A stretch of 64,000 nucleotides of DNA, from the NCBI GenBank assembly GCA_946186575.1, contig CAMHNO010000010.1, positions 1 through 64,000 on the forward strand. Direction: 5' to 3'. Positions 1-64,000 of the stretch are shown piece by piece. The notes beneath the pieces were generated by a model that was given only the letters and a program-made list of their open reading frames with translations, did not search any database and was not told where the DNA came from. Position numbers and translations under genes: made by a program. Positions within the stretch are counted from its first letter, which is position 1. Each line of letters opens with the position of its first letter. The DNA comes from an uncultured Prevotellaceae bacterium (lineage in GTDB: Bacteria > Bacteroidota > Bacteroidia > Bacteroidales > Muribaculaceae).

Positions 1-841
1 TCACGCAGTTGATGGTAACGTCGGCCATCTTGCCATCGGTGAGCTTGCTCACGAGCTCATAAACCTGCACTGGAGTCATGCCGGCTACGCTCTCTACCAC
101 GTCGCAGAAGCCCAGGTCCTTGATGCGCTGGGTCGACTTGGGGCTATTGGCCAAACCAATCACCTTGCCAGTCACGCCCACGCGCTTCTTAGCCTCGTAG
201 CAGCACAGCATGCCGCTCTTGCCACCAGCACCCAGGACAACCACATTCTGGCCATACTGGCACAGCTTAGCAGTCTGAGCAGGAGCACCGGCCACGTCCA
301 GAGCACTCAGAGCCAGCTTCTCGGGCATGTCATCGGGAATTTTAGCATATATTCCACTCTCAAAGAGGATGGCCTTGCCCTTGATGTCGACCTGGTCAAC
401 GTCGGCCTTGATGTTCAGTATCTCGTCGATGCGCAGTGGTGTGAGCGACAGCGACACGAGAGTTGCGATGCGGTCGCCTTCCTTAAGGTCGATTTTTCCC
501 TTAAGAGCGTCGCCAATCTTCTCAACGGTGCCAAGGAGCATACCACCCGAACCAGTGCGACGGTTGCGGTGCTTGCCCTGGAGCTCAACGTTGAGGAACA
601 TCTCCTTCTTAATCTCCTCCATTACCTCGGCCTCATCGTCGGGATTCTTGGCCTGGCTCTTGGCATAGTTGTGGATGTCGGTGAACGAAGCACTGTCGAT
701 GTTCAGAGTTTGAACGTCGATCAAGATCTCGTTGTCGTAAATCTCATCCATGTTGTTGTCGAGCTTGTTGGCTGGCTGTGGCAGCACGCCCACTGGTTCA
801 ATCACTCGGTGAGTACCGAATCTATTTCCATGTTTCTGCAT
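1..841 (-). CDS. kdd: L-erythro-3,5-diaminohexanoate dehydrogenase, 3' end cut by window edge
   Basis: Lysine fermentation enzyme: it oxidatively deaminates L-erythro-3,5-diaminohexanoate to 5-amino-3-oxohexanoate with NAD(P)+. About 280 codons are visible, starting at the ATG at 839-841 and reading off the left edge; the family is roughly 340-350 residues, so the C-terminus is missing. The N-terminus contains FGTHRVIEPVGVLPQPANK, typical of this family, and a glycine-rich nucleotide-binding stretch VVVLGAGGKSGML lies near residue 205. It is the last visible gene of the minus-strand run ctfA-kal-kce-kdd, 39 bp after kce, which supports the assignment. It belongs to the zinc-less alcohol-dehydrogenase-like superfamily; the neighbours make another function unlikely. 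Confidence 0.9.
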   Translation of the reverse strand, partial: MQKHGNRFGTHRVIEPVGVLPQPANKLDNNMDEIYDNEILIDVQTLNIDSASFTDIHNYAKSQAKNPDDEAEVMEEIKKEMFLNVELQGKHRNRRTGSGGMLLGTVEKIGDALKGKIDLKEGDRIATLVSLSLTPLRIDEILNIKADVDQVDIKGKAILFESGIYAKIPDDMPEKLALSALDVAGAPAQTAKLCQYGQNVVVLGAGGKSGMLCCYEAKKRVGVTGKVIGLANSPKSTQRIKDLGFCDVVESVAGMTPVQVYELVSKLTDGKMADVTINCV

Positions 842-879
842 TGTTTCTTTAATTTTTTAGTTTATAGTTAATATTCTTT

Positions 880-1740
880 TTATTTGCTTGCAATAGTGTT
901 GAGGCTTATTTTCTTGGGGGGGAGTCCTAAGATTTCGCGGGCCTCGTCGCTGGTGGCGATGGGACGACCCAACTCCTTGGCAATGCGAACCACTTTCTCC
1001 ACGAGCTCGCCGTTGCTCTTGGCGAGAACGCCTTTCTCGAGGTAAAGGTTGTCTTCAAAGCCCACGCGCACGTTGCCGCCCATTGCTATTGCGGCAGCTG
1101 CCATGGGGAAGGCGTGACGGCCTACACCGGTAACAGTCCATGTTGAGCCAGCGGGGATGCCATTCACGAGCCAGCACAGGTTGGCAACGGTGGCAGGAGT
1201 ACATCCAGGAACGCCCAGCACAAAGTTGAACTGCATGGGAGCACCAGGGGCCTCGCCCTTGCGTGCCATCTTGAGGATGGTGTCGAGGTGACCCATCTCA
1301 AAGCACTCATACTCGGGCTTTATGCCACGCTCCATCATGCGCTTACCGAAGGCGCGCATCGTGGGCATGGTGTTGTCAAAAATCTCGTCGCCAAAGTTGC
1401 AGGTACCGCAGTCGAGGGTGGCCATCTCGGGCAGTGGAATGGTGTCGGTCGACTGAAGGCGCTCGTCGGGAGTCATGCCCACAGCACCACCTGTCGACGG
1501 AATCAAGATCACATTGGGACATTCCTTAAGGATTGCTTCTTCGCACTCCTGGAAGCGAGCACGGTCTTGAGTGGGAGTGCCATCGTCCCAGCGCACGTGC
1601 AGGTGCACAATGGCAGCGCCAGCGTCGACAGCGCTCTTTGCCTCGCGAACGATTTCCTCTACCGTGTAAGGCACGTTGGGATTCTGTTCCTTAGTCACCT
1701 CGGCGCCGCAAATGGCGGCAGTAATAATCAGTTTATCCAT
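880..1740 (-). CDS. kce: 3-keto-5-aminohexanoate cleavage enzyme
   Basis: BKACE-family enzyme of lysine fermentation: it condenses 5-amino-3-oxohexanoate with acetyl-CoA to give acetoacetate and L-3-aminobutyryl-CoA. The 286-residue protein starts MDKLIITAAICGAE and carries the Zn-binding pair His46/His48 in IVHLHVR, and an acidic residue near 229 (GFEDNLY) where the family places a third metal ligand. The length is slightly over the usual 272-276 because of a short lysine-rich C-terminal tail. It sits between kal and kdd on the minus strand. The 72-bp gap upstream holds three copies of a 10-bp repeat also found at 11.4 and 14.2 kb. Confidence 0.95.
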   Translation of the reverse strand: MDKLIITAAICGAEVTKEQNPNVPYTVEEIVREAKSAVDAGAAIVHLHVRWDDGTPTQDRARFQECEEAILKECPNVILIPSTGGAVGMTPDERLQSTDTIPLPEMATLDCGTCNFGDEIFDNTMPTMRAFGKRMMERGIKPEYECFEMGHLDTILKMARKGEAPGAPMQFNFVLGVPGCTPATVANLCWLVNGIPAGSTWTVTGVGRHAFPMAAAAIAMGGNVRVGFEDNLYLEKGVLAKSNGELVEKVVRIAKELGRPIATSDEAREILGLPPKKISLNTIASK

Positions 1741-1770
1741 TGATTTGTTTATAATTCTTAATTGTTAGTT

Positions 1771-1800
1771 ATGAGTTTCTATGAGCTACTATGAGTTACG
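1771..1800 (-). repeat. three units of a 10-bp spacer repeat
   Basis: Between kal and kce, three units of the type TAGTAACTCA (read on the coding strand) lie end to end. The same unit, in the same orientation relative to transcription, occurs at 11371-11450 and 14247-14286, each time between two co-directional genes. Confidence 0.8.
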
Positions 1801-1812
1801 AAGCATTGTGCT

Positions 1813-2199
1813 CTACTTGCGCTGGCAATCTTTGGGAGTGACGCAAGTGCCACTGGCGCGGCACACCACGATGGGCTCGTCGAGCTCGTCGGCTGCCGAG
1901 GCGCTGATGTCGGGGCGAGAGACCGCCACCTTGCGAGCCTCAAACTGCATGTGTCGCGAGGTGTTGCCTTCTTTGTCGATCCAGCCCTCGGCCTCGATGA
2001 AGTCGCCTGCGTAGACAGGAGCCAAGAAGTCGATGCTGTCATAAGCACGGAACAGTCCCTCGTCGCCGTCACGCATAATCAATAACTCGGTTGCCACGTC
2101 ACCAAAGAGGTGCACCATGTGAGCTCCGTCAACCAGGTTGCCACCGTAGTGAGCATCCTTTGCGCTCATGCGCAGTCTAATCTTTGTTCTGTATTCCAT
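1813..2199 (-). CDS. kal: 3-aminobutyryl-CoA ammonia lyase
   Basis: Removes ammonia from L-3-aminobutyryl-CoA to give crotonyl-CoA, the step after Kce in lysine fermentation. The 128-residue protein ([20 protein letters not shown]) has the size and single hotdog-fold layout of the family, with a conserved [20 protein letters not shown] segment near residues 20-40. It lies 23 bp downstream of ctfA and upstream of kce, the usual cluster context. A hotdog thioesterase of similar size is the main alternative, but the operon makes Kal much more likely. Confidence 0.92.
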
Positions 2200-2222
2200 T
2201 GGGTTGATTTTGTGATTAGAGA

Positions 2223-2873
2223 TTATTTTTCAACATAGATGCCATCAACATAGATTCCCGATGCGTGAACCTGCTCGGGCTTGATCTCGCCTACCTTAAC
2301 CAATTTCTCGGCCTCTACCACCACATAGTCGGCTGCAGTGGCCATCAAGGGGTTGAAATTGTTGGTGGTGCCTAAGAACACCATGTTGCCAAACTCGTCA
2401 ACGATGTTAGCACGCAGAAACGCTATGTCGGCCTTCAATGGTTTCTCGAGCAAGTAGTCCTTGCCATCCACTGTCACAATGTCCTTGCCATCGGCCATGA
2501 TTGTACCCAGTCCGGTGGGGGTCAAAACGCCGCCAAGGCCTGCACCAGCCGCACGGATGCGCTCGGCAAGCGTACCTTGAGGCACATACTCCACGATGAG
2601 CGTGCCCTCATTCTTCTGCAAGGCAGTCTGCTTGTTGGTTCCGGTGTGAGACACAATGGCCTTCTTCACCTGGTGATTAGTCACTAACTTGCCGTGAGCC
2701 ACTTCGTCGTAGGCCGTGTCGTTGGCAATGATTGTTAAGTCCTTGACGCCTTTCTCTACGATTGCGTCGATAATTTGTGTGGCACTACCCACACCTAAGA
2801 AGCCGCCAAACATGATGGTCATTCCATCCTGCACTTTCTCAACGGCTTGCTCAAGAGTGATTTGTTTGTTCAT
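2223..2873 (-). CDS. ctfA: CoA-transferase subunit A (acetoacetate/butyrate type)
   Basis: Alpha subunit of a family I CoA transferase (AtoD/CtfA type, 216 residues, normal length), expected to exchange CoA between acetoacetate and butyryl-CoA or another acyl-CoA at the end of lysine fermentation. The glycine-rich GGFLGVGSA lies near residues 23-31. It is the first gene after its own -7 box (TATATTTG at 2933-2940, minus). The beta subunit, which holds the catalytic glutamate, is not next to it: the gene that follows is kal. It may lie beyond the left edge or elsewhere. Confidence 0.9.
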
Positions 2874-2932
2874 AATAGTTGTTTATGTTTCCGATATTTT
2901 ATTGTTTATGTTATATAGTCTAATTGTGACTG

Positions 2933-2940
2933 CAAATATA
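2933..2940 (-). promoter_or_regulatory. -7 box for ctfA-kal-kce-kdd
   Basis: TATATTTG on the minus strand matches the Bacteroidetes -7 consensus TAnnTTTG, 60 bp upstream of the ctfA start. No -33 TTTG was seen at the right distance. Confidence 0.6.
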
Positions 2941-3058
2941 CTCAAAAATAACGACACTACCAGCCTTTTAATAATAATTTTTCTTTTTTAATAATATGTG
3001 TAATAGATAACGTCAACAATCACAGCATATTGCGGATGGTCATAGCCTAACACACTTC

Positions 3059-4525
3059 TCATTCATCTCTCTCTACACTTAAATCTTCGGGCTTCACCCG
3101 CTTGATGCGCCAACCTATGGCCGCAATCAAGATGGTCATCAACGGGCACAGCAGGTTGAAGAAACAATAAGGCAGATACACAAGAGTGGGCACACCAAGC
3201 ACAGTGGCCTGAGTCATGCCACAAGTGTTCCACGGCACGAGCACCGATGTCACAGTCACGGCATCCTCGGTGGTGCGGCTCAGCAAGCGAGGCTCATAAC
3301 CCATCTTCTTGTACACGTTGCGAAACATGTCGGCGGTAAGCACTATGCTGATGAACTGGTCGCCCGTGGTGAGGTTCAGCAACAGACCGCTCACTACTGT
3401 CGACGACACCAAGCTCACACGCGACTTTATAGCTCTGATTATCACGCGAGTCAGGCTCTCTATCATGCCACTGGCCACCATTGCGGCACCATAGCATATC
3501 GCACAGATGATGAGCCACACCGTGTTGAGCATACCCGCCATTCCGCCTGTGGCAACAAGCTCGTTCAGGGCCTCATTGCCAGTGTCTACCGCTGTCGATG
3601 CCACCCAGGTGACAACCAGGCCACGAGTCAGGGCTCCAACCGAGCTCAGCGACGGGTCGGCGGCTATCTGGGTGAGTATGTGAGGCTGCAGCACAAGAGC
3701 CATAACACCTGCCATGAGCGATGAAACAAATAGTACTATGAGCGACGGCGCCTTGCGCACAATTAGAACCCCCGTGAGCAATGGCACAAGAAGTGTCCAC
3801 AACGAGATGTGGAACGTCTTTTCCAGACCCTCTGTGTACTGCTCCACATGCACCGCAGCCTCTTGATTGTGGCCCAGACCTGCGATGAGAAAAATCACAA
3901 GCGACACCGTCAGGGCAAGCACTGTGGTGTGGGTCATGTAGCTGATGTGCTTGAAAATGTCGACACGGGTCGACGACGATGCAAGTATCGTGGTGTCGCT
4001 CAGCGGCGACATCTTGTCGCCAAAGTAGGCACCAGAGATTATCGCGCCTGCCGTCCATGCCTCGCTCACGCCTAAGGCATTCCCCACTCCTAACAACGCC
4101 ACTCCAAGCGTGGCTATCGTGGTCCACGAACTGCCCGAGAGTAGCGACACTATCGAGCAGATGACGCACGCCGTCACAAGAAAAAAGCGTGGCGACAGCA
4201 GTTTAATGCCATAGTAGATGAGCGTGGGCACCACGCCACTTATCATCCACGACCCGGCAAGCATGCCCACCACAAGCAGGATGAGCACTGTCACCGCTAT
4301 GCCGCCCATCGTCTTCGACATCATTTGCTCAAAGGCCTTCCATGGCACTTTGTAGCACCACATCGAGATGGCCACACACACTGCCATCGCCACTATCAGC
4401 GCCATCTGGCTGCCACCACTCAGGGCATCGCTGCCAAAGAGCATTATCACCACCACAAGAAGTGCAATCAGCACCACTATGGGCACCATTGCCACCAACG
4501 GATGAGGGAGTTTATCTTTTGTCAT
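3059..4525 (-). CDS. nhaC: Na+/H+ antiporter, NhaC family
   Basis: Inner-membrane sodium/proton antiporter of 488 residues with about twelve hydrophobic segments, starting MTKDKLPHPLVAMVPIVVL. Conserved features include LLSGSSWTTIATLGVALLG near residue 130 and GAIISGAYFGDKMSPLSDTT near residue 163, typical of NhaC. It lies 185 bp upstream of the lysine-fermentation genes on the same strand. It has its own -7 box, so it may be a separate unit. A role in Na+ or pH homeostasis during amino-acid fermentation, or transport of a related solute, is inferred from position only. Confidence 0.9.
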   Translation of the reverse strand: MTKDKLPHPLVAMVPIVVLIALLVVVIMLFGSDALSGGSQMALIVAMAVCVAISMWCYKVPWKAFEQMMSKTMGGIAVTVLILLVVGMLAGSWMISGVVPTLIYYGIKLLSPRFFLVTACVICSIVSLLSGSSWTTIATLGVALLGVGNALGVSEAWTAGAIISGAYFGDKMSPLSDTTILASSSTRVDIFKHISYMTHTTVLALTVSLVIFLIAGLGHNQEAAVHVEQYTEGLEKTFHISLWTLLVPLLTGVLIVRKAPSLIVLFVSSLMAGVMALVLQPHILTQIAADPSLSSVGALTRGLVVTWVASTAVDTGNEALNELVATGGMAGMLNTVWLIICAICYGAAMVASGMIESLTRVIIRAIKSRVSLVSSTVVSGLLLNLTTGDQFISIVLTADMFRNVYKKMGYEPRLLSRTTEDAVTVTSVLVPWNTCGMTQATVLGVPTLVYLPYCFFNLLCPLMTILIAAIGWRIKRVKPEDLSVERDE

Positions 4526-4561
4526 AGATTCTTCAGTTTAAAAAAATTTTCGCTCAAAGCG

Positions 4562-4569
4562 CAAAGATA
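4562..4569 (-). promoter_or_regulatory. -7 box for nhaC
   Basis: TATCTTTG on the minus strand, 37 bp from the nhaC start and back to back with the dapF -7 box. Confidence 0.65.
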
Positions 4570-4592
4570 AACAAAATATCTAAAATTATTAC

Positions 4593-4600
4593 TAAATTTG
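4593..4600 (+). promoter_or_regulatory. -7 box for dapF
   Basis: TAAATTTG, 29 bp upstream of the dapF start. Its centre is about 30 bp from the divergent nhaC box, so the two promoters overlap. Confidence 0.65.
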
Positions 4601-4628
4601 CACACTTCATTTATTTCACATTTACACA

Positions 4629-5465
4629 ATGGCTCCTGATAACAAAAACAACAAAATCCACTTCATCAAGATGCACGGCTTGGGCAACGACTACATCTTT
4701 GTCGACACTACAGCCGGCGATGTTCCCAACCCCTCACAGGCGGCAGCCAAGTGGAGCGACAGGCACTTTGGAATAGGCAGCGACGGACTGGTGCTAATTG
4801 GCAAAAAAGGCGACGGAGACCAGGACTTCACCATGCGTTTTTTTAATGCCGACGGCACACCAGGCGAAATGTGCGGCAACGCCACCCGGTGCATAGGCAA
4901 GTACGTCTACGAGCGCGGGCTCACCACAAACACCACCGTGAGGCTCCACACGCCTGCAGGTGTGAAAACAATCAGCCTCAAGGTCGACGGCGGCAAGGTG
5001 CAGGAAATCACCGTCGACATGATGGAGCCCATCCTCAACAACCCCAAGCAATTCTCACCCAAGGGCGAGGGGCTGCCACAGGGCACTTTCGTCTCGATGG
5101 GATGCCCACATTATGTGATTTTCGTCGACGACATCAACGCAATAGACCTCGCGCAACTTGGCGCCAAACTGGAACATCATCCAAGTTTTCCCGAGCGATG
5201 CAACATCGAGTTTGCACAATTAACCGGCAACGGCATCCGCATGAGAGTGTGGGAACGTGGCAGCGGCATCACAATGGCCTGCGGCACAGGAGCTTGCGCA
5301 ACCACAGTGGCAGCAACTCTCACCGGACGCTCGATGGGCAAAGCCACGATTATCATGGACGGCGGCTCAGCACAGGTTGAGTGGAATCAAGACACCAACC
5401 ACGTCTTCCTAACAGGACCAGCCACGTTTGTCTACGAAGGCGACATCGAGCTTCCGTCGTCATGA
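4629..5465 (+). CDS. dapF: diaminopimelate epimerase
   Basis: Cytosolic, cofactor-free epimerase converting LL- to meso-diaminopimelate for lysine and peptidoglycan synthesis. It is 278 residues, normal length, and opens with the family signature KMHGLGNDYIFVD. The two catalytic cysteines are present: Cys82 in MCGNATRCIG and Cys218 in ACGTGACATT. It is transcribed divergently from nhaC and the lysine-fermentation genes across 103 bp, an arrangement that places a lysine-synthesis gene beside lysine-degradation genes. Confidence 0.97.
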   Translation: MAPDNKNNKIHFIKMHGLGNDYIFVDTTAGDVPNPSQAAAKWSDRHFGIGSDGLVLIGKKGDGDQDFTMRFFNADGTPGEMCGNATRCIGKYVYERGLTTNTTVRLHTPAGVKTISLKVDGGKVQEITVDMMEPILNNPKQFSPKGEGLPQGTFVSMGCPHYVIFVDDINAIDLAQLGAKLEHHPSFPERCNIEFAQLTGNGIRMRVWERGSGITMACGTGACATTVAATLTGRSMGKATIIMDGGSAQVEWNQDTNHVFLTGPATFVYEGDIELPSS

Positions 5466-5637
5466 GGCAACAAGACCGACCGTCTAATGGTTTTGCCACA
5501 AAACCGACGGGCTTTTCATGTGCCCGATTCTGAATTGTACAGGCCGCTTCGCCGACAAACTGCGCCCATTGGCCTAAAATTCTATCAGAAAATGCTTTGC
5601 ATCTGTCAAGCAATTTGCATTTTTGATTTACATTTTG

Positions 5638-5645
5638 TATTTTTG
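5638..5645 (+). promoter_or_regulatory. -7 box for the beta-helix/dockerin protein
   Basis: TATTTTTG matches TAnnTTTG, 38 bp upstream of the start at 5684. Confidence 0.55.
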
Positions 5646-5683
5646 CCACCACTTTTAATAATAACTATTCAACCATTTAACGG

Positions 5684-7180
5684 ATGAAAAAGAACATTAT
5701 AGCAGTTTTAATGTGCATGACGGTTGCCATGGGCTTCAAAGCAAGTGCCGTAATCGGCGATGTCAACGGCGATGGAAGCATCACTGCGGCCGATGTCACA
5801 GCACTCTACAACTATCTGCTCAACAGCGACCCCACATTCTTGGAGAACAGCGACCTCAATGGCGATGGGTCGGTGACCAGCTCTGATGTCACCATTGTCT
5901 ACAACCTGATTCTTGCCGATGACGACCAACCCAGCATCGACGCCTTCAACGTCAACGTTGAGTGGAATAACGACGAAGCAACCGTGACCGTGGCACGAAA
6001 CATCAAGGATTTGATGACTGTGAACGTAAGCGGAGGGCACGTCCGCATCGTGGCAAGCCCCGAAATTCAAGACTCCATCATCTACAACCTGAGCGGCAGC
6101 ACAAGCAATGGATCGTTCTACATGGACGGTGACTACAAGTGCTTCGTCAACCTCAACAGCGTGAGCATTCACAATCCCGACAGCGCAGCCATCAACATCG
6201 ACAATGGCAAGCGCATCGACGTGACTATCAACGGCGAGAACACACTCACCGACGCCACTGCGGGGCCGCAAAAGGCATGCTTCTTCATTAACGGGCACGC
6301 CGTGATTGCTGGCGAAGGCAGTCTCACCATTACTGGCAACTCAAAGCACGCCTACTTCAGCGACGAGTACACCTGCATCACAAGTGGCAACATCACAGTG
6401 CTCAACTCGGCAGGCGATGGAATGCACGTCAACCAGTACTTCAAGATGGATGGTGGAAGCGTCACCATCAACACCACTGGCGGCGATGGCATCGATGTGG
6501 GAATGACCAAGAATGCATCGGACACTAACAACGGGCAGCTGATCATCAACGATGGAACTATCAATGTCACAACATCGGCAGCCGCTGTCAAGGCCATCAA
6601 GTGCGAGTCGATCATGACAGTGACTGGAGGTAGCATTACCGCATCGACCAGCGGCAATGCAATCTATGACACCGAGAAGGCCGACATCAGCAGTTGCGCG
6701 GCTATCAAGTGCGACAGCACCTTCAACATGAGCGGCGGAACCATCTACCTCACAAGCACTGGCATGGGAGGCAAGGGACTCAACACCGACGGCAGCATCA
6801 ACATCAGCGGCGGAACGTTCACTGTCATCACTACTGGCGATGTCTATGAGTACTCTTCCACTCTCGACACTAAGGCTGGCGGCATGAAGGCCGACGGTTC
6901 TATCACCATCAGCGGTGGCACTGTCAAGGTGGCTGCAAGCAAAGACGATGCGAAGGCGTTCAACGGCAAGTGTGGATTTTTCACCAACGGCGGTTACATC
7001 TTGGGCATCGGGGGTAAATCGTCGACTGTTTCGGCGGGTTACACCCAGCGCTACAAGTACTTGCGCAATGTGGTGATAACCGGCGGCACAACCTACAGCT
7101 GCGAGGGCATTGACTTCGCCATTCCTGCCATCTACAGCAACCCATCGGCACTTATTACCGTCTCAACACCAAACCTTTAA
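5684..7180 (+). CDS. secreted carbohydrate-binding beta-helix protein with N-terminal dockerin-like pair
   Basis: A 498-residue exported protein. Residues 1-23 form a signal peptide (ends FKASA). Residues 24-79 hold two dockerin type I-like calcium loops, GDVNGDGSITAADVTALYN and SDLNGDGSVTSSDVTIVYN, separated by 22-24 residues. The remainder is rich in repeated strands of the form GGSVTINTTGGDGI and SGGTVKVAAS, resembling the Cthe_2159-type carbohydrate-binding domain (DUF4353), a right-handed beta-helix that binds acidic sugars in the characterised clostridial member. No T9SS sorting domain is visible at the C-terminus (ends VSTPNL). The substrate is unknown. Four other proteins here share the dockerin-like pair. 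Confidence 0.8.
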   Translation: MKKNIIAVLMCMTVAMGFKASAVIGDVNGDGSITAADVTALYNYLLNSDPTFLENSDLNGDGSVTSSDVTIVYNLILADDDQPSIDAFNVNVEWNNDEATVTVARNIKDLMTVNVSGGHVRIVASPEIQDSIIYNLSGSTSNGSFYMDGDYKCFVNLNSVSIHNPDSAAINIDNGKRIDVTINGENTLTDATAGPQKACFFINGHAVIAGEGSLTITGNSKHAYFSDEYTCITSGNITVLNSAGDGMHVNQYFKMDGGSVTINTTGGDGIDVGMTKNASDTNNGQLIINDGTINVTTSAAAVKAIKCESIMTVTGGSITASTSGNAIYDTEKADISSCAAIKCDSTFNMSGGTIYLTSTGMGGKGLNTDGSINISGGTFTVITTGDVYEYSSTLDTKAGGMKADGSITISGGTVKVAASKDDAKAFNGKCGFFTNGGYILGIGGKSSTVSAGYTQRYKYLRNVVITGGTTYSCEGIDFAIPAIYSNPSALITVSTPNL

Positions 7181-7209
7181 GGCTAATCACTGGTTGGGCC
7201 CAGTCACAA

Positions 7210-7248
7210 ACAGTGCGCTTCACCGCCAATTGCAGTGAAGCGCACTGT
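7210..7248. terminator. bidirectional hairpin between convergent genes
   Basis: A 14-bp perfect inverted repeat (ACAGTGCGCTTCAC / GTGAAGCGCACTGT) with an 11-nt loop lies between the ends of the genes at 7180 (+) and 7300 (-). There is no strong T-run, so termination is inferred. Confidence 0.6.
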
Positions 7249-7299
7249 GCTTAACATTTCGCTGATGGAAACAACCAGTGGAACATTTATGCAAGAAGT

Positions 7300-7770
7300 C
7301 TACTGCCAGTTCTTGTAGGGGTTCTTCACGAGCATGGCATTATAATACTTAGCGTCGCCGGTGACTTCCTGGCCTAACCACGACGGGCGGTCGAAGGCGG
7401 CGTCCTCGTCGGGCAGCTCCACCTCGGCCACTATCAGGCCTTGGTTGTCGCCGTGGAACTCGTCAACCTCAAAAGTGCGCTCACCGGCCTTCACTAAGTA
7501 GCGTGTCTTGTCGATGACTCCAGGCTCGCACATCTTGAGCAACTCCATCACCTCCTCTACAGGAATCTCTTTCTCCCACTCAAATCGGCTCACGCCACTC
7601 TCATTGCATTCGCCTTTAATGGTGATGTAACCTTTGTCGCCCTTGACTCTCACGCGCACCGTGCGCTCAGGGCTGGAGTTCAGGTAGGCTTGGGTGATGC
7701 GAACAGCCTTGAATGCTTCGCTTCTGAAATCTCCTTTCACCAAGAATTTCCGTTCTATCTCTTGTGCCAT
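7300..7770 (-). CDS. CYTH domain protein (triphosphate tunnel metalloenzyme)
   Basis: A 156-residue cytosolic protein whose N-terminus EIERKFLV carries the ExExK signature of the CYTH superfamily. Further family elements are RVRVKGDKGYITIKG and RFEWEKEIP, with acidic metal-binding residues near the C-terminus (VAEVELPDED). Bacterial members of this size hydrolyse inorganic triphosphate or related triphosphates; some are class IV adenylate cyclases. Which reaction applies cannot be read from sequence alone. It is a single-gene unit with a good promoter. Confidence 0.88.
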   Translation of the reverse strand: MAQEIERKFLVKGDFRSEAFKAVRITQAYLNSSPERTVRVRVKGDKGYITIKGECNESGVSRFEWEKEIPVEEVMELLKMCEPGVIDKTRYLVKAGERTFEVDEFHGDNQGLIVAEVELPDEDAAFDRPSWLGQEVTGDAKYYNAMLVKNPYKNWQ

Positions 7771-7814
7771 GTTTTATTAGTTTTTCTTAATTCCAACGTT
7801 CAGAATGTTTAATG

Positions 7815-7846
7815 CAAAAATACAACATAATTATTAAACTCACAAA
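7815..7846 (-). promoter_or_regulatory. promoter of the CYTH gene
   Basis: Minus strand: -33 TTTG (7843-7846), a 20-bp spacer, then -7 TATTTTTG (7815-7822). This is a full match to the Bacteroidetes layout, 44 bp from the start codon. Confidence 0.7.
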
Positions 7847-7991
7847 TTAATTGTGCTTAGACTCCCCGGCAATGCGGCTTTAAGCTGGAGCACACTAAGT
7901 GGCACAACGAAGTGAACAAAAGCGTCGACGTAAAGAAATTGTCGCAATGCTTAACAAAACAAAAAAAAATGTAACCTCAGTTACTATACTA

Positions 7992-8022
7992 TTTGCATAT
8001 TTGAAAAATATATTTATCTTTG
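7992..8022 (+). promoter_or_regulatory. promoter of the cysteine-rich protein
   Basis: -33 TTTG (7992-7995), a 19-bp spacer, then -7 TATCTTTG (8015-8022). The start codon is at 8139, implying a leader of about 110 nt. The rest of the 7.77-8.14 kb gap is AT-rich and holds no gene that I can see. Confidence 0.72.
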
Positions 8023-8062
8023 CCTCGTTAAATAAATGTACTAATTCAATTAATTAACGAGG
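8023..8062 (+). promoter_or_regulatory. inverted repeat at the presumed transcript start
   Basis: A 9-bp perfect inverted repeat, CCTCGTTAA (8023-8031) and TTAACGAGG (8054-8062), starts directly after the -7 box. It could be an operator or a hairpin at the very 5' end of the leader. Confidence 0.45.
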
Positions 8063-8138
8063 AAATTATTTTTTGTTTAATCTGCATTATTCTTAATTAA
8101 TCAACTGAGATGATGCGCTAATAAAAAAGTTCAAAGTC

Positions 8139-8732
8139 ATGAAGAAATTTATTGCAATGACAGTTGCTGGAGTGCTTGCAATAGCATCGGTTTGTGGAAC
8201 TCAAGCCGTGGCACAAACCAGAAAAGCACAACCATTGAAAGCCGAGAAGCAGGTTCCTGCTAAGCTGGAAAGAGCCAACGATGCTCAACGCCTGCAATCT
8301 CCACAAAGAATTGAGATGGCTCCCTCAAAAATGAGAGCACAGGAGTGCGCAAAGCCCGAATGCAAGAAAGTGGAATGCCCCACTGGCGAATGCAAACCCG
8401 GTGAATGCAAGAAGGGTGAATGCAAACCCGAAGACTGCAAGGGTGGCGAGTGCCGCAAGGGCGAGTGCCAGAAGGCACAAGGCCAGTGCGGTCAAGGTGC
8501 AGCACAGCAGTGCGCCAAGGGTGCAGGCCAGCAGTGTGCTAAAGATGCAGGCCACCAGTGCGCTAAGGATGCAGGTCAGCAGTGCGCCAAGGATGCTGGC
8601 CACCAGTGTGCCAAGGGTGCTGGCCACCAGTGCGCTCACAAGTCGCCATGCTGCAAGGATGGCGCCTGCAAGATGGACGGAAGCTGTGGCAAGCCCAAAT
8701 GCAAGCCCGGTAGCACCGAGTGCTGCAAGTAA
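8139..8732 (+). CDS. cysteine-rich secreted repeat protein, function unknown
   Basis: A 197-residue protein with a signal peptide (about residues 1-25, ends TQAVAQ). The mature part is basic and holds 23 cysteines. Two repeat zones are visible: a GECK/PECK-type zone (residues 66-110, Cys about every 5 residues) and six copies of an 8-residue unit of the type QCAKDAGH (residues 124-168). The C-terminus has CC pairs (SPCCKD, TECCK). I do not recognise a family. The spacing of single Cys with Lys and His suggests metal binding or disulphide cross-linking outside the inner membrane, but that is inference. It is monocistronic, with its own promoter and a strong terminator. Confidence 0.75.
   Translation: MKKFIAMTVAGVLAIASVCGTQAVAQTRKAQPLKAEKQVPAKLERANDAQRLQSPQRIEMAPSKMRAQECAKPECKKVECPTGECKPGECKKGECKPEDCKGGECRKGECQKAQGQCGQGAAQQCAKGAGQQCAKDAGHQCAKDAGQQCAKDAGHQCAKGAGHQCAHKSPCCKDGACKMDGSCGKPKCKPGSTECCK
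8508..8640 (+). repeat. 24-bp in-frame tandem repeat
   Basis: Six repeats begin at 8508, 8532, 8556, 8580, 8604 and 8628, exactly 24 bp apart, encoding QCAK(D/G)AG(H/Q). Synonymous differences between units suggest that they are not all very recent copies. Confidence 0.9.
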
Positions 8733-8775
8733 GCATTAGCCAAACCTAAGCTTTCAGCTTTAATAACAAAAAAAT

Positions 8776-8810
8776 GGGAGGGTGATCGAAAAACAATCAC
8801 CCTCCTTTCT
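8776..8810. terminator. strong hairpin terminator
   Basis: GGAGGGTGAT (8777-8786) pairs with ATCACCCTCC (8796-8805), followed by TTTCTT. It ends the cysteine-rich gene and, with the A-run on its left side, can also serve the convergent murF-alr gene. Confidence 0.85.
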
Positions 8811-8871
8811 TATAATAAAAAATTGTTATCTATATTCATCGTTTTTCTTTCTCAACACCACATGCAATCAG

Positions 8872-11355
8872 CTACTCTCGGAAGTAGACGCGCTTGACTC
8901 GTGGCGAGATGCTGGTCAATATCTCATAGGGGATAGTGCCGCGAGCATCACTCAGCTGCTCGATGGGGTTATGACGGCCGAAGATTTCCACCTTGTCGCC
9001 CACCTGGCAGTCGGCGTCGGTCACGTCGACCATGCAGGCGTCCATGCAGATGTTGCCCACAGTTGGGCACAACGTGCCACCCACCCACACGCTGATTGCT
9101 CCGTTGCCAAAATGACGATCCATGCCGTCGGCATAGCCTATTGAGACTGTTGCGATGCGCGAGTCGCGCTCGAGCACTCCGCAGCGGCCATAGCCCACTC
9201 GTGTGCCAGCCGGCCACTCTTTGATGCTGATGATCACTGCGCGCAGCTCGGCCACTGGCACTATGCCGTCCTCGGTGCCGTCGGCCACTGTCTTGATGCC
9301 GTAGAGCCCCACTCCCATGCGCACCATGTCCATCTGGTACTCGGGGAAACGCACTATGCCAGTTGTGTTAAGGATGTGTCGCAAGATGCGATGCGAGAAG
9401 CTTGCCTGCAGCTGTGTGGCGCAGATGTCGAAGTATTCCACCTGCTCGCGTGTGAAGTCGTCCTGCTCGGGCTCGTCGGCCACACACAAGTGAGAGAACA
9501 CACTCACTGGCATGATCACGTCTTGCGATAGCAGCAGTTCAACCAGCTCAGGGATTTGTTCAAGCGTGAACCCCAAGCGGTGCATACCGCTGTCGATCTT
9601 GATGTGCACAGGAAAATTCTTGGCTCCATATTTACGTCCCTCCTTAATGAGCTGGCGTGCTTCCTCAAGACTGTAGACCTCAGGTTCAAGGAAGCGGTCG
9701 AACATTGCCTTATAGTTCACGGTGCTTGGGTTGAGCACGATAATGGGCAGGGTGATGCCAGCCTTGCGCAGCTCCACGCCCTCGTCTTGCACCGCCACTG
9801 CCAGATAGGTAGCGCCACAGTCCTGCAACGTCTTGGCTATCTCATAGGAGCCAGTGCCGTAGCCCGATGCCTTGACCATGGCCACAGACTTGGTGTTGAA
9901 ATCAACCCTCGACTTGAGGAACTTGAAATTGCTGGCAAGTGCATTGAGGTCGATTTCCTCAACAGTCTGATGGCGGCTCACCTCGAGCATCTCCACAATC
10001 TGGAAGAACTCGAAGCGCGAGGCTCCCTTAATGAGCACCGTTTCGTTGTCGAAGTCGCCCTGGCTCATGTTCTCGAGGAAGTCGGCCGTCGACTCGAAGA
10101 AGAGGTCGCGTCCGCTCTTGAAATACTTGCTATAGCGGCACATCTCAGGGCCAACGCCTATCAAGCGAGTGATGCCCTTGCTGCGAAGCAGCTCGCTGAC
10201 GCGAATGTAGAGCTCATCGTCGCTGAAAGCCTCGGGCATGAGGTCGCTTAAGATCACTGTGGTGTGCTGCTGCGGGTTGCAGCGTCGCAGCATGAAGTCG
10301 AGAGCTGGCGATAGGGAGTTGTAGTCGCTGGTGTAGCCATCGGCAATGATGGTGCACTCGTTCACTCCCTCAATCACATTGATGCGCGTTCCCACAGGGG
10401 TGAGAGCCTTCACCCGCTCAACAATCACGCTTGTGCTCACACCCAGATATAGCATAACAGCCACACAGGTTGCCACATTTTCAAGGTCTCGGTCGCTGGT
10501 GAAAGGCACGTCGAGAACAAAATCGGAGCCCTCGTGCGAGCATTCCATCACAGAGTGGTTGTCGCGCTTGACCACATTGCGCACATAGAGCCACTGATTC
10601 TCATCGTTGCGCGACCACCCCACGTCTTGCGCCACATAGAAGATGGGCTCGATGGTTGATGCCACCAGCTGGTCGTCGGCACAATACACTATGCTCTCGC
10701 AGCTATTAAGAATCTTGGCTTTCTCCTCAACCTTCTCTTGCATAGAGGCAAAGCCCTCGTTGTGCTCGTCGCCAATGTTGGTGATGATGCCAATGGTAGG
10801 CCTTATCATGGCCTGCACACGTGCCATCTCGCCAGTCTTGCTCACACCGGCCTCGATGATGGCAAGCGAGGTGTTGTCGTCGATGTCCCACAGCGAGAGC
10901 GGCACTCCTATCTGGCTATTGTAGCTGCGCGGTGAGCGCACGATGTGGTAGTCGTCCTTGAGCAGCTGATAGAGCCACTCCTTCACAGTAGTCTTGCCAC
11001 GGCTGCCAGTGATGCCAATGATGGGAATGTGGAACCGCTTGCGGTGATAGGTGGCGATCGACTGCATGGCATCGAGTGTGCTCTCCACTCGCAGGAAGTT
11101 GGCCTCGCGCATGGCATGAATGTCGATGTTGCCGCTGTATTCAATCACAAAGTTGCGCACTCCCTTGTTGTAGAGGTGCTTCACATAGCGGTGTCCGTCG
11201 TCGTTCTGAGTTGCTATTGCAAAAAAGAGAGTCTCGGCAGGATAGGTGAGCGACCGTGAGTCGGTGAGCAGCTGACTCACCTCGGCATCCTTGTTGCGAA
11301 GCTCACTTTTGTCAATTTCCAGCACCTGTGCTATTTCTTGAATCGAGTATTTCAT
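8872..11355 (-). CDS. murF-alr: MurF-alanine racemase fusion
   Basis: A bifunctional cytosolic enzyme of 827 residues. The N-terminal half (about 1-450) is a MurF-type ligase adding D-Ala-D-Ala to UDP-MurNAc-tripeptide, with the ATP loop GITGSRGKTT at 114-123. The C-terminal half (about 460-827) is alanine racemase, with the PLP lysine Lys495 in MVKASGYGTGS and the C-terminal RVGYGRCG segment. This fusion is known in Bacteroidetes. It couples production of D-alanine to its use in peptidoglycan. It lies downstream of a GSCFA gene, from which it is separated by 113 bp that include an array of 10-bp repeats. Confidence 0.96.
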   Translation of the reverse strand: MKYSIQEIAQVLEIDKSELRNKDAEVSQLLTDSRSLTYPAETLFFAIATQNDDGHRYVKHLYNKGVRNFVIEYSGNIDIHAMREANFLRVESTLDAMQSIATYHRKRFHIPIIGITGSRGKTTVKEWLYQLLKDDYHIVRSPRSYNSQIGVPLSLWDIDDNTSLAIIEAGVSKTGEMARVQAMIRPTIGIITNIGDEHNEGFASMQEKVEEKAKILNSCESIVYCADDQLVASTIEPIFYVAQDVGWSRNDENQWLYVRNVVKRDNHSVMECSHEGSDFVLDVPFTSDRDLENVATCVAVMLYLGVSTSVIVERVKALTPVGTRINVIEGVNECTIIADGYTSDYNSLSPALDFMLRRCNPQQHTTVILSDLMPEAFSDDELYIRVSELLRSKGITRLIGVGPEMCRYSKYFKSGRDLFFESTADFLENMSQGDFDNETVLIKGASRFEFFQIVEMLEVSRHQTVEEIDLNALASNFKFLKSRVDFNTKSVAMVKASGYGTGSYEIAKTLQDCGATYLAVAVQDEGVELRKAGITLPIIVLNPSTVNYKAMFDRFLEPEVYSLEEARQLIKEGRKYGAKNFPVHIKIDSGMHRLGFTLEQIPELVELLLSQDVIMPVSVFSHLCVADEPEQDDFTREQVEYFDICATQLQASFSHRILRHILNTTGIVRFPEYQMDMVRMGVGLYGIKTVADGTEDGIVPVAELRAVIISIKEWPAGTRVGYGRCGVLERDSRIATVSIGYADGMDRHFGNGAISVWVGGTLCPTVGNICMDACMVDVTDADCQVGDKVEIFGRHNPIEQLSDARGTIPYEILTSISPRVKRVYFRE

Positions 11356-11370
11356 ATAGTTGTGAGTTTA

Positions 11371-11450
11371 TGAGTTTCTATGAGTTACTATGAGCTACTA
11401 TGAGCTACTATGAGTTACTATGAGCTACTATGAGTTACTATGAGCTACTA
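11371..11450 (-). repeat. eight units of a 10-bp spacer repeat
   Basis: Eight consecutive 10-bp units of the type TGAGYTACTA (plus strand), i.e. TAGTARCTCA on the coding strand, fill most of the spacer between the GSCFA gene and murF-alr, ending 16 bp before the murF-alr start codon. Confidence 0.95.
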
Positions 11451-11468
11451 TGCATTATGCATTATTAA

Positions 11469-12419
11469 TTACACCTTAATATAAGGGTATTCTTTCTTGA
11501 GGTTGGCAATCACGGCTTGGGTGTCGGCGTTGAAGCGAGCCACCACATCAGGGTTGTTGCTCATGGGGCGGTGCTTTAGGCGCTTGGTCACTCGTTCGCA
11601 GCGTGCTATGGCCTGAGTTGAGTGGTCGTCGAAGTAGGTGGCCTGGAATGTCTGCCAGATGTACTCTATTGCCACGTCGCTCGGGTGCACCATGTCGGCA
11701 TTGTAGAAGCGATAGTCGCGCAGGTCGTCGACGACAATCTCGAAGGCAGGAAAATATCCCACCCACTCCTTGTGGCTGCGCACCACATTGCTCACTGCCA
11801 CCCGCAGCACTGCCTTGCTCAGCGAGTTCATCTCAAGTCCGTCAGCGATGTGGCGAATGGGGCTCACCGTGAAGAGCACGCGCAACTCGGGGTTGAACTC
11901 GTGCAGGTGGTCGAGTGCGGCAGTGAGGGCGCTGGTAATCTCGTCGACGCTCGCGAGCCTGCGCGTGAACTCATGCTGCGGCACCTTGTGGCAGTTGTTC
12001 ACCACCTGGCCGGTGTCGCGGCGGCGGTAGACCACAGCAGTGCCCAAGGTGAGCACCAGAGTGTGGCACGCTTGCAGGTGGGCGTGGGCGGTGGCTATGC
12101 TCTGGTTCATGCGTTCGAGGGCAGCTTCTTTGCTTGCCATCGAGAACCGTGAGTGAAAGTCATAGTTGCTCCACACGCCGTTACTGAGAAAGAGGTCGAT
12201 GCCTGCAACGGGCTCGCCATCGATGAGCTTGTGCAGCAGCGCGGCCATGCTGAGGGGGTTGAACACAGTGCCAAATGGGTTGACCACCACATCGACCATA
12301 GCATCGCTCAGGCGCGCGCCCACGTTGTCGCTGAAGCATGACCCCATGAGCATGAATTTGTGGCTGTGGCGCATGAAGCGGTGGCCGTCGCGGGGGTGGA
12401 TGACAGTGCGGAATTCCAT
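11469..12419 (-). CDS. GSCFA domain protein
   Basis: A 316-residue protein with the family-naming motif GSCFSDN at residues 26-32 and a C-terminal DMVHPSDVAIEYIW segment, in the style of GDSL/SGNH hydrolases (nucleophile block and late Asp-His block). No signal peptide is visible. GSCFA proteins are common in Bacteroidetes, but no reaction has been firmly assigned to my knowledge. It is upstream of murF-alr on the same strand, so a role tied to cell-wall metabolism is possible but unproven. Confidence 0.88.
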   Translation of the reverse strand: MEFRTVIHPRDGHRFMRHSHKFMLMGSCFSDNVGARLSDAMVDVVVNPFGTVFNPLSMAALLHKLIDGEPVAGIDLFLSNGVWSNYDFHSRFSMASKEAALERMNQSIATAHAHLQACHTLVLTLGTAVVYRRRDTGQVVNNCHKVPQHEFTRRLASVDEITSALTAALDHLHEFNPELRVLFTVSPIRHIADGLEMNSLSKAVLRVAVSNVVRSHKEWVGYFPAFEIVVDDLRDYRFYNADMVHPSDVAIEYIWQTFQATYFDDHSTQAIARCERVTKRLKHRPMSNNPDVVARFNADTQAVIANLKKEYPYIKV

Positions 12420-12443
12420 AACTCAATTTTTGTTTTAAGTTTG

Positions 12444-12451
12444 CAAATATA
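12444..12451 (-). promoter_or_regulatory. -7 box for the GSCFA gene
   Basis: TATATTTG on the minus strand, 25 bp from the GSCFA start codon. Confidence 0.6.
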
Positions 12452-12629
12452 ATGATTGGTGATGAATAATAAAATTTTTTTTTCAAAAATTCACGAACTT
12501 GCCACTGAAAAGCGCATTTGAGCAAGCGAGTGCGTGACGGGGGCAGAGAGCGAGAAGCGGCTGTGCCTTATTAAATCTTAAAAAAGTTGTAAAAGGGGTG
12601 AAAAATGAGGAAAATCGAACAAAATGCGT

Positions 12630-12637
12630 TAACTTTG
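12630..12637 (+). promoter_or_regulatory. -7 box for glyS
   Basis: TAACTTTG, 52 bp upstream of the ATG at 12689. Because this box lies downstream of an upstream in-frame ATG (12605), it argues for the later start. Confidence 0.65.
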
Positions 12638-12688
12638 CAGCTTGTAAGCAAAAAAAATGTTGAACAAAAAGAATACTTTATATTAGAA

Positions 12689-14230
12689 ATGGCACAGAAC
12701 GAGGAGGTTTTCAAGAAGATTGTATCGCACTGCAAGGAATACGGGTTTGTGTTCCCGTCGAGTGAGATTTATGACGGCCTGGGGGCGGTGTATGACTATG
12801 GTCAGAACGGCGTCGAGCTGAAGAACAACATCAAGCGCTACTGGTGGGAAGCGATGACTCTGCTGCACGAGAACATCGTGGGCATTGACTCGGCGGTGTT
12901 TATGCACCCCACAATCTGGAAAGCGAGTGGTCACGTCGACGCGTTTAACGACCCCCTGATTGACAATCGCGACAGCAAGAAGCGCTACCGTGCCGACGTG
13001 CTCATCGAGGACCAGCTTGGCAAAATCGAGGAGAAGATGGACAAGGAGGTGGCCAAGGCAAAGAAGCGCTTTGGCGAGAGCTTTGACGAGGCGATGTTCC
13101 GCCAGACCAACCCGCGCGTGGTTGCCAACCAGAAGAAGTGGGACGAGCTGCACTCACGCTTTGAGAAGGCGATGAACGACAACGACCTGGACGAACTCAA
13201 GCAGATAATCCTGGACTACGAGATTGTTGACCCCATAAGTGGCACGCGCAACTGGACCGACGTGCGCCAGTTTAACCTGATGTTCAAAACACAGATGGGC
13301 AGCAGCAGCGACAACACGATGGACGTGTATCTGCGTCCTGAAACCGCCCAGGGAATCTTTGTCAACTTCCTCAATGTACAGAAGACCGGGCGCATGCGCC
13401 TGCCATTTGGCATTGCTCAGATAGGCAAGGCTTTCCGCAACGAGATTGTGGCTCGCCAGTTTGTGTTCCGCATGCGTGAGTTTGAGCAGATGGAGATGCA
13501 ATTCTTCGTTCGTCCCGGCGAGGAGCTGAAGTGGTTTGAGGTGTGGAAGGAGCGTCGCCTGCAGTGGCACAAGGCGCTGGGCATGGGCGACGAGAAGTAC
13601 CGCTTCCACGATCACGAGAAGCTGGCTCACTATGCCAACGCCGCCACCGACATCGAGTTTCACATGCCGTTTGGCTTTAAGGAGGTGGAGGGCATACACA
13701 GCCGCACCAACTTTGACCTGTCGCAGCACGAGAAGTACAGCGGCAAGAAGATTCAATACTTCGACCCAGAGCTCAACGAGAGCTACACTCCTTATGTGAT
13801 TGAGACCTCGATAGGCGTTGACCGCATGTTCCTCTCGGTGATGTGCTCGAGCTATGAAGAGCAGCAGCTCGAGGGCGGCGACACACGCGTGGTGCTGCAC
13901 CTGCCCAAGGCTCTGGCTCCGGTGAAGTGCGCCATTCTGCCGCTTGTGCGCAAGGACGGCATGCCCGAGAAGGCTCGCGAAATCATGGACATGCTCAAGT
14001 TTGACTTCGCCTGCCGCTACGACGAGAAGGACAGCGTGGGCAAGCGTTACCGCCGCATGGACGCCATAGGCACCCCCTACTGCATCACCATCGACGGACA
14101 GACCTGCGAGGACAACACTGTGACACTGCGCGACCGCGACACAATGGAGCAGCAGCGTGTGGCCATTGCCGACCTTGCAGCAATCATAGGCGAGCAGTGC
14201 AGCCTGAACGCCCTGCTCAAGAAGCTGTAA
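12689..14230 (+). CDS. glyS: glycine--tRNA ligase, single-chain class II
   Basis: Charges tRNA-Gly in the cytosol. With the start at 12689 the protein is 513 residues beginning MAQNEEVFKKIVSHCKEYGF, normal for the dimeric single-chain GlyRS. Visible class II features include YDYGQNGVELKNNIKRYWW, the PETAQGIFVNF segment, FGIAQIGKAFRNEI (motif 2) and the C-terminal anticodon-binding domain (KCAILPLVRKDG). An in-frame ATG at 12605 would add 28 residues, but a promoter box lies inside that extension. A downstream FKBP gene follows after a repeat-filled gap. Confidence 0.97.
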   Translation: MAQNEEVFKKIVSHCKEYGFVFPSSEIYDGLGAVYDYGQNGVELKNNIKRYWWEAMTLLHENIVGIDSAVFMHPTIWKASGHVDAFNDPLIDNRDSKKRYRADVLIEDQLGKIEEKMDKEVAKAKKRFGESFDEAMFRQTNPRVVANQKKWDELHSRFEKAMNDNDLDELKQIILDYEIVDPISGTRNWTDVRQFNLMFKTQMGSSSDNTMDVYLRPETAQGIFVNFLNVQKTGRMRLPFGIAQIGKAFRNEIVARQFVFRMREFEQMEMQFFVRPGEELKWFEVWKERRLQWHKALGMGDEKYRFHDHEKLAHYANAATDIEFHMPFGFKEVEGIHSRTNFDLSQHEKYSGKKIQYFDPELNESYTPYVIETSIGVDRMFLSVMCSSYEEQQLEGGDTRVVLHLPKALAPVKCAILPLVRKDGMPEKAREIMDMLKFDFACRYDEKDSVGKRYRRMDAIGTPYCITIDGQTCEDNTVTLRDRDTMEQQRVAIADLAAIIGEQCSLNALLKKL

Positions 14231-14246
14231 CAATTCACACTGCTCA

Positions 14247-14286
14247 GTAACTCATAGCAACTCATAGTAATTCATAGCAATTCATA
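14247..14286 (+). repeat. four units of the 10-bp spacer repeat
   Basis: Four units of the type GTAAYTCATA, the plus-strand form of the unit seen at 1.8 and 11.4 kb, run right up to the ATG at 14290. The orientation relative to transcription is the same as at the other sites. Confidence 0.9.
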
Positions 14287-14289
14287 GTA

Positions 14290-14847
14290 ATGAAGAAGAT
14301 TCCTTTTATATTAATTATTGTGATGCTGCTTGGCGTCATGGGAACTTCGTGCCTCAAGGACGAAGACGAGAAGAATGCCGACAAGTATGCCGAGTGGCAC
14401 GACATCAACATTGCGTGGTACGAAGGCCAGTCACAGCTCATCGAGAATGGAAAGAAAGTGTACACTGCTTTCACTGCGCCCTGGGACCCAGCGGCCGAGG
14501 TGCTGATACACTGGTATAACGACACAAGCAAGACTCAGGGCAACCTCAAGCCGTTGTTCTCGTCGATGGTAGACGTGAAATACAAGCTCCGGCTCTACGA
14601 CGGCACACCCATCGACTCGTCGTTCACAAGCACGACGCCTGCCGACAGCCTCTTCCGCTGCCGCTTGAGCACCGGCGTGATTGAGGGCTGGGCAATCGCC
14701 ATCCCGCAGATGCACGTGGGCGACAGTTGCCGCGTTATCATTCCTTACAATGTGGGCTACGGCTCTACTGCCAGCGGCGACATCAAGCCCTACTCCACCC
14801 TGCAGTTCGACATCAAGCTGGTGGGCATCCCCTACTACGAGAAATAA
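14290..14847 (+). CDS. FKBP-type peptidyl-prolyl isomerase lipoprotein
   Basis: A 185-residue lipoprotein: signal peptide with lipobox MGTSC (Cys21), then an FKBP domain. The FKBP core is visible in DGTPIDSSF, STGVIEGWAIAIPQMHVGDSCRV, IPYNVGYG and LQFDIKLVGI, matching the usual strand order. Bacteroidales often carry several such periplasm-facing lipoprotein isomerases, thought to help exported proteins fold. It is likely co-transcribed with glyS, since no promoter box is visible in the 59-bp gap. Confidence 0.88.
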   Translation: MKKIPFILIIVMLLGVMGTSCLKDEDEKNADKYAEWHDINIAWYEGQSQLIENGKKVYTAFTAPWDPAAEVLIHWYNDTSKTQGNLKPLFSSMVDVKYKLRLYDGTPIDSSFTSTTPADSLFRCRLSTGVIEGWAIAIPQMHVGDSCRVIIPYNVGYGSTASGDIKPYSTLQFDIKLVGIPYYEK

Positions 14848-15013
14848 AACTTCCCGATTTCTGTCATCGGAACACAAAATAGTGAAGGTAGAGTTTTTTA
14901 ATCCTGCCTTCGCTTTTTGTTTTGCCCTGCCACAAAGGGGCATCAGTATTGATTTTTTTAGTTTTAGGAAGATGTCTGTTAAAAATGATTTTACACTTTT
15001 TTAATAAAACTTC

Positions 15014-15044
15014 TTTGATTTTTCAATCAAAATACATAATTTTG
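15014..15044 (+). promoter_or_regulatory. promoter of the giant LRR gene
   Basis: -33 TTTG (15014-15017), a 19-bp spacer, and -7 TAATTTTG (15037-15044). The start codon is at 15135, giving a leader of about 85 nt. Confidence 0.7.
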
Positions 15045-15134
15045 TTCGTTTTTAGCAATAACATCTAAGAAATACACCAAACTTGCATTACAATAGAGAT
15101 AAAATCAAAATAACCATATAAATTTTTATACATC

Positions 15135-18100
15135 ATGAGAAGAATTTTACTAAGAAAACACTGCACTATGCTGCTATTGGCAGTCGTTGTCGCTGCTTGG
15201 AGCACTCCGGCGTGGGCCGCAATCAAGATTCATGTGAGGACTACCAGCGGAGTTGCGGCACCTCATTTATATGTGTGGGACAATGATGAGACTCCATTGA
15301 ATGGTACATGGCCAGGAGAAGTGATGACAACTACCACAACAGCCTACGATGGCTCCTCATGGTATGTTGCGACTTTCAACGAGAGTACTGTAAATGCCAT
15401 CATTAATGACGGAAGTAACCAAACAGAAAATATCACTGGAATTAATGGTGACAGATACTATGAGTATCAAGGAGGCTCCACCTATTATAATCTCACAAAC
15501 ATGTACATTATACCAAGTGGGGCTGTTTATAAAGATGGCAAACTATTTGTGTATTTTGTAAACACAAGCCAATGGGGAACTCCTTATGCTTGGATTTACA
15601 AGGACGGCCAAAACTTCACTGGAGGGAATTGGCCAGGTCAGCCTATGACCAAGGTAGACGGTTCTGATAACCTGTGGTCATGGGAAGCAGATAACACAGG
15701 AACACCTACCAAAGTAATCTTCAGTGACAATGGATCAAGTGAAAGCATCGCAATGGACTGGGTCAATGGTGGTTATTATAGCACTAATTCATTAATCACT
15801 ACCATTAATCAACTTCAGCTCAATGCAACTTACTTCCCCGATGCGAACTTCCGTGCAGCACTTGCCGAAGCATTGAATGTAAACGAAGGTGACAATATCT
15901 ATCCAAACAATGTGAAAGTTCTCGACGTGAGCGGTAAAGGAATTAGCAATCTTGCAGGTATTGCCAACTTTACTAATCTTGAGGAACTTTATGCGTCAAG
16001 CAATAACATCACTTATGGCGACCTTACAGCTCTTCATAGATTGCGCATTCTTGATGTTCATGGGAATAGTGGCCTGAAAGGTTTTGGTGTAAACGCCGCT
16101 TCTACTTCCAACCCTATTCTTAATCTTCCACCTGCTGGAAGTAATGTCTTAGAATATATAGATATTTCAAGTTGTGCTTTGCAATATTGTAATCAAGCTG
16201 CTTTTGCTGATCGTGTGGCAAACACTCTTGAAACTTTAATTATCTCCAACAACTACGACCACTATCATTTCAATAGCGTACCCGCGTTAAATACATTGTC
16301 AAAGCTCAAATATTTTGACATGAGTGGTTGTGATGCTACACCAGCAAATGTTATTAGCTCATTTAGTGCAACACAAAAATCCACTCTTGAGTATTTGGAT
16401 TTGAGCAACAGCCATATGACTTCAAATGGCGCAGCACAAACTCTTGATGGATTTACAGCCCTTGAGACGTTTAAGTTTGGTTCTCAAGCATCATGGGCCA
16501 ACACAATGACCATCACCAACTGTCCAGCTCTAACTCTGATTGATGTGAGCGGAAATGTTAAGATGACTGGCCTCACCATCAACAATAGTGGTATCACCAC
16601 TCTTAACTTCCCAGAAGCAACGACTTTGACAGGTCTCACGGCTCTGACTACTCTGAATGTTTCGAATAACCCCTTCACTGTGCTGAACATTCCACAGACT
16701 CCAAATTCATTGCTCACTGTCACCGCCAATGATTGTAGCGTTATGACAGGGATTCTTGCCGAGCACAATAAGTCGAAACTGCAATATGTCACAGCACATA
16801 ATTGCCCAGCTTTGACCGACATTACCATCAATGGTGCTGACATCTATTTCAACAAGCAATTGAATGCCTTCGACGCTACCAACAAGAGCACTCTCGTAAC
16901 ACTTGACTTGTCGAACGATGCCATGTCGACCAATTATGCACTTGATGGTTTCACCGCTTTGCAGACTGTAGATTTCGACAACAACTACATGGAAGGCAAC
17001 AACAACACTATTCATGAGTTTACTGCTACCAATTGCCCAGCGTTGACAAGTGTCAACTTGGGTGGCATTACCAACATGCAAACTGTGACTCTCACAAATA
17101 ACGGTTTCAGCAATAATAGCTATCCTGTAGTGACTGTGGATGCAGGTGCAAGCAATGTTGTTTTAGACTTCAGTAACAACAACTTCACTGCTGTTCCCAA
17201 CATTCAGGCAAGTCAAATCAATGTTCTGAAATTGAATAACAATCAGCTCAACGGCATCAAAATTCCCAATGGCTGCAATGTGAATTATCTCTACGCTCAG
17301 AACAACAACTTTGGCAGTGGTACTTATACTCTGCCACAGACTTCTCTTGTGGGTCTTGACTTGGGCAACAACGGCTTCACCAAGTTTAAAGCCGAGGACA
17401 ACAAATCGCTTATGTCACTGGCTTTGTATCCCAACAATGCTCTTACCGAGATTGAACTGCACGGAAACACCGCCCTTACTCAGACCAGCCCCGATGGAGT
17501 TATCGAGAGCAATAATGGCCTTTACATCAAGGGTCTGAGCAGCTTGCAGACACTTAACATTGAGAACAGCTCGTTTAGCAAACTGGGGCAGCAGAACTCG
17601 CTGCAGGGTGTCACTGGCTTGAAGACATTGAAGGCTCGCCACAACAATTTCACCACGTTCACCAACGGCTCAACCACCTTGGGCAGCGGTGGCAACATTC
17701 GCATTCCTGCCCCTACCGAGTCGAGCCTTGAGCACCTCACGGCTCTGGAATATCTCGATCTTGCCTACAACAACCTGCAAGACAGTGTTCACCTGTATAA
17801 AAACGTCAACCTCAAGCATCTCGACGTGAGTCACAACAACGAGATTCGCGGAGTGATTGACGGCACCATCACGCCGAGCGATGTGGCCGCACAAAACGCC
17901 ATGCGCACCAAGAAAGCTAAACGCTTAGTGAAATATGGCATGTACTATGGCGACAAGGGCGAGCTTACCGACGCTCTCTATGCTCAAGCTTGCGCAGTGC
18001 AGAACCCGCGCCAGGTGCCTTTCGACATTCGCTATGAGGACTTGAACGACACAACGGGCCTTTACCACCTTGACCTCCAGAAAAATGTTAATCTTGAGTG

Positions 18101-20144
18101 GATTGACATTAGTTATACTAATATCCACAACACTGCAGCTGGTCCGGGTGTTATGAATCCTGGTTGGATGTCGAAAGACTGGGTTGGCGACAGCGACGAT
18201 GCACTTGCTGCCACAATACAGTCAAACACATCAACCCATCGTTCATATTCTGCTTTCCACACATTTGTCTATTTCGCTCCTTGCAGCAAGCTCAAGACCA
18301 TTCACATGGATCACTGTAATCTGCAATCTCTTGGTATCAGTTACTTCCCCGAGCTTGATACTTTAACTGCTTCTTACATGTATGGCGATTGCTACTTCAT
18401 GCGTGATGCTGAATCAACCAATTTGCGCTACGGAATGGCAAATACCGGACCTGGCAGGGTTAGAAAGTATCTTAGCCCTAAGGCTAATCCCAAGACTGGC
18501 ATTGAGGATGCGGTTAATGTTGTTGGACCTGATGGCACAGATAACACTTATTATGACAACAGCATCAAGTATTATGACATCAGCTATAGTGGTTTCAATG
18601 AACTGCGATTTAATTATGGCATAAATCTGGAATATATCAACGTGAGTGGCAACCCGCTTAAATTCCATGTCCATCCAAGTAGCGATTATTCTTACCACAA
18701 TTCATTGGATGTCACCTATTGTCCTAACATCAGGACTGTGATTGCCGACAACTGCTCCGACCTGCCCATTGTTCGCGCTCACAACCGGACTAATCTCGAC
18801 ACACTGTACCTGAGTAATGACCCCAACCTCAAGACTCTATACGTCCAAAATGACCCGACTCTGAAGACTAATTTCCAGGGTTTGAATACCTTGAGAGGCC
18901 TTGAGACGCTGTTTGGATACAACAACACTCAGTGGCAGGGCATCGACGTGCAGGCCAACACCGCACTGAAGAACCTATGGGTTTCGAACATTGGTGCTCA
19001 AAGCCTTGACGTGAGCCACAACACCGCTCTTGAGAAGCTGCGCGTCTATGACAACTCGCTCAGGACACTCGACGTGACTGGCAACCGTGCTCTCACATGG
19101 CTGTCGCTGGCTCGCAATCAAGTGCCAGAACTTGACTTGAGCGCAAACACTGCCCTGCAATACTTCAACTGCTCTAACAGCGAGGAGACACTCGACGACC
19201 ATTCGCTTGCTGCCGACAACCACAATGGTGGCGACGCCGACGAGGTGAAACCTGTGACAACGAGCCACAGTGCATCACACACTGGCAACAGCCTGAGCGA
19301 CCTGGTGTTTAATGCCAACGCACCGCTCACCGATGTGATAGCAAACTCTAACGACTTGCACCGAATCTCTGGCAATTTCACCAACCTAACCAACATTGAG
19401 TTTGCCCACAACCACATCAACGGCATCGACCTGAGCGCCGCCACTGGCTCACCCACTATCAATAGTGAGGACAACGGCCGTGCCATCACTGCCGAGTGTG
19501 CCAAGTTCTACCAGCATGGCCAATTCCCTCTAAACGAGGTTACTGTTTTCTACTTCCAGCTTGAGGACATTAATTCCAATGGTCAAACGATCGACAATTC
19601 TCAGCCTCTTGCCTCTAAGACAAGCGAGGACAGCAAGGGCGACACTCGTCACCTGGGCCAAGATGGTTTCGTTCTCGACGAACTGAAGGCTTGGGACGCC
19701 TCTAATTCGGCAGAATTTGTTCCAAGCGCCCCAAGCGGAATCTCGCCAAGGGATGTCACACTTGACCCAGACAATATGAGTCAGTATCTCACCGACGTGC
19801 CAGGAACAATTGTTGTGCTCAAGGAAGACCCTGAGAACCCGGCAGAGGGGCGCGCTACCTACACCTACAACAATGGCAAGGGTGATAGCGAGTTCTATCT
19901 CGACTGGACGGCCAACACCAGCATACCCACTGCTGTCACAAACCTGAATGTGGATGAGGGCATCAGCATTGCCAACAGCCACGGCCAGCTCGAGGTTAAC
20001 GGCCCCGATGGTGCTGTTGTGGGCGTCTACGACCTCAACGGTCGCTTAGTAGCAAGCGAGGCTATCGCTGGTGGCACTGTAATCATCAAGGGGCTGGCAC
20101 CCGGTGTCTACGTGGTCAATGGCCAAAAGGTGCTTCTCAAGTAA
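15135..20144 (+). CDS. giant leucine-rich repeat T9SS surface protein with starch-binding-like modules
   Basis: A 1669-residue exported protein. A signal peptide (ends TPAWAA) is followed by two modules (about 30-115 and 130-218) of the CBM26-like starch-binding type, with paired motifs LNGTWPGEVM and FTGGNWPGQPM. From about 233 (FPDANFRAAL) to about 1450 there is a long irregular LRR region with units such as LDLSNNALT and LTTLNVSNNPFTVL. The last 40 residues (VYDLNGRLVASE ... GLAPGVYVVNGQKVLLK) are a T9SS type A sorting domain. This suggests export through T9SS and surface attachment or release. The first third of the gene is more AT-rich than its neighbours. The ligand is unknown; starch binding is inferred from the module shape only. 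Confidence 0.85.
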   Translation: MRRILLRKHCTMLLLAVVVAAWSTPAWAAIKIHVRTTSGVAAPHLYVWDNDETPLNGTWPGEVMTTTTTAYDGSSWYVATFNESTVNAIINDGSNQTENITGINGDRYYEYQGGSTYYNLTNMYIIPSGAVYKDGKLFVYFVNTSQWGTPYAWIYKDGQNFTGGNWPGQPMTKVDGSDNLWSWEADNTGTPTKVIFSDNGSSESIAMDWVNGGYYSTNSLITTINQLQLNATYFPDANFRAALAEALNVNEGDNIYPNNVKVLDVSGKGISNLAGIANFTNLEELYASSNNITYGDLTALHRLRILDVHGNSGLKGFGVNAASTSNPILNLPPAGSNVLEYIDISSCALQYCNQAAFADRVANTLETLIISNNYDHYHFNSVPALNTLSKLKYFDMSGCDATPANVISSFSATQKSTLEYLDLSNSHMTSNGAAQTLDGFTALETFKFGSQASWANTMTITNCPALTLIDVSGNVKMTGLTINNSGITTLNFPEATTLTGLTALTTLNVSNNPFTVLNIPQTPNSLLTVTANDCSVMTGILAEHNKSKLQYVTAHNCPALTDITINGADIYFNKQLNAFDATNKSTLVTLDLSNDAMSTNYALDGFTALQTVDFDNNYMEGNNNTIHEFTATNCPALTSVNLGGITNMQTVTLTNNGFSNNSYPVVTVDAGASNVVLDFSNNNFTAVPNIQASQINVLKLNNNQLNGIKIPNGCNVNYLYAQNNNFGSGTYTLPQTSLVGLDLGNNGFTKFKAEDNKSLMSLALYPNNALTEIELHGNTALTQTSPDGVIESNNGLYIKGLSSLQTLNIENSSFSKLGQQNSLQGVTGLKTLKARHNNFTTFTNGSTTLGSGGNIRIPAPTESSLEHLTALEYLDLAYNNLQDSVHLYKNVNLKHLDVSHNNEIRGVIDGTITPSDVAAQNAMRTKKAKRLVKYGMYYGDKGELTDALYAQACAVQNPRQVPFDIRYEDLNDTTGLYHLDLQKNVNLEWIDISYTNIHNTAAGPGVMNPGWMSKDWVGDSDDALAATIQSNTSTHRSYSAFHTFVYFAPCSKLKTIHMDHCNLQSLGISYFPELDTLTASYMYGDCYFMRDAESTNLRYGMANTGPGRVRKYLSPKANPKTGIEDAVNVVGPDGTDNTYYDNSIKYYDISYSGFNELRFNYGINLEYINVSGNPLKFHVHPSSDYSYHNSLDVTYCPNIRTVIADNCSDLPIVRAHNRTNLDTLYLSNDPNLKTLYVQNDPTLKTNFQGLNTLRGLETLFGYNNTQWQGIDVQANTALKNLWVSNIGAQSLDVSHNTALEKLRVYDNSLRTLDVTGNRALTWLSLARNQVPELDLSANTALQYFNCSNSEETLDDHSLAADNHNGGDADEVKPVTTSHSASHTGNSLSDLVFNANAPLTDVIANSNDLHRISGNFTNLTNIEFAHNHINGIDLSAATGSPTINSEDNGRAITAECAKFYQHGQFPLNEVTVFYFQLEDINSNGQTIDNSQPLASKTSEDSKGDTRHLGQDGFVLDELKAWDASNSAEFVPSAPSGISPRDVTLDPDNMSQYLTDVPGTIVVLKEDPENPAEGRATYTYNNGKGDSEFYLDWTANTSIPTAVTNLNVDEGISIANSHGQLEVNGPDGAVVGVYDLNGRLVASEAIAGGTVIIKGLAPGVYVVNGQKVLLK

Positions 20145-20184
20145 AAACATCTCTTTGCTACCTGCATTTTTTCACAACTGCTCA

Positions 20185-20218
20185 AACGAGGGTCCCATTG
20201 CACTGGGGCCCTCGTTTT
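20185..20218 (+). terminator. terminator of the giant LRR gene
   Basis: AACGAGGG pairs with CCCTCGTT, with a further CCC/GGG inner stem, followed by TTTT. Confidence 0.85.
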
Positions 20219-20265
20219 AATTTGAATGTCCATCACAAGCGCTGCCCCATGCTTGGATTTAAACC

Positions 20266-20293
20266 TTTGCCTTAATCTATAGTCTTATCTTTG
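20266..20293 (+). promoter_or_regulatory. promoter of the DUF3108 gene
   Basis: -7 TATCTTTG at 20286-20293, 25 bp upstream of the start, with a TTTG at 20266-20269 (16-bp spacer, shorter than usual). Confidence 0.6.
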
Positions 20294-20318
20294 AATTAAA
20301 TTTCAACATCGTGAATCT

Positions 20319-21074
20319 ATGAAAAAGTACTTATTATCTATACTCGGCAGCATCTTGCTGGCGCTCGTGTGGTCGCCAAGCGCAAGTGCAATCAAAATCA
20401 CCGACGAGGTTCTGAATTATGAGATTGTCTATCACTGGGGCATCTTGTGGAAACATGCCGGCGACGCCACACTCTCGGCCACTAAGAGCGAAGGCGGATA
20501 CACCGCTCAGCTCACAGGAAAAACACGGTCATGGGCCGACAAAATCTACCCCGTGCGCGACACACTCAAGTGCACGATGGGAGCCGACTTCAGGCCCGAC
20601 AAATATGAGAAATTCACTCACGAGAAGGACTACTTTGCCCACGACGTGGTCGACTTCGACAGCAGCGGTGCCGGCACCACTGCACAATGCGCACGTTACC
20701 GCAAGAACAAGCCCACTGCCAACCTCGAACTGAGCCACGACGGACCAGCCTACGACATGCTGAGCATCTTCTACATGATGCGCAACCTCGACTTCTCGAA
20801 AATGTCAACTAAAAAAACTTACACCTCGTGCGTGTTCTCGGGCAAAGAAAAAGAGACTCTCACCATCCAATATGTGGGCATTGAGCCTGCGCTTGAGCTG
20901 CGCGACAAGTCGAGGCACCAAGCCTACCACCTCAAGCTCACCTTCACCACCGATGGCGGCAAGAAGTCGAGCGACGACATCGATGCCTATATCTCAACCT
21001 CGGCCAGCCGCATTCCGCTGCTGGTGGTGGGCAAACTCAAGATAGGCGAAATCAAGTGCTATTACGCAAAATAA
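20319..21074 (+). CDS. DUF3108 exported protein
   Basis: A 251-residue protein with a signal peptide (ends SASA, about residue 24) and a DUF3108-like body: VLNYEIVYHWGILWKHAGDAT near the start, a central MLSIFYMMRNLDFS and a final VGKLKIGEIKCYYAK. Such proteins are periplasmic or outer-membrane associated, with a lipocalin-like beta fold suggested for relatives, but no function is known. It has its own promoter and ends 5 bp before a 201-bp mobile element. Confidence 0.8.
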   Translation: MKKYLLSILGSILLALVWSPSASAIKITDEVLNYEIVYHWGILWKHAGDATLSATKSEGGYTAQLTGKTRSWADKIYPVRDTLKCTMGADFRPDKYEKFTHEKDYFAHDVVDFDSSGAGTTAQCARYRKNKPTANLELSHDGPAYDMLSIFYMMRNLDFSKMSTKKTYTSCVFSGKEKETLTIQYVGIEPALELRDKSRHQAYHLKLTFTTDGGKKSSDDIDAYISTSASRIPLLVVGKLKIGEIKCYYAK

Positions 21075-21079
21075 CGAGT

Positions 21080-21280
21080 GAGGGTGTTGCAAAACTGCCG
21101 AAATTGGCGAAACTCCCCCTCTAAGTTAGAGGGGGATACAGGGGAGTGTGTAAATGCTTATACTACTCAACACTTTGTTTTTCAACAGATTGTGCGCAAT
21201 CATACTCCTCCGCCCTTCGGGCACCTCCTCTATCTTAGAGGAGGAGTTTTCATTAGACTCAGAAGTTTTGCAACACCCTC
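21080..21280. mobile_element. 201-bp MITE-like palindromic element, uninterrupted copy
   Basis: Bounded by a 17-bp perfect terminal inverted repeat, beginning GAGGGTGTTGCAAAACT at 21080-21096 and its complement at 21264-21280. Inside are a near-perfect palindrome around CCCTCTAAGTTAGAGGG (about 21114-21134) and a second stem CTCCTCTA TCT TAGAGGAG (about 21227-21245), plus a small CGCCCTTCGGGC hairpin. It contains no credible gene. A second copy, with a 187-bp insertion, is at 62089-62483. Exact ends are uncertain by a few bases and no target duplication is clear. It lies between convergent genes. Confidence 0.85.
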
Positions 21281-21308
21281 CTACAAGAGAGGAAGCAAAA
21301 AAAATGAA

Positions 21309-21346
21309 GGGAGGATGCCTGTCAAATCTGGCATCCTCCCGTTTTT
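21309..21346. terminator. bidirectional terminator between convergent genes
   Basis: GGGAGGATGCC (21309-21319) pairs with GGCATCCTCCC (21330-21340), flanked by GTTTTTT on the right and an A-run on the left. It can serve both the DUF3108 and DUF3667 genes. Confidence 0.85.
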
Positions 21347-22401
21347 TAGCTCCTGCAACCAAATTCATCCCATGAATAAAGGATGGCTTCAAAGGCTATC
21401 ACGATGACTAAGGTGATGAGTGGCCACTTTATCACTGCCCACTTGCCACGTTCGAGCCACAGCTTGCGGTTTACCACACCCACAGTGTGCATTAAGAAAT
21501 AGGTGAGCCATGCGGACACGAGCCCATATGCCAACACATCAACAATCATCCTATACAGCGGGTCTCCGTCATATAAACTCATAAAGACAGCAATTATCAT
21601 AACGACATCAAATAATAACATGATAATTAGCAACGACATCGCAATGAGCCGCCATAGCGTGCCCCACCAGTTGTAGCCAAAGAGTTGCTTGTAGTCGATA
21701 TACAGATACATAACCAACAAGAGATGCATCATCCTCATGACGCTGTTGTAAGGCACAAAAAACAATAAGAGCGACAGCAGCAACCCTATTAGTGTGATGA
21801 CCAACGACTGATTGGCAATAAAGACTTGAATGAAAAAGCCCTGTGGCAGAGAGTGGCGCTTGAGCAACGGTGCTTGGCGAAACACTATCCACGTGGGGAA
21901 AATGAAAATTGAAAAAGACACCAGCGACATCCACTCGTCGTGAACCTTTACCCATTTCCAGGCATAGTCAATGTAGTAGAGCACACCTGTGGTTGTTATC
22001 TTGGGGAGTTCGTGAGAGTAGTCTTCGGGCGATAGCCAATGCCCAATCAAGTAGACGATAACCCCCAGGATCACGAGCATCTTCACTGGCGGGAAGCTCA
22101 CTTGGCGCTTGCCGATGACATAGTCGCGCATCAAGTGACCCGGGCGAAATAGCAACTGCCAGGCAGTGTAAGGCAGCGACCGTGAGTGCAGCCCCCAAAT
22201 CTCCATGATGCCCGCCCACACGCTGGCCCAGGTGACGGGACCATGAGTGGCCTTCTGCCCACACAGCGGGCAGTAGTTTCCCTCATGCTCCTCGCCACAG
22301 CAATCACAGCGGTTCATCTGGCCAGTGTACTTATATTCCACTGGCTGCTGCCGCCAGTTGCGGTAACGCTGCAGGGAGTTCTTTAGTCGCTGCGATTTCA
22401 T
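21346..22401 (-). CDS. DUF3667 membrane protein with zinc ribbon
   Basis: A 351-residue protein starting MKSQRLKNSLQ at the ATG at 22401 (a GTG sits one codon upstream). Residues about 31-48 form a zinc ribbon, CDCCGEEHEGNYCPLCG. A DUF3667-type segment, GHLMRDYVIGKRQVSFPPVK, follows, and then about five to six membrane spans. The function is unknown. It is downstream of the C69 peptidase gene. A 34-nt hairpin sits about 10 nt before its start codon and no promoter was found in the gap, so expression may depend on read-through. Confidence 0.85.
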   Translation of the reverse strand: MKSQRLKNSLQRYRNWRQQPVEYKYTGQMNRCDCCGEEHEGNYCPLCGQKATHGPVTWASVWAGIMEIWGLHSRSLPYTAWQLLFRPGHLMRDYVIGKRQVSFPPVKMLVILGVIVYLIGHWLSPEDYSHELPKITTTGVLYYIDYAWKWVKVHDEWMSLVSFSIFIFPTWIVFRQAPLLKRHSLPQGFFIQVFIANQSLVITLIGLLLSLLLFFVPYNSVMRMMHLLLVMYLYIDYKQLFGYNWWGTLWRLIAMSLLIIMLLFDVVMIIAVFMSLYDGDPLYRMIVDVLAYGLVSAWLTYFLMHTVGVVNRKLWLERGKWAVIKWPLITLVIVIAFEAILYSWDEFGCRS

Positions 22402-22411
22402 CACTTTAAAG

Positions 22412-22445
22412 ATGGGTGGCAGCCATAATGGTCACTGCCACCCAT
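22412..22445 (-). terminator. hairpin after the C69 peptidase gene
   Basis: ATGGGTGGCAG (22412-22422) pairs with CTGCCACCCAT (22435-22445), an 11-bp perfect stem. It could be a terminator, or an attenuator covering the ribosome-binding region of the next gene. Confidence 0.6.
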
Positions 22446-22468
22446 GAATAATCAAGTTATTAAATATA

Positions 22469-24145
22469 TTACTTTTCTACCTCTTTAACCTTCAGGTAGT
22501 CGCCACTGCCCTTGACGATGGTCTCAAAGTAGGGCTGAGTGTAGCCGCCAAACTTGGGCTGCACGGGGTTGCCCCATGCGTTGCGCTCAAACTCGCCGTC
22601 CTTCTCCTTCTTGATGTTGCCATCGAGGTATTTCACAAAGAGATACTGTGCCAGCTGCTGATATTTGCGAAGGTAGTCTTGCGAACTGTTGAGGCTGTAG
22701 TTGGTCAAGTACTCAACGGCAGCTGCCTGATTGCTTTGGTATAGAGCTTGTGCCTTAGCCTCCACTTGCATCTGCTTAGCCTGGAAACCATCTTCGAGGC
22801 CCTGCTGCACGCGGCGCACGTCGGGAATCATCTGCGAGTAGCGATGGTAGCACTGGTTGGCAATCAGGTTGTTTACCCAGAATGCTGCATCAAAGTCGAA
22901 ATTGTAGAGGTCGCCCTTACCCTCGCGGAAGCACTCGGGCACCTCGTTGATGCAGCAGTACATGGGCACGAAGACGGCAGTGTTGGCGTCGTCAACTCCA
23001 AACCAGATGATACCGCCCACAGCATCGGGTAACCAAGAGCGCATCTGAGTGCAGAACACAAAGCCTGTTTGCTGAGTGGCAATTGCACGCTCGTGGCTAT
23101 AGGTCACGCTGTCGACCTTGAACTCCATGGGGCGATAGCGGTAAGGCACGTCAAAGTAGTTCTTGGCACCTGGGTCCTGCGTCATGTCGTAAGGAGTGCC
23201 CTCGAAGTGGTCGCGCATCATGTTCTGCATGTCGCGCACCGTGAGCTGGCGGTTGGGCTTCACATAGAGGGGCATAATCTCGGCCCCCTTCTTGCCCTCG
23301 AGATAAGGCAGATAGCGGTCCATGCCAGTGGCATACTTGTTGAAGAACGCCCAGGCGCGAGCATCACAGCCGCGCAAGGTGCCATAGTCGGCAGGGCAAT
23401 AGGTGAGCGAGAAGTCGAAGTCCTCGTCCTTGCCATTGAACCAACCCATCTTGCGAGCAAACGACACCACGTCCTTGCTGTAGATGCAGTTTTGCTTGTC
23501 GTTAAAGGGAATCTTGTGGATGCGAGCTTGGTTGGCATGACCCGAGATGCAGTCGTCGGGGATGCGTATTGCCACCCACACGGCACCTTTCTCCTTGCCG
23601 CCCTTGCCTATCATCTCGAGCACCCACACCTCGTTGGGGTCGCCCACCGAGAACGACTCACCCTCGCTGCAGTAGCCATACTGGGCCACGAGGTCGGTCA
23701 TCACCTTGAGGGCCTCGCGTGCGGTCTTAGAACGCTGCAAGGCAAGATACATGAGGCTGCCATAGTCGATGCGTCCTGTAGTGTCCTCACACTCATGACG
23801 TCCACCCCAAGTCGACTCGGCAAGGGTGACCTGGTGCTCGTTGATGTTGCCCACCACTTTATAGGTGTGCGCCACCTCGGGAATCTCGCCCAAATATTTG
23901 CCAGAGTCCCAGTCATAAATCTTGCGCATGTCGCCCTTCTTGTGGTCGGCGGCAGGATAATAGTCGAGGAAGCCATACAGGGTGTGAGAGTCGGCGGCAT
24001 AGGTGATCATCGTCGACCCGTCGATGGTAGCTTTCTTGCCTGCTATCAGATTGGTACAGGCCTGAGACTCAACACTCCAGCCCATCATCAGTGCCAATGT
24101 AGCCATAATGCCCCAAGCACTAAATTTTCTAAAAATTGATTTCAT
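22469..24145 (-). CDS. pepD: C69 family dipeptidase
   Basis: An exported peptidase of 558 residues from the ATG at 24145 (MKSIFRKFSAWG); an upstream in-frame ATG at 24259 would add 38 non-signal residues encoded by AT-rich spacer repeat. The signal peptide ends SVESQA and is followed directly by Cys30 in ACTNLIAGKKATIDGSTM, which is the expected N-terminal nucleophile exposed on processing. Family landmarks include ESTWGGRHECEDTTGRIDYG and GDPNEVWVLEMIGKGGKEKGAVWVAIRIPDD further on. It hydrolyses dipeptides or short peptides in the periplasm, a fit for peptide-using gut bacteria. Confidence 0.93.
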   Translation of the reverse strand: MKSIFRKFSAWGIMATLALMMGWSVESQACTNLIAGKKATIDGSTMITYAADSHTLYGFLDYYPAADHKKGDMRKIYDWDSGKYLGEIPEVAHTYKVVGNINEHQVTLAESTWGGRHECEDTTGRIDYGSLMYLALQRSKTAREALKVMTDLVAQYGYCSEGESFSVGDPNEVWVLEMIGKGGKEKGAVWVAIRIPDDCISGHANQARIHKIPFNDKQNCIYSKDVVSFARKMGWFNGKDEDFDFSLTYCPADYGTLRGCDARAWAFFNKYATGMDRYLPYLEGKKGAEIMPLYVKPNRQLTVRDMQNMMRDHFEGTPYDMTQDPGAKNYFDVPYRYRPMEFKVDSVTYSHERAIATQQTGFVFCTQMRSWLPDAVGGIIWFGVDDANTAVFVPMYCCINEVPECFREGKGDLYNFDFDAAFWVNNLIANQCYHRYSQMIPDVRRVQQGLEDGFQAKQMQVEAKAQALYQSNQAAAVEYLTNYSLNSSQDYLRKYQQLAQYLFVKYLDGNIKKEKDGEFERNAWGNPVQPKFGGYTQPYFETIVKGSGDYLKVKEVEK

Positions 24146-24193
24146 GAAAGTGAAGTTTTTATTGTTATTAATTTTATTTCTATTTTCACAAGA

Positions 24194-24240
24194 ACTATTG
24201 TAACTATAAGCACTATTATAAGCACTATAGTAACTATTAA
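24194..24240 (-). repeat. AT-rich direct repeats in an intercistronic spacer
   Basis: Imperfect repeats of ACTATTATAAGC / ACTATAAGC / ACTATAG type fill the spacer between the GldE-like gene and the C69 gene. They resemble the 10-bp repeat arrays elsewhere in placement but not in sequence. Confidence 0.6.
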
Positions 24241-24242
24241 AC

Positions 24243-25598
24243 TTAATTCTTTGAATCACGCTTCACGTGCACCTTGACCTTGGCAATGCGGTATTTTTTA
24301 ACCTTGAGCACGGTGAAGTCGCATGGGCCGCAGGTGAGTGTCTCTTTCTCCCTGAGGAAGTCGCCCTTGATGTTGAGCAACAAGCCGGCAATGCTCTCGG
24401 CCTCGCCAGAATATTTCGCGAAATGACGCTCGTCGACCTCGGTCACTTCGAGAAAGTCGGCTATCGATGTCTTGGCATCAAAAATGAAGGTGTCGTCGTT
24501 CTCCTTGGTGTAGAATTTTTCTTCGGTATCGTACTCATCGTCGATGTCGCCCACAATCTCCTCGAGCACGTCTTCCATGGTGGCGAGGCCCTGTGTGCAG
24601 CCAAACTCGTCGACCACCACCGCCAGATGAATCTTCTTCTTGCGGAAATCCTCGAGCAGGTCGTCGATCATGCGCGACTCGGGCACGAAATACACTGGCC
24701 GTAGCAGTTTCTGCCACTTGAAGTCGCTGCTCTTCTTGTTGATATAGGGCAAGATATCCTTGGCATAGAGCACCCCCTTGATGTTGTCGGGGTTATCTTC
24801 ATAGACTGGCATGCGTGAGTATCCGTTCTCGACAATGCAGTGAATCACAGCATCAAAGCTCTCTTCGATGTCGATGTCCACAATGTCGATGCGTGGCGTC
24901 ATGATTTCGCTCACTGTCTTGTCGCCAAACTTGAGTATGCCCTCAAGCCAGTCTTTCTCGTCGGCGTTCTTCACGTCGCTCATCTGCAGGGCATTGGTCA
25001 GATCCTCGGTCGATATCTCGTCGGCACGCTTGCCCACCACTTTGCTCACAAATCCCATACACCCCACCATTATTCGAGAGATAGGGCTCAGGAGAATCAT
25101 CATCGTCTGCAGCGCCGGAGCCACGAGTGTGGCACAACGCACATTGTTGTTGGTGGCATAGAGCTTGGGGAGCACTTCGCCAAAGAGCAGAATCAAGAAT
25201 GTGAGTAAGACCGACTGAACCATAAAACTCGCCACAGCACTGTGAAACTTGCACATTTGGTTTATAGCAAAATTAAGCACTATAACAATCATGATGTTCA
25301 CCAGGTTGTTGCCTATCAAGATAGTGGCAAGCAAGCGCTCGGGCTGCTCGAGCAGGCGTTGCACACGCTCGCGCTTGGCATCGTCGGGTATGCCGTCGAC
25401 ATCTTTTTTAGTGAGCGAAAAATAGGCAATCTCTGAGCCCGAGTTGAAGGCCGAGAAAAAGAGACCAACAACCGCCGTGGCAATTGCAATCCACGACGAC
25501 AAGGTGGGAGGTTGAAAACTGATAGCCAGTGGTGAGGTTAACTGCTGCAGCAACAGCGCTGCACTACTTAAAATACAAGATAAAGGGTCAGGGTCCAA
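24243..25598 (-). CDS. gldE: GldE-like CNNM/CBS/CorC-HlyC membrane protein
   Basis: About 452 residues. An N-terminal CNNM transmembrane domain (about 30-200; GSEIAYFSLTKKD and IGNNLVNIMIV) is followed by a pair of CBS domains (ISEIMTPRIDIVDI-type segment, about 215-345) and a C-terminal CorC/HlyC domain. The family is linked to Mg2+ or cobalt handling, and in Bacteroidetes the GldE branch accompanies gliding/T9SS genes. No ATG is available near the start: translation probably begins at the TTG at 25598, giving DPDPLSC at the N-terminus as in GldE proteins; a TTG at 25604 is the alternative. It lies opposite porU. Confidence 0.85.
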   Translation of the reverse strand: MDPDPLSCILSSAALLLQQLTSPLAISFQPPTLSSWIAIATAVVGLFFSAFNSGSEIAYFSLTKKDVDGIPDDAKRERVQRLLEQPERLLATILIGNNLVNIMIVIVLNFAINQMCKFHSAVASFMVQSVLLTFLILLFGEVLPKLYATNNNVRCATLVAPALQTMMILLSPISRIMVGCMGFVSKVVGKRADEISTEDLTNALQMSDVKNADEKDWLEGILKFGDKTVSEIMTPRIDIVDIDIEESFDAVIHCIVENGYSRMPVYEDNPDNIKGVLYAKDILPYINKKSSDFKWQKLLRPVYFVPESRMIDDLLEDFRKKKIHLAVVVDEFGCTQGLATMEDVLEEIVGDIDDEYDTEEKFYTKENDDTFIFDAKTSIADFLEVTEVDERHFAKYSGEAESIAGLLLNIKGDFLREKETLTCGPCDFTVLKVKKYRIAKVKVHVKRDSKN

Positions 25599-25917
25599 AA
25601 TCAACAGTTTTAGTTAAACATTCTCTTGCCGCAACGTGTTCATCTCACATTGTCAACTATTTAGCACGCCGTAGCAGCAAGTTCACGACACAATTGCCGT
25701 GATTCTATTGCAAAGGTAAGCATGATTTTTGACTCTAACAAAAAAATTTCTCAAAATCACCCTTGGTGGTGTTTTTATTCAAGCTAGCCAAGTTGCTTTT
25801 AGGCCCGGGGCATCTTTTATGGCATTGATGATGCACACAATAATTAAGCGTGCTACACGTTATTTTTTAATAAAGGGGATAACTATGCCCCATCGTGAAC
25901 ATTCATAACTTTTTTTC
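25599..25917. other. divergent intergenic region between gldE-like and porU genes
   Basis: About 320 bp, AT-rich. It holds the minus-strand promoter at 25711-25742. I see no TAnnTTTG box for the plus-strand porU gene and no small gene. Confidence 0.6.
25711..25742 (-). promoter_or_regulatory. promoter of the GldE-like gene
   Basis: Minus strand: -33 TTTG (25739-25742), a 20-bp spacer, -7 TACCTTTG (25711-25718). The leader is about 105 nt. Confidence 0.7.
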
Positions 25918-28900
25918 ATGACAATGACCCATAACTATAATATTCAAGTCAAGCATATCATTCACACTGCTATTGTGGCATTAATTATGATGGTCGGAAC
26001 CATCGATGCGGGAGCATTTGACCTCTCGCATTATGCCGACACGTCGCGCCTTGCCACCGGCAAGTGGGTGAAGGTTGCGGTAAGCGAAAGTGGAATTTAT
26101 CAGATCACTGCCAGCGATGCCCAGAAGTGGGGCCTGGGCGACCTGAGCACGGTGCGCATCTTCGGCTACGGAGGCAAGCAGCTCAGCGAGGTCCTCAACA
26201 GCAGCAATTTTCACGACGACCTGCCACAGGTGCCAGTGCTGAGGACTGCCGACCGCATCCTTTTCTATGCTGTGGGGCCACTGTCATGGAGCTGGAATAA
26301 TACTCAAGGGATGTATGTTCAGAGTCAGCACCCCTACGCCACCGAGGGCTATTACTTCGTGACAAGTAACAGCTCAATCGCCGACATAGCACCCGAAGCG
26401 ATGGAACAGCCGCTTGAGGGCGACCAAGTGACGTCGTTCGTTGAGCGCGTCTTCCATGAGCAGGAACTCGTCAATCCAGGCGAGACTGGCCGTATGCTGC
26501 TGGGCGAGGACTTTACTGTGACCAATACTCAAGCCTTCAAGTTCACGCTCAACGGCATGATAAACGAATCGACCGTGGATGTGCTCTCACGCTTCGGAGC
26601 CAAGACACTGAACAGCGAGAGCAGTGTGAGTTACAAGTACAACGGCAACAACGTGGGCGGGAGCAACAGCATTAAGAACGTGAGCGGCGATGATCCCAAC
26701 CATTACCACTACAACGTGGCACTGACCCACAACAAGTTCAGCTTAGGCTCAAACAAGGAGCTCACCTACACCGTCACCTACTCGCCAGCCGGAACCGTGA
26801 ACCTTGCACGGCTCGACTATATCACCGTGAACTACAATCGCAATCTGGACATGAGCGGCATGAGTAGCCTGCCTTTTGCCTTGCGCAACAGGACAGCGGC
26901 CCAATATGTGCTGAGCGGCACCACGGCAAGCACTCACGTGTGGGACGTGACAAGCAGCGCAACACCTGTTGACGTGGCACTCACAAGTGACGGCGGCAAG
27001 AGCCTATTCAGCCTTGCACAGGACGAGGATCGCGAGCTCATCGCCTTTAACACCAACGGCACCTTTCCATCGCCATCGATGGTGGGCAACGTCGACAACC
27101 AGAGCATCCACGGCATGCCCATCCCCGACATGATAATTCTCGCCCCAAGCGAATTTCTCACTCAGGCGCAGCAACTGGCTTCGCTGCACGAGAGCGTGGA
27201 CAGCATGCGAGTGCTGGTGCTCGACCACAAGAAGGTGTTTAACGAGTTCTCAAGCGGCACGCCCGACGCCAGCGCCTACAGGCTGCTGTGCAAATACTTC
27301 TACGATCGCGGCACCGACGATGCCGGGCATCGCCTGGGCTACTTGCTGCTGATGGGAAACGGCTACTGCGACAACAGACAAATCACCAATGCCGGCCGCG
27401 CACTTAACTATCCAAAACTACTGGTGTGGGAGAGCGTTGCAAGCGAAGACGAGATGAGATCCTACACCAGCGACGACTACTTTGGCTACCTGCAAGATGG
27501 TTCAAGAATGGGTTCAAGCGGCCGCATGCAGATTGCCGTGGGACGCATCCCGGCACGAAACACCACCAGCGCGAGCATAGCGGTGAACAAGATTATCAAA
27601 TACATGACTCAGCCCGACTACGGCAACTGGAAGAACAGCATGCTCAATGTGGCCGACAATGAGGACAATGGCAACCACTGGATTCATGGCGAGGCCGTGA
27701 TTGAAAATGTGGCAGCCAACGGCGGCGAGAACACCAACTTCAACCGCGTGTTTCTCGACAACTTTGAGGAGAAAAGCGACGGCTCGGGATCGAAATTTCC
27801 TGATGCTCGCAAAAAGATGTTTAAGACACTCACCGAGGGAGTGCTCTGGTGGAACTACTCGGGGCATGGAGGCCCCTCGGGATGGACAGGCGACGGACTG
27901 CTCGTGCCCAACGACATGGAGCAGAATCTCTTCTACAGCCACCAGCCCATCCTATTTGCTGCCACCTGCGAATTCTCGCGCCACGATGGCTCGACCCCCT
28001 CGGGTGGTGAGAACGCGTTTTTCAACCCCAACGGCGGATGCGTGGCCCTGATGTGCCCGCCACGACTGGTGTACATGAGCGACAATCGCTTCTTGAACAT
28101 CACAGCGGCTCAAAAGATGTACAGTCGCGACAGCAACGGACAGGTGATGCGCCTGGGCGACCTGCTCACCTACGCCAAGAACAACACCTCCAATGGCCGC
28201 GACAACTCGCTGCGCTATCACCTCTACGGCGACCCTGCCATGCGCCCCGCCATGCCACAATATAATGCTGTGATCGACAAAATTAATGGCAACGACATCA
28301 CCCCCGACGCCAAGCCAGTGCTGCAAGCCCGGCAGACGATGGTGATCACCGGCCACATCGAGAACATGGCAGGCGAGACACAATCGGGATTCAACGGACT
28401 AATCGAGAGCACTCTCTACGACTGTGAGAAGTCAATCTCATTTGTCGACGACAACGATATTGTGCGGACCTACGAAGAGCGGCAAAACAAGCTCTCGCTC
28501 AACGTGAGTCGTGTGAGCAACGGTCAGTTCACGTTCTCAATCATCATTCCAAGTGAGGTAAACTGCGACACCATTGCTGGCAGCAATGGCAGCTCATCGT
28601 CAGGACTCTATGACAATTACCGCCCGTCGTTAGTGAGCCTCTATGCTTATGACACCGACAACAAGACCGAGGCCACCGGTTCGTGCCAAGATTTCATAAT
28701 CTATGGCTTTAACGACGATGACGAACTAAACGACACCATTGGCCCCACTATCAGCTATATGGGCCTGAACAGCAACAACTTCAACGACGGCGACAACGTG
28801 AACGACTCGCCGCTGCTGATAGCATCGATTAGCGACGAGAGCGGCATCAACTTTTCGAGCGCAGGCGTGGGACACAACATGACGCTCACGCTCGACGGCA

Positions 28901-29400
28901 ACGTGGTGTATAGCGACGTGAGCAGTTACTACACTCCCGTCGAGGCCGAAAAGGGAACCGCAGGAAGCATCAATTACGGACTGAGCAACCTCGAGATGGG
29001 GCACCACACTCTCAAGCTCAAGGTGTGGGACGTGTTCAACAACTCGAGCGAGAAGACTATCAGCTTTAACGTGATGAATGGTGTCAAACCCGAAATCGAC
29101 GACATCAAAGCCGTGCCCAACCCAGCCACCACAACCACCACGTTCACTATCAACCACAACCGCCCCGAGGCCAACATCACTGTCACAATCGAGGTCTTCA
29201 ACCTCATGGGACAGCGCATGTGGAGCACCACCGAGAGTGGACGCAGCTCTATGTTCTCGTCGTTCCCCATCGTCTGGAATCTCACCGACTACAGTGGCAG
29301 CAGGTTGCAACGAGGCATTTACCTCTACAAAGCAACAATCTCGACCGATGGGCATCAAGAGAGCACCAAGACAAAGAAAATTGCCATCACGGCACCATAA
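25918..29400 (+). CDS. porU: T9SS sortase PorU (C25 cysteine peptidase)
   Basis: A 1160-residue exported C25 peptidase. The PorU-type N-terminal region includes LATGKWVKVAVSESGIYQIT, HDDLPQVPVL and RILFYAVGPLSW. The catalytic pair is intact: His650 in YSGHGG and Cys684 in ATCEFSRHD, the latter segment typical of PorU itself. Downstream are LYGDPAMR, Ig-like strands, and a C-terminal VFNLMGQRMW ... GIYLYKATI segment like the PorU C-terminus. In T9SS, PorU cleaves sorting domains and attaches cargo at the cell surface. Two paralogues follow at 30.8 and 34.5 kb, and this is the copy I judge to be the true PorU. The start is the first ATG of a pair 6 bp apart. Confidence 0.88.
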   Translation: MTMTHNYNIQVKHIIHTAIVALIMMVGTIDAGAFDLSHYADTSRLATGKWVKVAVSESGIYQITASDAQKWGLGDLSTVRIFGYGGKQLSEVLNSSNFHDDLPQVPVLRTADRILFYAVGPLSWSWNNTQGMYVQSQHPYATEGYYFVTSNSSIADIAPEAMEQPLEGDQVTSFVERVFHEQELVNPGETGRMLLGEDFTVTNTQAFKFTLNGMINESTVDVLSRFGAKTLNSESSVSYKYNGNNVGGSNSIKNVSGDDPNHYHYNVALTHNKFSLGSNKELTYTVTYSPAGTVNLARLDYITVNYNRNLDMSGMSSLPFALRNRTAAQYVLSGTTASTHVWDVTSSATPVDVALTSDGGKSLFSLAQDEDRELIAFNTNGTFPSPSMVGNVDNQSIHGMPIPDMIILAPSEFLTQAQQLASLHESVDSMRVLVLDHKKVFNEFSSGTPDASAYRLLCKYFYDRGTDDAGHRLGYLLLMGNGYCDNRQITNAGRALNYPKLLVWESVASEDEMRSYTSDDYFGYLQDGSRMGSSGRMQIAVGRIPARNTTSASIAVNKIIKYMTQPDYGNWKNSMLNVADNEDNGNHWIHGEAVIENVAANGGENTNFNRVFLDNFEEKSDGSGSKFPDARKKMFKTLTEGVLWWNYSGHGGPSGWTGDGLLVPNDMEQNLFYSHQPILFAATCEFSRHDGSTPSGGENAFFNPNGGCVALMCPPRLVYMSDNRFLNITAAQKMYSRDSNGQVMRLGDLLTYAKNNTSNGRDNSLRYHLYGDPAMRPAMPQYNAVIDKINGNDITPDAKPVLQARQTMVITGHIENMAGETQSGFNGLIESTLYDCEKSISFVDDNDIVRTYEERQNKLSLNVSRVSNGQFTFSIIIPSEVNCDTIAGSNGSSSSGLYDNYRPSLVSLYAYDTDNKTEATGSCQDFIIYGFNDDDELNDTIGPTISYMGLNSNNFNDGDNVNDSPLLIASISDESGINFSSAGVGHNMTLTLDGNVVYSDVSSYYTPVEAEKGTAGSINYGLSNLEMGHHTLKLKVWDVFNNSSEKTISFNVMNGVKPEIDDIKAVPNPATTTTTFTINHNRPEANITVTIEVFNLMGQRMWSTTESGRSSMFSSFPIVWNLTDYSGSRLQRGIYLYKATISTDGHQESTKTKKIAITAP

Positions 29401-29457
29401 TAATTTGTTTTAAGACGATTTACTGCAATTCTTTCAAACCAATATAATATTTTTTAC

Positions 29458-29465
29458 TATCTTTG
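29458..29465 (+). promoter_or_regulatory. -7 box for rex
   Basis: TATCTTTG, 47 bp upstream of the rex start. Confidence 0.65.
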
Positions 29466-29512
29466 CAGTTTGGCAGGGCAGCACATTGCCATGCAACCGA
29501 AATTCATGAGAG

Positions 29513-30184
29513 ATGAGCGACAATGAACGAAATATCACACACGACATGCTGCCCGAGCCCACACTCAGGAGGCTACCCTGGTATTTAGCCTACGTGAAAA
29601 TGCTCGACGGCAAGCACCAGGTGCACGTTTCGTCAACTCAAATCGCCAAGACTCTCAATGTGGATGCCTCGCAAATAGCAAAAGACTTGTCGTTCCTCAA
29701 CATCAAGGGAAAGACGCGCATTGGCTATGAAGTGCATCCGCTTGCACGCGCGCTCAATGAATTCCTTGGGTTCAAGCATCGTCACAACGCATTCTTGATT
29801 GGCACTGGGTCGCTTGGCAGCGCCCTGATGCGCGACCTGGGGCTCATGCAGTATGGGCTCAACATTGTGGCGGGCTTTGACATCGACCCATCTATCGTGG
29901 GCAGGAACGTGGGCGACATTCCAGTCCTCGACTTCTCGATGTTTCCTGACAAGCAGCGCAGCACTGGAGTGTCGATAGCAATCATAGCTGTCCCCGCCCA
30001 AAACGCTCAAGAAGTGGCCAACACCCTTGTTCAGAACAACATCAAGGCCATCTGGAACTTCACGCCGTTCCGCATCAAGGTGCCACGCAACATCGTGCTT
30101 CAAAACACTTCGATTTATTCCGACTTGGCAATCATGTACAACCGCATGGAGTCGAGCAACAACTCTAAGTACTGTACCAAGTGA
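29513..30184 (+). CDS. rex: redox-sensing transcriptional repressor Rex
   Basis: A 223-residue DNA-binding regulator that responds to the NADH/NAD+ ratio and controls fermentation genes. An N-terminal winged helix (LPWYLAYVKML; STQIAKTLNVDASQIAKDLS; IGYEV) is followed by a Rossmann domain with GTGSLGSALM near residue 100 and FDIDPSIVG. Length and layout are normal. It overlaps the next gene by 4 bp (GTGA), so the two are translationally coupled. It sits between porU and its paralogues without an obvious functional link; its targets are likely elsewhere. Confidence 0.95.
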   Translation: MSDNERNITHDMLPEPTLRRLPWYLAYVKMLDGKHQVHVSSTQIAKTLNVDASQIAKDLSFLNIKGKTRIGYEVHPLARALNEFLGFKHRHNAFLIGTGSLGSALMRDLGLMQYGLNIVAGFDIDPSIVGRNVGDIPVLDFSMFPDKQRSTGVSIAIIAVPAQNAQEVANTLVQNNIKAIWNFTPFRIKVPRNIVLQNTSIYSDLAIMYNRMESSNNSKYCTK

Positions 30185-30762
30185 AAATTATAGCTATTAA
30201 TAATGGAGATGGCAGAGAGCTGCCACAGCAGGTCAACATCATCGCCGACTCGGCGGTGATTAAAACCAACAAACCATTGTTCTTGCCACATTTTGCCCAA
30301 CGCTTCACAGCTAAGCCAGCCATAGTGCTGCATATCGACAGGCTGGGAAAGCACATTGCCCAACGATTTGCGCACCGCTACACCTTAGCGGTGGCACCGG
30401 CAATAAAGGTCACTGCCCGCCACATCAGCACACAGCAGCAGTGTGAGCAACTGTCGGCCTTGGCATCCAGCTTTGACGGTGCATTGCTCCTGGGCGACTT
30501 CGCCCAAGTGAGCCAGATGGGTGAAATCAATGCCACAACAGTTACAATGGACATCAATGGTGACAACAAGGGCGGTGGCACGCTCGAGAGCAACGGGCTG
30601 GACTATAGCCACATCATCGCCTCGCTGAGCACTTTTTTCACCCTCAAGATGGGCGACTTTATAGTGGTGGAAATGACAGCCGATGACTTTGACATCAACA
30701 TAGGCGACACGCTTCACGCTTCGTGCAACGAGCAACGCCTTCTCACCATTCGAGTCAAGTGA
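30181..30762 (+). CDS. divergent fumarylacetoacetate-hydrolase-like protein
   Basis: A 193-residue protein starting at GTG, overlapping the rex stop by 4 bp. Its C-terminal half matches the shape of the FAH fold: an IIASLSTFFTLKMGDFIVV-type strand, then a GD element (NIGDTLHA) and a final LLTIRVK. The middle (PAIVLHIDRLGKHIAQRFAHRY) resembles the FAH segment that normally carries the metal-binding glutamates, but those acids are not seen here, so it may be catalytically dead or altered. I cannot assign a reaction. Coupling to rex suggests co-regulation. The FAH assignment is by pattern only. Confidence 0.55.
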   Translation: MKIIAINNGDGRELPQQVNIIADSAVIKTNKPLFLPHFAQRFTAKPAIVLHIDRLGKHIAQRFAHRYTLAVAPAIKVTARHISTQQQCEQLSALASSFDGALLLGDFAQVSQMGEINATTVTMDINGDNKGGGTLESNGLDYSHIIASLSTFFTLKMGDFIVVEMTADDFDINIGDTLHASCNEQRLLTIRVK

Positions 30763-30826
30763 CATGGCTCAAACATAACAACGACTATTATTTAACATCG
30801 ATAACATACATTCTTCAAGACTAATT

Positions 30827-33800
30827 ATGCATAAGAAGTTTTTATTCAACATCCTGGGACTGATAGCCGTGGCGGCAGCGACAACGCTTAGCGCCCACGC
30901 TTTCTCGTCATCGAATTACACCACCACGTCATTGCTTGCCAGCGGCAAGTGGGTGAAAGTTGCCATCTCCGACGACGGCATCTACCAGATAACCTTCGAC
31001 GAACTGGCACAGATGGGATTTAGCAATCCCCAGGCAGTGAGAATCTACGGAGCAGGTGGCCACGCCATCAACGAAGAGCTCGACGGCACCCAAATCGACG
31101 ATCTTAAGCCAATTCCATTCAAAGTGTATGGCAACAAGCTGTGCTTCTATGGTTGTGGAACGGTGAAATACACCCTTTCCACGCCCACTGGAATGCCCCA
31201 CTACACCCGCCAGCACAACAGCTATTCCACTAAAGGCTATTACTTCCTGACCGAAAACAGCGGCACGGCCATGATAGAGCCAGCAACATCAAGTGGCAGC
31301 AGCATCACGGCAGCGATGATTAGCCGCAATTCAAGCCTCGACTACTGGCACCATGAGCGAGAGCTGATATCACCAGCCGAGTCGGGCAAAGACATGCTGG
31401 GCGAAGCCATGATCAACTCGCAAGTGACTGTGCCCTATAACATTCCAGACCTCATTTCCGACTCCTTGGCAGTGCTAAACATCTGTGCTGGTGCCAAGGT
31501 CACTACGGCATCATATCTGAAAGGCGAGCTCAATGGCACCGACGCGAACTTCACCTTGAGCAGTTCAAAAATATATGCTCCAGCCAACAGCTTTGTGAGC
31601 TACAACTACGCATCGCCCTACAACACCATTAAGCCCGAAGGCGGCATTCCCACCAGCGGCAATGTGAAAGCGACCATCAGCTGTCTGAGCGGCGATGTCA
31701 CTAACTCGTGGCTCGACTTTATCATCATCACCTATTATCACAAGAACAAACTCACAGGCACTCCCGATGGCCAGTTGCGCATGGGTGTGAACAAAATCAG
31801 CACCCAAGACCGCATTGTCATTGAGGACGCAACCGACGAGACACAGCTTTGGGACATCACCAACCCCGCCAATCCCACCTCTTGCAGCCTGAGCACAGTC
31901 GAAGGTGTGAAAGGTTACGCCCCTGGCGTGAACGTCAACTCGATGCAATTCATCGCCTTCGATCCAAGCAAGCAACTTAAGTCGGTCGAGGCTTTTGAAC
32001 CTGTTGAGAACCAGAACATCCACGGCTTGCCCACTCCCGACATGGTGATAGTAACCTGCGCCGAGCTCATGCCACAAGCCGAGCGCGTGGCACAGATGCA
32101 CCGCGACAACGACAACATGATTGTGCACGTGCTCGACCAGCAGAAGATTTTCAACGAGTTCTCGGGCGGCACCCCCGATGCCATGGGCATCAGGCTGATG
32201 TGCAAGATGTTCTACGACCGCAACAAAAACAAATTCAAAAACCTGCTCATGTTTGGAGCAGGAAACTACGACAACCGCCAAATCCTGTCGAAGCGCGACT
32301 GCACCATTCTGGTCTATGAAGCCGAGGTGAGCCACGACGAGGAGTACAGCTATGTGAGCGACGACTTCTTTGGCATCCTCGACGACAACTCGGGAGTGTC
32401 GCTGGCAAGCGACTACCTGAGATTGGGCGTGGGACGCATTCCTTGCGCTTCGCTGCAAGAGGCCGAGAGCGATGTCGACAAACTGCTTGAATATGTTAAT
32501 AACCCCGACTATGGCTCATGGCGCAACGACATGATTCTCACAGCCGACGACTACGACAACGGCCTTCACGCATTCCAGGCCGAAGGCATCAACGAGATTG
32601 TCGTTGACGAACTTGCTACCGGACTGATGAATAACAAGGTGTACATCAGCCAATATCCCCTTGACCCCATCTCTGGATTTGCACTCGACGCTCGCAAGGA
32701 GCTAATAGGCAAACTCAAGGAAGGCCAGTACTTCATGACCTACGTGGGTCACGGCGGCAAGAACTTCCTCACAAAGGAAGTGCAACTGTGGACTACCAGC
32801 CAGTCAAACACCGTTGAATACCCCTTCCTGCCCATTCTCACCACTGCTTGCTGCGACGTGGCACGCTACGACAGCAACGAGCGAGGACTGGTCGAGATCA
32901 TGTTCCACAAGCCCAACGGCGGAGCTATCGCAATGGTGACATCGGCACGCTCGGTCTATGCCAACGACAACGACGCCCTGAACCAAGCATTTGTCAGATC
33001 CATGTTCTGCTATGGCACCAAGGGATACATGCCCACCATTGGAGAGGCTTACATGCTGTGCAAGAACTCCTTTGGCAAGAAAACCAACTACAACAAGATG
33101 TCGTTCATGCTCCTGGGCGACCCTGCCATGAAGGTGAACTATCCCAAGCCATTCTTCAAAATCACAAAGATTAACGGGCAAAACGTGGGCACACAGGCCA
33201 TAGCATCGGGTGCCATGCAAGAAGTCACCGTCGAGGCCAAGGTCTACAACCCCGATGGCGAGACTGTGAACACCAGCTTCAACGGCGACGCCACTCTCTC
33301 AATCTATGACTACAAGAAGAAAGAAACAAGCATCACTCAGCGAGTTAACCGCGTGGATGTGACTCGCGACATCTACTTCCCGCAAAACCTGCTTACCAGA
33401 GTTAACGGACGGGTTGAGAACGGCATCTTCACTGCCAAGGCTGTGATTCCTCGCTACATCCTCTCGGCTGGCAGCAATGGTAGTGTCAAGGTATATGCTC
33501 ACCTCGACGACAGTGACGAGATGGTGAATGGCTCGTTCGACCTGCTCAAGCTCAATGCCTATAATGAGAGCAACTCTCTCACCGTTCACGACAATGCGGC
33601 TCCAGTGATTGAAGCCATGTTCTTAAACGATGAGCAAACCTTCTCGACTGGCTCACTGGTGCCTGCAGGAAGCAAGCTATTTATTAGAGCTAACGACGAC
33701 AACTCGTTCAACAATCAAGCAGCAGCAATGGGCAACACCATGAGTCTGATGCTCGATGGCGGCAAGACCACCTTCCCCTATGTGGGCAACTACGCTTGCT

Positions 33801-34237
33801 TGAGCAACGAGGGCAAGAGTCTGCAGCTTGAGATGCCATTGGACCTGCAAGAAGGTCGTCACACCCTTGAGTTTAAGGTCTATGACGTGGCAGGCAACAT
33901 GACCTCTCAGAACATCTCATTCATCGTGGGCAACGACTCACAACTGACACTCACTGTTGACGAGGAGCCTGCCGTGGCCGAAGCCACTTTCAACGTAGTC
34001 ACTCCACTGAGCACTATTCCTCAAGTGACCATCAAGGTGATTGACAGTGTGGGCAATCTTGTGTGGCACACCACTACCAGCAATTTCCCCTACTCATGGA
34101 ACCTGAAGGACGACAATGGCCAGCGAGTTCCAGCCGGTGTCTACAAGTTCTATGGAACCTATCAAGGCAACACCACCTATGGCGGCACACCCATTGGCCA
34201 CATGATAGTGATTGAGCCCAACAAGACCAGCAACTAA
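30827..34237 (+). CDS. C25 family cysteine peptidase, PorU/gingipain-like paralogue 1
   Basis: A 1136-residue exported protein with a signal peptide (ends LSAHA). It has the same N-terminal layout as PorU (LLASGKWVKVAISDDGIYQIT) and an intact putative dyad: His642 in YVGHGG and Cys676 in ACCDVARYD. Later elements are LLGDPAMKVNYPKP and a C-terminal segment ending VWHTTTSNFPYSWNLKDD ... VPAGVYKFYG, like a T9SS-type domain. It is much closer to the next gene than to PorU, sharing long identical stretches such as KIFNEFS(G/S)GTPDAM. It may be a secreted protease or a PorU-like sortase for a cargo subset; which is not decidable here. Confidence 0.85.
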   Translation: MHKKFLFNILGLIAVAAATTLSAHAFSSSNYTTTSLLASGKWVKVAISDDGIYQITFDELAQMGFSNPQAVRIYGAGGHAINEELDGTQIDDLKPIPFKVYGNKLCFYGCGTVKYTLSTPTGMPHYTRQHNSYSTKGYYFLTENSGTAMIEPATSSGSSITAAMISRNSSLDYWHHERELISPAESGKDMLGEAMINSQVTVPYNIPDLISDSLAVLNICAGAKVTTASYLKGELNGTDANFTLSSSKIYAPANSFVSYNYASPYNTIKPEGGIPTSGNVKATISCLSGDVTNSWLDFIIITYYHKNKLTGTPDGQLRMGVNKISTQDRIVIEDATDETQLWDITNPANPTSCSLSTVEGVKGYAPGVNVNSMQFIAFDPSKQLKSVEAFEPVENQNIHGLPTPDMVIVTCAELMPQAERVAQMHRDNDNMIVHVLDQQKIFNEFSGGTPDAMGIRLMCKMFYDRNKNKFKNLLMFGAGNYDNRQILSKRDCTILVYEAEVSHDEEYSYVSDDFFGILDDNSGVSLASDYLRLGVGRIPCASLQEAESDVDKLLEYVNNPDYGSWRNDMILTADDYDNGLHAFQAEGINEIVVDELATGLMNNKVYISQYPLDPISGFALDARKELIGKLKEGQYFMTYVGHGGKNFLTKEVQLWTTSQSNTVEYPFLPILTTACCDVARYDSNERGLVEIMFHKPNGGAIAMVTSARSVYANDNDALNQAFVRSMFCYGTKGYMPTIGEAYMLCKNSFGKKTNYNKMSFMLLGDPAMKVNYPKPFFKITKINGQNVGTQAIASGAMQEVTVEAKVYNPDGETVNTSFNGDATLSIYDYKKKETSITQRVNRVDVTRDIYFPQNLLTRVNGRVENGIFTAKAVIPRYILSAGSNGSVKVYAHLDDSDEMVNGSFDLLKLNAYNESNSLTVHDNAAPVIEAMFLNDEQTFSTGSLVPAGSKLFIRANDDNSFNNQAAAMGNTMSLMLDGGKTTFPYVGNYACLSNEGKSLQLEMPLDLQEGRHTLEFKVYDVAGNMTSQNISFIVGNDSQLTLTVDEEPAVAEATFNVVTPLSTIPQVTIKVIDSVGNLVWHTTTSNFPYSWNLKDDNGQRVPAGVYKFYGTYQGNTTYGGTPIGHMIVIEPNKTSN

Positions 34238-34283
34238 CACACTGGTTCTCTAACCACTACGTCACAGGCCCATTGTGGCAAGC

Positions 34284-34331
34284 AGCATCTTGCACTCAGA
34301 GTAGCACAAGCATGAGTGCAAGATGCTTTTT
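34284..34331 (+). terminator. terminator of C25 paralogue 1
   Basis: A 14-bp perfect stem, AGCATCTTGCACTC (34284-34297) and its complement (34314-34327), followed by TTTT. It isolates this gene from the next paralogue. Confidence 0.88.
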
Positions 34332-34466
34332 CCATGCCATGCGGCAGGGTTTTATTGATGACGAAAAAATAGGCTCCGAGGCAACGATGTGCAATAAAAA
34401 GCAGTGCCCACACGTTATATTATATAATATAGTTATTAAAATAACCATAGCCACATCTGTTTTATC

Positions 34467-37400
34467 ATGAACAAAAATCATATTCTCACCTGCCTCTGCC
34501 TCATCGCCGCAACGATGAGTGCCTTGACTGCAAGCGCTTTTTCGGCATCGAAATATGCCACAACGTCAAAACTCGCCTCTGGCAAATGGGTAAAAATCTC
34601 AATTCCAGAAGATGGAGTGTACCAGCTGACTTACAGTGAGCTTAAACAGATGGGATTCTCCAATCCACAGGACGTGAGAATATATGGTTATGGTGGCCAC
34701 CCAATCAGCGAACTGCTCGACGGCTCAGTCCCCGACGACTTGACTCAAATACCCACTAAGCGTTTTGACGACAAGATTTGCTTCTACGCATGCGGCCCAA
34801 CTATGTTCTCGATTGAGTCGCCCACCAGCAACCCACGCTTCACGCGCCAGCAGAACAGCTATTCCCAAGCAGGCTACTACTTCGTCACCAGCCAGGCGGG
34901 AACTTCGCCCAAAGAAGTGAGCACCCGAAACGGCGGAACATCGGGGCAGATAATCAGGACTTCAAGCCTTGACTACTGGCATCATGAGCAAGAGCTGATG
35001 TCGCCATCGCAATCGGGCAAAGAGATGCTGGGCGAGCTCATGCCCGGTAACAGCATCACCATGGACTACAACCTTCCTGGACTGTGTCCCGACTCGGTAA
35101 TGCTCATCACTGCCAGCGTTGCTGCCAAGACCAGTGTCAATAGCACCATAGGCGGCAAGCTCAACGGCAACAACCTGAACTTCAGCATTGGCAACAACCG
35201 CATCTATGCAAGCACGTCAATCTATGTGTTCTACAATATTGCCTCGCCCACCGCTATCTACAGCCAGACCTCTCCCATTCCCACATCGGGCAACCTAACG
35301 ATAGAAGTTAGCGACACCAGCACATGGACTCGCCTTAACTACTACACACTCTCCTACTATCACAACAACTCGATGAGCCACGCCACCGACAACCAGTTGC
35401 GCATGGGACTTAGCAACCTAAACAACAGCAACATTATCAAGGTGGATGATGCAACAAGCTCAACTCTGCTCTGGAACATCAGCAATCCTAACGACCCCGT
35501 CAACTGCCCACTTATCAGTTTCAACGGCTTCATCGGCTTCAATCCCACATTTAAAGCCGACTGGACACAGATGGTAGCCTTCGACCCCACCAAGCGACTA
35601 AAGTCGATTGCAGGATTTGAGCCTGTTGACAACCAAAACATCCATGGCTTGGCCAACCCCGACATGGTGATTGTCACTTGCGAGAAACTCATTCCCGAGG
35701 CCGAACGTGTGGCTCAGATGCATCGCGACAACGACAACATGACAGTGCACGTGCTCGACCAGCAGAAGATTTTCAACGAATTTTCGAGCGGAACCCCCGA
35801 TGCCATGGCCATCAGGCTCATGTGCAAGATGTTCTACGACCGCAACAAGAATAAGTTCAAGCACTTGCTCATGTTTGGAAGTGGCAGCTTCGATAATCGT
35901 CAAATTCTCTCAACTAACGAATGTAACATTCTCACCTATGAGTCGAACAATAGCAGCGACGAGAACAACAGCTACGTGAGCGACGACTTCTTTGGCATGC
36001 TCGACGACAACTCTGGCGCCAACGTCACTGCCGACTTGCTCACCATAGGCGTGGGAAGAATACCCTGTGCTTCGCTACAGGAAGCTCAAGGCGATGTAGA
36101 CAAACTGATAAACTATGTCAACAACCCCGACTATGGACCCTGGCGCAACAACATGATGCTTGTGGCCGACTACTACGAAGATGACCACAGCATGCATGCC
36201 TATCAGGCCGAAGGCATTGGCTCCATAATCAACGAAGAGCTGAATATTGGACTAATAAAAAACAAGGTTTTTGTCACTCAGTTCCCGCTTGACCCTGCCA
36301 CCGAGTTCGCTCTCGAAGGCCGACGCAGTCTCAACACCCAACTCAAGTCAGGACAATTCTTCATGACCTATGTGGGCCACGCCAATCCCACCACGCTCAC
36401 TAAGGAAGTGCAACTGTGGACCACCACCGAATCGAAAAACGCCACCTACCCCCACCTGCCCATCGTCACCACAGCTTGCTGCGACGTGGCACGCTACGAC
36501 GGCAGCGAGCGGGGGCTCATGGAGATAATGTTTCACAAGCCCGACGGTGGAGCCATTGCAATGGTAGCCACCACACGCGCGGCCTATGCCAACGGCAATG
36601 ATGCCCTGAACCAAGCCTTCGTGCGAGCATTGTTCGGCTACAACTCCACAGGGCGCATGCCCACTCTGGGCGAGGCTTACAAGAGCTGCAAGAACTCTTT
36701 TGGACAAATATCCAACTACAACAAGATGATGTTCTCCTTGCTGGGCGACCCTGCCATGAAGGTCAACTATCCCAAACCCTACTTCAAGGTGACAAAGGTC
36801 AATGGTCGCACTGCTGGCACATCGCCCATCAGCTCGGGTGCTCTGCAACGAGTCACAGTCGAGGCTAAGGTCTACACCCCCGACGGCAGCCAAGTTGACG
36901 TCAGCTTCAACGGCGATGCCACTCTTGCCATCTATGACATGCTCAAGAAGGAACAAACCTACAATGGCCGCAACATCTACTTCCCCCGCAACCTTCTCAC
37001 GCAGGTTGACGGCCGCGTTGTCAACGGAGTGTTCACCGGCGTTGCTGTGATTCCACGATTCATCCAGAGCTCCGGTAGCGACGGGCTCATATCGGTCTAT
37101 GCTCACCGCGATGGCAGCAACGAGATGGTCAATGGCTCGTTCGACCTGCTGCGCCTTAACTACTACAACGAGAACAGCTCACTCACCGTCCACGACAGCA
37201 ACCCACCCACCATCGATGCCATCTATTTCGACAACGAAGAGGCATTCGACATGTGCTCACAGGTAGGCACATCGGCAACTCTCCACATCCGAGCCACCGA
37301 CGACGTTTCGTTCAACAACCAAACTCTTGCCGTGGGCAACAGCATGGATCTCAAAATTGATGGTGGCAAGCACAACTTCCCCGACGTCAAGGCCTACTCC

Positions 37401-37838
37401 ACCATGAGCAACAATGGCAAGCAACTCCACGTAGCATTGCCCATGACTCTGGAGCCTGGCGACCACACGCTGCACTTCACCGTCTACGACGCTGCATGCA
37501 ACATGACTTCGCGGTCAATCAATTTCTCGGTGGGCGAGAGGCAACTGACGCTCACTGTGGAGCAGGAACCTGCAGTGGATGTTGCCACTTTCAACATCTG
37601 CACAAGCAGTGAGTTCCATCCCATGGTGAGCATCAAGGTGCTTGACCTCACAGGAAATCTCAAGTGGCAAACTGCCACCAGCAACTTCCCTCTCAACTGG
37701 GACCTCGTGGGCAACAATGGCCGCAAACTCGCACCCGGAATTTACACCTTCTACGGCAAGTACAGCGACGGCACCACCCACGGCGGCTCAGCAACCGGCA
37801 CTCTCGTGGTTGCCGGCGAGCACAACAGCGACAAGTAG
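34467..37838 (+). CDS. C25 family cysteine peptidase, PorU/gingipain-like paralogue 2
   Basis: A 1123-residue close relative of the preceding gene, with a signal peptide (ends LTASA). The catalytic cysteine is kept (Cys672 in ACCDVARYD) and so is the histidine (His638), but the usual GHGG is changed to GHAN, so activity is less certain. The C-terminus (LKWQTATSNFPLNWDL ... LAPGIYTFYGKY) parallels its neighbour. The gene ends with TAG at 37836-37838. In the same frame after two stops there is a separate, canonical T9SS sorting domain (see 37875-38060), so the original gene may have been longer. Tandem duplication with paralogue 1 is evident. Confidence 0.85.
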   Translation: MNKNHILTCLCLIAATMSALTASAFSASKYATTSKLASGKWVKISIPEDGVYQLTYSELKQMGFSNPQDVRIYGYGGHPISELLDGSVPDDLTQIPTKRFDDKICFYACGPTMFSIESPTSNPRFTRQQNSYSQAGYYFVTSQAGTSPKEVSTRNGGTSGQIIRTSSLDYWHHEQELMSPSQSGKEMLGELMPGNSITMDYNLPGLCPDSVMLITASVAAKTSVNSTIGGKLNGNNLNFSIGNNRIYASTSIYVFYNIASPTAIYSQTSPIPTSGNLTIEVSDTSTWTRLNYYTLSYYHNNSMSHATDNQLRMGLSNLNNSNIIKVDDATSSTLLWNISNPNDPVNCPLISFNGFIGFNPTFKADWTQMVAFDPTKRLKSIAGFEPVDNQNIHGLANPDMVIVTCEKLIPEAERVAQMHRDNDNMTVHVLDQQKIFNEFSSGTPDAMAIRLMCKMFYDRNKNKFKHLLMFGSGSFDNRQILSTNECNILTYESNNSSDENNSYVSDDFFGMLDDNSGANVTADLLTIGVGRIPCASLQEAQGDVDKLINYVNNPDYGPWRNNMMLVADYYEDDHSMHAYQAEGIGSIINEELNIGLIKNKVFVTQFPLDPATEFALEGRRSLNTQLKSGQFFMTYVGHANPTTLTKEVQLWTTTESKNATYPHLPIVTTACCDVARYDGSERGLMEIMFHKPDGGAIAMVATTRAAYANGNDALNQAFVRALFGYNSTGRMPTLGEAYKSCKNSFGQISNYNKMMFSLLGDPAMKVNYPKPYFKVTKVNGRTAGTSPISSGALQRVTVEAKVYTPDGSQVDVSFNGDATLAIYDMLKKEQTYNGRNIYFPRNLLTQVDGRVVNGVFTGVAVIPRFIQSSGSDGLISVYAHRDGSNEMVNGSFDLLRLNYYNENSSLTVHDSNPPTIDAIYFDNEEAFDMCSQVGTSATLHIRATDDVSFNNQTLAVGNSMDLKIDGGKHNFPDVKAYSTMSNNGKQLHVALPMTLEPGDHTLHFTVYDAACNMTSRSINFSVGERQLTLTVEQEPAVDVATFNICTSSEFHPMVSIKVLDLTGNLKWQTATSNFPLNWDLVGNNGRKLAPGIYTFYGKYSDGTTHGGSATGTLVVAGEHNSDK

Positions 37839-37874
37839 CACCGCGCCCCGCGGCCTGCACTGCCACTTTTCTGA

Positions 37875-38060
37875 GGCCACTCTCACAGCAGTGGCGCTTC
37901 CTCCCCGGCAGCGCCACTGGCGAGGGCGGCGAGGCGGAGGGGCGGCGGCGAGGGCGGCGGCGATGCCTACTACAACATGATGGGTCAGCGTTTCACCAGC
38001 AAGACCAGCTTGCCAGCCGGCATCTACATCCACCACGGCAAGAAGGTGATTGTGAAGTAA
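37875..38060 (+). pseudogene. orphan T9SS sorting domain after C25 paralogue 2
   Basis: In the frame of the preceding gene, after its TAG (37836) and a TGA (37872), the sequence is open to TAA at 38058-38060. It encodes a Gly/Arg-rich low-complexity stretch followed by AYYNMMGQRFTSKTS and LPAGIYIHHGKKVIVK, a textbook T9SS C-terminal sorting domain. It has no start codon of its own in a sensible place. It is either the tail of a gene lost by deletion or the former end of the upstream peptidase. Confidence 0.75.
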
Positions 38061-38116
38061 TAGCTACACAAGTCGTCAAAAAAAATCACAAGTTAGTGCT
38101 TTAAACTAACATCAGC

Positions 38117-38148
38117 GGGGTCTCAAGTTGCTGCTTGAGACCTCGTTT
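38117..38148 (+). terminator. terminator before trmB
   Basis: GGTCTCAAG (38119-38127) pairs with CTTGAGACC (38134-38142), followed by TCGTTT. Confidence 0.75.
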
Positions 38149-38194
38149 CACACTATTATCACATTATTTGTTTCGTTATTTGAAGTATTATTAT

Positions 38195-38202
38195 TACTTT
38201 TG
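38195..38202 (+). promoter_or_regulatory. -7 box for trmB
   Basis: TACTTTTG, 48 bp upstream of the trmB start. Confidence 0.6.
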
Positions 38203-38250
38203 CAAGTTAATACAATACTTAAAACTGAGTAACAATAAAACGCCATTGTA

Positions 38251-39027
38251 ATGGGAAAGAACAAACTCAAGAAATTTGCCGAGATGGAAACGTTCAATTG
38301 CGTATTCCAGTATCCTTATGCCAAGCTCGAACAAGAGCCATTCCCCATGCGCGGCAAGTGGAACGAAGAGTACTTTCACAACACCAACCCCATTGTGCTC
38401 GAACTTGGGTGCGGCAAGGGAGAATATGCTGTGGGGCTCGGCAAGAAGTTCCCCGGCAAGAACTACATAGGTGTTGACATCAAGGGGGCACGCATGTGGA
38501 CTGGTGCTAAGCGCGTGGAGCAGCAGGGCATCAAGAACGTGGCTTTCCTGCGCACGAGCATCGAGCTCATCGACCACTTCTTCGCTCCTGGCGAGGTGGC
38601 TGAGATTTGGATCACCTTTCCCGACCCACAAATGAAGAATGCCAACAAGCGCCTAACTGGCACCCGGTTCCTTAACAACTACCGCAAGATTTTGGTTCCA
38701 GGCGGACTCATCCATCTCAAAACCGACAGTCCGTTTCTCTACACCTACACACGCGAGCTCACACGCTTGAATGGCCTCGACACCATTGTCGACACCAGCG
38801 ACCTCTATGCCAGCGGCCTTGCCGACGACATTCTTGAGATAAAGACTCACTACGAGATGCAATGGCTCGAACGTGGCTTGACCATCAAGTACATCTGCTT
38901 CAAGCTGCCCCACGAAGGCAATCTTGATGAACCCGACATCGAAATTGAGCATGACACCTACCGCAGCTACGGCCGCGGCGAGATTCAGATGCCACAAATA
39001 TTCGACAACAATCAACAACAATTATAA
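38251..39027 (+). CDS. trmB: tRNA (guanine-N7-)-methyltransferase
   Basis: Methylates G46 in the variable loop of tRNAs using SAM. It is 258 residues, with the SAM-binding motif [15 protein letters not shown] near residue 50, [11 protein letters not shown], and the family signature [10 protein letters not shown] near residue 118. The C-terminal tail is slightly extended. It is the first gene of a probable plus-strand unit with mrp and the M48 lipoprotein (gaps of 15 and 31 bp). Confidence 0.95.
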
Positions 39028-39042
39028 ACCTAAAGCAAAATT

Positions 39043-40149
39043 ATGACACAGCTTTATCCATCACTCATACTTGATGCTTTGCGCACAGTGCGATATCCTG
39101 GCACTGGCAAAGACATTGTGACAATGGGAATGGTTGAGGACGACATCCGCATCGATGGTATGCGAGTTTCTTTCTCATTAATCTTCCCCAAGAAAACCGA
39201 CCCATTCATCAAGTCGATTGTCAAGGCCAGCGAGGTGGCCATCAACACCTACATCAGCCCCGAAATCGAAATAAAGGGCAACATTAACGTCAAAACCCCC
39301 GACCCCGAGGCAAAACCTAAGGCCAACGAACCATTGCCTGGTGTGAAGAACATCATTGGCGTGTCGAGCGGCAAGGGCGGTGTGGGCAAGTCGACCGTGG
39401 CATGCAACCTGGCTGTGGCACTGGCTCAGCAAGGCTACCGCGTGGGTCTGCTCGATGCCGATATCTTTGGCCCATCAATCCCCAAAATGTTAGGCATCGA
39501 GGATGAGCAGCTCTACATGGAAGAGATTGATGGGCAAAAACTCATCATTCCGGCTCAAAAGTATGGCGTGAAAGTGCTCTCGATAGGATTTGTGGTGAGC
39601 AAAGACCAAGCGGTGCTGTGGCGCGGAGCCATGGCAAGCAACGCACTCAAGCAACTCATCACCGAGGCAAACTGGGGCGAGCTCGACTACTTCATAATCG
39701 ACATGCCACCTGGCACCAGCGACATTCATCTCACTCTTGTCCAGACTCTTGCCATCACAGGCGCCATCGTGGTCACTACTCCACAAGAGGTGGCACTTGC
39801 CGATGCACGCAAGGGAGTGTCGATGTTCTTGGGCGAGCACGTTAACGTGCCAGTGCTGGGCATTGTCGAGAACATGTCGTGGTTCACACCAGCAGCTCAC
39901 CCCGACGAGAAATACTACATCTTTGGCCGCGACGGTGGCAAGAACCTTGCCGAGACTCTCAACGTGAAGCTGCTTGGCCAAATTCCATTGGTCGCCAGCA
40001 TCTGCAAGGGAGGCGACGACGGAGTGCCTGTTATTCTTGAAAACTCGGTTTCGGGCGTGGCATTCCTCAAGCTCGCCACTGCCGTGGGCGAAGCCGTCGA
40101 CGAGCGCAATGCTACCCTACCCCCCACCAAGCGCGTGATAACTCATTAA
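39043..40149 (+). CDS. mrp: Mrp/ApbC-type Fe-S cluster carrier P-loop ATPase
   Basis: A 368-residue cytosolic P-loop protein thought to deliver iron-sulphur clusters. The N-terminal 90 residues form a MIP18/DUF59-like domain. The deviant Walker A GKGGVGKS is near 110-117, followed by LLDADIFGPSIPKMLG and DYFIIDMPPGTSD. The CxxC motif that bridges clusters in many Mrp proteins is not seen in the expected place (ENMSWFTPAAHPDEKYY), which seems usual for Bacteroidetes members but means cluster binding should not be assumed. Confidence 0.93.
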   Translation: MTQLYPSLILDALRTVRYPGTGKDIVTMGMVEDDIRIDGMRVSFSLIFPKKTDPFIKSIVKASEVAINTYISPEIEIKGNINVKTPDPEAKPKANEPLPGVKNIIGVSSGKGGVGKSTVACNLAVALAQQGYRVGLLDADIFGPSIPKMLGIEDEQLYMEEIDGQKLIIPAQKYGVKVLSIGFVVSKDQAVLWRGAMASNALKQLITEANWGELDYFIIDMPPGTSDIHLTLVQTLAITGAIVVTTPQEVALADARKGVSMFLGEHVNVPVLGIVENMSWFTPAAHPDEKYYIFGRDGGKNLAETLNVKLLGQIPLVASICKGGDDGVPVILENSVSGVAFLKLATAVGEAVDERNATLPPTKRVITH

Positions 40150-40180
40150 TAACCATAAATAAAAAAAAATACAAACATTT

Positions 40181-40993
40181 ATGAAAAAGATTTTTCTACT
40201 TTCAGCAATGATTGCAGTGCTGCTCAGCGGCTGCAACAAGGTGCCCATCTCGGGGCGCAACCAGTTGAATCTGGTCAGCGATAGCGAAGTGCTCCAATCG
40301 AGCCTCGCTTCTTATCGCGATTACATGAGCAAAGCCACCAAGTCGACTCAAACCGTCAAGAGCGCTCAAGTGACTCGTGTGGGGCAGAGAATAGCTGCCG
40401 CCACCGAGGCCTATCTCAATGCCAATGGCATGAGCGACCAGGTGAAGAACTTCGCTTGGGAATTCAACCTGGTTAAAGATAGCCAGCTGAATGCATTCTG
40501 CATGCCTGGCGGCAAGATTGTGGTCTATGAGGGCATTATGAACATTGTAACCAGCGACGACGAACTCGCCGTTGTTCTGGGACATGAAGTGGCTCACGCT
40601 GTGGCAAAGCACAGCAATGAGCGCTTGAGCCAACAGAAGGCTCTGCAATATGGAGGCGCCATACTTGGAGCCATCACTCAAAATTCAAGCCAGGCCACAC
40701 AGAGCCTTGCCAGCACTGTGTTTGGACTCGGTGCCAACTATGGCGTGATGCTGCCCTTCTCCCGCAAGCATGAAACCGAGGCCGACAACATTGGTCTGGT
40801 GCTGATGACCATGGCAGGCTACAACCCCGACTGCGCTCTCACCTTCTGGCAGAAGATGAGTGCCAATGGCTCGAACGCCAAGGCCGAGTTCCTTAGCACA
40901 CACCCAAGCGACGCCACCCGCATTGCCAACATCCAGAAGCAACTGCCACAAGTAAAGCAAAAATATGGCTCACAGCGTCAATTGAGATACTAA
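40181..40993 (+). CDS. M48 family metallopeptidase lipoprotein
   Basis: A 270-residue lipoprotein with lipobox LLSGC (Cys18) and an M48 zinc peptidase domain: HEVAH at 135-139, preceded by ELAVVLG, and the third zinc ligand region HETEADNIGL further on. Relatives such as BepA/LoiP act in outer-membrane protein quality control in the periplasm; the same role is likely but not shown. It lies last in the trmB-mrp run and is followed by a strong terminator. Confidence 0.92.
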   Translation: MKKIFLLSAMIAVLLSGCNKVPISGRNQLNLVSDSEVLQSSLASYRDYMSKATKSTQTVKSAQVTRVGQRIAAATEAYLNANGMSDQVKNFAWEFNLVKDSQLNAFCMPGGKIVVYEGIMNIVTSDDELAVVLGHEVAHAVAKHSNERLSQQKALQYGGAILGAITQNSSQATQSLASTVFGLGANYGVMLPFSRKHETEADNIGLVLMTMAGYNPDCALTFWQKMSANGSNAKAEFLSTHPSDATRIANIQKQLPQVKQKYGSQRQLRY

Positions 40994-41023
40994 TCACAAG
41001 GACAAGCACATAAACAATAAAAA

Positions 41024-41057
41024 CCAGGTGAAGCACACAGCTTCATCTGGTTTTTTG
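41024..41057. terminator. terminator between convergent genes
   Basis: CCAGGTGAAGC (41024-41034) pairs with GCTTCATCTGG (41040-41050) with one G-T pair, followed by TTTTTTG. It serves the M48 gene and possibly the convergent BspA-like gene. Confidence 0.85.
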
Positions 41058-41077
41058 TTTATAGCTTCATTTGAGAA

Positions 41078-43093
41078 TTAGCGCACAATCACCTTTTTGC
41101 CTCCCACGATGTAGATGCCGTGTGGCAAACCGTTGGTAGCCTCACTGCGAGGCACCCCTGTGCGCAGTAGCTGTCCTTGAGTGTTATAGACATCGACGAG
41201 TATGCTACTCTGGTCCACCACAACATTATCGAGCGCTGAGCTTCCTAACAAGTTAATCTTCACATCGTTGCGCTTATACACGTTTTCATTCTTGTCGGCA
41301 AAGAGTATTTCGTCGAGAGTGATATAGTCGGTGTTGTTAATAGTGATGGGGCGTGTTGAGCTAATCGAGAGCGAGAGCAGCACGCCATTGTCGCCCTCGA
41401 TGTTCTCGCCTGTGGGCGAGAATCCTACAATTGTATAGTGCTGACCATTGTCGTTGCCTGAGTGAATCTCATGAGCGAGGCATCGCTGCGACAACGTGGC
41501 ATTAGTGATTGAGATGTGAGTTGGAGTGGTGATGCTAAACTGGAAAGCTGTGTAGTCGATTGCGTTATCGAGCAAGATGTCGAGGTTAACTGTCGTGGTA
41601 GTTTCTGCCGTGCCGAGCCCCTCCACTATATCGTCGAAGTAGGTGCGATAAGGCTTGTAGGCTGGCTGACTGCCGTTAATGATATTATAAATCGACACAA
41701 TATCGCCCACATTCACCCGCTCGTCGCCATTGACATCAGTGCGCGACATGTCCAGTCCCTGACTACTACCATCCACTATCAATCGTCGCTCGCCAACAAC
41801 GTCGGCATAATTTACAAAGCCATCATTGTTCACATCGCCACGCAGCTGCGCCTCACCTACCACAAAATCCATCCACTGCATGGCAGCCATGTAGTCGTTG
41901 ATGCTCTGCCCGTTGACGTTGAGACTCACCAGGCTCTGGTCCACACCCTGCCACACCTCATCGCCCAGTTCTGGAACAACGAGTGGCTCGCTTGTGATTT
42001 CGTTGAGGCCAGTCATTCCAGCCATTGCGTGCGACCCAATGTAATAAACCTTGTAAGGTACCGTTATCGACTCATGCTGCGACTGGTTGTAGAGTGCGTA
42101 ATCGCCAATGTTTCCTAAGTTGCGAGTCATGAATCCCACATCCACTTGGTCGCATCCTGCAAGCATGTAGTCAGGGAGGTAGGTCAGTGTCGTGGGCAAC
42201 TCAATGTTGGTGAGTGCCTTATTGTAGAAAAGTGTGCCTTCGTCAAGACTCTTGACATGTGCAGGAATATTTACATGGGTAATATGGGTTCGTGCCAGTG
42301 CCCAGGCCCCCAAATGCTTGAGCATAGGGGTGCGAGCGAAATCGATACTTTTGAGTCCCGTGTTGTAGAAGGCCCTGTCGCCCACCTCTTCGAGCTTTGA
42401 CTCATCAAGAAAAAACACCACCTTGAGCGCGGTGCATCCATCGAACGCTCCGTTACCTATCTTGGTCACATTCTTGCCAATATTCACGTTGGTGAGCTTT
42501 ACACAGTCGGCAAACGCCTCGTCGCCAATCACCAATGGATTTTTGGGGTAAAGATTAACTGCAGCAAGATTTGAACAATGAATAAAAGCTCTACTCCCCA
42601 GATAGGTAATGCGTCCTGGGAACTCCAAATGTGTGAGCGATGAGCAAGAGTTGAACGCATCGTCGCCAATTCTTGAAACAGAATAAGGGATTGATATTGA
42701 GGCCAGCGATGTGCATCCCGCCATTGCGCCGTAGTCGATAGCCACGAGGCCCTGGGGCAGCACTATGCTTTCGAGTCTTGTCATGCCAGTCATGGCACAA
42801 TAGGGCAAGGTGTTGGCCTCATGGTTATACACCCCTGCTATCATCTGGTCGTCGAGCGTGCTGTTATAAGCGCTGATGGTGACACCCGCGAGGTTTAGAG
42901 ATTTTAGATTCTCCAGATTATCGGCAATAAACTTGAAGTCGCGAGCGTCGATAGTGCCGTTAATTGTGAGATTAGTAATGCTGTAGTCGGTCACCACCAT
43001 TGCCAGTTCTCCGGCAGTGGTGGTGACAGTGACAGCATGCAGCTGCAATGCTGTTATTAAACAGAGAATTATAGAAAGTAGTTTGCTGTGCAT
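41078..43093 (-). CDS. BspA-like LRR surface protein with dockerin-like, cohesin-like and T9SS modules (second of pair)
   Basis: A 671-residue exported protein from the ATG at 43093 (MHSKLLSIILCLI, signal peptide to about residue 20). Residues about 35-400 are BspA-type LRR_5 repeats (IGDDAFNSCSSLTHLEFPG). Residues about 419-474 hold a diverged dockerin-like pair (GDVNNDGFVNYADV, TDVNGDERVNVGDIVSIYN). Residues about 497-616 form a beta-sandwich-like region (AFQFSITTPTHISI; IEGDNGVLLSLSIS) that resembles cohesin domains. Residues 632-671 are a T9SS sorting domain ending GLPHGIYIVGGKKVIVR. It is probably co-transcribed with the paralogue upstream. Confidence 0.85.
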   Translation of the reverse strand: MHSKLLSIILCLITALQLHAVTVTTTAGELAMVVTDYSITNLTINGTIDARDFKFIADNLENLKSLNLAGVTISAYNSTLDDQMIAGVYNHEANTLPYCAMTGMTRLESIVLPQGLVAIDYGAMAGCTSLASISIPYSVSRIGDDAFNSCSSLTHLEFPGRITYLGSRAFIHCSNLAAVNLYPKNPLVIGDEAFADCVKLTNVNIGKNVTKIGNGAFDGCTALKVVFFLDESKLEEVGDRAFYNTGLKSIDFARTPMLKHLGAWALARTHITHVNIPAHVKSLDEGTLFYNKALTNIELPTTLTYLPDYMLAGCDQVDVGFMTRNLGNIGDYALYNQSQHESITVPYKVYYIGSHAMAGMTGLNEITSEPLVVPELGDEVWQGVDQSLVSLNVNGQSINDYMAAMQWMDFVVGEAQLRGDVNNDGFVNYADVVGERRLIVDGSSQGLDMSRTDVNGDERVNVGDIVSIYNIINGSQPAYKPYRTYFDDIVEGLGTAETTTTVNLDILLDNAIDYTAFQFSITTPTHISITNATLSQRCLAHEIHSGNDNGQHYTIVGFSPTGENIEGDNGVLLSLSISSTRPITINNTDYITLDEILFADKNENVYKRNDVKINLLGSSALDNVVVDQSSILVDVYNTQGQLLRTGVPRSEATNGLPHGIYIVGGKKVIVR

Positions 43094-43123
43094 CTTAGAT
43101 ACCACACATTACTTCTATAGTGA

Positions 43124-45121
43124 TTATCTAACAATCACCTTCTTGCCTCCCACAATGTAGATACCCTGTGGCAGACCTTGGGTAGCCTCGCTCGGATCTA
43201 CGTTGCGACGAAGCAGTTGTCCGTTCATGTTGTAGACATCAACTGGGCCGCTTGCCTGGTTGTCGATGTTAATATCCTTCACACCAGTGGTAGTTCCCAC
43301 CTCAACTTCGAAGTTGCTGATGAAGTGAACAAGCTCGCTTGGCTCAACAGCAATGATATTGTTCACGCTAATCACCTCGTTGCCGCCGAAGCTGTCGTCG
43401 GCCTCAACCGTGATGGCCAGCAGTGTGCCATCGTTGCCACTGAGTGCGGTGGCACTGCTTAGCAGAATTCTCCACTTGCCAGGCTCAACCTCGTTATACC
43501 CCATCATCATTCCGGCGGCACGACTTGTAGCGGCTGCGCTTGTTATCTTCAGACCCTGTGGCATGTCGATGTCTAACTGCAATGCCGAGAAGGCTGCTGA
43601 GTTGAGCAACTCAACGTCGATAGTGCGAGTTTCGCCCTTCTCGATGATGAATCCTTGAGCACTCATCATGTCGCTGCTGCTGGTCACGCTCTTGTTGCGA
43701 CCCGAGATGTTCTTGCTACCCATCAGCAAGTTGTAAATCAGGGTTATGTCGGCAGCATTGATGCTTCCATCCTCATTCACATCGCTGGTCTCATAGAATG
43801 TCATGTCGTTGCTGAGCAGGTAATTGTAGAGGGCTGTGATGTCGGCCGATGTCACTGTGCCATCCTGGTTCACATCGCCAAACACGCCGCCTGGCTCTTG
43901 CACCAAGAAGTTTTGCCACTGAGCCGCCGCCATGTAGGCTTCGCCAGTGTTGCGTGGCACATGCAGTGGAATCACCTCCTGATTCACTCCCAGCCACACA
44001 TCATCGCCAAGCTCAGGCACCTGCTTGGCCTTGATGGTGACATCCTGCAAGCTGGTCATGCCTGCCATTGCCTGCGTGCCAATGTAGTTGACGGTGGCTG
44101 GCAAAATCATGGTTGTAGCTGGAGTGTTATATAGAGCATACTTGCCAATGTATTGAACGCTGTTTCCTGCCACATCTTCGTTGCTGGCAGCAGTGCCGGC
44201 AAGCAGAAAGTCGGCAATAGAGTCGGAATGTTCGTTGGGGATATAGGAAGTGAGTTCAGTGGCGTAGTAGAAAGCGCCCTTGCCCACATGGTTGACACTT
44301 GCGGGAATTACAGCACTCACTTGCTTTGACTGCGCAAAGGCCCAGTCGGCAATCTCAATCAGGGCATTGGCCTGCGAGAAGTTGAAGTTTACGATGCCCG
44401 ACCCAGCAAAGGCTGCCTTGCCAATGCTTGCAATGTTGTTTTGCTGCGTGAAGGTGATGCTCGTCAGGCGTGGAGTTCCGGCAAGAGCGCCGTCGCCAAT
44501 TCCTGTCACATTAGGACCCAAGGTGAGCACCTGCAGGAACATGCAGTCGTAGAATGCATCCTTGGGGAGCACCATTGCCTGAGTTGGTATAATGTTGGCA
44601 CTAAGCAAAGCCTGGCAGTGCGAGAAAGCGCCTATTCCTAACGACTTGAGAGTTGATGGAATGGTCACGCGACCAAGTGCCGAGCTCGAGAATGCAAAGG
44701 CACCTATCGAGTCGAGCCCCTCGGGCAGATTGATGCTCGTGAGTTGCTTGCATCCAGCAAATGCCGCTTTGCCTATGGCCTTAGTGTTGCCAGGCAAGTT
44801 GATGCTTGAAATCTTCTTTCCAAAGAAAGCCATTGCAGGCACACAATTGCCAGCGAAGCTAACTTCGTTGTTAAACAATGGGTTACTGGCATTGCTATAA
44901 GCCACAATTTCCACCCCCGTCAAGTCGACTGTGGTGAGAGCATCAAGCTCATCGGCAATAAACTTGAAGTCGCGAGCGTCCATTTGCCCGGTGATGGTGA
45001 GCGTTGTTATACCATGATCGGCAACATGGCTTGCCAGGCTACCTGGAGTGCATTCCACTTCAAGAGCCCACCCCATCAGGGTTGAGGCCATGAGTGCAAG
45101 TGTGAGCAAGTATTTCTTCAT
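43124..45121 (-). CDS. BspA-like LRR surface protein with dockerin-like, cohesin-like and T9SS modules (first of pair)
   Basis: A 665-residue exported protein from the ATG at 45121 (MKKYLLTLALMASTLMG signal). Domain order: BspA-type LRR_5 repeats (about 40-400; IGKAAFAGCKQLTSINLPEG); dockerin-like pair at 415-468 (GDVNQDGTVTSADITALYN, SDVNEDGSINAADITLIYN); cohesin-like beta region at 488-608 (FSALQLDIDMPQGLKI; LSGNDGTLLAITVEAD); T9SS sorting domain at 627-665 (VDVYNMNGQLLRR ... GLPQGIYIVGGKKVIVR). BspA-type repeats often mediate adhesion. An in-frame ATG at 45151 would add 10 residues but weakens the signal peptide. It is a tandem paralogue of the next gene, 30 bp away. Confidence 0.87.
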   Translation of the reverse strand: MKKYLLTLALMASTLMGWALEVECTPGSLASHVADHGITTLTITGQMDARDFKFIADELDALTTVDLTGVEIVAYSNASNPLFNNEVSFAGNCVPAMAFFGKKISSINLPGNTKAIGKAAFAGCKQLTSINLPEGLDSIGAFAFSSSALGRVTIPSTLKSLGIGAFSHCQALLSANIIPTQAMVLPKDAFYDCMFLQVLTLGPNVTGIGDGALAGTPRLTSITFTQQNNIASIGKAAFAGSGIVNFNFSQANALIEIADWAFAQSKQVSAVIPASVNHVGKGAFYYATELTSYIPNEHSDSIADFLLAGTAASNEDVAGNSVQYIGKYALYNTPATTMILPATVNYIGTQAMAGMTSLQDVTIKAKQVPELGDDVWLGVNQEVIPLHVPRNTGEAYMAAAQWQNFLVQEPGGVFGDVNQDGTVTSADITALYNYLLSNDMTFYETSDVNEDGSINAADITLIYNLLMGSKNISGRNKSVTSSSDMMSAQGFIIEKGETRTIDVELLNSAAFSALQLDIDMPQGLKITSAAATSRAAGMMMGYNEVEPGKWRILLSSATALSGNDGTLLAITVEADDSFGGNEVISVNNIIAVEPSELVHFISNFEVEVGTTTGVKDINIDNQASGPVDVYNMNGQLLRRNVDPSEATQGLPQGIYIVGGKKVIVR

Positions 45122-45507
45122 GTGTGTTATAATATTAAGTCTCAGTTTCAAAAAAATCGCACTATTTGCTAAATATAATAACGTGTAAACTATGCAGTTT
45201 ATTATGTTTCGTGAGTTATAATTTCAGCTTACATTGTGACAAATGTCGCAAACCGAAAAAAATAGTCAAAATTTCGCTTTATTTAATTCAAAAATGCAAA
45301 AATATTAATTTTCGCACACACTACAAAGGCATTAAAGCAAATTCTGACTATATTTGCATGACTTTTTTAATTAATATCACTATATTTTATTATATTCGTT
45401 TTTCATTGTAATTCTATGCTAATTCTGTTGGGCCGTTTTTGATAGTCCAAAACAGCAATAACCAAGACTTAAAAACCTAAACAAACTCAAAAAAAACAAA
45501 CTAAGAG
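45122..45507. other. AT-rich divergent intergenic region
   Basis: About 385 bp between the BspA-like pair (-) and the phospholipase gene (+). It contains a plus-strand -7 box at 45349-45356 and a possible minus-strand TATTTTTG at 45297-45304. I see no gene. Confidence 0.6.
45349..45356 (+). promoter_or_regulatory. -7 box for the phospholipase gene
   Basis: TATATTTG, about 150 bp upstream of the start at 45508, implying a long leader. Confidence 0.5.
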
Positions 45508-46353
45508 ATGAAACCCACAAAACATATTATTTTTCTTTTGATACTATTGGCTGCCTTTACTGCTACAGCACAAATCACAACCATCGGTGGCGATCAGGAG
45601 AAAATCAATACCGACAGTGTGGTTCAAGATTTTGACAGGCGTCCTTTCTTCGGGCTTTACAAGGATAATTTTTTTACAGTGGGCACCTCACTGGGCCGAA
45701 AGCCCACCGAGTATAATAGCGATGTGAAGTTCCAAATCAGCTTCAGCCAGAGGCTCACCAAGAGCGTGCTGCCGTGGCACAGTCACTTGTTTCTGTTCTA
45801 CTCGCAACGTGCAATGTGGAATGTCTTTGAAGAATCGATGCCGTTTCACGACCTTAATTTCAATCCTGGCATTGGTGTGTCGAAGCTCATCATCTCCAAG
45901 AACCGCTTGCTTGGAAAAGTCACTTTCCTGATTGAACACGAGTCGAACGGTCGCGATGGCGAGGCATCGCGCAGCTGGAACAAACTCTCGATCAGTGGCT
46001 CGTTGCTAATACTTCCTGACCTCATGATTCATGGCAAATTCTGGATTCCCATTGTCGATGGCCAGAACAATAAGGACATTCTCAGATATAGCGGTCTTTT
46101 TCAAGGCGGCATTCAATATATCTCGCCCAACAAGCGCTGGGTGATTGACGCAACACTTGTAAAACGCAAGGGATGGAACATGAATTTCAACACCATCATC
46201 AACGTGGGATTCCGCCTGTCGAATCGCGCCAATCAGTTCTTGATGCTGCACTTCTACGACGGCTATGGCGAGAACCTTCTCGACTATAACAAGTATCACT
46301 GCCGCTTGCGACTGGGACTGCTCATACGCCCCACCTTCTTCAGCGATTTCTAA
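45508..46353 (+). CDS. pldA: outer-membrane phospholipase A
   Basis: A 281-residue outer-membrane beta-barrel enzyme with a signal peptide (ends TATAQ). The OMPLA active-site triad is visible: His144 and Ser146 in EHESNGRDG and Asn158 in SRSWNKL, with the expected 12-residue spacing. It hydrolyses phospholipids that reach the outer leaflet, restoring membrane asymmetry, usually as a calcium-dependent dimer. It is followed by a short hairpin and a small basic gene. Confidence 0.93.
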   Translation: MKPTKHIIFLLILLAAFTATAQITTIGGDQEKINTDSVVQDFDRRPFFGLYKDNFFTVGTSLGRKPTEYNSDVKFQISFSQRLTKSVLPWHSHLFLFYSQRAMWNVFEESMPFHDLNFNPGIGVSKLIISKNRLLGKVTFLIEHESNGRDGEASRSWNKLSISGSLLILPDLMIHGKFWIPIVDGQNNKDILRYSGLFQGGIQYISPNKRWVIDATLVKRKGWNMNFNTIINVGFRLSNRANQFLMLHFYDGYGENLLDYNKYHCRLRLGLLIRPTFFSDF

Positions 46354-46363
46354 GCCCCATGCC

Positions 46364-46386
46364 TGTGCCGGAGTTTGGCACATTTA
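46364..46386 (+). terminator. weak hairpin after pldA
   Basis: TGTGCC pairs with GGCACA across a 7-nt loop, followed by TTTATT. The short stem makes termination uncertain. Confidence 0.4.
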
Positions 46387-46428
46387 TTGCACAGCAATGT
46401 GACAAACAAGAACTATGCACACATCATT

Positions 46429-46617
46429 ATGAAAAAGTCGAAAATTACCAAGAGCAATGCGATGGACAAAATCATCAAGATGATTTCGCGCAATGAGCAG
46501 ATGGAGCGCAACGGTGGAGGACAGTGGGTTGCCACTCACCGCGTACACAAGTCCAAGAAGCAATACTCGCGCAAGCGGTTCAAGAGCGACACCAAGCGTG
46601 CCATCGACCAGGAGTGA
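46429..46617 (+). CDS. small basic protein, function unknown
   Basis: A 62-residue, strongly basic protein starting MKKSKITKSNAMDKIIKMIS at the ATG at 46429; an in-frame ATG at 46375 would overlap the pldA hairpin and is less likely. The C-terminal half is rich in Lys/Arg (HRVHKSKKQYSRKRFK). No family is recognised. It has the look of a nucleic-acid- or ribosome-associated small protein. It is bounded by a hairpin and a strong terminator. Confidence 0.7.
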   Translation: MKKSKITKSNAMDKIIKMISRNEQMERNGGGQWVATHRVHKSKKQYSRKRFKSDTKRAIDQE

Positions 46618-46707
46618 CCGCCCCACCCTGCACGCCACCGCTGGCGCACAAGCCACAGCTACGGTGGCGCACGTTTCATGAAGCTTTAGCTATAACTCAC
46701 AACCAAA

Positions 46708-46746
46708 TCACCCCGGCATCAAGTGATTGATGCCGGGGTGAAAACT
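46708..46746. terminator. strong bidirectional terminator
   Basis: A 14-bp perfect stem, TCACCCCGGCATCA (46708-46721) and its complement (46728-46741), with a 6-nt loop, sits between the small basic gene (+) and the PKD lipoprotein gene (-). Confidence 0.9.
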
Positions 46747-46777
46747 ATATTTTGGGGCAACAATGCCCACTCATGGC

Positions 46778-48493
46778 TTAGAAGAGCTGAGTGGCACGGG
46801 GGTTGATGCACAATCCCAACACACGCTCGCGGTTGCCATTGTAGTCCTCAACCTTCTTGGTGACGGGGTCGAAGTATTTGAGTCCTGTAACGTAGGTCTT
46901 CTCGGTGGTAGCAGCCCGGAATCCGAAGTACACAAAGTGAGTGACTGCATCCACAGCAAACTGGGTGGTATAGACGCCCTCGTCGGCGGTAGTGTTCTCG
47001 GGATTGGCCTCCATGTTTACAAAGGTTGTGTAATTGTCGTAATCAAGACCTTGCTTGTCGCCAGGAATGGGATAGCAAGTGAAGCCAGGGCCAGGAGTAC
47101 CACCCTTGCACATCCACACGTAGAGGTTGCCTAAGTCTTCGTCGAGAGTGAAGGCCCTTGGCTGAGTGGCAGGAAGCACTATGGGATAAGGGATTGGGCC
47201 TGTCTTGGTGGCCGATGCCTCGCCAATGTCGGCGGTCGTGAAGCGGTAGATGCCGTTGCCCGAGTAGTTCTTGCCCCACCAGAACACTCCGTTGCGGTCG
47301 ATGTAGAGCCCAGTGTGAATGGCTCCGTAGGCAATGCCGTTGCCGTAGTAGTTGAGCATGTTGTTGACGCAGAAGTATCCTGCCGTGCTCGAGTAGACGG
47401 TGTTCTCAACTTCGCCACGAGCAGTAAGCAGCATGCGCCTGATACCAGTGTTGCGATCGGTGTAATAGAGATAGGTGCCGTCGCTGAAGCCCTGGAAAGG
47501 ATCGTTAAAAGCCTGGCGCCCAACGTTTGATACCATAGTACTCACGTCGGCTCCATCGGCAGTCATCACACTAATCTTGCCGTCGCCCAGCACACCGTTC
47601 TCATCGTTGACATAGTAGTACTGCTTGCCACAATCCAGGATGTAGACGTAGTCTCGGCCCTCGACCGAGGCAAAGACGAGGTTGGTGGGCATGTTGCCCG
47701 AATTCACACCCATGTCGAAGGGCATGTTCTTAGTGCCCGGTGGCAACTGGCTCATGTCCACGAGCTTGTAGGCCTTGATGTTGCCTCCCATCACGGCATA
47801 GTAGAGCGTGGCACAAGGAATAGATGAGCCCACCTGCACGTTCACATAGCTGTCCTCGAGGCGGCGATTCTCGCCATTGACATCAAACCAAGTTTGCAGT
47901 TCAATCTTCTGTGAGCCAATGTTTTTAAATTTCAGCTTCCCAGGATTATCAACAGTTCCATCGCTGTGGCTGTAGCCGATGAACTCAGTAATTTCGGTTC
48001 CGTCCTCGAGCATTGTGCCCTCGGGAAATTTCCACACATATTTGCACTCCAAGTCCTCGGGGTTGGGAAGTGCAATGTCGAGCAGCACAGTCACGTCGTT
48101 GATAACCACAGTCTCAGCACTCTGTTCCACAACACTCAGCAAGGGTGCAATGTCATAGATGAGCAGCGGATAGGTGCACTTGCCCACCCCCTCAACGGTG
48201 AGCGTGACATTGTAGAGTCCAGCCTGGGCATACTTGTGAGTCGGGTTCTGGTCGGTAGAGGTGGTTCCGTCGCCAAAGTCCCATGTCACAGCTCCGCCCT
48301 TGCTGCTGTTGTTGATGAACTTGATTGTCGAAACAACATAGAAATCGAGAGTATACTCATCTCCGTCAACACTGTAGGTAAAGTCCACGTCCTTGCTGCC
48401 AGGAAAGTTGCCATAGACAGGCTCTTTCTCCACGCAAGAAGCCATGGTCGCCACCATCAATGCCATTAATGCTATTATCTTTATTGTTTTCAT
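46778..48493 (-). CDS. PKD-domain surface lipoprotein with beta-propeller-like region
   Basis: A 571-residue lipoprotein: lipobox TMASC (Cys20), then a PKD domain at about 45-115 (VTWDFGDGTTSTDQNPTHKYAQAG). From about 230 to the end there are repeated strands with Tyr/Trp-rich turns (DGTYLYYTDRNTGIRRM; LGNLYVWMCKGG) that suggest a beta-propeller. It is the fourth and last gene of the SusC/SusD operon, 15 bp after the preceding lipoprotein gene. Such accessory lipoproteins usually help capture the operon's substrate at the surface. The glycan or peptide bound is unknown. Confidence 0.82.
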   Translation of the reverse strand: MKTIKIIALMALMVATMASCVEKEPVYGNFPGSKDVDFTYSVDGDEYTLDFYVVSTIKFINNSSKGGAVTWDFGDGTTSTDQNPTHKYAQAGLYNVTLTVEGVGKCTYPLLIYDIAPLLSVVEQSAETVVINDVTVLLDIALPNPEDLECKYVWKFPEGTMLEDGTEITEFIGYSHSDGTVDNPGKLKFKNIGSQKIELQTWFDVNGENRRLEDSYVNVQVGSSIPCATLYYAVMGGNIKAYKLVDMSQLPPGTKNMPFDMGVNSGNMPTNLVFASVEGRDYVYILDCGKQYYYVNDENGVLGDGKISVMTADGADVSTMVSNVGRQAFNDPFQGFSDGTYLYYTDRNTGIRRMLLTARGEVENTVYSSTAGYFCVNNMLNYYGNGIAYGAIHTGLYIDRNGVFWWGKNYSGNGIYRFTTADIGEASATKTGPIPYPIVLPATQPRAFTLDEDLGNLYVWMCKGGTPGPGFTCYPIPGDKQGLDYDNYTTFVNMEANPENTTADEGVYTTQFAVDAVTHFVYFGFRAATTEKTYVTGLKYFDPVTKKVEDYNGNRERVLGLCINPRATQLF

Positions 48494-48508
48494 AACTTCG
48501 GCGATGTT

Positions 48509-49555
48509 TTAGTTTAGTTCGATATATTTGGTCTCGGTATCCTTTCCCATCTTGCCGCTCTCGTCAAAGACTCGGAATTGCGGGTAAAGGATGTACTGGC
48601 GAGTGAAGTTCACCGAGTAGGAGTTCTCGCTACTGTTAAATATCCAGTCCTCGAAAGGTATCAACGTGAGCAACTCTTTCCATGCCGGCATGTACTGCGG
48701 TCTCACCGAGGTGATGCGGCCACCGGTGTCGTCGCTATAGCGGCTATAGACCCACTTGCTTGACTGATACACCTCATAGACATTGACTCCTGCTGGAGCG
48801 TCGCTGGGGCTCGCTATCTCATGTTCGGTTTTAACACCAGCCTCATCAACCGTGATGTAGTAGTAGTGGTCGACAACATCGCCATTCACAAACCACAAGT
48901 CGCTCTTTTGGCCGCTCTCGGTAGCAGTGGGCAGATCCAGGCCATACTTGGTGTTGAGTGCCTCGAACTGCTGAGCAGTGAAGTCATAGTTGATATAGAT
49001 GTTGCGCAGATCGTTATAGTAGGTGCTGTCGCGGGTAAGGTACTCTATCACATTATCCTTAAACTCCTGCTGAAACGATGCGGGATAATACATGTTGAAC
49101 CTCTCATGGTCAAATTCCTTGGGCTCCACCCAGGCCACCGGCGCCAGTGTTGCCGACACTGCAAAAGAATCGACGAGCACATATTCATGACCATCCCACT
49201 CGGCCTTGCTGTGATCGTAAGTGCCAAGCAAGCTGTAATTGCGCACGGTGTCGGTTGATGTCACCGTCTTAGTGTAGGAGAGCGAAGTGGTGAGGCGGCA
49301 TGTAGCCTTGGCCTCGGTCTTGCGTGTGAACAGTCCCCACACCTCGCAGTGGTCAATAGTGTGGTCCTCGCTGGTGTAGTACTTGGCCCTGAACTTAATA
49401 TATCCACCGGCCTTGCCCACATTGCTGAGTTCCCACGACACGGTGGGCACCACTTGCCCCATTTCCATGTTGTCGGCAAAGGGGTCATGCACTTGACACG
49501 ATGTTGCCATGACTGCCATCGCAGCGACCAAGCCTAATATTTTGAAAATCTTCAT
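48509..49555 (-). CDS. SusCD-associated lipoprotein, function unknown
   Basis: A 348-residue lipoprotein with lipobox MATSC (Cys20). I do not recognise a named domain. The N-terminal part (VSWELSNVGKAGGYIKFRAKYYTSED) looks like an Ig-like beta domain, and the rest mixes beta strands and helical segments. It is third in the operon after susC and susD and before the PKD lipoprotein, the place where SusE/SusF-like surface binding proteins are found. A role in substrate binding is inferred from position. Confidence 0.75.
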   Translation of the reverse strand: MKIFKILGLVAAMAVMATSCQVHDPFADNMEMGQVVPTVSWELSNVGKAGGYIKFRAKYYTSEDHTIDHCEVWGLFTRKTEAKATCRLTTSLSYTKTVTSTDTVRNYSLLGTYDHSKAEWDGHEYVLVDSFAVSATLAPVAWVEPKEFDHERFNMYYPASFQQEFKDNVIEYLTRDSTYYNDLRNIYINYDFTAQQFEALNTKYGLDLPTATESGQKSDLWFVNGDVVDHYYYITVDEAGVKTEHEIASPSDAPAGVNVYEVYQSSKWVYSRYSDDTGGRITSVRPQYMPAWKELLTLIPFEDWIFNSSENSYSVNFTRQYILYPQFRVFDESGKMGKDTETKYIELN

Positions 49556-49608
49556 AATTCTTGCATTATTTTGTGTTAGCTACAATTTTCATTCTTTACT
49601 AATCTCAC

Positions 49609-51531
49609 TTAATTTCCTGATAGCGAGGTAACCACTCCATAGTCGTGAGCCCATATCATGGGCTCTTGCAGCCACTTGTAGTTCTTGTAAGCGCCCAGGC
49701 GCTGAAGCTCAGAGCGATTGTATTTCTCCTCGGTCTCGGGGTCGTAGTTCAAGCGCTGAATCCAGGTGTTCTCCTTCTGGTTCTCGGTCAAGCCGTCGAT
49801 CCAGTAGGCGGCATATAGGTTGTAAGGCCTGCGAAGCTCGGGGTAGACAATCTCGTTAGCATCGCCAATGCCGTAATTGTTGCGCTTGTTGCTATAGTGG
49901 TAGCGTCGCATGTCGGTCCACATTTCGGGTTGGTAAACCATGGCAACGTACTTCTGTATCATCAAGTCGCTCAGGGTATACTCTGCGGGGTTGAAGAACC
50001 AGTGCTTGTTGCCGCGGTCGGTGACCTTGGGCACACGCAGGGTAGCGCGACCGCTGGAAGAATAAGTAAAGTAGTCCTCATTGTTGAGGAAGGCGTTGAG
50101 CTGTCCCTCCCAGTACTGTGCCTGAGTGTAGCCTGGCGTGCCACTCACGGTGCACTGCCCTGGATACTTGTTGTCGGTGTTCTCGTTGTAGTTGGGATTG
50201 GGGTACTTCTTAAGGAAGAAGTCGAGATGACGCTCAATGTTGTGCTCAGTGGCCTCCTTGGCAAGTGCGCAAGCCTCGGCTTTGTTGCCAAGCCAATAGG
50301 TGGCCTCGGCCTTGATGAAGTAGAGCTCCTCCATGGTGAATATTGGGTTATAGGCCGTGGGGTCTCCGCAATATGCACCCATATATAGGTTTGGATAGTT
50401 AGCAATCTTATAGCTGGTGCTCATGCCAATGTTGTTCTCTAAATAGCGCATCTTTATCACACTGGCGGTGGTGTTGCTCAGCGACTGAGGGCCAGTGCGC
50501 GGTATCATCAGCATCACACAGCGTGGATCGTTGGCATAGCCTTGGAAGCTTGAAGCGGTTCCGCCATTGTAGGTGCCGCAGTAGCGTTCATTGTCGGGGG
50601 CGCTGATGCCCAGCACGTCGACCATGAAGTACTTGCTTGGGATTGCATTGTCGAGCAGATTAGAGCGCGACTCCCAGCTGTTGATCACAGGCTTCGAGAG
50701 GCTCCACACGCAGTTTTGCGCGCCTGTGCCTCCGTCAAAGTTGTAGCGAGGCTCATTGCCAAACCAGCTGCCATATAGCAGGTCGCCCTTGCGCCACTGA
50801 TTGATGGCAGCGTCGGCGGCAGCAATAATCTTCTGGCACATGGCCGCGCTGCGGTCCACATTGGGGATGTTGCGCAGCAGCAGGCGCGCCTTGATGGCAT
50901 AGACGAGACCTTTCCATTTCTCGAGGTCGCCGGCATAGACGCGGTCTTGAGCTGCATCAATCTCCAGATTGTGCTCATTCTGGGCATATTCAGGATTCTC
51001 ATAAAGCGAAATGAGCTCGTCGGCTTCCTGGAACATCCACTCGTAGATGCTCGCCTGCGTGTCGTAGGCTGGCGAGTTGCTCAGGTAGGCCTGCGACCTG
51101 GGCATGTCGCCAAAGGCATCGGTGGTTAGCTGAGTCGACATCAGCCTGATGGTGCGGGCTATGAGTTCATAGTTGGGAGAGCCTATCTCCTGTGAATACT
51201 GTATCAGGTTCTTGGCATTGACACCAATGTCGTAGAAGTGGCGCCGCCATTGCGGGTGGCGGTTCATGGTCAGCATCTCCCACTCGCACTTATAGGAATA
51301 GGCACCCACCGAGCTTTTGCCTCCGGTAGTGAGGAACTGCGAGAAGTAGTTGTAATACTCGGCGTGGTCATAGTTGATTTGCTGAGCATAGAAAACCACA
51401 GTGGGCAATGCCACCTGCACGTTAATGGAGTGAGCCTTGTCGGGGTTCACATTATCGTCAAGAATGTCCTCGCAACCGGCCATCACCAGGCAAGCCATCG
51501 AGAGCATTGCTATTGTCTTTATTTTATTCAT
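49609..51531 (-). CDS. susD: SusD/RagB-like nutrient-binding outer-membrane lipoprotein
   Basis: A SusD-superfamily lipoprotein of 640 residues from the ATG at 51531 (MNKIKTIAMLSMACLVMAGC); another ATG 9 bp upstream is possible. The lipobox cysteine is Cys20. It looks like the SusD-like_2 subgroup: DILDDNVNPDKAHS near the start, a helical TPR-like core (STQLTTDAFGDMPRSQAY) and C-terminal WTDMRRYHYS. It forms a lid over the SusC channel. It follows susC by about 24 bp. The substrate is not deducible from sequence. Confidence 0.92.
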   Translation of the reverse strand: MNKIKTIAMLSMACLVMAGCEDILDDNVNPDKAHSINVQVALPTVVFYAQQINYDHAEYYNYFSQFLTTGGKSSVGAYSYKCEWEMLTMNRHPQWRRHFYDIGVNAKNLIQYSQEIGSPNYELIARTIRLMSTQLTTDAFGDMPRSQAYLSNSPAYDTQASIYEWMFQEADELISLYENPEYAQNEHNLEIDAAQDRVYAGDLEKWKGLVYAIKARLLLRNIPNVDRSAAMCQKIIAAADAAINQWRKGDLLYGSWFGNEPRYNFDGGTGAQNCVWSLSKPVINSWESRSNLLDNAIPSKYFMVDVLGISAPDNERYCGTYNGGTASSFQGYANDPRCVMLMIPRTGPQSLSNTTASVIKMRYLENNIGMSTSYKIANYPNLYMGAYCGDPTAYNPIFTMEELYFIKAEATYWLGNKAEACALAKEATEHNIERHLDFFLKKYPNPNYNENTDNKYPGQCTVSGTPGYTQAQYWEGQLNAFLNNEDYFTYSSSGRATLRVPKVTDRGNKHWFFNPAEYTLSDLMIQKYVAMVYQPEMWTDMRRYHYSNKRNNYGIGDANEIVYPELRRPYNLYAAYWIDGLTENQKENTWIQRLNYDPETEEKYNRSELQRLGAYKNYKWLQEPMIWAHDYGVVTSLSGN

Positions 51532-51555
51532 GATTTCCATAGTTGTGAGTCATTA

Positions 51556-54500
51556 TTAGAACGATACTTTCAATGTGAAGTTAAAACTGCGGGTCGACGG
51601 CACATTGTAGTTGTCGATGCCCATGCCACCAGTGCCACCGCTCACGGCTGCCAGAATAGCAGGGTCATTGCCAGTGTACTTGGTGAGCAAGAACAGGTTG
51701 CGGCCCGTGCAGTTCAAGCTCAAGTGCTTGATGGGGCATCCTGGCTTGAGCAGGCTCGTGAAGTCGTAGCCCAATGTCACATAACTCAAGCGGATGTAGG
51801 ATCCGTCCTCGATGAAATTAGACGACACCGAGGTGTAATATGTGTTGATGAAGTTCTGGTCAAGAATCACAGGAGTGGTGTTGGGCGAGTAGGTACCGTC
51901 GCCGTTGGCCACCACACCCTTAAATATTATCTCGCGGTTGCGATACTTGTCGTAGAGGTGATTCATGCCGTTGGTGATAAGGCTGCGGCCCGTTACGTTG
52001 GCCACGTCGCCGCCCTTGCGAGTGTCGAACAAGAACGATGCCGTGAGATTTTTCCAGCGGAAGTTTGAACCAAGTCCCAGCAGGAAGTCGGGCTCACGAT
52101 TGCCAATGTAGATTCCCTTAGCAGGGTCGATAAGTGGATAACCGTCGGCATTGCATATCACGTTACCGTCAGGGTCACGCATGTAGTCTTTACCCGACAG
52201 ACCTGTCGATGAGCCATCGAGGCGGGCCACCGGGAAGATGTCGCCATATTGCACACCCTGTATCTCAACCACGTCCTCGGGCAGGTGGGTTACCTTGCCG
52301 CGATTGAACGAGAAGTTGAGCAGTGCTGTCCAGTCGAAGTCGTGACTGCGGATTATGTCTTGAGCCAGCGACACCTCCACACCGTGGTTCACAATGGTTC
52401 CCTCGTTGCGAGTTTGAAGGATGGTTCCCGAAGCTGGCGACACACGCACTGTCACAATCTGATTGTCGACAGTAGTCGAGTAGTAAGCGATGTCAAGACG
52501 GGTGCGACTGTTGAAGAATCGCAGGTCGGCACCTATCTCCCAGGAACTCGTCATCTCGGGATCGAGAACGATAGCGCGCGAGGTGGTGGGGTCGATGCCA
52601 TAGCCACCGTCGGGGAAGGTGGTCCATTCTTTAAATGTATCGGTGAACACATAGGGCGGGCAATCCTTTCCCACCTTGGCCCAGTTGCCACGCAACTTAC
52701 CATAGCTGAACCAGCTGTTGGTGAGGTTGAAGAGCTCGCTGAATATTACACCAGCAGTCACCGATGGGTAGAAGTAGCTACGGGTCTTGTTCTGCTTAAA
52801 GCGCGATGAGCCGTCGTGACGCCATGTGCCTGAAATCTGGGCAATGCCCTTGTAGTCGAAGCGGACTTCACCAAAGTAGCCATATTTGTTCGACTCGGAG
52901 TGATAGAGGGTCAACCCTCGTGTGATGTAGGTGTCTTCGTTTAGGTTCTGCCAGCTGTAGAAGCCGTCGCCATTGGGGTCGATGAGCTGGAACTCATAGC
53001 CGCCAAAGCTGCCTTCCAGGCCCTTATTCTTGCGATATTCCATGCCATAGAATACGTTGAACGTGAAATCCTCGGCAAAGGTGTGGGTGTAGTTGGCAAA
53101 GAACTGTGCGGTGAGCTGCTCACTGCGTGATGGCTGGAACGAGTATTCACCAAAGCGCGATAAATTCTCGTTCAAGATTTTCTCCACATCAGGGTCGTGG
53201 CGATTGATGAAATCGGAGTCGTAGAAGCGAGGCACAGTGTAGGCATCATACATGGTGTAACCCTTGTCGTAGCCTATCTTGCCAGTGAACACTAAGTTCT
53301 TGATGGGCTCGTAGGCGATTTGGCCGTTAAGCATGAAGCGGTTGCTCTCGGTTGTGCTCTTGTCGAGGTAGCGACCATAGTAGGGGCTCACTGTGGCGCC
53401 AATGCGCTCGCTGTCGAGCAGCTCATCCCAGTGGTCGTAGCGGCTCGCCCAGTTCACGGTGCCATTGGCTGTGACATAGTCGGCCATGTTGAAGTTTCGG
53501 CCCCAGTTATAGATTGTAGACATGGAATTTCCAAATCCTCGCGACTTGTTGTTCACGAAGTTGAGCGACATTTGCAGTGTTACCTTGTCGCTGGGCTTGT
53601 ACATCGCCTTCATGAAAGCAGTGATCTGGTTTTTATAATCTTTAGGCACCACGCCCCGGTTCAAGGTGTAAGACACCGAAGCATAGGAGTTGAACTTCTC
53701 GGTGCCGCCGCTCACGCTCACGCTGTACTTCTGCAGCAATCCGGTACCTAAGAATCCGCCCAAGTTGTCATAGACCGTCTCACCGGGCTGGATGTAGGCA
53801 CCCCAACCGCCGCCACCGCTGTTCTCGCGGTAAAACCCCTTGGTGCCGGGAGCAAATTTGCTCTGCAGCTTGGGCACGCGCATGCAGTTGCTAATCTCCA
53901 CTGTGGCGCTGGCGTCAACCTTGATTGTGCCGTCGCGGCTTCCGCTCTTGGTGGTGATGAGGATTACGCCATTGGCACCCTCCTGGCCATACAAGGCACT
54001 TGCTGCAGCGCCCTTGAGCACGCTCATGTTCTCGATGTCGTCGGGGTTGATGTCGGCTAGGGTTGAACCGTGGCCACGAATTGCCACACCGTCAACCACC
54101 ATTAGTGGCTCGTTGTTCTGGCCATTGTGGATGGAGCTGATGGCGCGAACGATGACCTGGGTCGACGAGTTAGGCGATCCACCACCGGTAGCCACTTGCA
54201 AGCCGGCAACCTTGCCCTGTAGCGAATTGGCAAAGTTCGATGATCCGCCAGCTGTCACCTCGCTGGCGCTAAGACTTTGAACAGCAAAGTTCAGTTTCTT
54301 CTTTTCCTGTGTTTGACCATAAGCGGTCACCACAACTTCCTGAAGCAATTGGGCATCGTCGTCGAGAACTACATTGTAAACGTTTTGTCCGCTCACAATC
54401 TTGATTGTCATCGGATTAGCGCCCACATAGGTAATCTCGAGGACTTCGCCGTCATTCACCTCAATAGAGTACCTTCCGTCAATGTCGGTGGCCGTGCCGC

Positions 54501-54639
54501 GATTAGTCCCCTTCACCTGAACCGATGCGCCTATCACGGTCTCGCCATCGCTCTTCTGGGTGACTATTCCCGTCACGATGCGGGCATAACCCGCCATTGC
54601 AATGACCGAAAATAGCAGTAGTAGTAGCTGTTTTCTCAT
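51556..54639 (-). CDS. susC: SusC/RagA-like TonB-dependent outer-membrane transporter
   Basis: A 1027-residue TonB-dependent transporter. The signal peptide (MRKQLLLLLFSVIAMAGYA) is followed by a carboxypeptidase-D-regulatory-like domain (about 20-105; GASVQVKGTNRGTATDIDGRY). A plug domain follows (about 115-240; LQEVVVTAYG, LMVVDGVAIRG, SALYGQEGANGVILITTKSG), then a 22-strand barrel to the C-terminal Phe (FNFTLKVSF). It imports oligomers bound by SusD. It is the first gene of a four-gene minus-strand operon. No extracytoplasmic sigma/anti-sigma pair is adjacent. Confidence 0.95.
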   Translation of the reverse strand: MRKQLLLLLFSVIAMAGYARIVTGIVTQKSDGETVIGASVQVKGTNRGTATDIDGRYSIEVNDGEVLEITYVGANPMTIKIVSGQNVYNVVLDDDAQLLQEVVVTAYGQTQEKKKLNFAVQSLSASEVTAGGSSNFANSLQGKVAGLQVATGGGSPNSSTQVIVRAISSIHNGQNNEPLMVVDGVAIRGHGSTLADINPDDIENMSVLKGAAASALYGQEGANGVILITTKSGSRDGTIKVDASATVEISNCMRVPKLQSKFAPGTKGFYRENSGGGGWGAYIQPGETVYDNLGGFLGTGLLQKYSVSVSGGTEKFNSYASVSYTLNRGVVPKDYKNQITAFMKAMYKPSDKVTLQMSLNFVNNKSRGFGNSMSTIYNWGRNFNMADYVTANGTVNWASRYDHWDELLDSERIGATVSPYYGRYLDKSTTESNRFMLNGQIAYEPIKNLVFTGKIGYDKGYTMYDAYTVPRFYDSDFINRHDPDVEKILNENLSRFGEYSFQPSRSEQLTAQFFANYTHTFAEDFTFNVFYGMEYRKNKGLEGSFGGYEFQLIDPNGDGFYSWQNLNEDTYITRGLTLYHSESNKYGYFGEVRFDYKGIAQISGTWRHDGSSRFKQNKTRSYFYPSVTAGVIFSELFNLTNSWFSYGKLRGNWAKVGKDCPPYVFTDTFKEWTTFPDGGYGIDPTTSRAIVLDPEMTSSWEIGADLRFFNSRTRLDIAYYSTTVDNQIVTVRVSPASGTILQTRNEGTIVNHGVEVSLAQDIIRSHDFDWTALLNFSFNRGKVTHLPEDVVEIQGVQYGDIFPVARLDGSSTGLSGKDYMRDPDGNVICNADGYPLIDPAKGIYIGNREPDFLLGLGSNFRWKNLTASFLFDTRKGGDVANVTGRSLITNGMNHLYDKYRNREIIFKGVVANGDGTYSPNTTPVILDQNFINTYYTSVSSNFIEDGSYIRLSYVTLGYDFTSLLKPGCPIKHLSLNCTGRNLFLLTKYTGNDPAILAAVSGGTGGMGIDNYNVPSTRSFNFTLKVSF

Positions 54640-54754
54640 AATTACATGGTGTTGATTTATTTTTAGTTTTTTATATTTTAAATTTTATAGTGCCTCATCG
54701 CATTGCGTGTCAGTTACAAAATGGTACTAAATCAAGCGATATGGTTTCATTTTA

Positions 54755-54762
54755 CAAACTTA
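54755..54762 (-). promoter_or_regulatory. -7 box for the susCD operon
   Basis: TAAGTTTG on the minus strand, about 115 bp upstream of the susC start. No -33 TTTG is at the usual distance. The remaining 54.64-54.92 kb region is AT-rich with no visible gene. Confidence 0.55.
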
Positions 54763-54917
54763 ATCATATTTTTTGAAAACACATTAATAAAAAATAAGAA
54801 AAATGACATTTTTTTATTTTTTTAGCATTGTCTACTATTTTTTGCCATCATTAACATTGATGTTTGTTACCAGCACATCTCACTACGCAGCCACAGGCCA
54901 AACATATAATTACAAAA

Positions 54918-54967
54918 ACAAGGATGCGCACAGCCACAGCTTGGCGCATCCCTTGTCTTCTTTTTTT
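54918..54967. terminator. hairpin after the GHL10 gene
   Basis: ACAAGGATGCGC (54918-54929) pairs with GCGCATCCCTTGT (54944-54956) with one bulge; T-runs occur on both sides. Confidence 0.75.
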
Positions 54968-54973
54968 CAAGCG

Positions 54974-57900
54974 TCAGTCAGCCAAGAGAATGCTGTAGAC
55001 CATAGTCACATCGGTCGATGTAATGTGGCCATCACCATTCACATCGCTGGTGCCGAGGAAAGTGGTGTCGCCATCGAGCAGGTAGTTGTAGAGGGCGGTC
55101 ACATCGGCGGCGGTCACGCTACCATCGCAGTTCACATCGCCACCAGGCCGCACCGCGATGGTGTATTTAGCCAAACCGTTTCCAGGAACATACATGAAGA
55201 GCTCCACCTCGTTGGCACGCCCGTTAGGCACCGCAAGGCATGGTGTGCTCATGGTGGTGCTGTTCACCACGCCCATACCATTCTTGGGCAACGTCCACAG
55301 CACGTTCATGCCGGCAAAGTCATCACCGCCGGCATTCATCGCCACGCGGAAGTTGTGGCCTTCGGGAGTCTGGTAGTCACCACTGGAATAGAGCAGGAAG
55401 TGCTTGCCACATAGCTCAAAGGCATCGATGCCATCGCTGGCGCCACCAGTTTTGGTCAAAGAGTTATTGCTCTCGAAACTATCGACAATGGCTCCTGTTT
55501 CAACATTATACTTAGTGGGCTGGATGCCAGAACCATGCACGATAGCCACGGTTGGACTCAAAGCCTTGATGCGTGGCGAGGTGCCAAAGTTGGTAGCCGA
55601 GGCTGGATACAGAGCCGCCACATTAGTCACTGTGGTGCTTGCAAGACTGCCATCCTCTATAGTCCAACTAATCAGCTCGGTGCTACGTGAGAGTGCGGCA
55701 AATACCATGAAGTTGCCCGACGTCACATCGCCCAGCACATCGATATGATCGATGCGACCACTTGCCTCATTGCTGGTGAGACTGGCGCGCATAGTGGCGG
55801 CTCCAGTGGCAGGATCTATGCTGTAAATCACCAGCGGGGTAGTGTTAATTTTTAGCACCATGTTGCTGATGAGCAGATTGCCTGCATCGTCAACGAGCAC
55901 ATTATTGCACGGGAAATAGCTGCCTTTCACCTCCTCGGGCAGTGCAATGTCGCGCTGCCACTCGCCGTTGCCACTGCTGTAGACGCGAAGGTAACAGTTG
56001 GCAGTGGCCGTGTTTTCTTCACGACCAGTGATGTAGATGTTGTCACCTATCACGGCAAACGAGCGGTTGAACGAACCAAAGTTCTCTTGCTCAAAGTTAT
56101 TGTAGTTGCTCTTCACCGAGCGCAACCAGTTGTTGGTCACTCGCACGTCGCCAACCGGAAGGTAGGTGTCGTTGTCTACGTCCACTTTCATCACATAGCC
56201 AGTCTCGGTGCTGCCAGTGGTGATGGAGGTGATGGTGAAAGAGCGGATTTCGCTCACACTGGGGTCGCAACCTGCGGCGGTAGTGCTCACCCGCCAGTAG
56301 TAGGTGCCCAGGCCCAGCAGCGAGATCACGCACTGCGACGTCAGGTTTCCTGCCTCGCTTTGGAGATAGTTTACAGTATTTACCACATCGGTGAAGGCTA
56401 TGTCGCGCGCCACTTCGAGCTTATAGGTGTCGGCACCCACGTTGGCTATCACAAACTTGAAGTTATCGTCAATCTCGGCACCATCGGTGGGCGAAATAAG
56501 AATGGCCTGCGGCGCAAAGTCGCGCTGCTCGGTCATGAACGATGCCACCAGGCTCAGTTTGTCGAACTTGCCTGTTTCCATCGTGGTCACGCGCCAGTAG
56601 TAGCGTGTGGCCGAGGCAAGCGAGCTCAGGTCGAGGGTGACATGGTTCTGCTCAATGCCACTCTGGCTTATCAACACATTATTAAATAGATTGTCGCTTG
56701 CCACTTCAATCTTGAATGTGGCACCAGCAACTTCGCTCCACACAAAATCTTGCGACCACTGCGCCACTGCATCGTCCACGGGCGAGAGCAGAGTCACTTG
56801 CTGGGCATCGCCAGCGGGGGCATTGAGGTAGGCAGGAGCATACTCGTGGTTGTAGCCGTCGACACTTGTCACGGCAAACCAATAGCCGGTGGCATAATTG
56901 TTGTCGAGCGTGAGGCTGTTGTTGTAGGTCACTGCCACAAGATAGTCGCTCTTGATGCCTTCGAACTGCTGACTTGTGATGGTGCTCACATCCACACTGG
57001 TGGGGATGGCATAGATGGCATATTTCACAAGCTCGCCATCGACGGCGTCCCACGTGAGGGTGCTGCCGTTCAGTGCTAAGCCCGAGGGCGTGTCGAGGTT
57101 GTCCTTGGGTTTCCATTCCAGGGCTGGTGGCAAAGCCTTGTGCTGAAAGATGGTGCTCACTAAGTAGTCGCCCAGGCCTGTCATGCGCGGGCCGTTAAGG
57201 TAGCGCGACGAGTAGAAGTTCACGCCGGGAGCGTTGTTCTCGGTGTACTGGCGGCTGAGAAGCACCTGTGCCGCAATCTCCTGCCAACTCGAGGTGGTGT
57301 TGCCGTCGTTGTCCATGAAGTAGATGTTCTGGCTGGCATAGTGATGACGTCCAAAGTGCTTGGCAATGTAGCTCCACCACTGGGTCAAGGGGCCAAAGGG
57401 ATTGGTCGAGTGATTGCGCTTCCAGTAGAGCTGCGGCGATATGTAGTCGATGGTGCCCTCCTCGAGCCATGCCAGCGGGTCGCTGAAGAGCGACGAGTAC
57501 TGCCAGTCGCTACCGGTGGGGCAAGGGGTCACGCCGTGCTGCGACGCGCTGGTGGCCGCAGTGCCTGCCACTCCTGCGGGACCAATGGCAAAGCGCACCT
57601 GTGGCTTGACTATCTGAATCATATTATACACGTCGGCAACCATCTGGTTTACTTGGGCACGACGCCAGTCACCAAAGTTGAGGCTCGTACCGCTGTTACG
57701 CCACAACTGGTAGTCGGGGGCGGTGCTGTTGGCCGGAATGCCACTGGGATAGAAATAGTCGTCGAAGATGATTCCGTCGATGTTGTAGTTCTTTATCATC
57801 TCACGGCACACGTTCACGATGCGCTCACGCGATGCTGGCAATCCCGGATTGAGCACGGTGGTGGTAGTGCCGCTGCCATTGGTGTAGCTCAGCAGCATGC

Positions 57901-58360
57901 CCGAACTCTGCAACGCCTGGTCTTGAGCAGTGTTCCATGTGCCTGGGCCACCGTTGGCATAGCGATAGGGATTGACCCAGGCATGGCACTCAATGCCGCG
58001 CTTGTGGCACTCCTCTACCGCAAACTCCAGTGGGTCCCATCCAGGATTGGCACCACGGGTACCGGTTAGGTAGCTCGACCAGGGTTCGTAGCTCGACTGG
58101 TACATGGCGTCGCACATCGACCGCACCTGGATGCACACTGCATTCATGTTGGTGTGAGCAAAGCCGTCAAGATAGTCAATCAACGTCTGTTTTTGGCGTG
58201 CTATCACGCTCGCGCTGGTGCCTCGCTCGCTGGGCCAGTCAATGTTTGAAACCGTTGCCAGCCATGCTGCGCGCATCTCACGCTTTTGATGCTCTTGCGC
58301 CACTGCCACCATGCAGGAGAACAATGCCACAATTATTAAAATTGATAGTTTTTTGGCCAT
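54974..58360 (-). CDS. family 10-like glycosyl hydrolase (GHL10) with C-terminal dockerin-like pair
   Basis: An exported protein of about 1128 residues from the ATG at 58360 (MAKKLSILIIVALFSCMVAVAQ); another ATG 12 bp upstream is possible. The GHL10/DUF187 domain (about 25-400) shows EMRAAWLATVSNIDWPS, WDPLEFAVEECHKRGIECHAW and GIIFDDYFYP; characterised relatives (DigH/YngK type) act on glycan strands such as denuded peptidoglycan. Fn3-like segments (about 430-715) and a propeller-like region follow. The last 56 residues are a dockerin-like pair (GDVNCDGSVTAADVTALYN; SDVNGDGHITSTDVTMVYS). No T9SS sorting domain follows. Confidence 0.85.
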   Translation of the reverse strand: MAKKLSILIIVALFSCMVAVAQEHQKREMRAAWLATVSNIDWPSERGTSASVIARQKQTLIDYLDGFAHTNMNAVCIQVRSMCDAMYQSSYEPWSSYLTGTRGANPGWDPLEFAVEECHKRGIECHAWVNPYRYANGGPGTWNTAQDQALQSSGMLLSYTNGSGTTTTVLNPGLPASRERIVNVCREMIKNYNIDGIIFDDYFYPSGIPANSTAPDYQLWRNSGTSLNFGDWRRAQVNQMVADVYNMIQIVKPQVRFAIGPAGVAGTAATSASQHGVTPCPTGSDWQYSSLFSDPLAWLEEGTIDYISPQLYWKRNHSTNPFGPLTQWWSYIAKHFGRHHYASQNIYFMDNDGNTTSSWQEIAAQVLLSRQYTENNAPGVNFYSSRYLNGPRMTGLGDYLVSTIFQHKALPPALEWKPKDNLDTPSGLALNGSTLTWDAVDGELVKYAIYAIPTSVDVSTITSQQFEGIKSDYLVAVTYNNSLTLDNNYATGYWFAVTSVDGYNHEYAPAYLNAPAGDAQQVTLLSPVDDAVAQWSQDFVWSEVAGATFKIEVASDNLFNNVLISQSGIEQNHVTLDLSSLASATRYYWRVTTMETGKFDKLSLVASFMTEQRDFAPQAILISPTDGAEIDDNFKFVIANVGADTYKLEVARDIAFTDVVNTVNYLQSEAGNLTSQCVISLLGLGTYYWRVSTTAAGCDPSVSEIRSFTITSITTGSTETGYVMKVDVDNDTYLPVGDVRVTNNWLRSVKSNYNNFEQENFGSFNRSFAVIGDNIYITGREENTATANCYLRVYSSGNGEWQRDIALPEEVKGSYFPCNNVLVDDAGNLLISNMVLKINTTPLVIYSIDPATGAATMRASLTSNEASGRIDHIDVLGDVTSGNFMVFAALSRSTELISWTIEDGSLASTTVTNVAALYPASATNFGTSPRIKALSPTVAIVHGSGIQPTKYNVETGAIVDSFESNNSLTKTGGASDGIDAFELCGKHFLLYSSGDYQTPEGHNFRVAMNAGGDDFAGMNVLWTLPKNGMGVVNSTTMSTPCLAVPNGRANEVELFMYVPGNGLAKYTIAVRPGGDVNCDGSVTAADVTALYNYLLDGDTTFLGTSDVNGDGHITSTDVTMVYSILLAD

Positions 58361-58398
58361 TTTTATTATCATTAATAATATTTTTAGAGTTTACAACG

Positions 58399-58406
58399 CA
58401 AAGATA
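58399..58406 (-). promoter_or_regulatory. -7 box for the GHL10 gene
   Basis: TATCTTTG on the minus strand, 26-38 bp from the two candidate start codons. Confidence 0.62.
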
Positions 58407-58575
58407 ATATTTATATCACAAAACATTTGTATCCATTTCTTAAAAATAATTAATAACACTCCAGCACCTGTGTTCACTCCTTTAAAAAGTAGCACCTAAC
58501 ATTGCTTATACCCTAAGCACTGCAAAAAAGCAACTTTTTATCAGGTTAAAACACAATTTTCTCAGTTTTATTTAC

Positions 58576-58583
58576 TAACTTTG
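58576..58583 (+). promoter_or_regulatory. -7 box for the zinc-ribbon gene
   Basis: TAACTTTG, about 108 bp upstream of the start at 58692. An in-frame ATG at 58581 overlaps this box, which argues against that start. The 58.36-58.69 kb gap otherwise holds nothing that I recognise. Confidence 0.6.
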
Positions 58584-58691
58584 GCAATCATTACTAATCG
58601 AAAGGCAACAGCCACAGCGGCGTCGCTAACGACCCGCAGGCGATTGCTGGAGTGTTTAATTAAATTCAGTTTATTTATCAAGTTATCAAAT

Positions 58692-59234
58692 ATGGCTCTA
58701 ATAAGATGTCCGCGCTGCGGAAACTCAGTATCATCCATGGCTCAAGCCTGCCCTCACTGTGGGCAGGTGCTTGCCAACCATCAACACCAGCAACCTGCTC
58801 AGCAAGCAAGCAACGAGGCTAACTACACCAAGCCGCTCATAGCAGCACTCGCCGTTGCCGTTGTGCTGCTACTGGCTCTGGGATTCTATCTGGTCTATTC
58901 GAGCAACCAGCGGTCAACACCCATTCAGTCATCGACCACCGCCACCACTCCTGCTCAGCCACAGCAGCCCGCCACTGCCTCGCACAGCGAACCTAAGGTG
59001 ATTCCCGATGGCTCTCGCGAGTACACCATCGAGTCAAAGCAATATGGCTACGCTTGGGTAAGGAGTGGCACCGACAAGCATTCCGAGACCAACAAGGTGA
59101 AGAAAATTCTCACCGGTGAGCGCTTCTACGGCAAACGACTGGACAACAACCCCGACTGGATGGAGGTTTACGACAACGATGGCACCATGATTGGGTACAT
59201 GTACTACAAGTGCGCACGCATACCCAAAGATTAA
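58692..59234 (+). CDS. zinc-ribbon membrane protein with SH3-like domain
   Basis: A 181-residue protein starting MALIRCPRCGNSVSSMAQAC. The zinc ribbon uses Cys6, Cys9, Cys20 and Cys23. A single membrane span follows (about 53-75; ALAVAVVLLLALGFYLVY), then a Gln/Pro/Thr-rich linker and a C-terminal SH3-like domain (YGYAWVRSGTDKHSETNKVKKI ... DWMEVYDND). The zinc ribbon is therefore cytosolic and the SH3 part probably periplasmic. The function is unknown; related layouts occur in stress or envelope proteins. It leads a plus-strand run with nudix, sirtuin, hemerythrin and luxR genes. Confidence 0.8.
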   Translation: MALIRCPRCGNSVSSMAQACPHCGQVLANHQHQQPAQQASNEANYTKPLIAALAVAVVLLLALGFYLVYSSNQRSTPIQSSTTATTPAQPQQPATASHSEPKVIPDGSREYTIESKQYGYAWVRSGTDKHSETNKVKKILTGERFYGKRLDNNPDWMEVYDNDGTMIGYMYYKCARIPKD

Positions 59235-59263
59235 CACAACCCGCAACAAGACCAACGAGCACA

Positions 59264-59944
59264 ATGGAGAAACATCAGTTTTGCTATAAATATCCTCACC
59301 CTGCTGTGACCACCGACTGTGTGATTCTCGCCTTCGACGGCAAGCAGCTTAAGCTGCTGCTCATTGAGCGAGCACGCGAGCCACACCAGGGCAAGTGGGC
59401 TCTGCCAGGAGGATTTCTCAACATCGACGAGGAAGCCGGGCAAGGAGCATTGCGAGAGCTGCTCGAGGAAACAGGGATTGAAATGGCACAGGTGCAGCAG
59501 TTTGAAGTGTTTTCAACCCCCGACCGCGACCCTCGCGAGCGAGTGATCACCATCGCTCACGTGGCACTGGTGAGCATGCAGCAGGTGGTTGCCGGCGACG
59601 ACGCTGCTAAGGCACAGTGGTTCTCGCCAGATGCCCTGCCCCCGCTGGCCTTCGACCACGCACTAATCATAGCGCAAGCCTTCACATGGCTGCGACGTCT
59701 CATCGAGTTTGAACCCATAGGACTCGATGCCATGCCGCAGCAGTTCCACATCGGCACGCTGCAGCTGCTCTATGAGCAGATAATGGGCACGAAGCTCAAC
59801 GGCGACCACTTAGTCCGCTCATTGCTGCATCACGGCATCATCACACCACTGAGCGGGTGCCCCACCCTCTTCGAGTTCGACCGCGACCGCTGCCGTGAGC
59901 TCAAGGGCAACTGCACTCCACTCAGGGCTTGCGAGGCCCAATAA
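59264..59944 (+). CDS. NUDIX hydrolase with winged-helix C-terminus (NrtR-like)
   Basis: A 226-residue protein starting MEKHQFCYKYPHPAVTTDCV. The Nudix domain has the box GGFLNIDE ... RELLEETGI at about residues 49-72, with the core REXXEE glutamates intact. Residues about 150-226 fit the winged-helix of NrtR/ADP-ribose-responsive proteins (FHIGTLQLLYEQIMG; HGIITPLSG). It could be an ADP-ribose pyrophosphatase, a regulator of NAD metabolism, or both; the intact box favours catalysis. The next gene, 52 bp on, is a sirtuin, which also works on NAD. An in-frame ATG at 59210 overlaps the preceding gene and is not favoured. Confidence 0.87.
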   Translation: MEKHQFCYKYPHPAVTTDCVILAFDGKQLKLLLIERAREPHQGKWALPGGFLNIDEEAGQGALRELLEETGIEMAQVQQFEVFSTPDRDPRERVITIAHVALVSMQQVVAGDDAAKAQWFSPDALPPLAFDHALIIAQAFTWLRRLIEFEPIGLDAMPQQFHIGTLQLLYEQIMGTKLNGDHLVRSLLHHGIITPLSGCPTLFEFDRDRCRELKGNCTPLRACEAQ

Positions 59945-59996
59945 TTAATTGTCACATATTATTAACACACAAAATACTCACTACACACACATCATT

Positions 59997-60701
59997 ATGA
60001 AAAACTTAGTAGTATCGTCAGGAGCCGGCATCAGTGCCGAGAGTGGCATCAAAACATTTCGTGATGCCGATGGATTGTGGGAAAATTATCCCGTCATGGA
60101 TGTGGCAAGCCACACGGGATTCTTGCGAAACCCAGCGCTCATTCACAAGTTCTACAACGAGCGGCGCGCGCAGCTCATCGAAGCACAACCCAACGCCGCA
60201 CACCGCGGACTCGTTGAGCTGGAAAAACACTTCAATGTGAACGTGATAACTCAAAATGTCGACGACCTGCACGAGAGAGCCGGATCGAGCAACGTGCTGC
60301 ACCTGCACGGCGAGCTCATGAAGGTGCGCTCGCTCACTCATGAGGAGAGAGTCTACACACTGCCATGCGACAAACTCACCGACAAGGGACTCACCACCAG
60401 TGTCGACACGCGCGACCCCTACGGCGACCAAGTGCGACCCCACATCGTCTTCTTTGAGGAAGCAGTGCCCAACTTCGACCGCGCTTGCGTGCTGGCACAG
60501 AAGGCCGACATCTTTGTCGTGATTGGAACCTCGCTCGTGGTCTACCCTGCCGCCTCGTTGCTGCACTATGCGCCACGCAATGCCCAGGTCTTCTATATCG
60601 ACCCACGGCCCAGCAGTGTGCCCGACTTTGTGCACGTGATTGCCAAGCCTGCTACCGAGGGAGTGAAAGACCTCATCAACATCCTCACTGCTGAGCAATA
60701 A
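59997..60701 (+). CDS. cobB: NAD-dependent protein deacylase (sirtuin) lacking the zinc cysteines
   Basis: A 234-residue sirtuin from the ATG at 59997 (MKNLVVSSGAGISAESGIKT). The NAD-binding motifs are clear: GAGISAESGIKTFRDADGLW, TQNVDDLHERAG with the catalytic histidine in HLHGEL, and VIGTSLVVYPA. FYNERRAQL supplies the Tyr/Arg pair found in desuccinylase-type (class III) sirtuins. The four zinc cysteines normally between HLHG and the second NAD block are absent: only one Cys occurs there (TLPCDK). It probably removes acyl groups from lysines, consuming NAD. It follows the NUDIX gene. Confidence 0.92.
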   Translation: MKNLVVSSGAGISAESGIKTFRDADGLWENYPVMDVASHTGFLRNPALIHKFYNERRAQLIEAQPNAAHRGLVELEKHFNVNVITQNVDDLHERAGSSNVLHLHGELMKVRSLTHEERVYTLPCDKLTDKGLTTSVDTRDPYGDQVRPHIVFFEEAVPNFDRACVLAQKADIFVVIGTSLVVYPAASLLHYAPRNAQVFYIDPRPSSVPDFVHVIAKPATEGVKDLINILTAEQ

Positions 60702-60732
60702 CCACCACAATTTTTATAGCATCTCCAACAAC

Positions 60733-61428
60733 ATGAACGACTACATCTACAGCCCCACCGACAACCTCTCTGCCCTGGTCACTGCACAACCCGAGTTGCT
60801 GCTCACACTGTCACACTTTGGCATTCCCATGGGATTTGGCGACAAGACTATTGTGCAAGTGTGCCATGAGAACGGTGTGAACCCCGAGTTTTTCTTGCTC
60901 ATCTGCCAGGTCTACAGCAACGACAATTTCCTGCCATCGCAACACGAAATCATGGACACTCCCATGGATGGGCTGGTGCCCTACCTGCTGCAATCGCACG
61001 ACTACTACCTCAACCGCCGCCTGCCACACATCGAGCATCACCTCGACAAGATAGCCTCGATGCTACCAGAGCGCACTGGACTCGCCATCAAGCGATTCTT
61101 CAAGGATTACCTCAACGAGGTGAGGCAGCACTTCGAGCAGGAGGAAAACATCGTCTATCCTCACATTAGCCGTCTTGTCAATCACGAGCCCGACGACCAT
61201 TTCACAATTAAAAGCTACCTCGACAATCATGAGAACCTCGACGACAAGCTTAGCGACCTGGTGCAAATCATCTTCAAGTATCTGCCTGCCAGCAGCAGCG
61301 ACGACGACAGCATCGACATGATTTTCGACATCTTGCAGCTCTCACAAGACTTGCGCAAGCACTCGCTCATCGAGGACAAGATACTGGGACCATTTGTTAA
61401 GCACCTCGAAAAGAAATCTAAGGTATGA
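60733..61428 (+). CDS. hemerythrin domain protein
   Basis: A 231-residue cytosolic four-helix di-iron protein. Candidate iron ligands lie in LPHIEHHLDK, RQHFEQEENIVYPHI, DNHENLDDK and RKHSLIEDKIL, in the spacing expected for bacterial hemerythrin/RIC (YtfE) proteins. The N-terminal 80 residues (DNLSALVTAQPELLLTLSHFGIPMGFGD) resemble the ScdA/DUF542-type preamble. Members bind O2 or NO, or help repair iron centres. Its stop overlaps the start of a LuxR-type regulator by 4 bp (ATGA), so the two are coupled. Confidence 0.88.
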   Translation: MNDYIYSPTDNLSALVTAQPELLLTLSHFGIPMGFGDKTIVQVCHENGVNPEFFLLICQVYSNDNFLPSQHEIMDTPMDGLVPYLLQSHDYYLNRRLPHIEHHLDKIASMLPERTGLAIKRFFKDYLNEVRQHFEQEENIVYPHISRLVNHEPDDHFTIKSYLDNHENLDDKLSDLVQIIFKYLPASSSDDDSIDMIFDILQLSQDLRKHSLIEDKILGPFVKHLEKKSKV

Positions 61429-61994
61429 AAAAGAAAATTCTGATTGTAGAACCAAGCGAAATCATCGTTGCCGGACTCAGTGCAGCACTGCAGCACCCCG
61501 ACATCAGATTGCTGCAGCACGAAGCCACGGCCAACAACCTGGAGCAACGGCTCAACGTGCTCAAGCCCGATGTTCTCATCGTAAACCCCACCCTCAACGA
61601 CAACGTTAACGAGATGCGAAACGGGCGCAACATGGCGGTCGTGGCACTGCTCTACCAGTATGTGAAGCAGTCACGATTGCGCCACTTCGATGCAGTGATC
61701 GACATTCGCGACAGCAAGCAGGCAATTTTGCAAACCATTCTCGACATTAGCGCTAAGGCTATAGCTGGCGATGCCCGAAGCAACCACGAACTAACGCCAC
61801 GCGAGACGGCAGTACTCGTCGAGGTGGCCAAGGGTCTGTCGAACAAAGAAATCGCAGCAAGGCTCAACGTGAGCATCTTCACCGTGACCACCCATCGCAA
61901 GAACATCGTGCGAAAGACCGGCATCAAGAGCGTGGCAGGCCTCACCGTCTATGCCCTGCTCAACAATCTCATCGACGAAGACACCGTGATATAA
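61425..61994 (+). CDS. LuxR-family regulator with degenerate receiver-like domain
   Basis: A 189-residue regulator. The C-terminal LuxR-type helix-turn-helix is clear (LTPRETAVLVEVAKGLSNKEIAARLNV ending at about residue 160). The N-terminal part resembles a receiver domain (KKKILIVEPSEIIVAGLSAAL; LKPDVLIVNPTL), but the acidic pocket is missing and the phospho-acceptor Asp position reads Asn (VNP). It is therefore probably not phosphorylated by a histidine kinase. Translational coupling to the hemerythrin suggests that the hemerythrin supplies or modulates the signal (oxygen, NO or redox); this is inference. Confidence 0.85.
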   Translation: MKKKILIVEPSEIIVAGLSAALQHPDIRLLQHEATANNLEQRLNVLKPDVLIVNPTLNDNVNEMRNGRNMAVVALLYQYVKQSRLRHFDAVIDIRDSKQAILQTILDISAKAIAGDARSNHELTPRETAVLVEVAKGLSNKEIAARLNVSIFTVTTHRKNIVRKTGIKSVAGLTVYALLNNLIDEDTVI

Positions 61995-62088
61995 CTTTAT
62001 AAAACAACTATTAGTGTCCGATAAAACTTTTGTCTAACAGTAACAGGCGACAGATTCAAACAAGTCGAAGACTTGGCAATGTGAGAAA

Positions 62089-62483
62089 GAGGCTGTTGCA
62101 AAACTGCCGAAATTGGCGAAACTTCCCTCTAAGTTAACGTGAGTTCGATGAATTTGTCGTTTGAAAATCAGTGCGTTAGCTGCTCCCCCTCTAAGTTAGA
62201 GGGGGATGCAGGGGGAGTGTGCCCCCCTTGACAGTAATCACACTCCTCAGTCGCTTCGCGACAGCTCCTCTATCTTAGAGGAGCAGCCTGAGACACAGAT
62301 GTTTATTTTCGTCGAACTCACGTTAAGTTAGAGGGGGATACAGGGGGAGTGTGTAAATGCTGATACTACTCAACATTTTGTTTTTCAACAGATTGTTCAC
62401 AATCATACTCCTCCGCCCTTCGGGCACCTCCTCTATCTTAGAGGAGGAGTTTTCATTAGACTCAGAAGTTTTGCAACACCCTC
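62089..62483. mobile_element. second copy of the 201-bp palindromic element, interrupted
   Basis: Left end GAGGCTGTTGCAAAACT (one mismatch to the 21-kb copy), right end identical to that copy. Removing the inner element (62137-62323) and one 7-bp duplicate leaves 201 bp, exactly the length of the copy at 21080-21280, and the two align with only a few differences. It also lies between convergent genes. Confidence 0.85.
62137..62323. mobile_element. 187-bp inner MITE-like element inserted in the outer one
   Basis: Bounded by ACGTGAGTTCGA (62137-62148) and TCGAACTCACGT (62312-62323), extendable to 16 bp with one mismatch. It is flanked by the direct repeat TAAGTTA (62130-62136 and 62324-62330), a 7-bp target duplication made from the apex of the outer element's palindrome. 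It contains its own copies of the CTCTAAGTTAGAG palindrome and of the CTCCTCTATCTTAGAGGAG stem. It has no coding capacity that I trust. Confidence 0.85.
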
Positions 62484-62757
62484 CCACATGCTTGCATCGC
62501 TGATTGCTCGCGAAATGTTAAGTCTCAGACTTGTCTTGCTTCCTGCCCCACCTTTTTGCGACTGATCCCAAAAAGATACGTTGTTTGAAAGAGAAAGTGA
62601 AAAGGCGACTCCCATGGTGGGTGTCGCCTTTTCTTGTGTGATATTTATTGTGGTTGACTGCTCGTGACTTGTGACTAATAAATAACGTGATTTTAATATT
62701 TGGGTGAGCAGTCGCCCTTAATAAATGTCAGGGAACATTTTCTACCAGCTTAATTTA
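62484..62757. other. unexplained intergenic stretch beside the nested elements
   Basis: About 270 bp without a convincing gene. A short minus-strand frame can be read but has no support. It may include another degenerate repeat. A hairpin at 62602-62632 is the only clear structure. Confidence 0.5.
62602..62635. terminator. hairpin terminator
   Basis: AAGGCGAC-T-CCCA pairs with TGGG-T-GTCGCCTT with one T-T mismatch, then TTTTCTT on the plus side. It lies about 125 bp past the stop of the minus-strand gene at 62758. Confidence 0.7.
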
Positions 62758-64000
62758 TTAGTTAAGAAGCAGGTTGTAAACAACTGTTACGTCGCCCGAG
62801 GTGATTGCGCCATCACCGTCCTGGTCGCCGTTAACGAGTGCAGAGTCGTCCATGTTGAGCAGCCAGTTGTAGAGCGCTGTGATGTCACCAGAAGTAACAA
62901 CGCCGTCGCCGTCAACATCGCCTGGCTTAACGGTAGTGCCACCGTTGCCAACGATGATCTTGAACTCAGTGCCTGGCAGGGTGTAAACCAGAGTGCCATT
63001 GTTGTTAGGCTCAACGCTGATAGTAAGGTTGGTGTAGCCAGTGTAGCTGCCATCCTCCTCGTCGAAGAGATCCTCAGCCTCGATAGAGATCCACTCGGGC
63101 AGATCCTCGATGCTCCAAGCATCGTAAGGCTCGCTGGCCTTGAGCTCAAGAGTGAAGTCGCCACCCTCGGCAGGAATAGTGTACTCGGTAGCTGCGTCGG
63201 CCTTAGTCTCGATGTAAGCCATCTGAGCGTTGATCGAGAGCAGGAGGTTCTCGGGAAGACCGCTGTCGTCGCCCGAACCCCAGTAGTAACCCATGTGGCA
63301 AGGGATAATACTTGCGTCGACAACCTCGCCAGCAGCATCGTAGAAGTTCCACAAAGCATAGCCACCGAGGAAGTTGCTGTAGAACTCTTCGTGAGCCAAG
63401 TCGGCCACGCGAGTCATAGCATTCAGGATTGGAGAAACATCTTCAATCTCGTTAGCGCCCTCAATTACGATGCCAATTTCGCCATCGATAACGAGCCAAT
63501 CCTCTTGAGTAAGACCAAGCTCAGGATCCTCTTTCTCGAAGTAGAAGTCGATTGCTACAGCCTCGCCCATAACATCGGCGGGGAACTCATAGGTAGACAC
63601 TGCAATTGGGTTCTCGGTGTCAATTATATTATCCTGTACCCTGCAAACCTTAGCGGTAAGGGTCTTGCCAGCAGCAGCCGAGCACCAGGCATAGAACTGG
63701 ATGCGCGAGAAGGTGTAAGGATGTCCTGGATAGTTGAAGTACTGGATGAAGTTCTGAATCTTACCATCGACAGCACCTTCGGGCTTGTAGCCGTCGGGCA
63801 GGTCGGCAAAGAACACGTTGGCATCCTCGCCATAACCAGCACCAAACTGAGTGCGCATGATGTCGGCGTAAGCGGCACGTGGCGAGAACTGATACATACC
63901 GGTCATGCTGGTACCGTCGCCATTAACGTCGTCCTCAAACTTGCCACCAAATTGCACTGCACCATCGAATGCATAGTACTTTTCAGCCTGATAGTCGGCA
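62758..64000 (-). CDS. secreted protein with BACON-like domain and C-terminal dockerin-like pair, 5' end cut
   Basis: The open frame continues past the right edge with no start in view; 414 codons are visible. A region near the middle (ASEPYDAWSIEDLPEWISIEAE ... TNLTISVEPNNNG) has the shape of a BACON domain, common in secreted Bacteroidetes proteins. The last 56 or so residues are a dockerin-like pair (GDVDGDGVVTSGDITALYN; GDQDGDGAITSGDVTVVYN), and the protein ends right after it (LLLN), without a T9SS sorting domain. The upstream part contains strands that I cannot assign. The function is unknown. Confidence 0.78.
   Translation of the reverse strand, partial: ADYQAEKYYAFDGAVQFGGKFEDDVNGDGTSMTGMYQFSPRAAYADIMRTQFGAGYGEDANVFFADLPDGYKPEGAVDGKIQNFIQYFNYPGHPYTFSRIQFYAWCSAAAGKTLTAKVCRVQDNIIDTENPIAVSTYEFPADVMGEAVAIDFYFEKEDPELGLTQEDWLVIDGEIGIVIEGANEIEDVSPILNAMTRVADLAHEEFYSNFLGGYALWNFYDAAGEVVDASIIPCHMGYYWGSGDDSGLPENLLLSINAQMAYIETKADAATEYTIPAEGGDFTLELKASEPYDAWSIEDLPEWISIEAEDLFDEEDGSYTGYTNLTISVEPNNNGTLVYTLPGTEFKIIVGNGGTTVKPGDVDGDGVVTSGDITALYNWLLNMDDSALVNGDQDGDGAITSGDVTVVYNLLLN

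What the first reader, a model, noticed from the sequence alone, without database searches (positions are those of the whole stretch)
41078..45121. Possible cohesin-dockerin-like surface assembly in a Bacteroidales genome
Two tandem BspA-like proteins each carry, in order, LRR repeats, a dockerin-like calcium-loop pair, a beta-rich region resembling a cohesin domain (residues about 488-608 and 497-616), and a T9SS sorting domain. Three other exported proteins in the window (5684-7180, 54974-58360, 62758-64000) have a dockerin-like pair but no T9SS sorting domain. Together this would fit T9SS-anchored scaffold proteins that hold dockerin-bearing glycan-active or glycan-binding partners at the surface. 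The dockerin-like pairs and T9SS domains are seen directly; the cohesin identity and any binding are inference.
Basis: partly seen in the sequence, partly recalled or inferred. Interest (0 to 1): 0.72.

Follow-up and report, generated by a model that had tools for sequence, protein, structure and literature searches.

The report
Cellulosome-like surface system in Bacteroidales
Two neighbouring surface-protein genes in a Bacteroidales bacterium related to rumen strains carry cohesin-fold domains and look like outer-membrane anchors of a large plug-and-socket protein assembly (cohesin sockets, about eighty dockerin plugs) of a kind described so far almost only in Gram-positive bacteria.

Summary
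Both tandem genes (41078-43093, 43124-45121, minus strand) encode signal peptide, BspA-type LRRs, dockerin, cohesin, T9SS-like tail. Pfam misses the cohesins, but AlphaFold models match solved cohesins (50 of 50 and 48 of 50 listed Foldseek hits), and profile comparison ties the domain family to Pfam-positive cohesins (99.5%). Each holds one cohesin, so they are anchors or adaptors. The multi-cohesin scaffoldin is elsewhere: a 921-aa protein with six cohesins and a C-terminal dockerin, behind a third dockerin-cohesin-tail protein; in 9 of 9 loci fetched with the scaffoldin as query that anchor gene lies directly upstream. The 2.7-Mb draft genome has 79 dockerin ORFs (amylases, peptidases, CotH, LRR proteins; no cellulase family listed) and T9SS parts (SprA, GldM, three PorU). 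The 40 same-genus genomes listed (own included) all have cohesins and at least 20 dockerins; another Bacteroidales family (G299) has 5-, 7- and 8-cohesin proteins with T9SS tails. Best reading: a T9SS-anchored two-tier cohesin-dockerin assembly, for starch, protein and adhesion rather than cellulose. Binding is untested; how tail-less dockerin proteins cross the outer membrane is unknown. New variant of a known kind, filling a gap named in print in 2026.

The parts
43124..45121 (-). Anchor/adaptor protein A (P0002): signal peptide, BspA-type LRRs, bulk-type dockerin, cohesin, T9SS-like tail
43724..43879 (-). Dockerin of protein A (bulk-type recognition residues)
   Evidence: (54.2 bits)
43295..43657 (-). 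Cohesin of protein A
   Evidence: pLDDT 95.3; 50 of 50 listed PDB hits cohesins
43127..43249 (-). T9SS-like tail of protein A, of a subclass strongly matched by only three proteins of the genome
41078..43093 (-). Anchor/adaptor protein B (P0001): signal peptide, BspA-type LRRs, divergent dockerin, cohesin, T9SS-like tail
41678..41839 (-). Dockerin of protein B (divergent class, conserved in seven orthologues)
   Evidence: (28.8 bits)
41249..41644 (-). Cohesin of protein B
   Evidence: 48 of 50 listed PDB hits cohesins
41081..41200 (-). T9SS-like tail of protein B
   Evidence: (17.7 bits, below cut-off)
5684..7180 (+). Exported protein: N-terminal dockerin (5756-5914) plus Cthe_2159 carbohydrate-binding domain
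54974..58372 (-). Exported GHL10 glycosidase-like protein with C-terminal dockerin (54986-55141), beside a SusC/SusD-like pair at 49609-54639
62758..64000 (-). Exported protein with C-terminal dockerin (62764-62925); runs past the window, 577-aa ORF in the genome
25918..29400 (+). PorU (T9SS C-terminal signal peptidase/sortase), copy 1
   Evidence: (932 bits)
30827..34237 (+). PorU-like sortase, copy 2
   Evidence: (734 bits)
34467..37838 (+). PorU-like sortase, copy 3
   Evidence: (728 bits)

Best explanation
The two proteins are outer-membrane anchoring/adaptor proteins of a cellulosome-like cohesin-dockerin assembly in a Muribaculaceae-type lineage. Proposed working: the anchors go by Sec into the periplasm and by the T9SS to the surface, where a PorU-type sortase removes the tail and fixes them to the envelope (inferred from tail class and machinery). 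The anchor cohesins, here and in a third anchor beside the scaffoldin gene, capture dockerins, including the C-terminal dockerin of the six-cohesin scaffoldin; the scaffoldin's cohesins load members of the remaining pool of about 75 dockerin ORFs (amylases, GH53, CBM26 proteins, C10/S8/M6 peptidases, CotH, LRR proteins and others) (inferred). Shown here: cohesin fold, dockerin identity with calcium ligands kept, scaffoldin architecture, conserved gene pairs, T9SS parts, genus-wide co-occurrence. Inferred: binding, who binds whom, surface anchoring. Unknown: how the scaffoldin and nearly all dockerin proteins, which have no T9SS tail, cross the outer membrane.
For: Fold: P0002 cohesin pLDDT 95.3; best PDB hit 2xdh E 1.9e-8, TM 0.85; 50 of 50 listed hits are cohesin or cohesin-dockerin entries. 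P0001 dockerin-cohesin segment pLDDT 84.4; 48 of 50. Profile: the nine domains' profile has scaffoldin cohesins as its top four of 177,635 PDB sequences, only the best below 0.01 (5n5p E 0.0041); hhalign to cohesins of a T9SS-tailed protein of another Bacteroidales family, Pfam-positive at 58.8 bits, gives 99.5%, E 2e-22, against 0.1-1.4% for four controls. System: nine cohesins in four ORFs, one ORF with six plus a C-terminal dockerin; 79 dockerin ORFs; in 79 dockerin domains the calcium-ligand columns are kept in 76-79 and 70 keep all four of T15, Y18, T46, Y49. Anchor gene directly before the scaffoldin gene in 9 of 9 loci; two-anchor pair in 7 of 7 fetched regions. Same genus: 40 of 40 listed genomes (own included) with cohesins and with 20 or 21 of 21 scored dockerins. 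SprA 2730 bits, GldM 520 bits, three PorU. Order level: 23 of 23 cohesin-positive genomes outside the family have a dockerin and 16 of 23 have two or more, against 5 of 16 and 0 of 16 cohesin-negative ones.
Against: No binding data. Pfam PF00963 does not match P0001 or P0002 and finds only one of the genome's nine cohesins (23.2 bits, 24.3 with neighbours); whole-protein hmmscan of the scaffoldin does not list it at all at E<=0.1. The PDB profile hits are weak. The T9SS tail of P0001 is below the TIGR04183 cut-off and that of P0002 straddles it. The scaffoldin and nearly all dockerin proteins lack a T9SS tail, so their surface display is unexplained. G001 has 31 dockerins but no cohesin by this profile (85% complete). 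Outside the genus 64 of 257 family genomes have a cohesin match, yet apart from G001 none there has more than nine dockerins, and counts of one or two can be the cohesin protein's own dockerin.
Confidence: 0.82

Rival explanations
1. Non-cellulosomal modules: the cohesin and dockerin folds serve as structural or ligand-binding modules inside surface proteins and build no intermolecular complex, as proposed for scattered cohesins and dockerins elsewhere (recalled).
For: Top fold hits include non-cellulosomal cohesins (A. fulgidus 2xdh, C. perfringens 2jh2). Outside the genus many genomes hold few cohesins and one or two dockerins.
Against: Six tandem cohesins with a terminal dockerin, 79 dockerin domains with near-uniform recognition residues, and both modules in all 40 listed genus genomes are what an assembly needs and a structural module does not.
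Confidence: 0.1
2. The assembly exists but is not fixed to the cell by the T9SS: complexes are released (soluble or on vesicles) and the tail is only a secretion signal.
For: T9SS cargo can be anchored or released (review PMC10202324, passages). The P0001 tail is a weak TIGR04183 match.
Against: Three PorU copies with the His and Cys kept, PorU genes near the anchor pair here and in three of seven fetched regions, and a tail subclass strongly matched by only the three anchors fit dedicated processing; none of this proves attachment.
Confidence: 0.2
3. The cohesins bind only the dockerins of the scaffoldin and anchors (a structural surface lattice), and the enzyme dockerins have other partners.
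For: The anchors and scaffoldin each carry their own dockerin; the dockerins of P0001 and of the 575-aa anchor are divergent.
Against: The scaffoldin and P0002 dockerins share the bulk-type recognition residues of the enzyme dockerins, and no further cohesins were found in the genome to serve the bulk.
Confidence: 0.1

Closest known systems
Ca. Stygibacter (Cloacimonadota) cellulosome-like system, PMC8542988, 2021 (passages)
   Same: Inferred from MAGs: tandem-cohesin scaffoldin with a C-terminal domain for cell-surface attachment, dockerin-bearing enzymes for starch, chitin and protein
   Different: Another phylum; one 3,755-aa scaffoldin with CBM2/CBM3 and a few dockerin enzymes named. Here: tail-less scaffoldin plus separate tailed anchors, 79 dockerin ORFs, no CBM in the scaffoldin, genus-wide
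Ruminococcus flavefaciens cellulosome and R. bromii amylosome
   Same: Scaffoldins with terminal dockerins, single-cohesin adaptors and anchors, large dockerin pool (recalled); the best PDB profile hit is an R. flavefaciens cohesin; CBM26 and amylases recall the amylosome
   Different: Gram-positive, wall-attached (recalled); here a Gram-negative envelope, T9SS-like tail, and no cellulase family listed among the dockerin proteins
Bacteroidetes genomes with both modules: 78 MAGs in Akresi et al. 2026, PMC12997984 (passages); camel rumen bins 129 and 136 in PMC6071333, 2018 (passages and section 14)
   Same: Co-presence of both modules; bin 136 (Bacteroidetes) has five dockerins and one cohesin gene and is named among bins with two to four tandem cohesins, so a multi-cohesin protein in this phylum had been noted
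   Different: In the passages seen, no anchor, tail or two-tier system is described; Akresi et al. call the co-presence surprising and in need of investigation
T9SS type A cargo anchored by PorU (P. gingivalis)
   Same: Tail class; SprA, PorU, GldM/PorM present
   Different: Cargo here is a cohesin adaptor; three PorU copies in one locus

Membership tests
Cohesin (PF00963 / cohesin fold) | Direct match to the Pfam cohesin model above cut-off | tested here: not met
   No match at E<=1 for P0001 or P0002; one of the nine domains of this genome reaches 23.2 bits (24.3 with neighbours, cut-off 24.1)
Cohesin (PF00963 / cohesin fold) | Cohesin fold and profile relationship to accepted cohesins | tested here: met
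   Fold. Profile:
Cohesin (PF00963 / cohesin fold) | Binds a dockerin | not testable with these tools
   No complex prediction or binding assay available
Dockerin type I (PF00404) | Two loop-helix repeats with calcium ligands, above Pfam cut-off | tested here: met
Cellulosome | Scaffoldin with two or more cohesins | tested here: met
   Six cohesins in L061:4661-7423 minus
Cellulosome | Dockerin-bearing glycoside hydrolases | tested here: met
   Alpha-amylase 3, GHL10 2, GH53 1 among 75 of 79 ORFs scanned
Cellulosome | Cellulases (such as GH5, GH9, GH48) in the complex | tested here: not met
   None in the Pfam lists at E<=1e-5; the second list stops at 25 families, so a rare one could be hidden
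Cellulosome | Carbohydrate-binding module on the scaffoldin | tested here: not met
   None in Pfam at E<=0.1
Cellulosome | Measured cohesin-dockerin complex | not testable with these tools
   No binding data
T9SS type A cargo | TIGR04183 tail above cut-off | tested here: inconclusive
   P0002 26.0 or 22.3 bits; third anchor 22.5, P0001 17.7; cut-off 23
T9SS type A cargo | Secretion machinery in the same genome | tested here: met
   SprA, PorU, GldM; other components not searched

The most novel reading that the evidence does not exclude
The dockerin is an export ticket as well as a plug: dockerin proteins and the tail-less scaffoldin bind the cohesin of T9SS-tailed anchors already in the periplasm and are carried through the SprA translocon with them, so one T9SS signal serves dozens of cargoes. 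Extra PorU sortases near the anchor genes would be dedicated to this route.
Probability: 0.15. Interest if true: 0.92.

Novelty: new variant of a known kind. Interest (0 to 1): 0.74.

Why it matters
Akresi et al. [quoted passage not shown] Minor et al. 2024 (PMC11557425, section 19) searched 305,693 prokaryotic RefSeq genomes but left out metagenome-based ones. This genome gives the gap concrete parts: a scaffoldin, three anchors, a dockerin pool and a Gram-negative anchoring route, in a genus whose 40 listed genomes all carry both modules. It predicts specific pairs to test and poses a new question: how a Gram-negative cell moves dozens of Sec-exported dockerin proteins without T9SS tails across the outer membrane. 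Pfam's cohesin model found one of the nine cohesins here, so such systems may be under-counted.

Tried and rejected
Tried without result: phmmer of each single cohesin against PDB gave only chance-level hits; for P0002 the top two were C. perfringens NagJ entries at E 0.51 and 0.52, 2jh2 being its cohesin-like module. A collection scan with the nine-domain alignment was not possible because it has no stretch conserved enough. The second structural aligner was not available. Intramolecular dockerin-cohesin docking could not be judged: the P0001 two-domain model has pTM 0.83, but no inter-domain error was returned.

Considered and rejected: contamination (dockerin matches are spread over many contigs, and the 40 listed same-genus genomes show the same); another beta-sandwich fold such as a carbohydrate-binding module (50 of 50 and 48 of 50 listed hits are cohesin entries; a few titles, such as 2o4e, 3kcp and 4fl4, do not use the word and I count them from knowledge of the entries); surface lipoproteins (crude signal-peptide rule on 79 ORFs: 72 type I-like, 2 with a possible lipobox, 5 truncated).

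Limits: the scorer capped candidates per genome at 14, 21 and 10, so counts are lower bounds; genomes without a match are listed only in part, so 40 of 40 refers to the same-genus genomes listed. What I call recognition residues rests on recalled dockerin structures. Novelty searches; only open-licence papers are held. The 2009 review of non-cellulosomal cohesins is not held.
Full report
Observation. The two genes are on the minus strand, 43124-45121 (P0002) then 41078-43093 (P0001), with 30 bases between the stop of the first and the ATG of the second, so plausibly one operon. Each encodes a signal peptide, BspA-type LRRs, a dockerin, a beta-rich domain and a T9SS-like tail. The three other dockerin proteins named in the finding are real.

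The beta-rich domain is a cohesin. Pfam alone does not say so: no PF00963 match at E<=1. Among the ORFs then fetched, both domains found the repeats of a 921-aa protein (phmmer, whole-protein E 7.5e-24 for P0001 and 1e-45 for P0002, small database). Nine such domains from this genome were aligned. Their profile, run against 177,635 PDB sequences, returned scaffoldin cohesins as its top four hits (E 0.0041, 0.2, 0.28, 0.54); only the first is below 0.01. AlphaFold of the P0002 domain (pLDDT 95.3, pTM 0.88) gave 50 of 50 listed Foldseek hits that are cohesin or cohesin-dockerin entries, best E 1.9e-8 with TM 0.85. The P0001 dockerin-cohesin segment (pLDDT 84.4) gave 48 of 50; the other two are an adhesin CLIPPER domain at rank 36 and a pilin at rank 39. 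A T9SS-tailed protein of another Bacteroidales family (G299) carries Pfam-positive cohesins (58.8 bits), and hhalign links them to the nine-domain profile at 99.5% (E 2e-22), against 0.1-1.4% for four controls.

The rest of the system. A genome search with the profile found its own nine members, in four ORFs, and no further ones at E<=1: P0001, P0002, a 575-aa protein (N-region, dockerin, cohesin, tail), and directly downstream of it the 921-aa protein with six tandem cohesins and a C-terminal dockerin. With that scaffoldin as query, nine named loci were fetched; in 9 of 9 the 574-581-aa dockerin-cohesin-tail gene lies directly upstream, and the scaffoldin has six cohesins in eight and four in the ninth. 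The P0002-P0001 pair is present in 7 of 7 regions that I fetched because matches lay close together there; a PorU homologue lies within the fetched stretch in 3 of the 7 (two copies in G280, one seen in G060 and in G135).

Dockerins. PF00404 gave 81 matches in the genome; my own model found dockerins in 79 ORFs: 59 end within ten residues of the C-terminus, 11 are N-terminal, 9 internal. In 79 domains scoring over 40 bits (78 ORFs), the calcium-ligand columns are kept in 78-79 (first repeat) and 76-78 (second). The columns I take for recognition residues, T15, Y18, T46 and Y49, are all kept in 70 of 79; seven lack one or two; the dockerins of P0001 and of the 575-aa anchor are the only ones that lack three or four. 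P0002 and the scaffoldin have the bulk type. The near-identity of the two repeats is what type I dockerins with two binding modes show (recalled). The P0001-type dockerin, with AER (once SER) in its first helix, is conserved in seven orthologues. Pfam on 75 of the 79 ORFs (three short fragments and one half dockerin left out) lists: LRR_5 8, Peptidase_C10 7, CotH 6, CBM26 5, FGE-sulfatase 4, alpha-amylase 3, Peptidase_S8 3, Peptidase_M6 3, GHL10 2, Cthe_2159 2, GH53 1, amidase 1, nuclease 1; the second list stops at 25 families, so these are minimum numbers; no cellulase family is listed. The cargo suggests starch, protein and surface interactions.

Anchoring. T9SS parts found: SprA 2730 bits, GldM 520 bits, and three PorU genes, all inside this window (932, 734, 728 bits), each with an aligned His and Cys where I expect the catalytic pair. 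They lie 3 to 15 kb from the anchor pair, with three unrelated genes between. TIGR04183 finds ten tails in the genome at E<=0.01, six over the cut-off; one is PorU copy 1 itself, and four of the other nine belong to dockerin proteins, three of those being the cohesin anchors. A model of the anchors' own tail matches the three anchors at 91-95 bits and nothing else above 29; the three were in the model, so the gap below them is the information. PorU cleaving the tail and attaching cargo to lipopolysaccharide is established for P. gingivalis (review PMC10202324, passages).

Distribution. In 297 same-family genomes the profile matches 104: 40 of the window's genus (own included; no same-genus genome is listed without a match, but that list is partial) and 64 others. 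The same 40 reach 20 or 21 of 21 scored dockerins, while outside the genus only G001 does and the rest have at most nine. In 393 order-level genomes 25 match. For the 23 outside the family, all have a dockerin, 16 have at least two and nine have five or more, up to 52; of 16 cohesin-negative controls, the first listed, five have one and none more (Fisher p 7e-6 for two or more). Because many cohesin proteins carry their own dockerin, counts of one or two are weak evidence. Of the six family genomes in that call, G001 has 31 dockerins and no cohesin by this profile, which runs against the pattern; G003, G005 and G022 have none; G007 (cohesin-positive) and G013 have one each. In G299 (another family) proteins with five, seven and eight cohesins carry TIGR04183 tails of 30-42 bits, so there the scaffoldin itself has the tail. 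Multi-cohesin proteins in G343, G370, G473 and G564 were cut by contig or stretch ends, so their tails were not seen.

Mechanism. Shown: parts, fold, architecture, conservation, co-occurrence, export machinery. Inferred: anchors reach the surface by the T9SS and hold the scaffoldin by its dockerin; the scaffoldin loads up to six dockerin proteins. Not explained: outer-membrane passage of proteins with a Sec signal and no tail. The most novel reading not excluded is that they travel with a tailed cohesin carrier.

Prior art. Closest is Ca. Stygibacter in Cloacimonadota (PMC8542988, passages), so surface attachment of a cohesin scaffold by a C-terminal domain in a Gram-negative is not a new idea. 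For Bacteroidetes, PMC5831590 (2018, passages) found no cohesins or dockerins in its genome and called that consistent with other Bacteroidetes genomes; PMC6071333 (2018) listed cohesins in two Bacteroidetes bins and named one of them, bin 136, among bins with two to four tandem cohesins; PMC8810776 (2022, passages) found no cellulosomes in the capybara gut; PMC11557425 (2024, section 19) left out MAGs; PMC12997984 (2026, passages) flagged 78 Bacteroidetes MAGs as unexplained. My searches (listings, abstract starts and passages) showed no description of an anchored two-tier system in Bacteroidota; they cover open-licence papers only.

Noticed in passing
window 25918-29400, 30827-34237, 34467-37838: Three PorU sortase genes in one locus, all with the expected His and Cys; PorU homologues also lie near the anchor pair in G280 (two), G060 and G135 (one seen each). 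One copy per genome is what I recall as usual.
   Followed up: partly
L138 and L142 (G299), L139 (G343), L140 (G564), L141 (G473), L144 (G370): Multi-cohesin proteins (5 to at least 10 cohesins) in other Bacteroidales families; the G299 ones have InlB-type repeats and T9SS tails. G299 and G343 have 38 and 52 dockerins.
   Followed up: partly
G001 (same family): 31 dockerins but no cohesin with this profile at 85% completeness: missing contigs or a different cohesin type.
   Followed up: no
window 15135-20144: 1669-aa protein with two CBM26 stretches, LRRs and a T9SS tail at the cut-off: a starch-binding surface protein with no dockerin match.
   Followed up: no
window 46778-58372: SusC/SusD-like pair and a PKD protein next to the dockerin-bearing GHL10 protein: a polysaccharide utilisation locus whose enzyme carries a dockerin.
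   Followed up: no
L043-L045 (contig C20): Ten dockerin matches on one 43-kb contig; the ORF L044:6463-9945 has a low-complexity tail after its dockerin, possibly a frameshift.
   Followed up: no
L097, L100, L101, L107, L111, L113: Same-genus genomes encode 213-249 aa proteins of one cohesin plus one dockerin, recalling the R. flavefaciens ScaC adaptor (recalled), next to cohesin-dockerin-cohesin ORFs.
   Followed up: partly
window 8872-11355: Mur ligase domain fused to alanine racemase.
   Followed up: no
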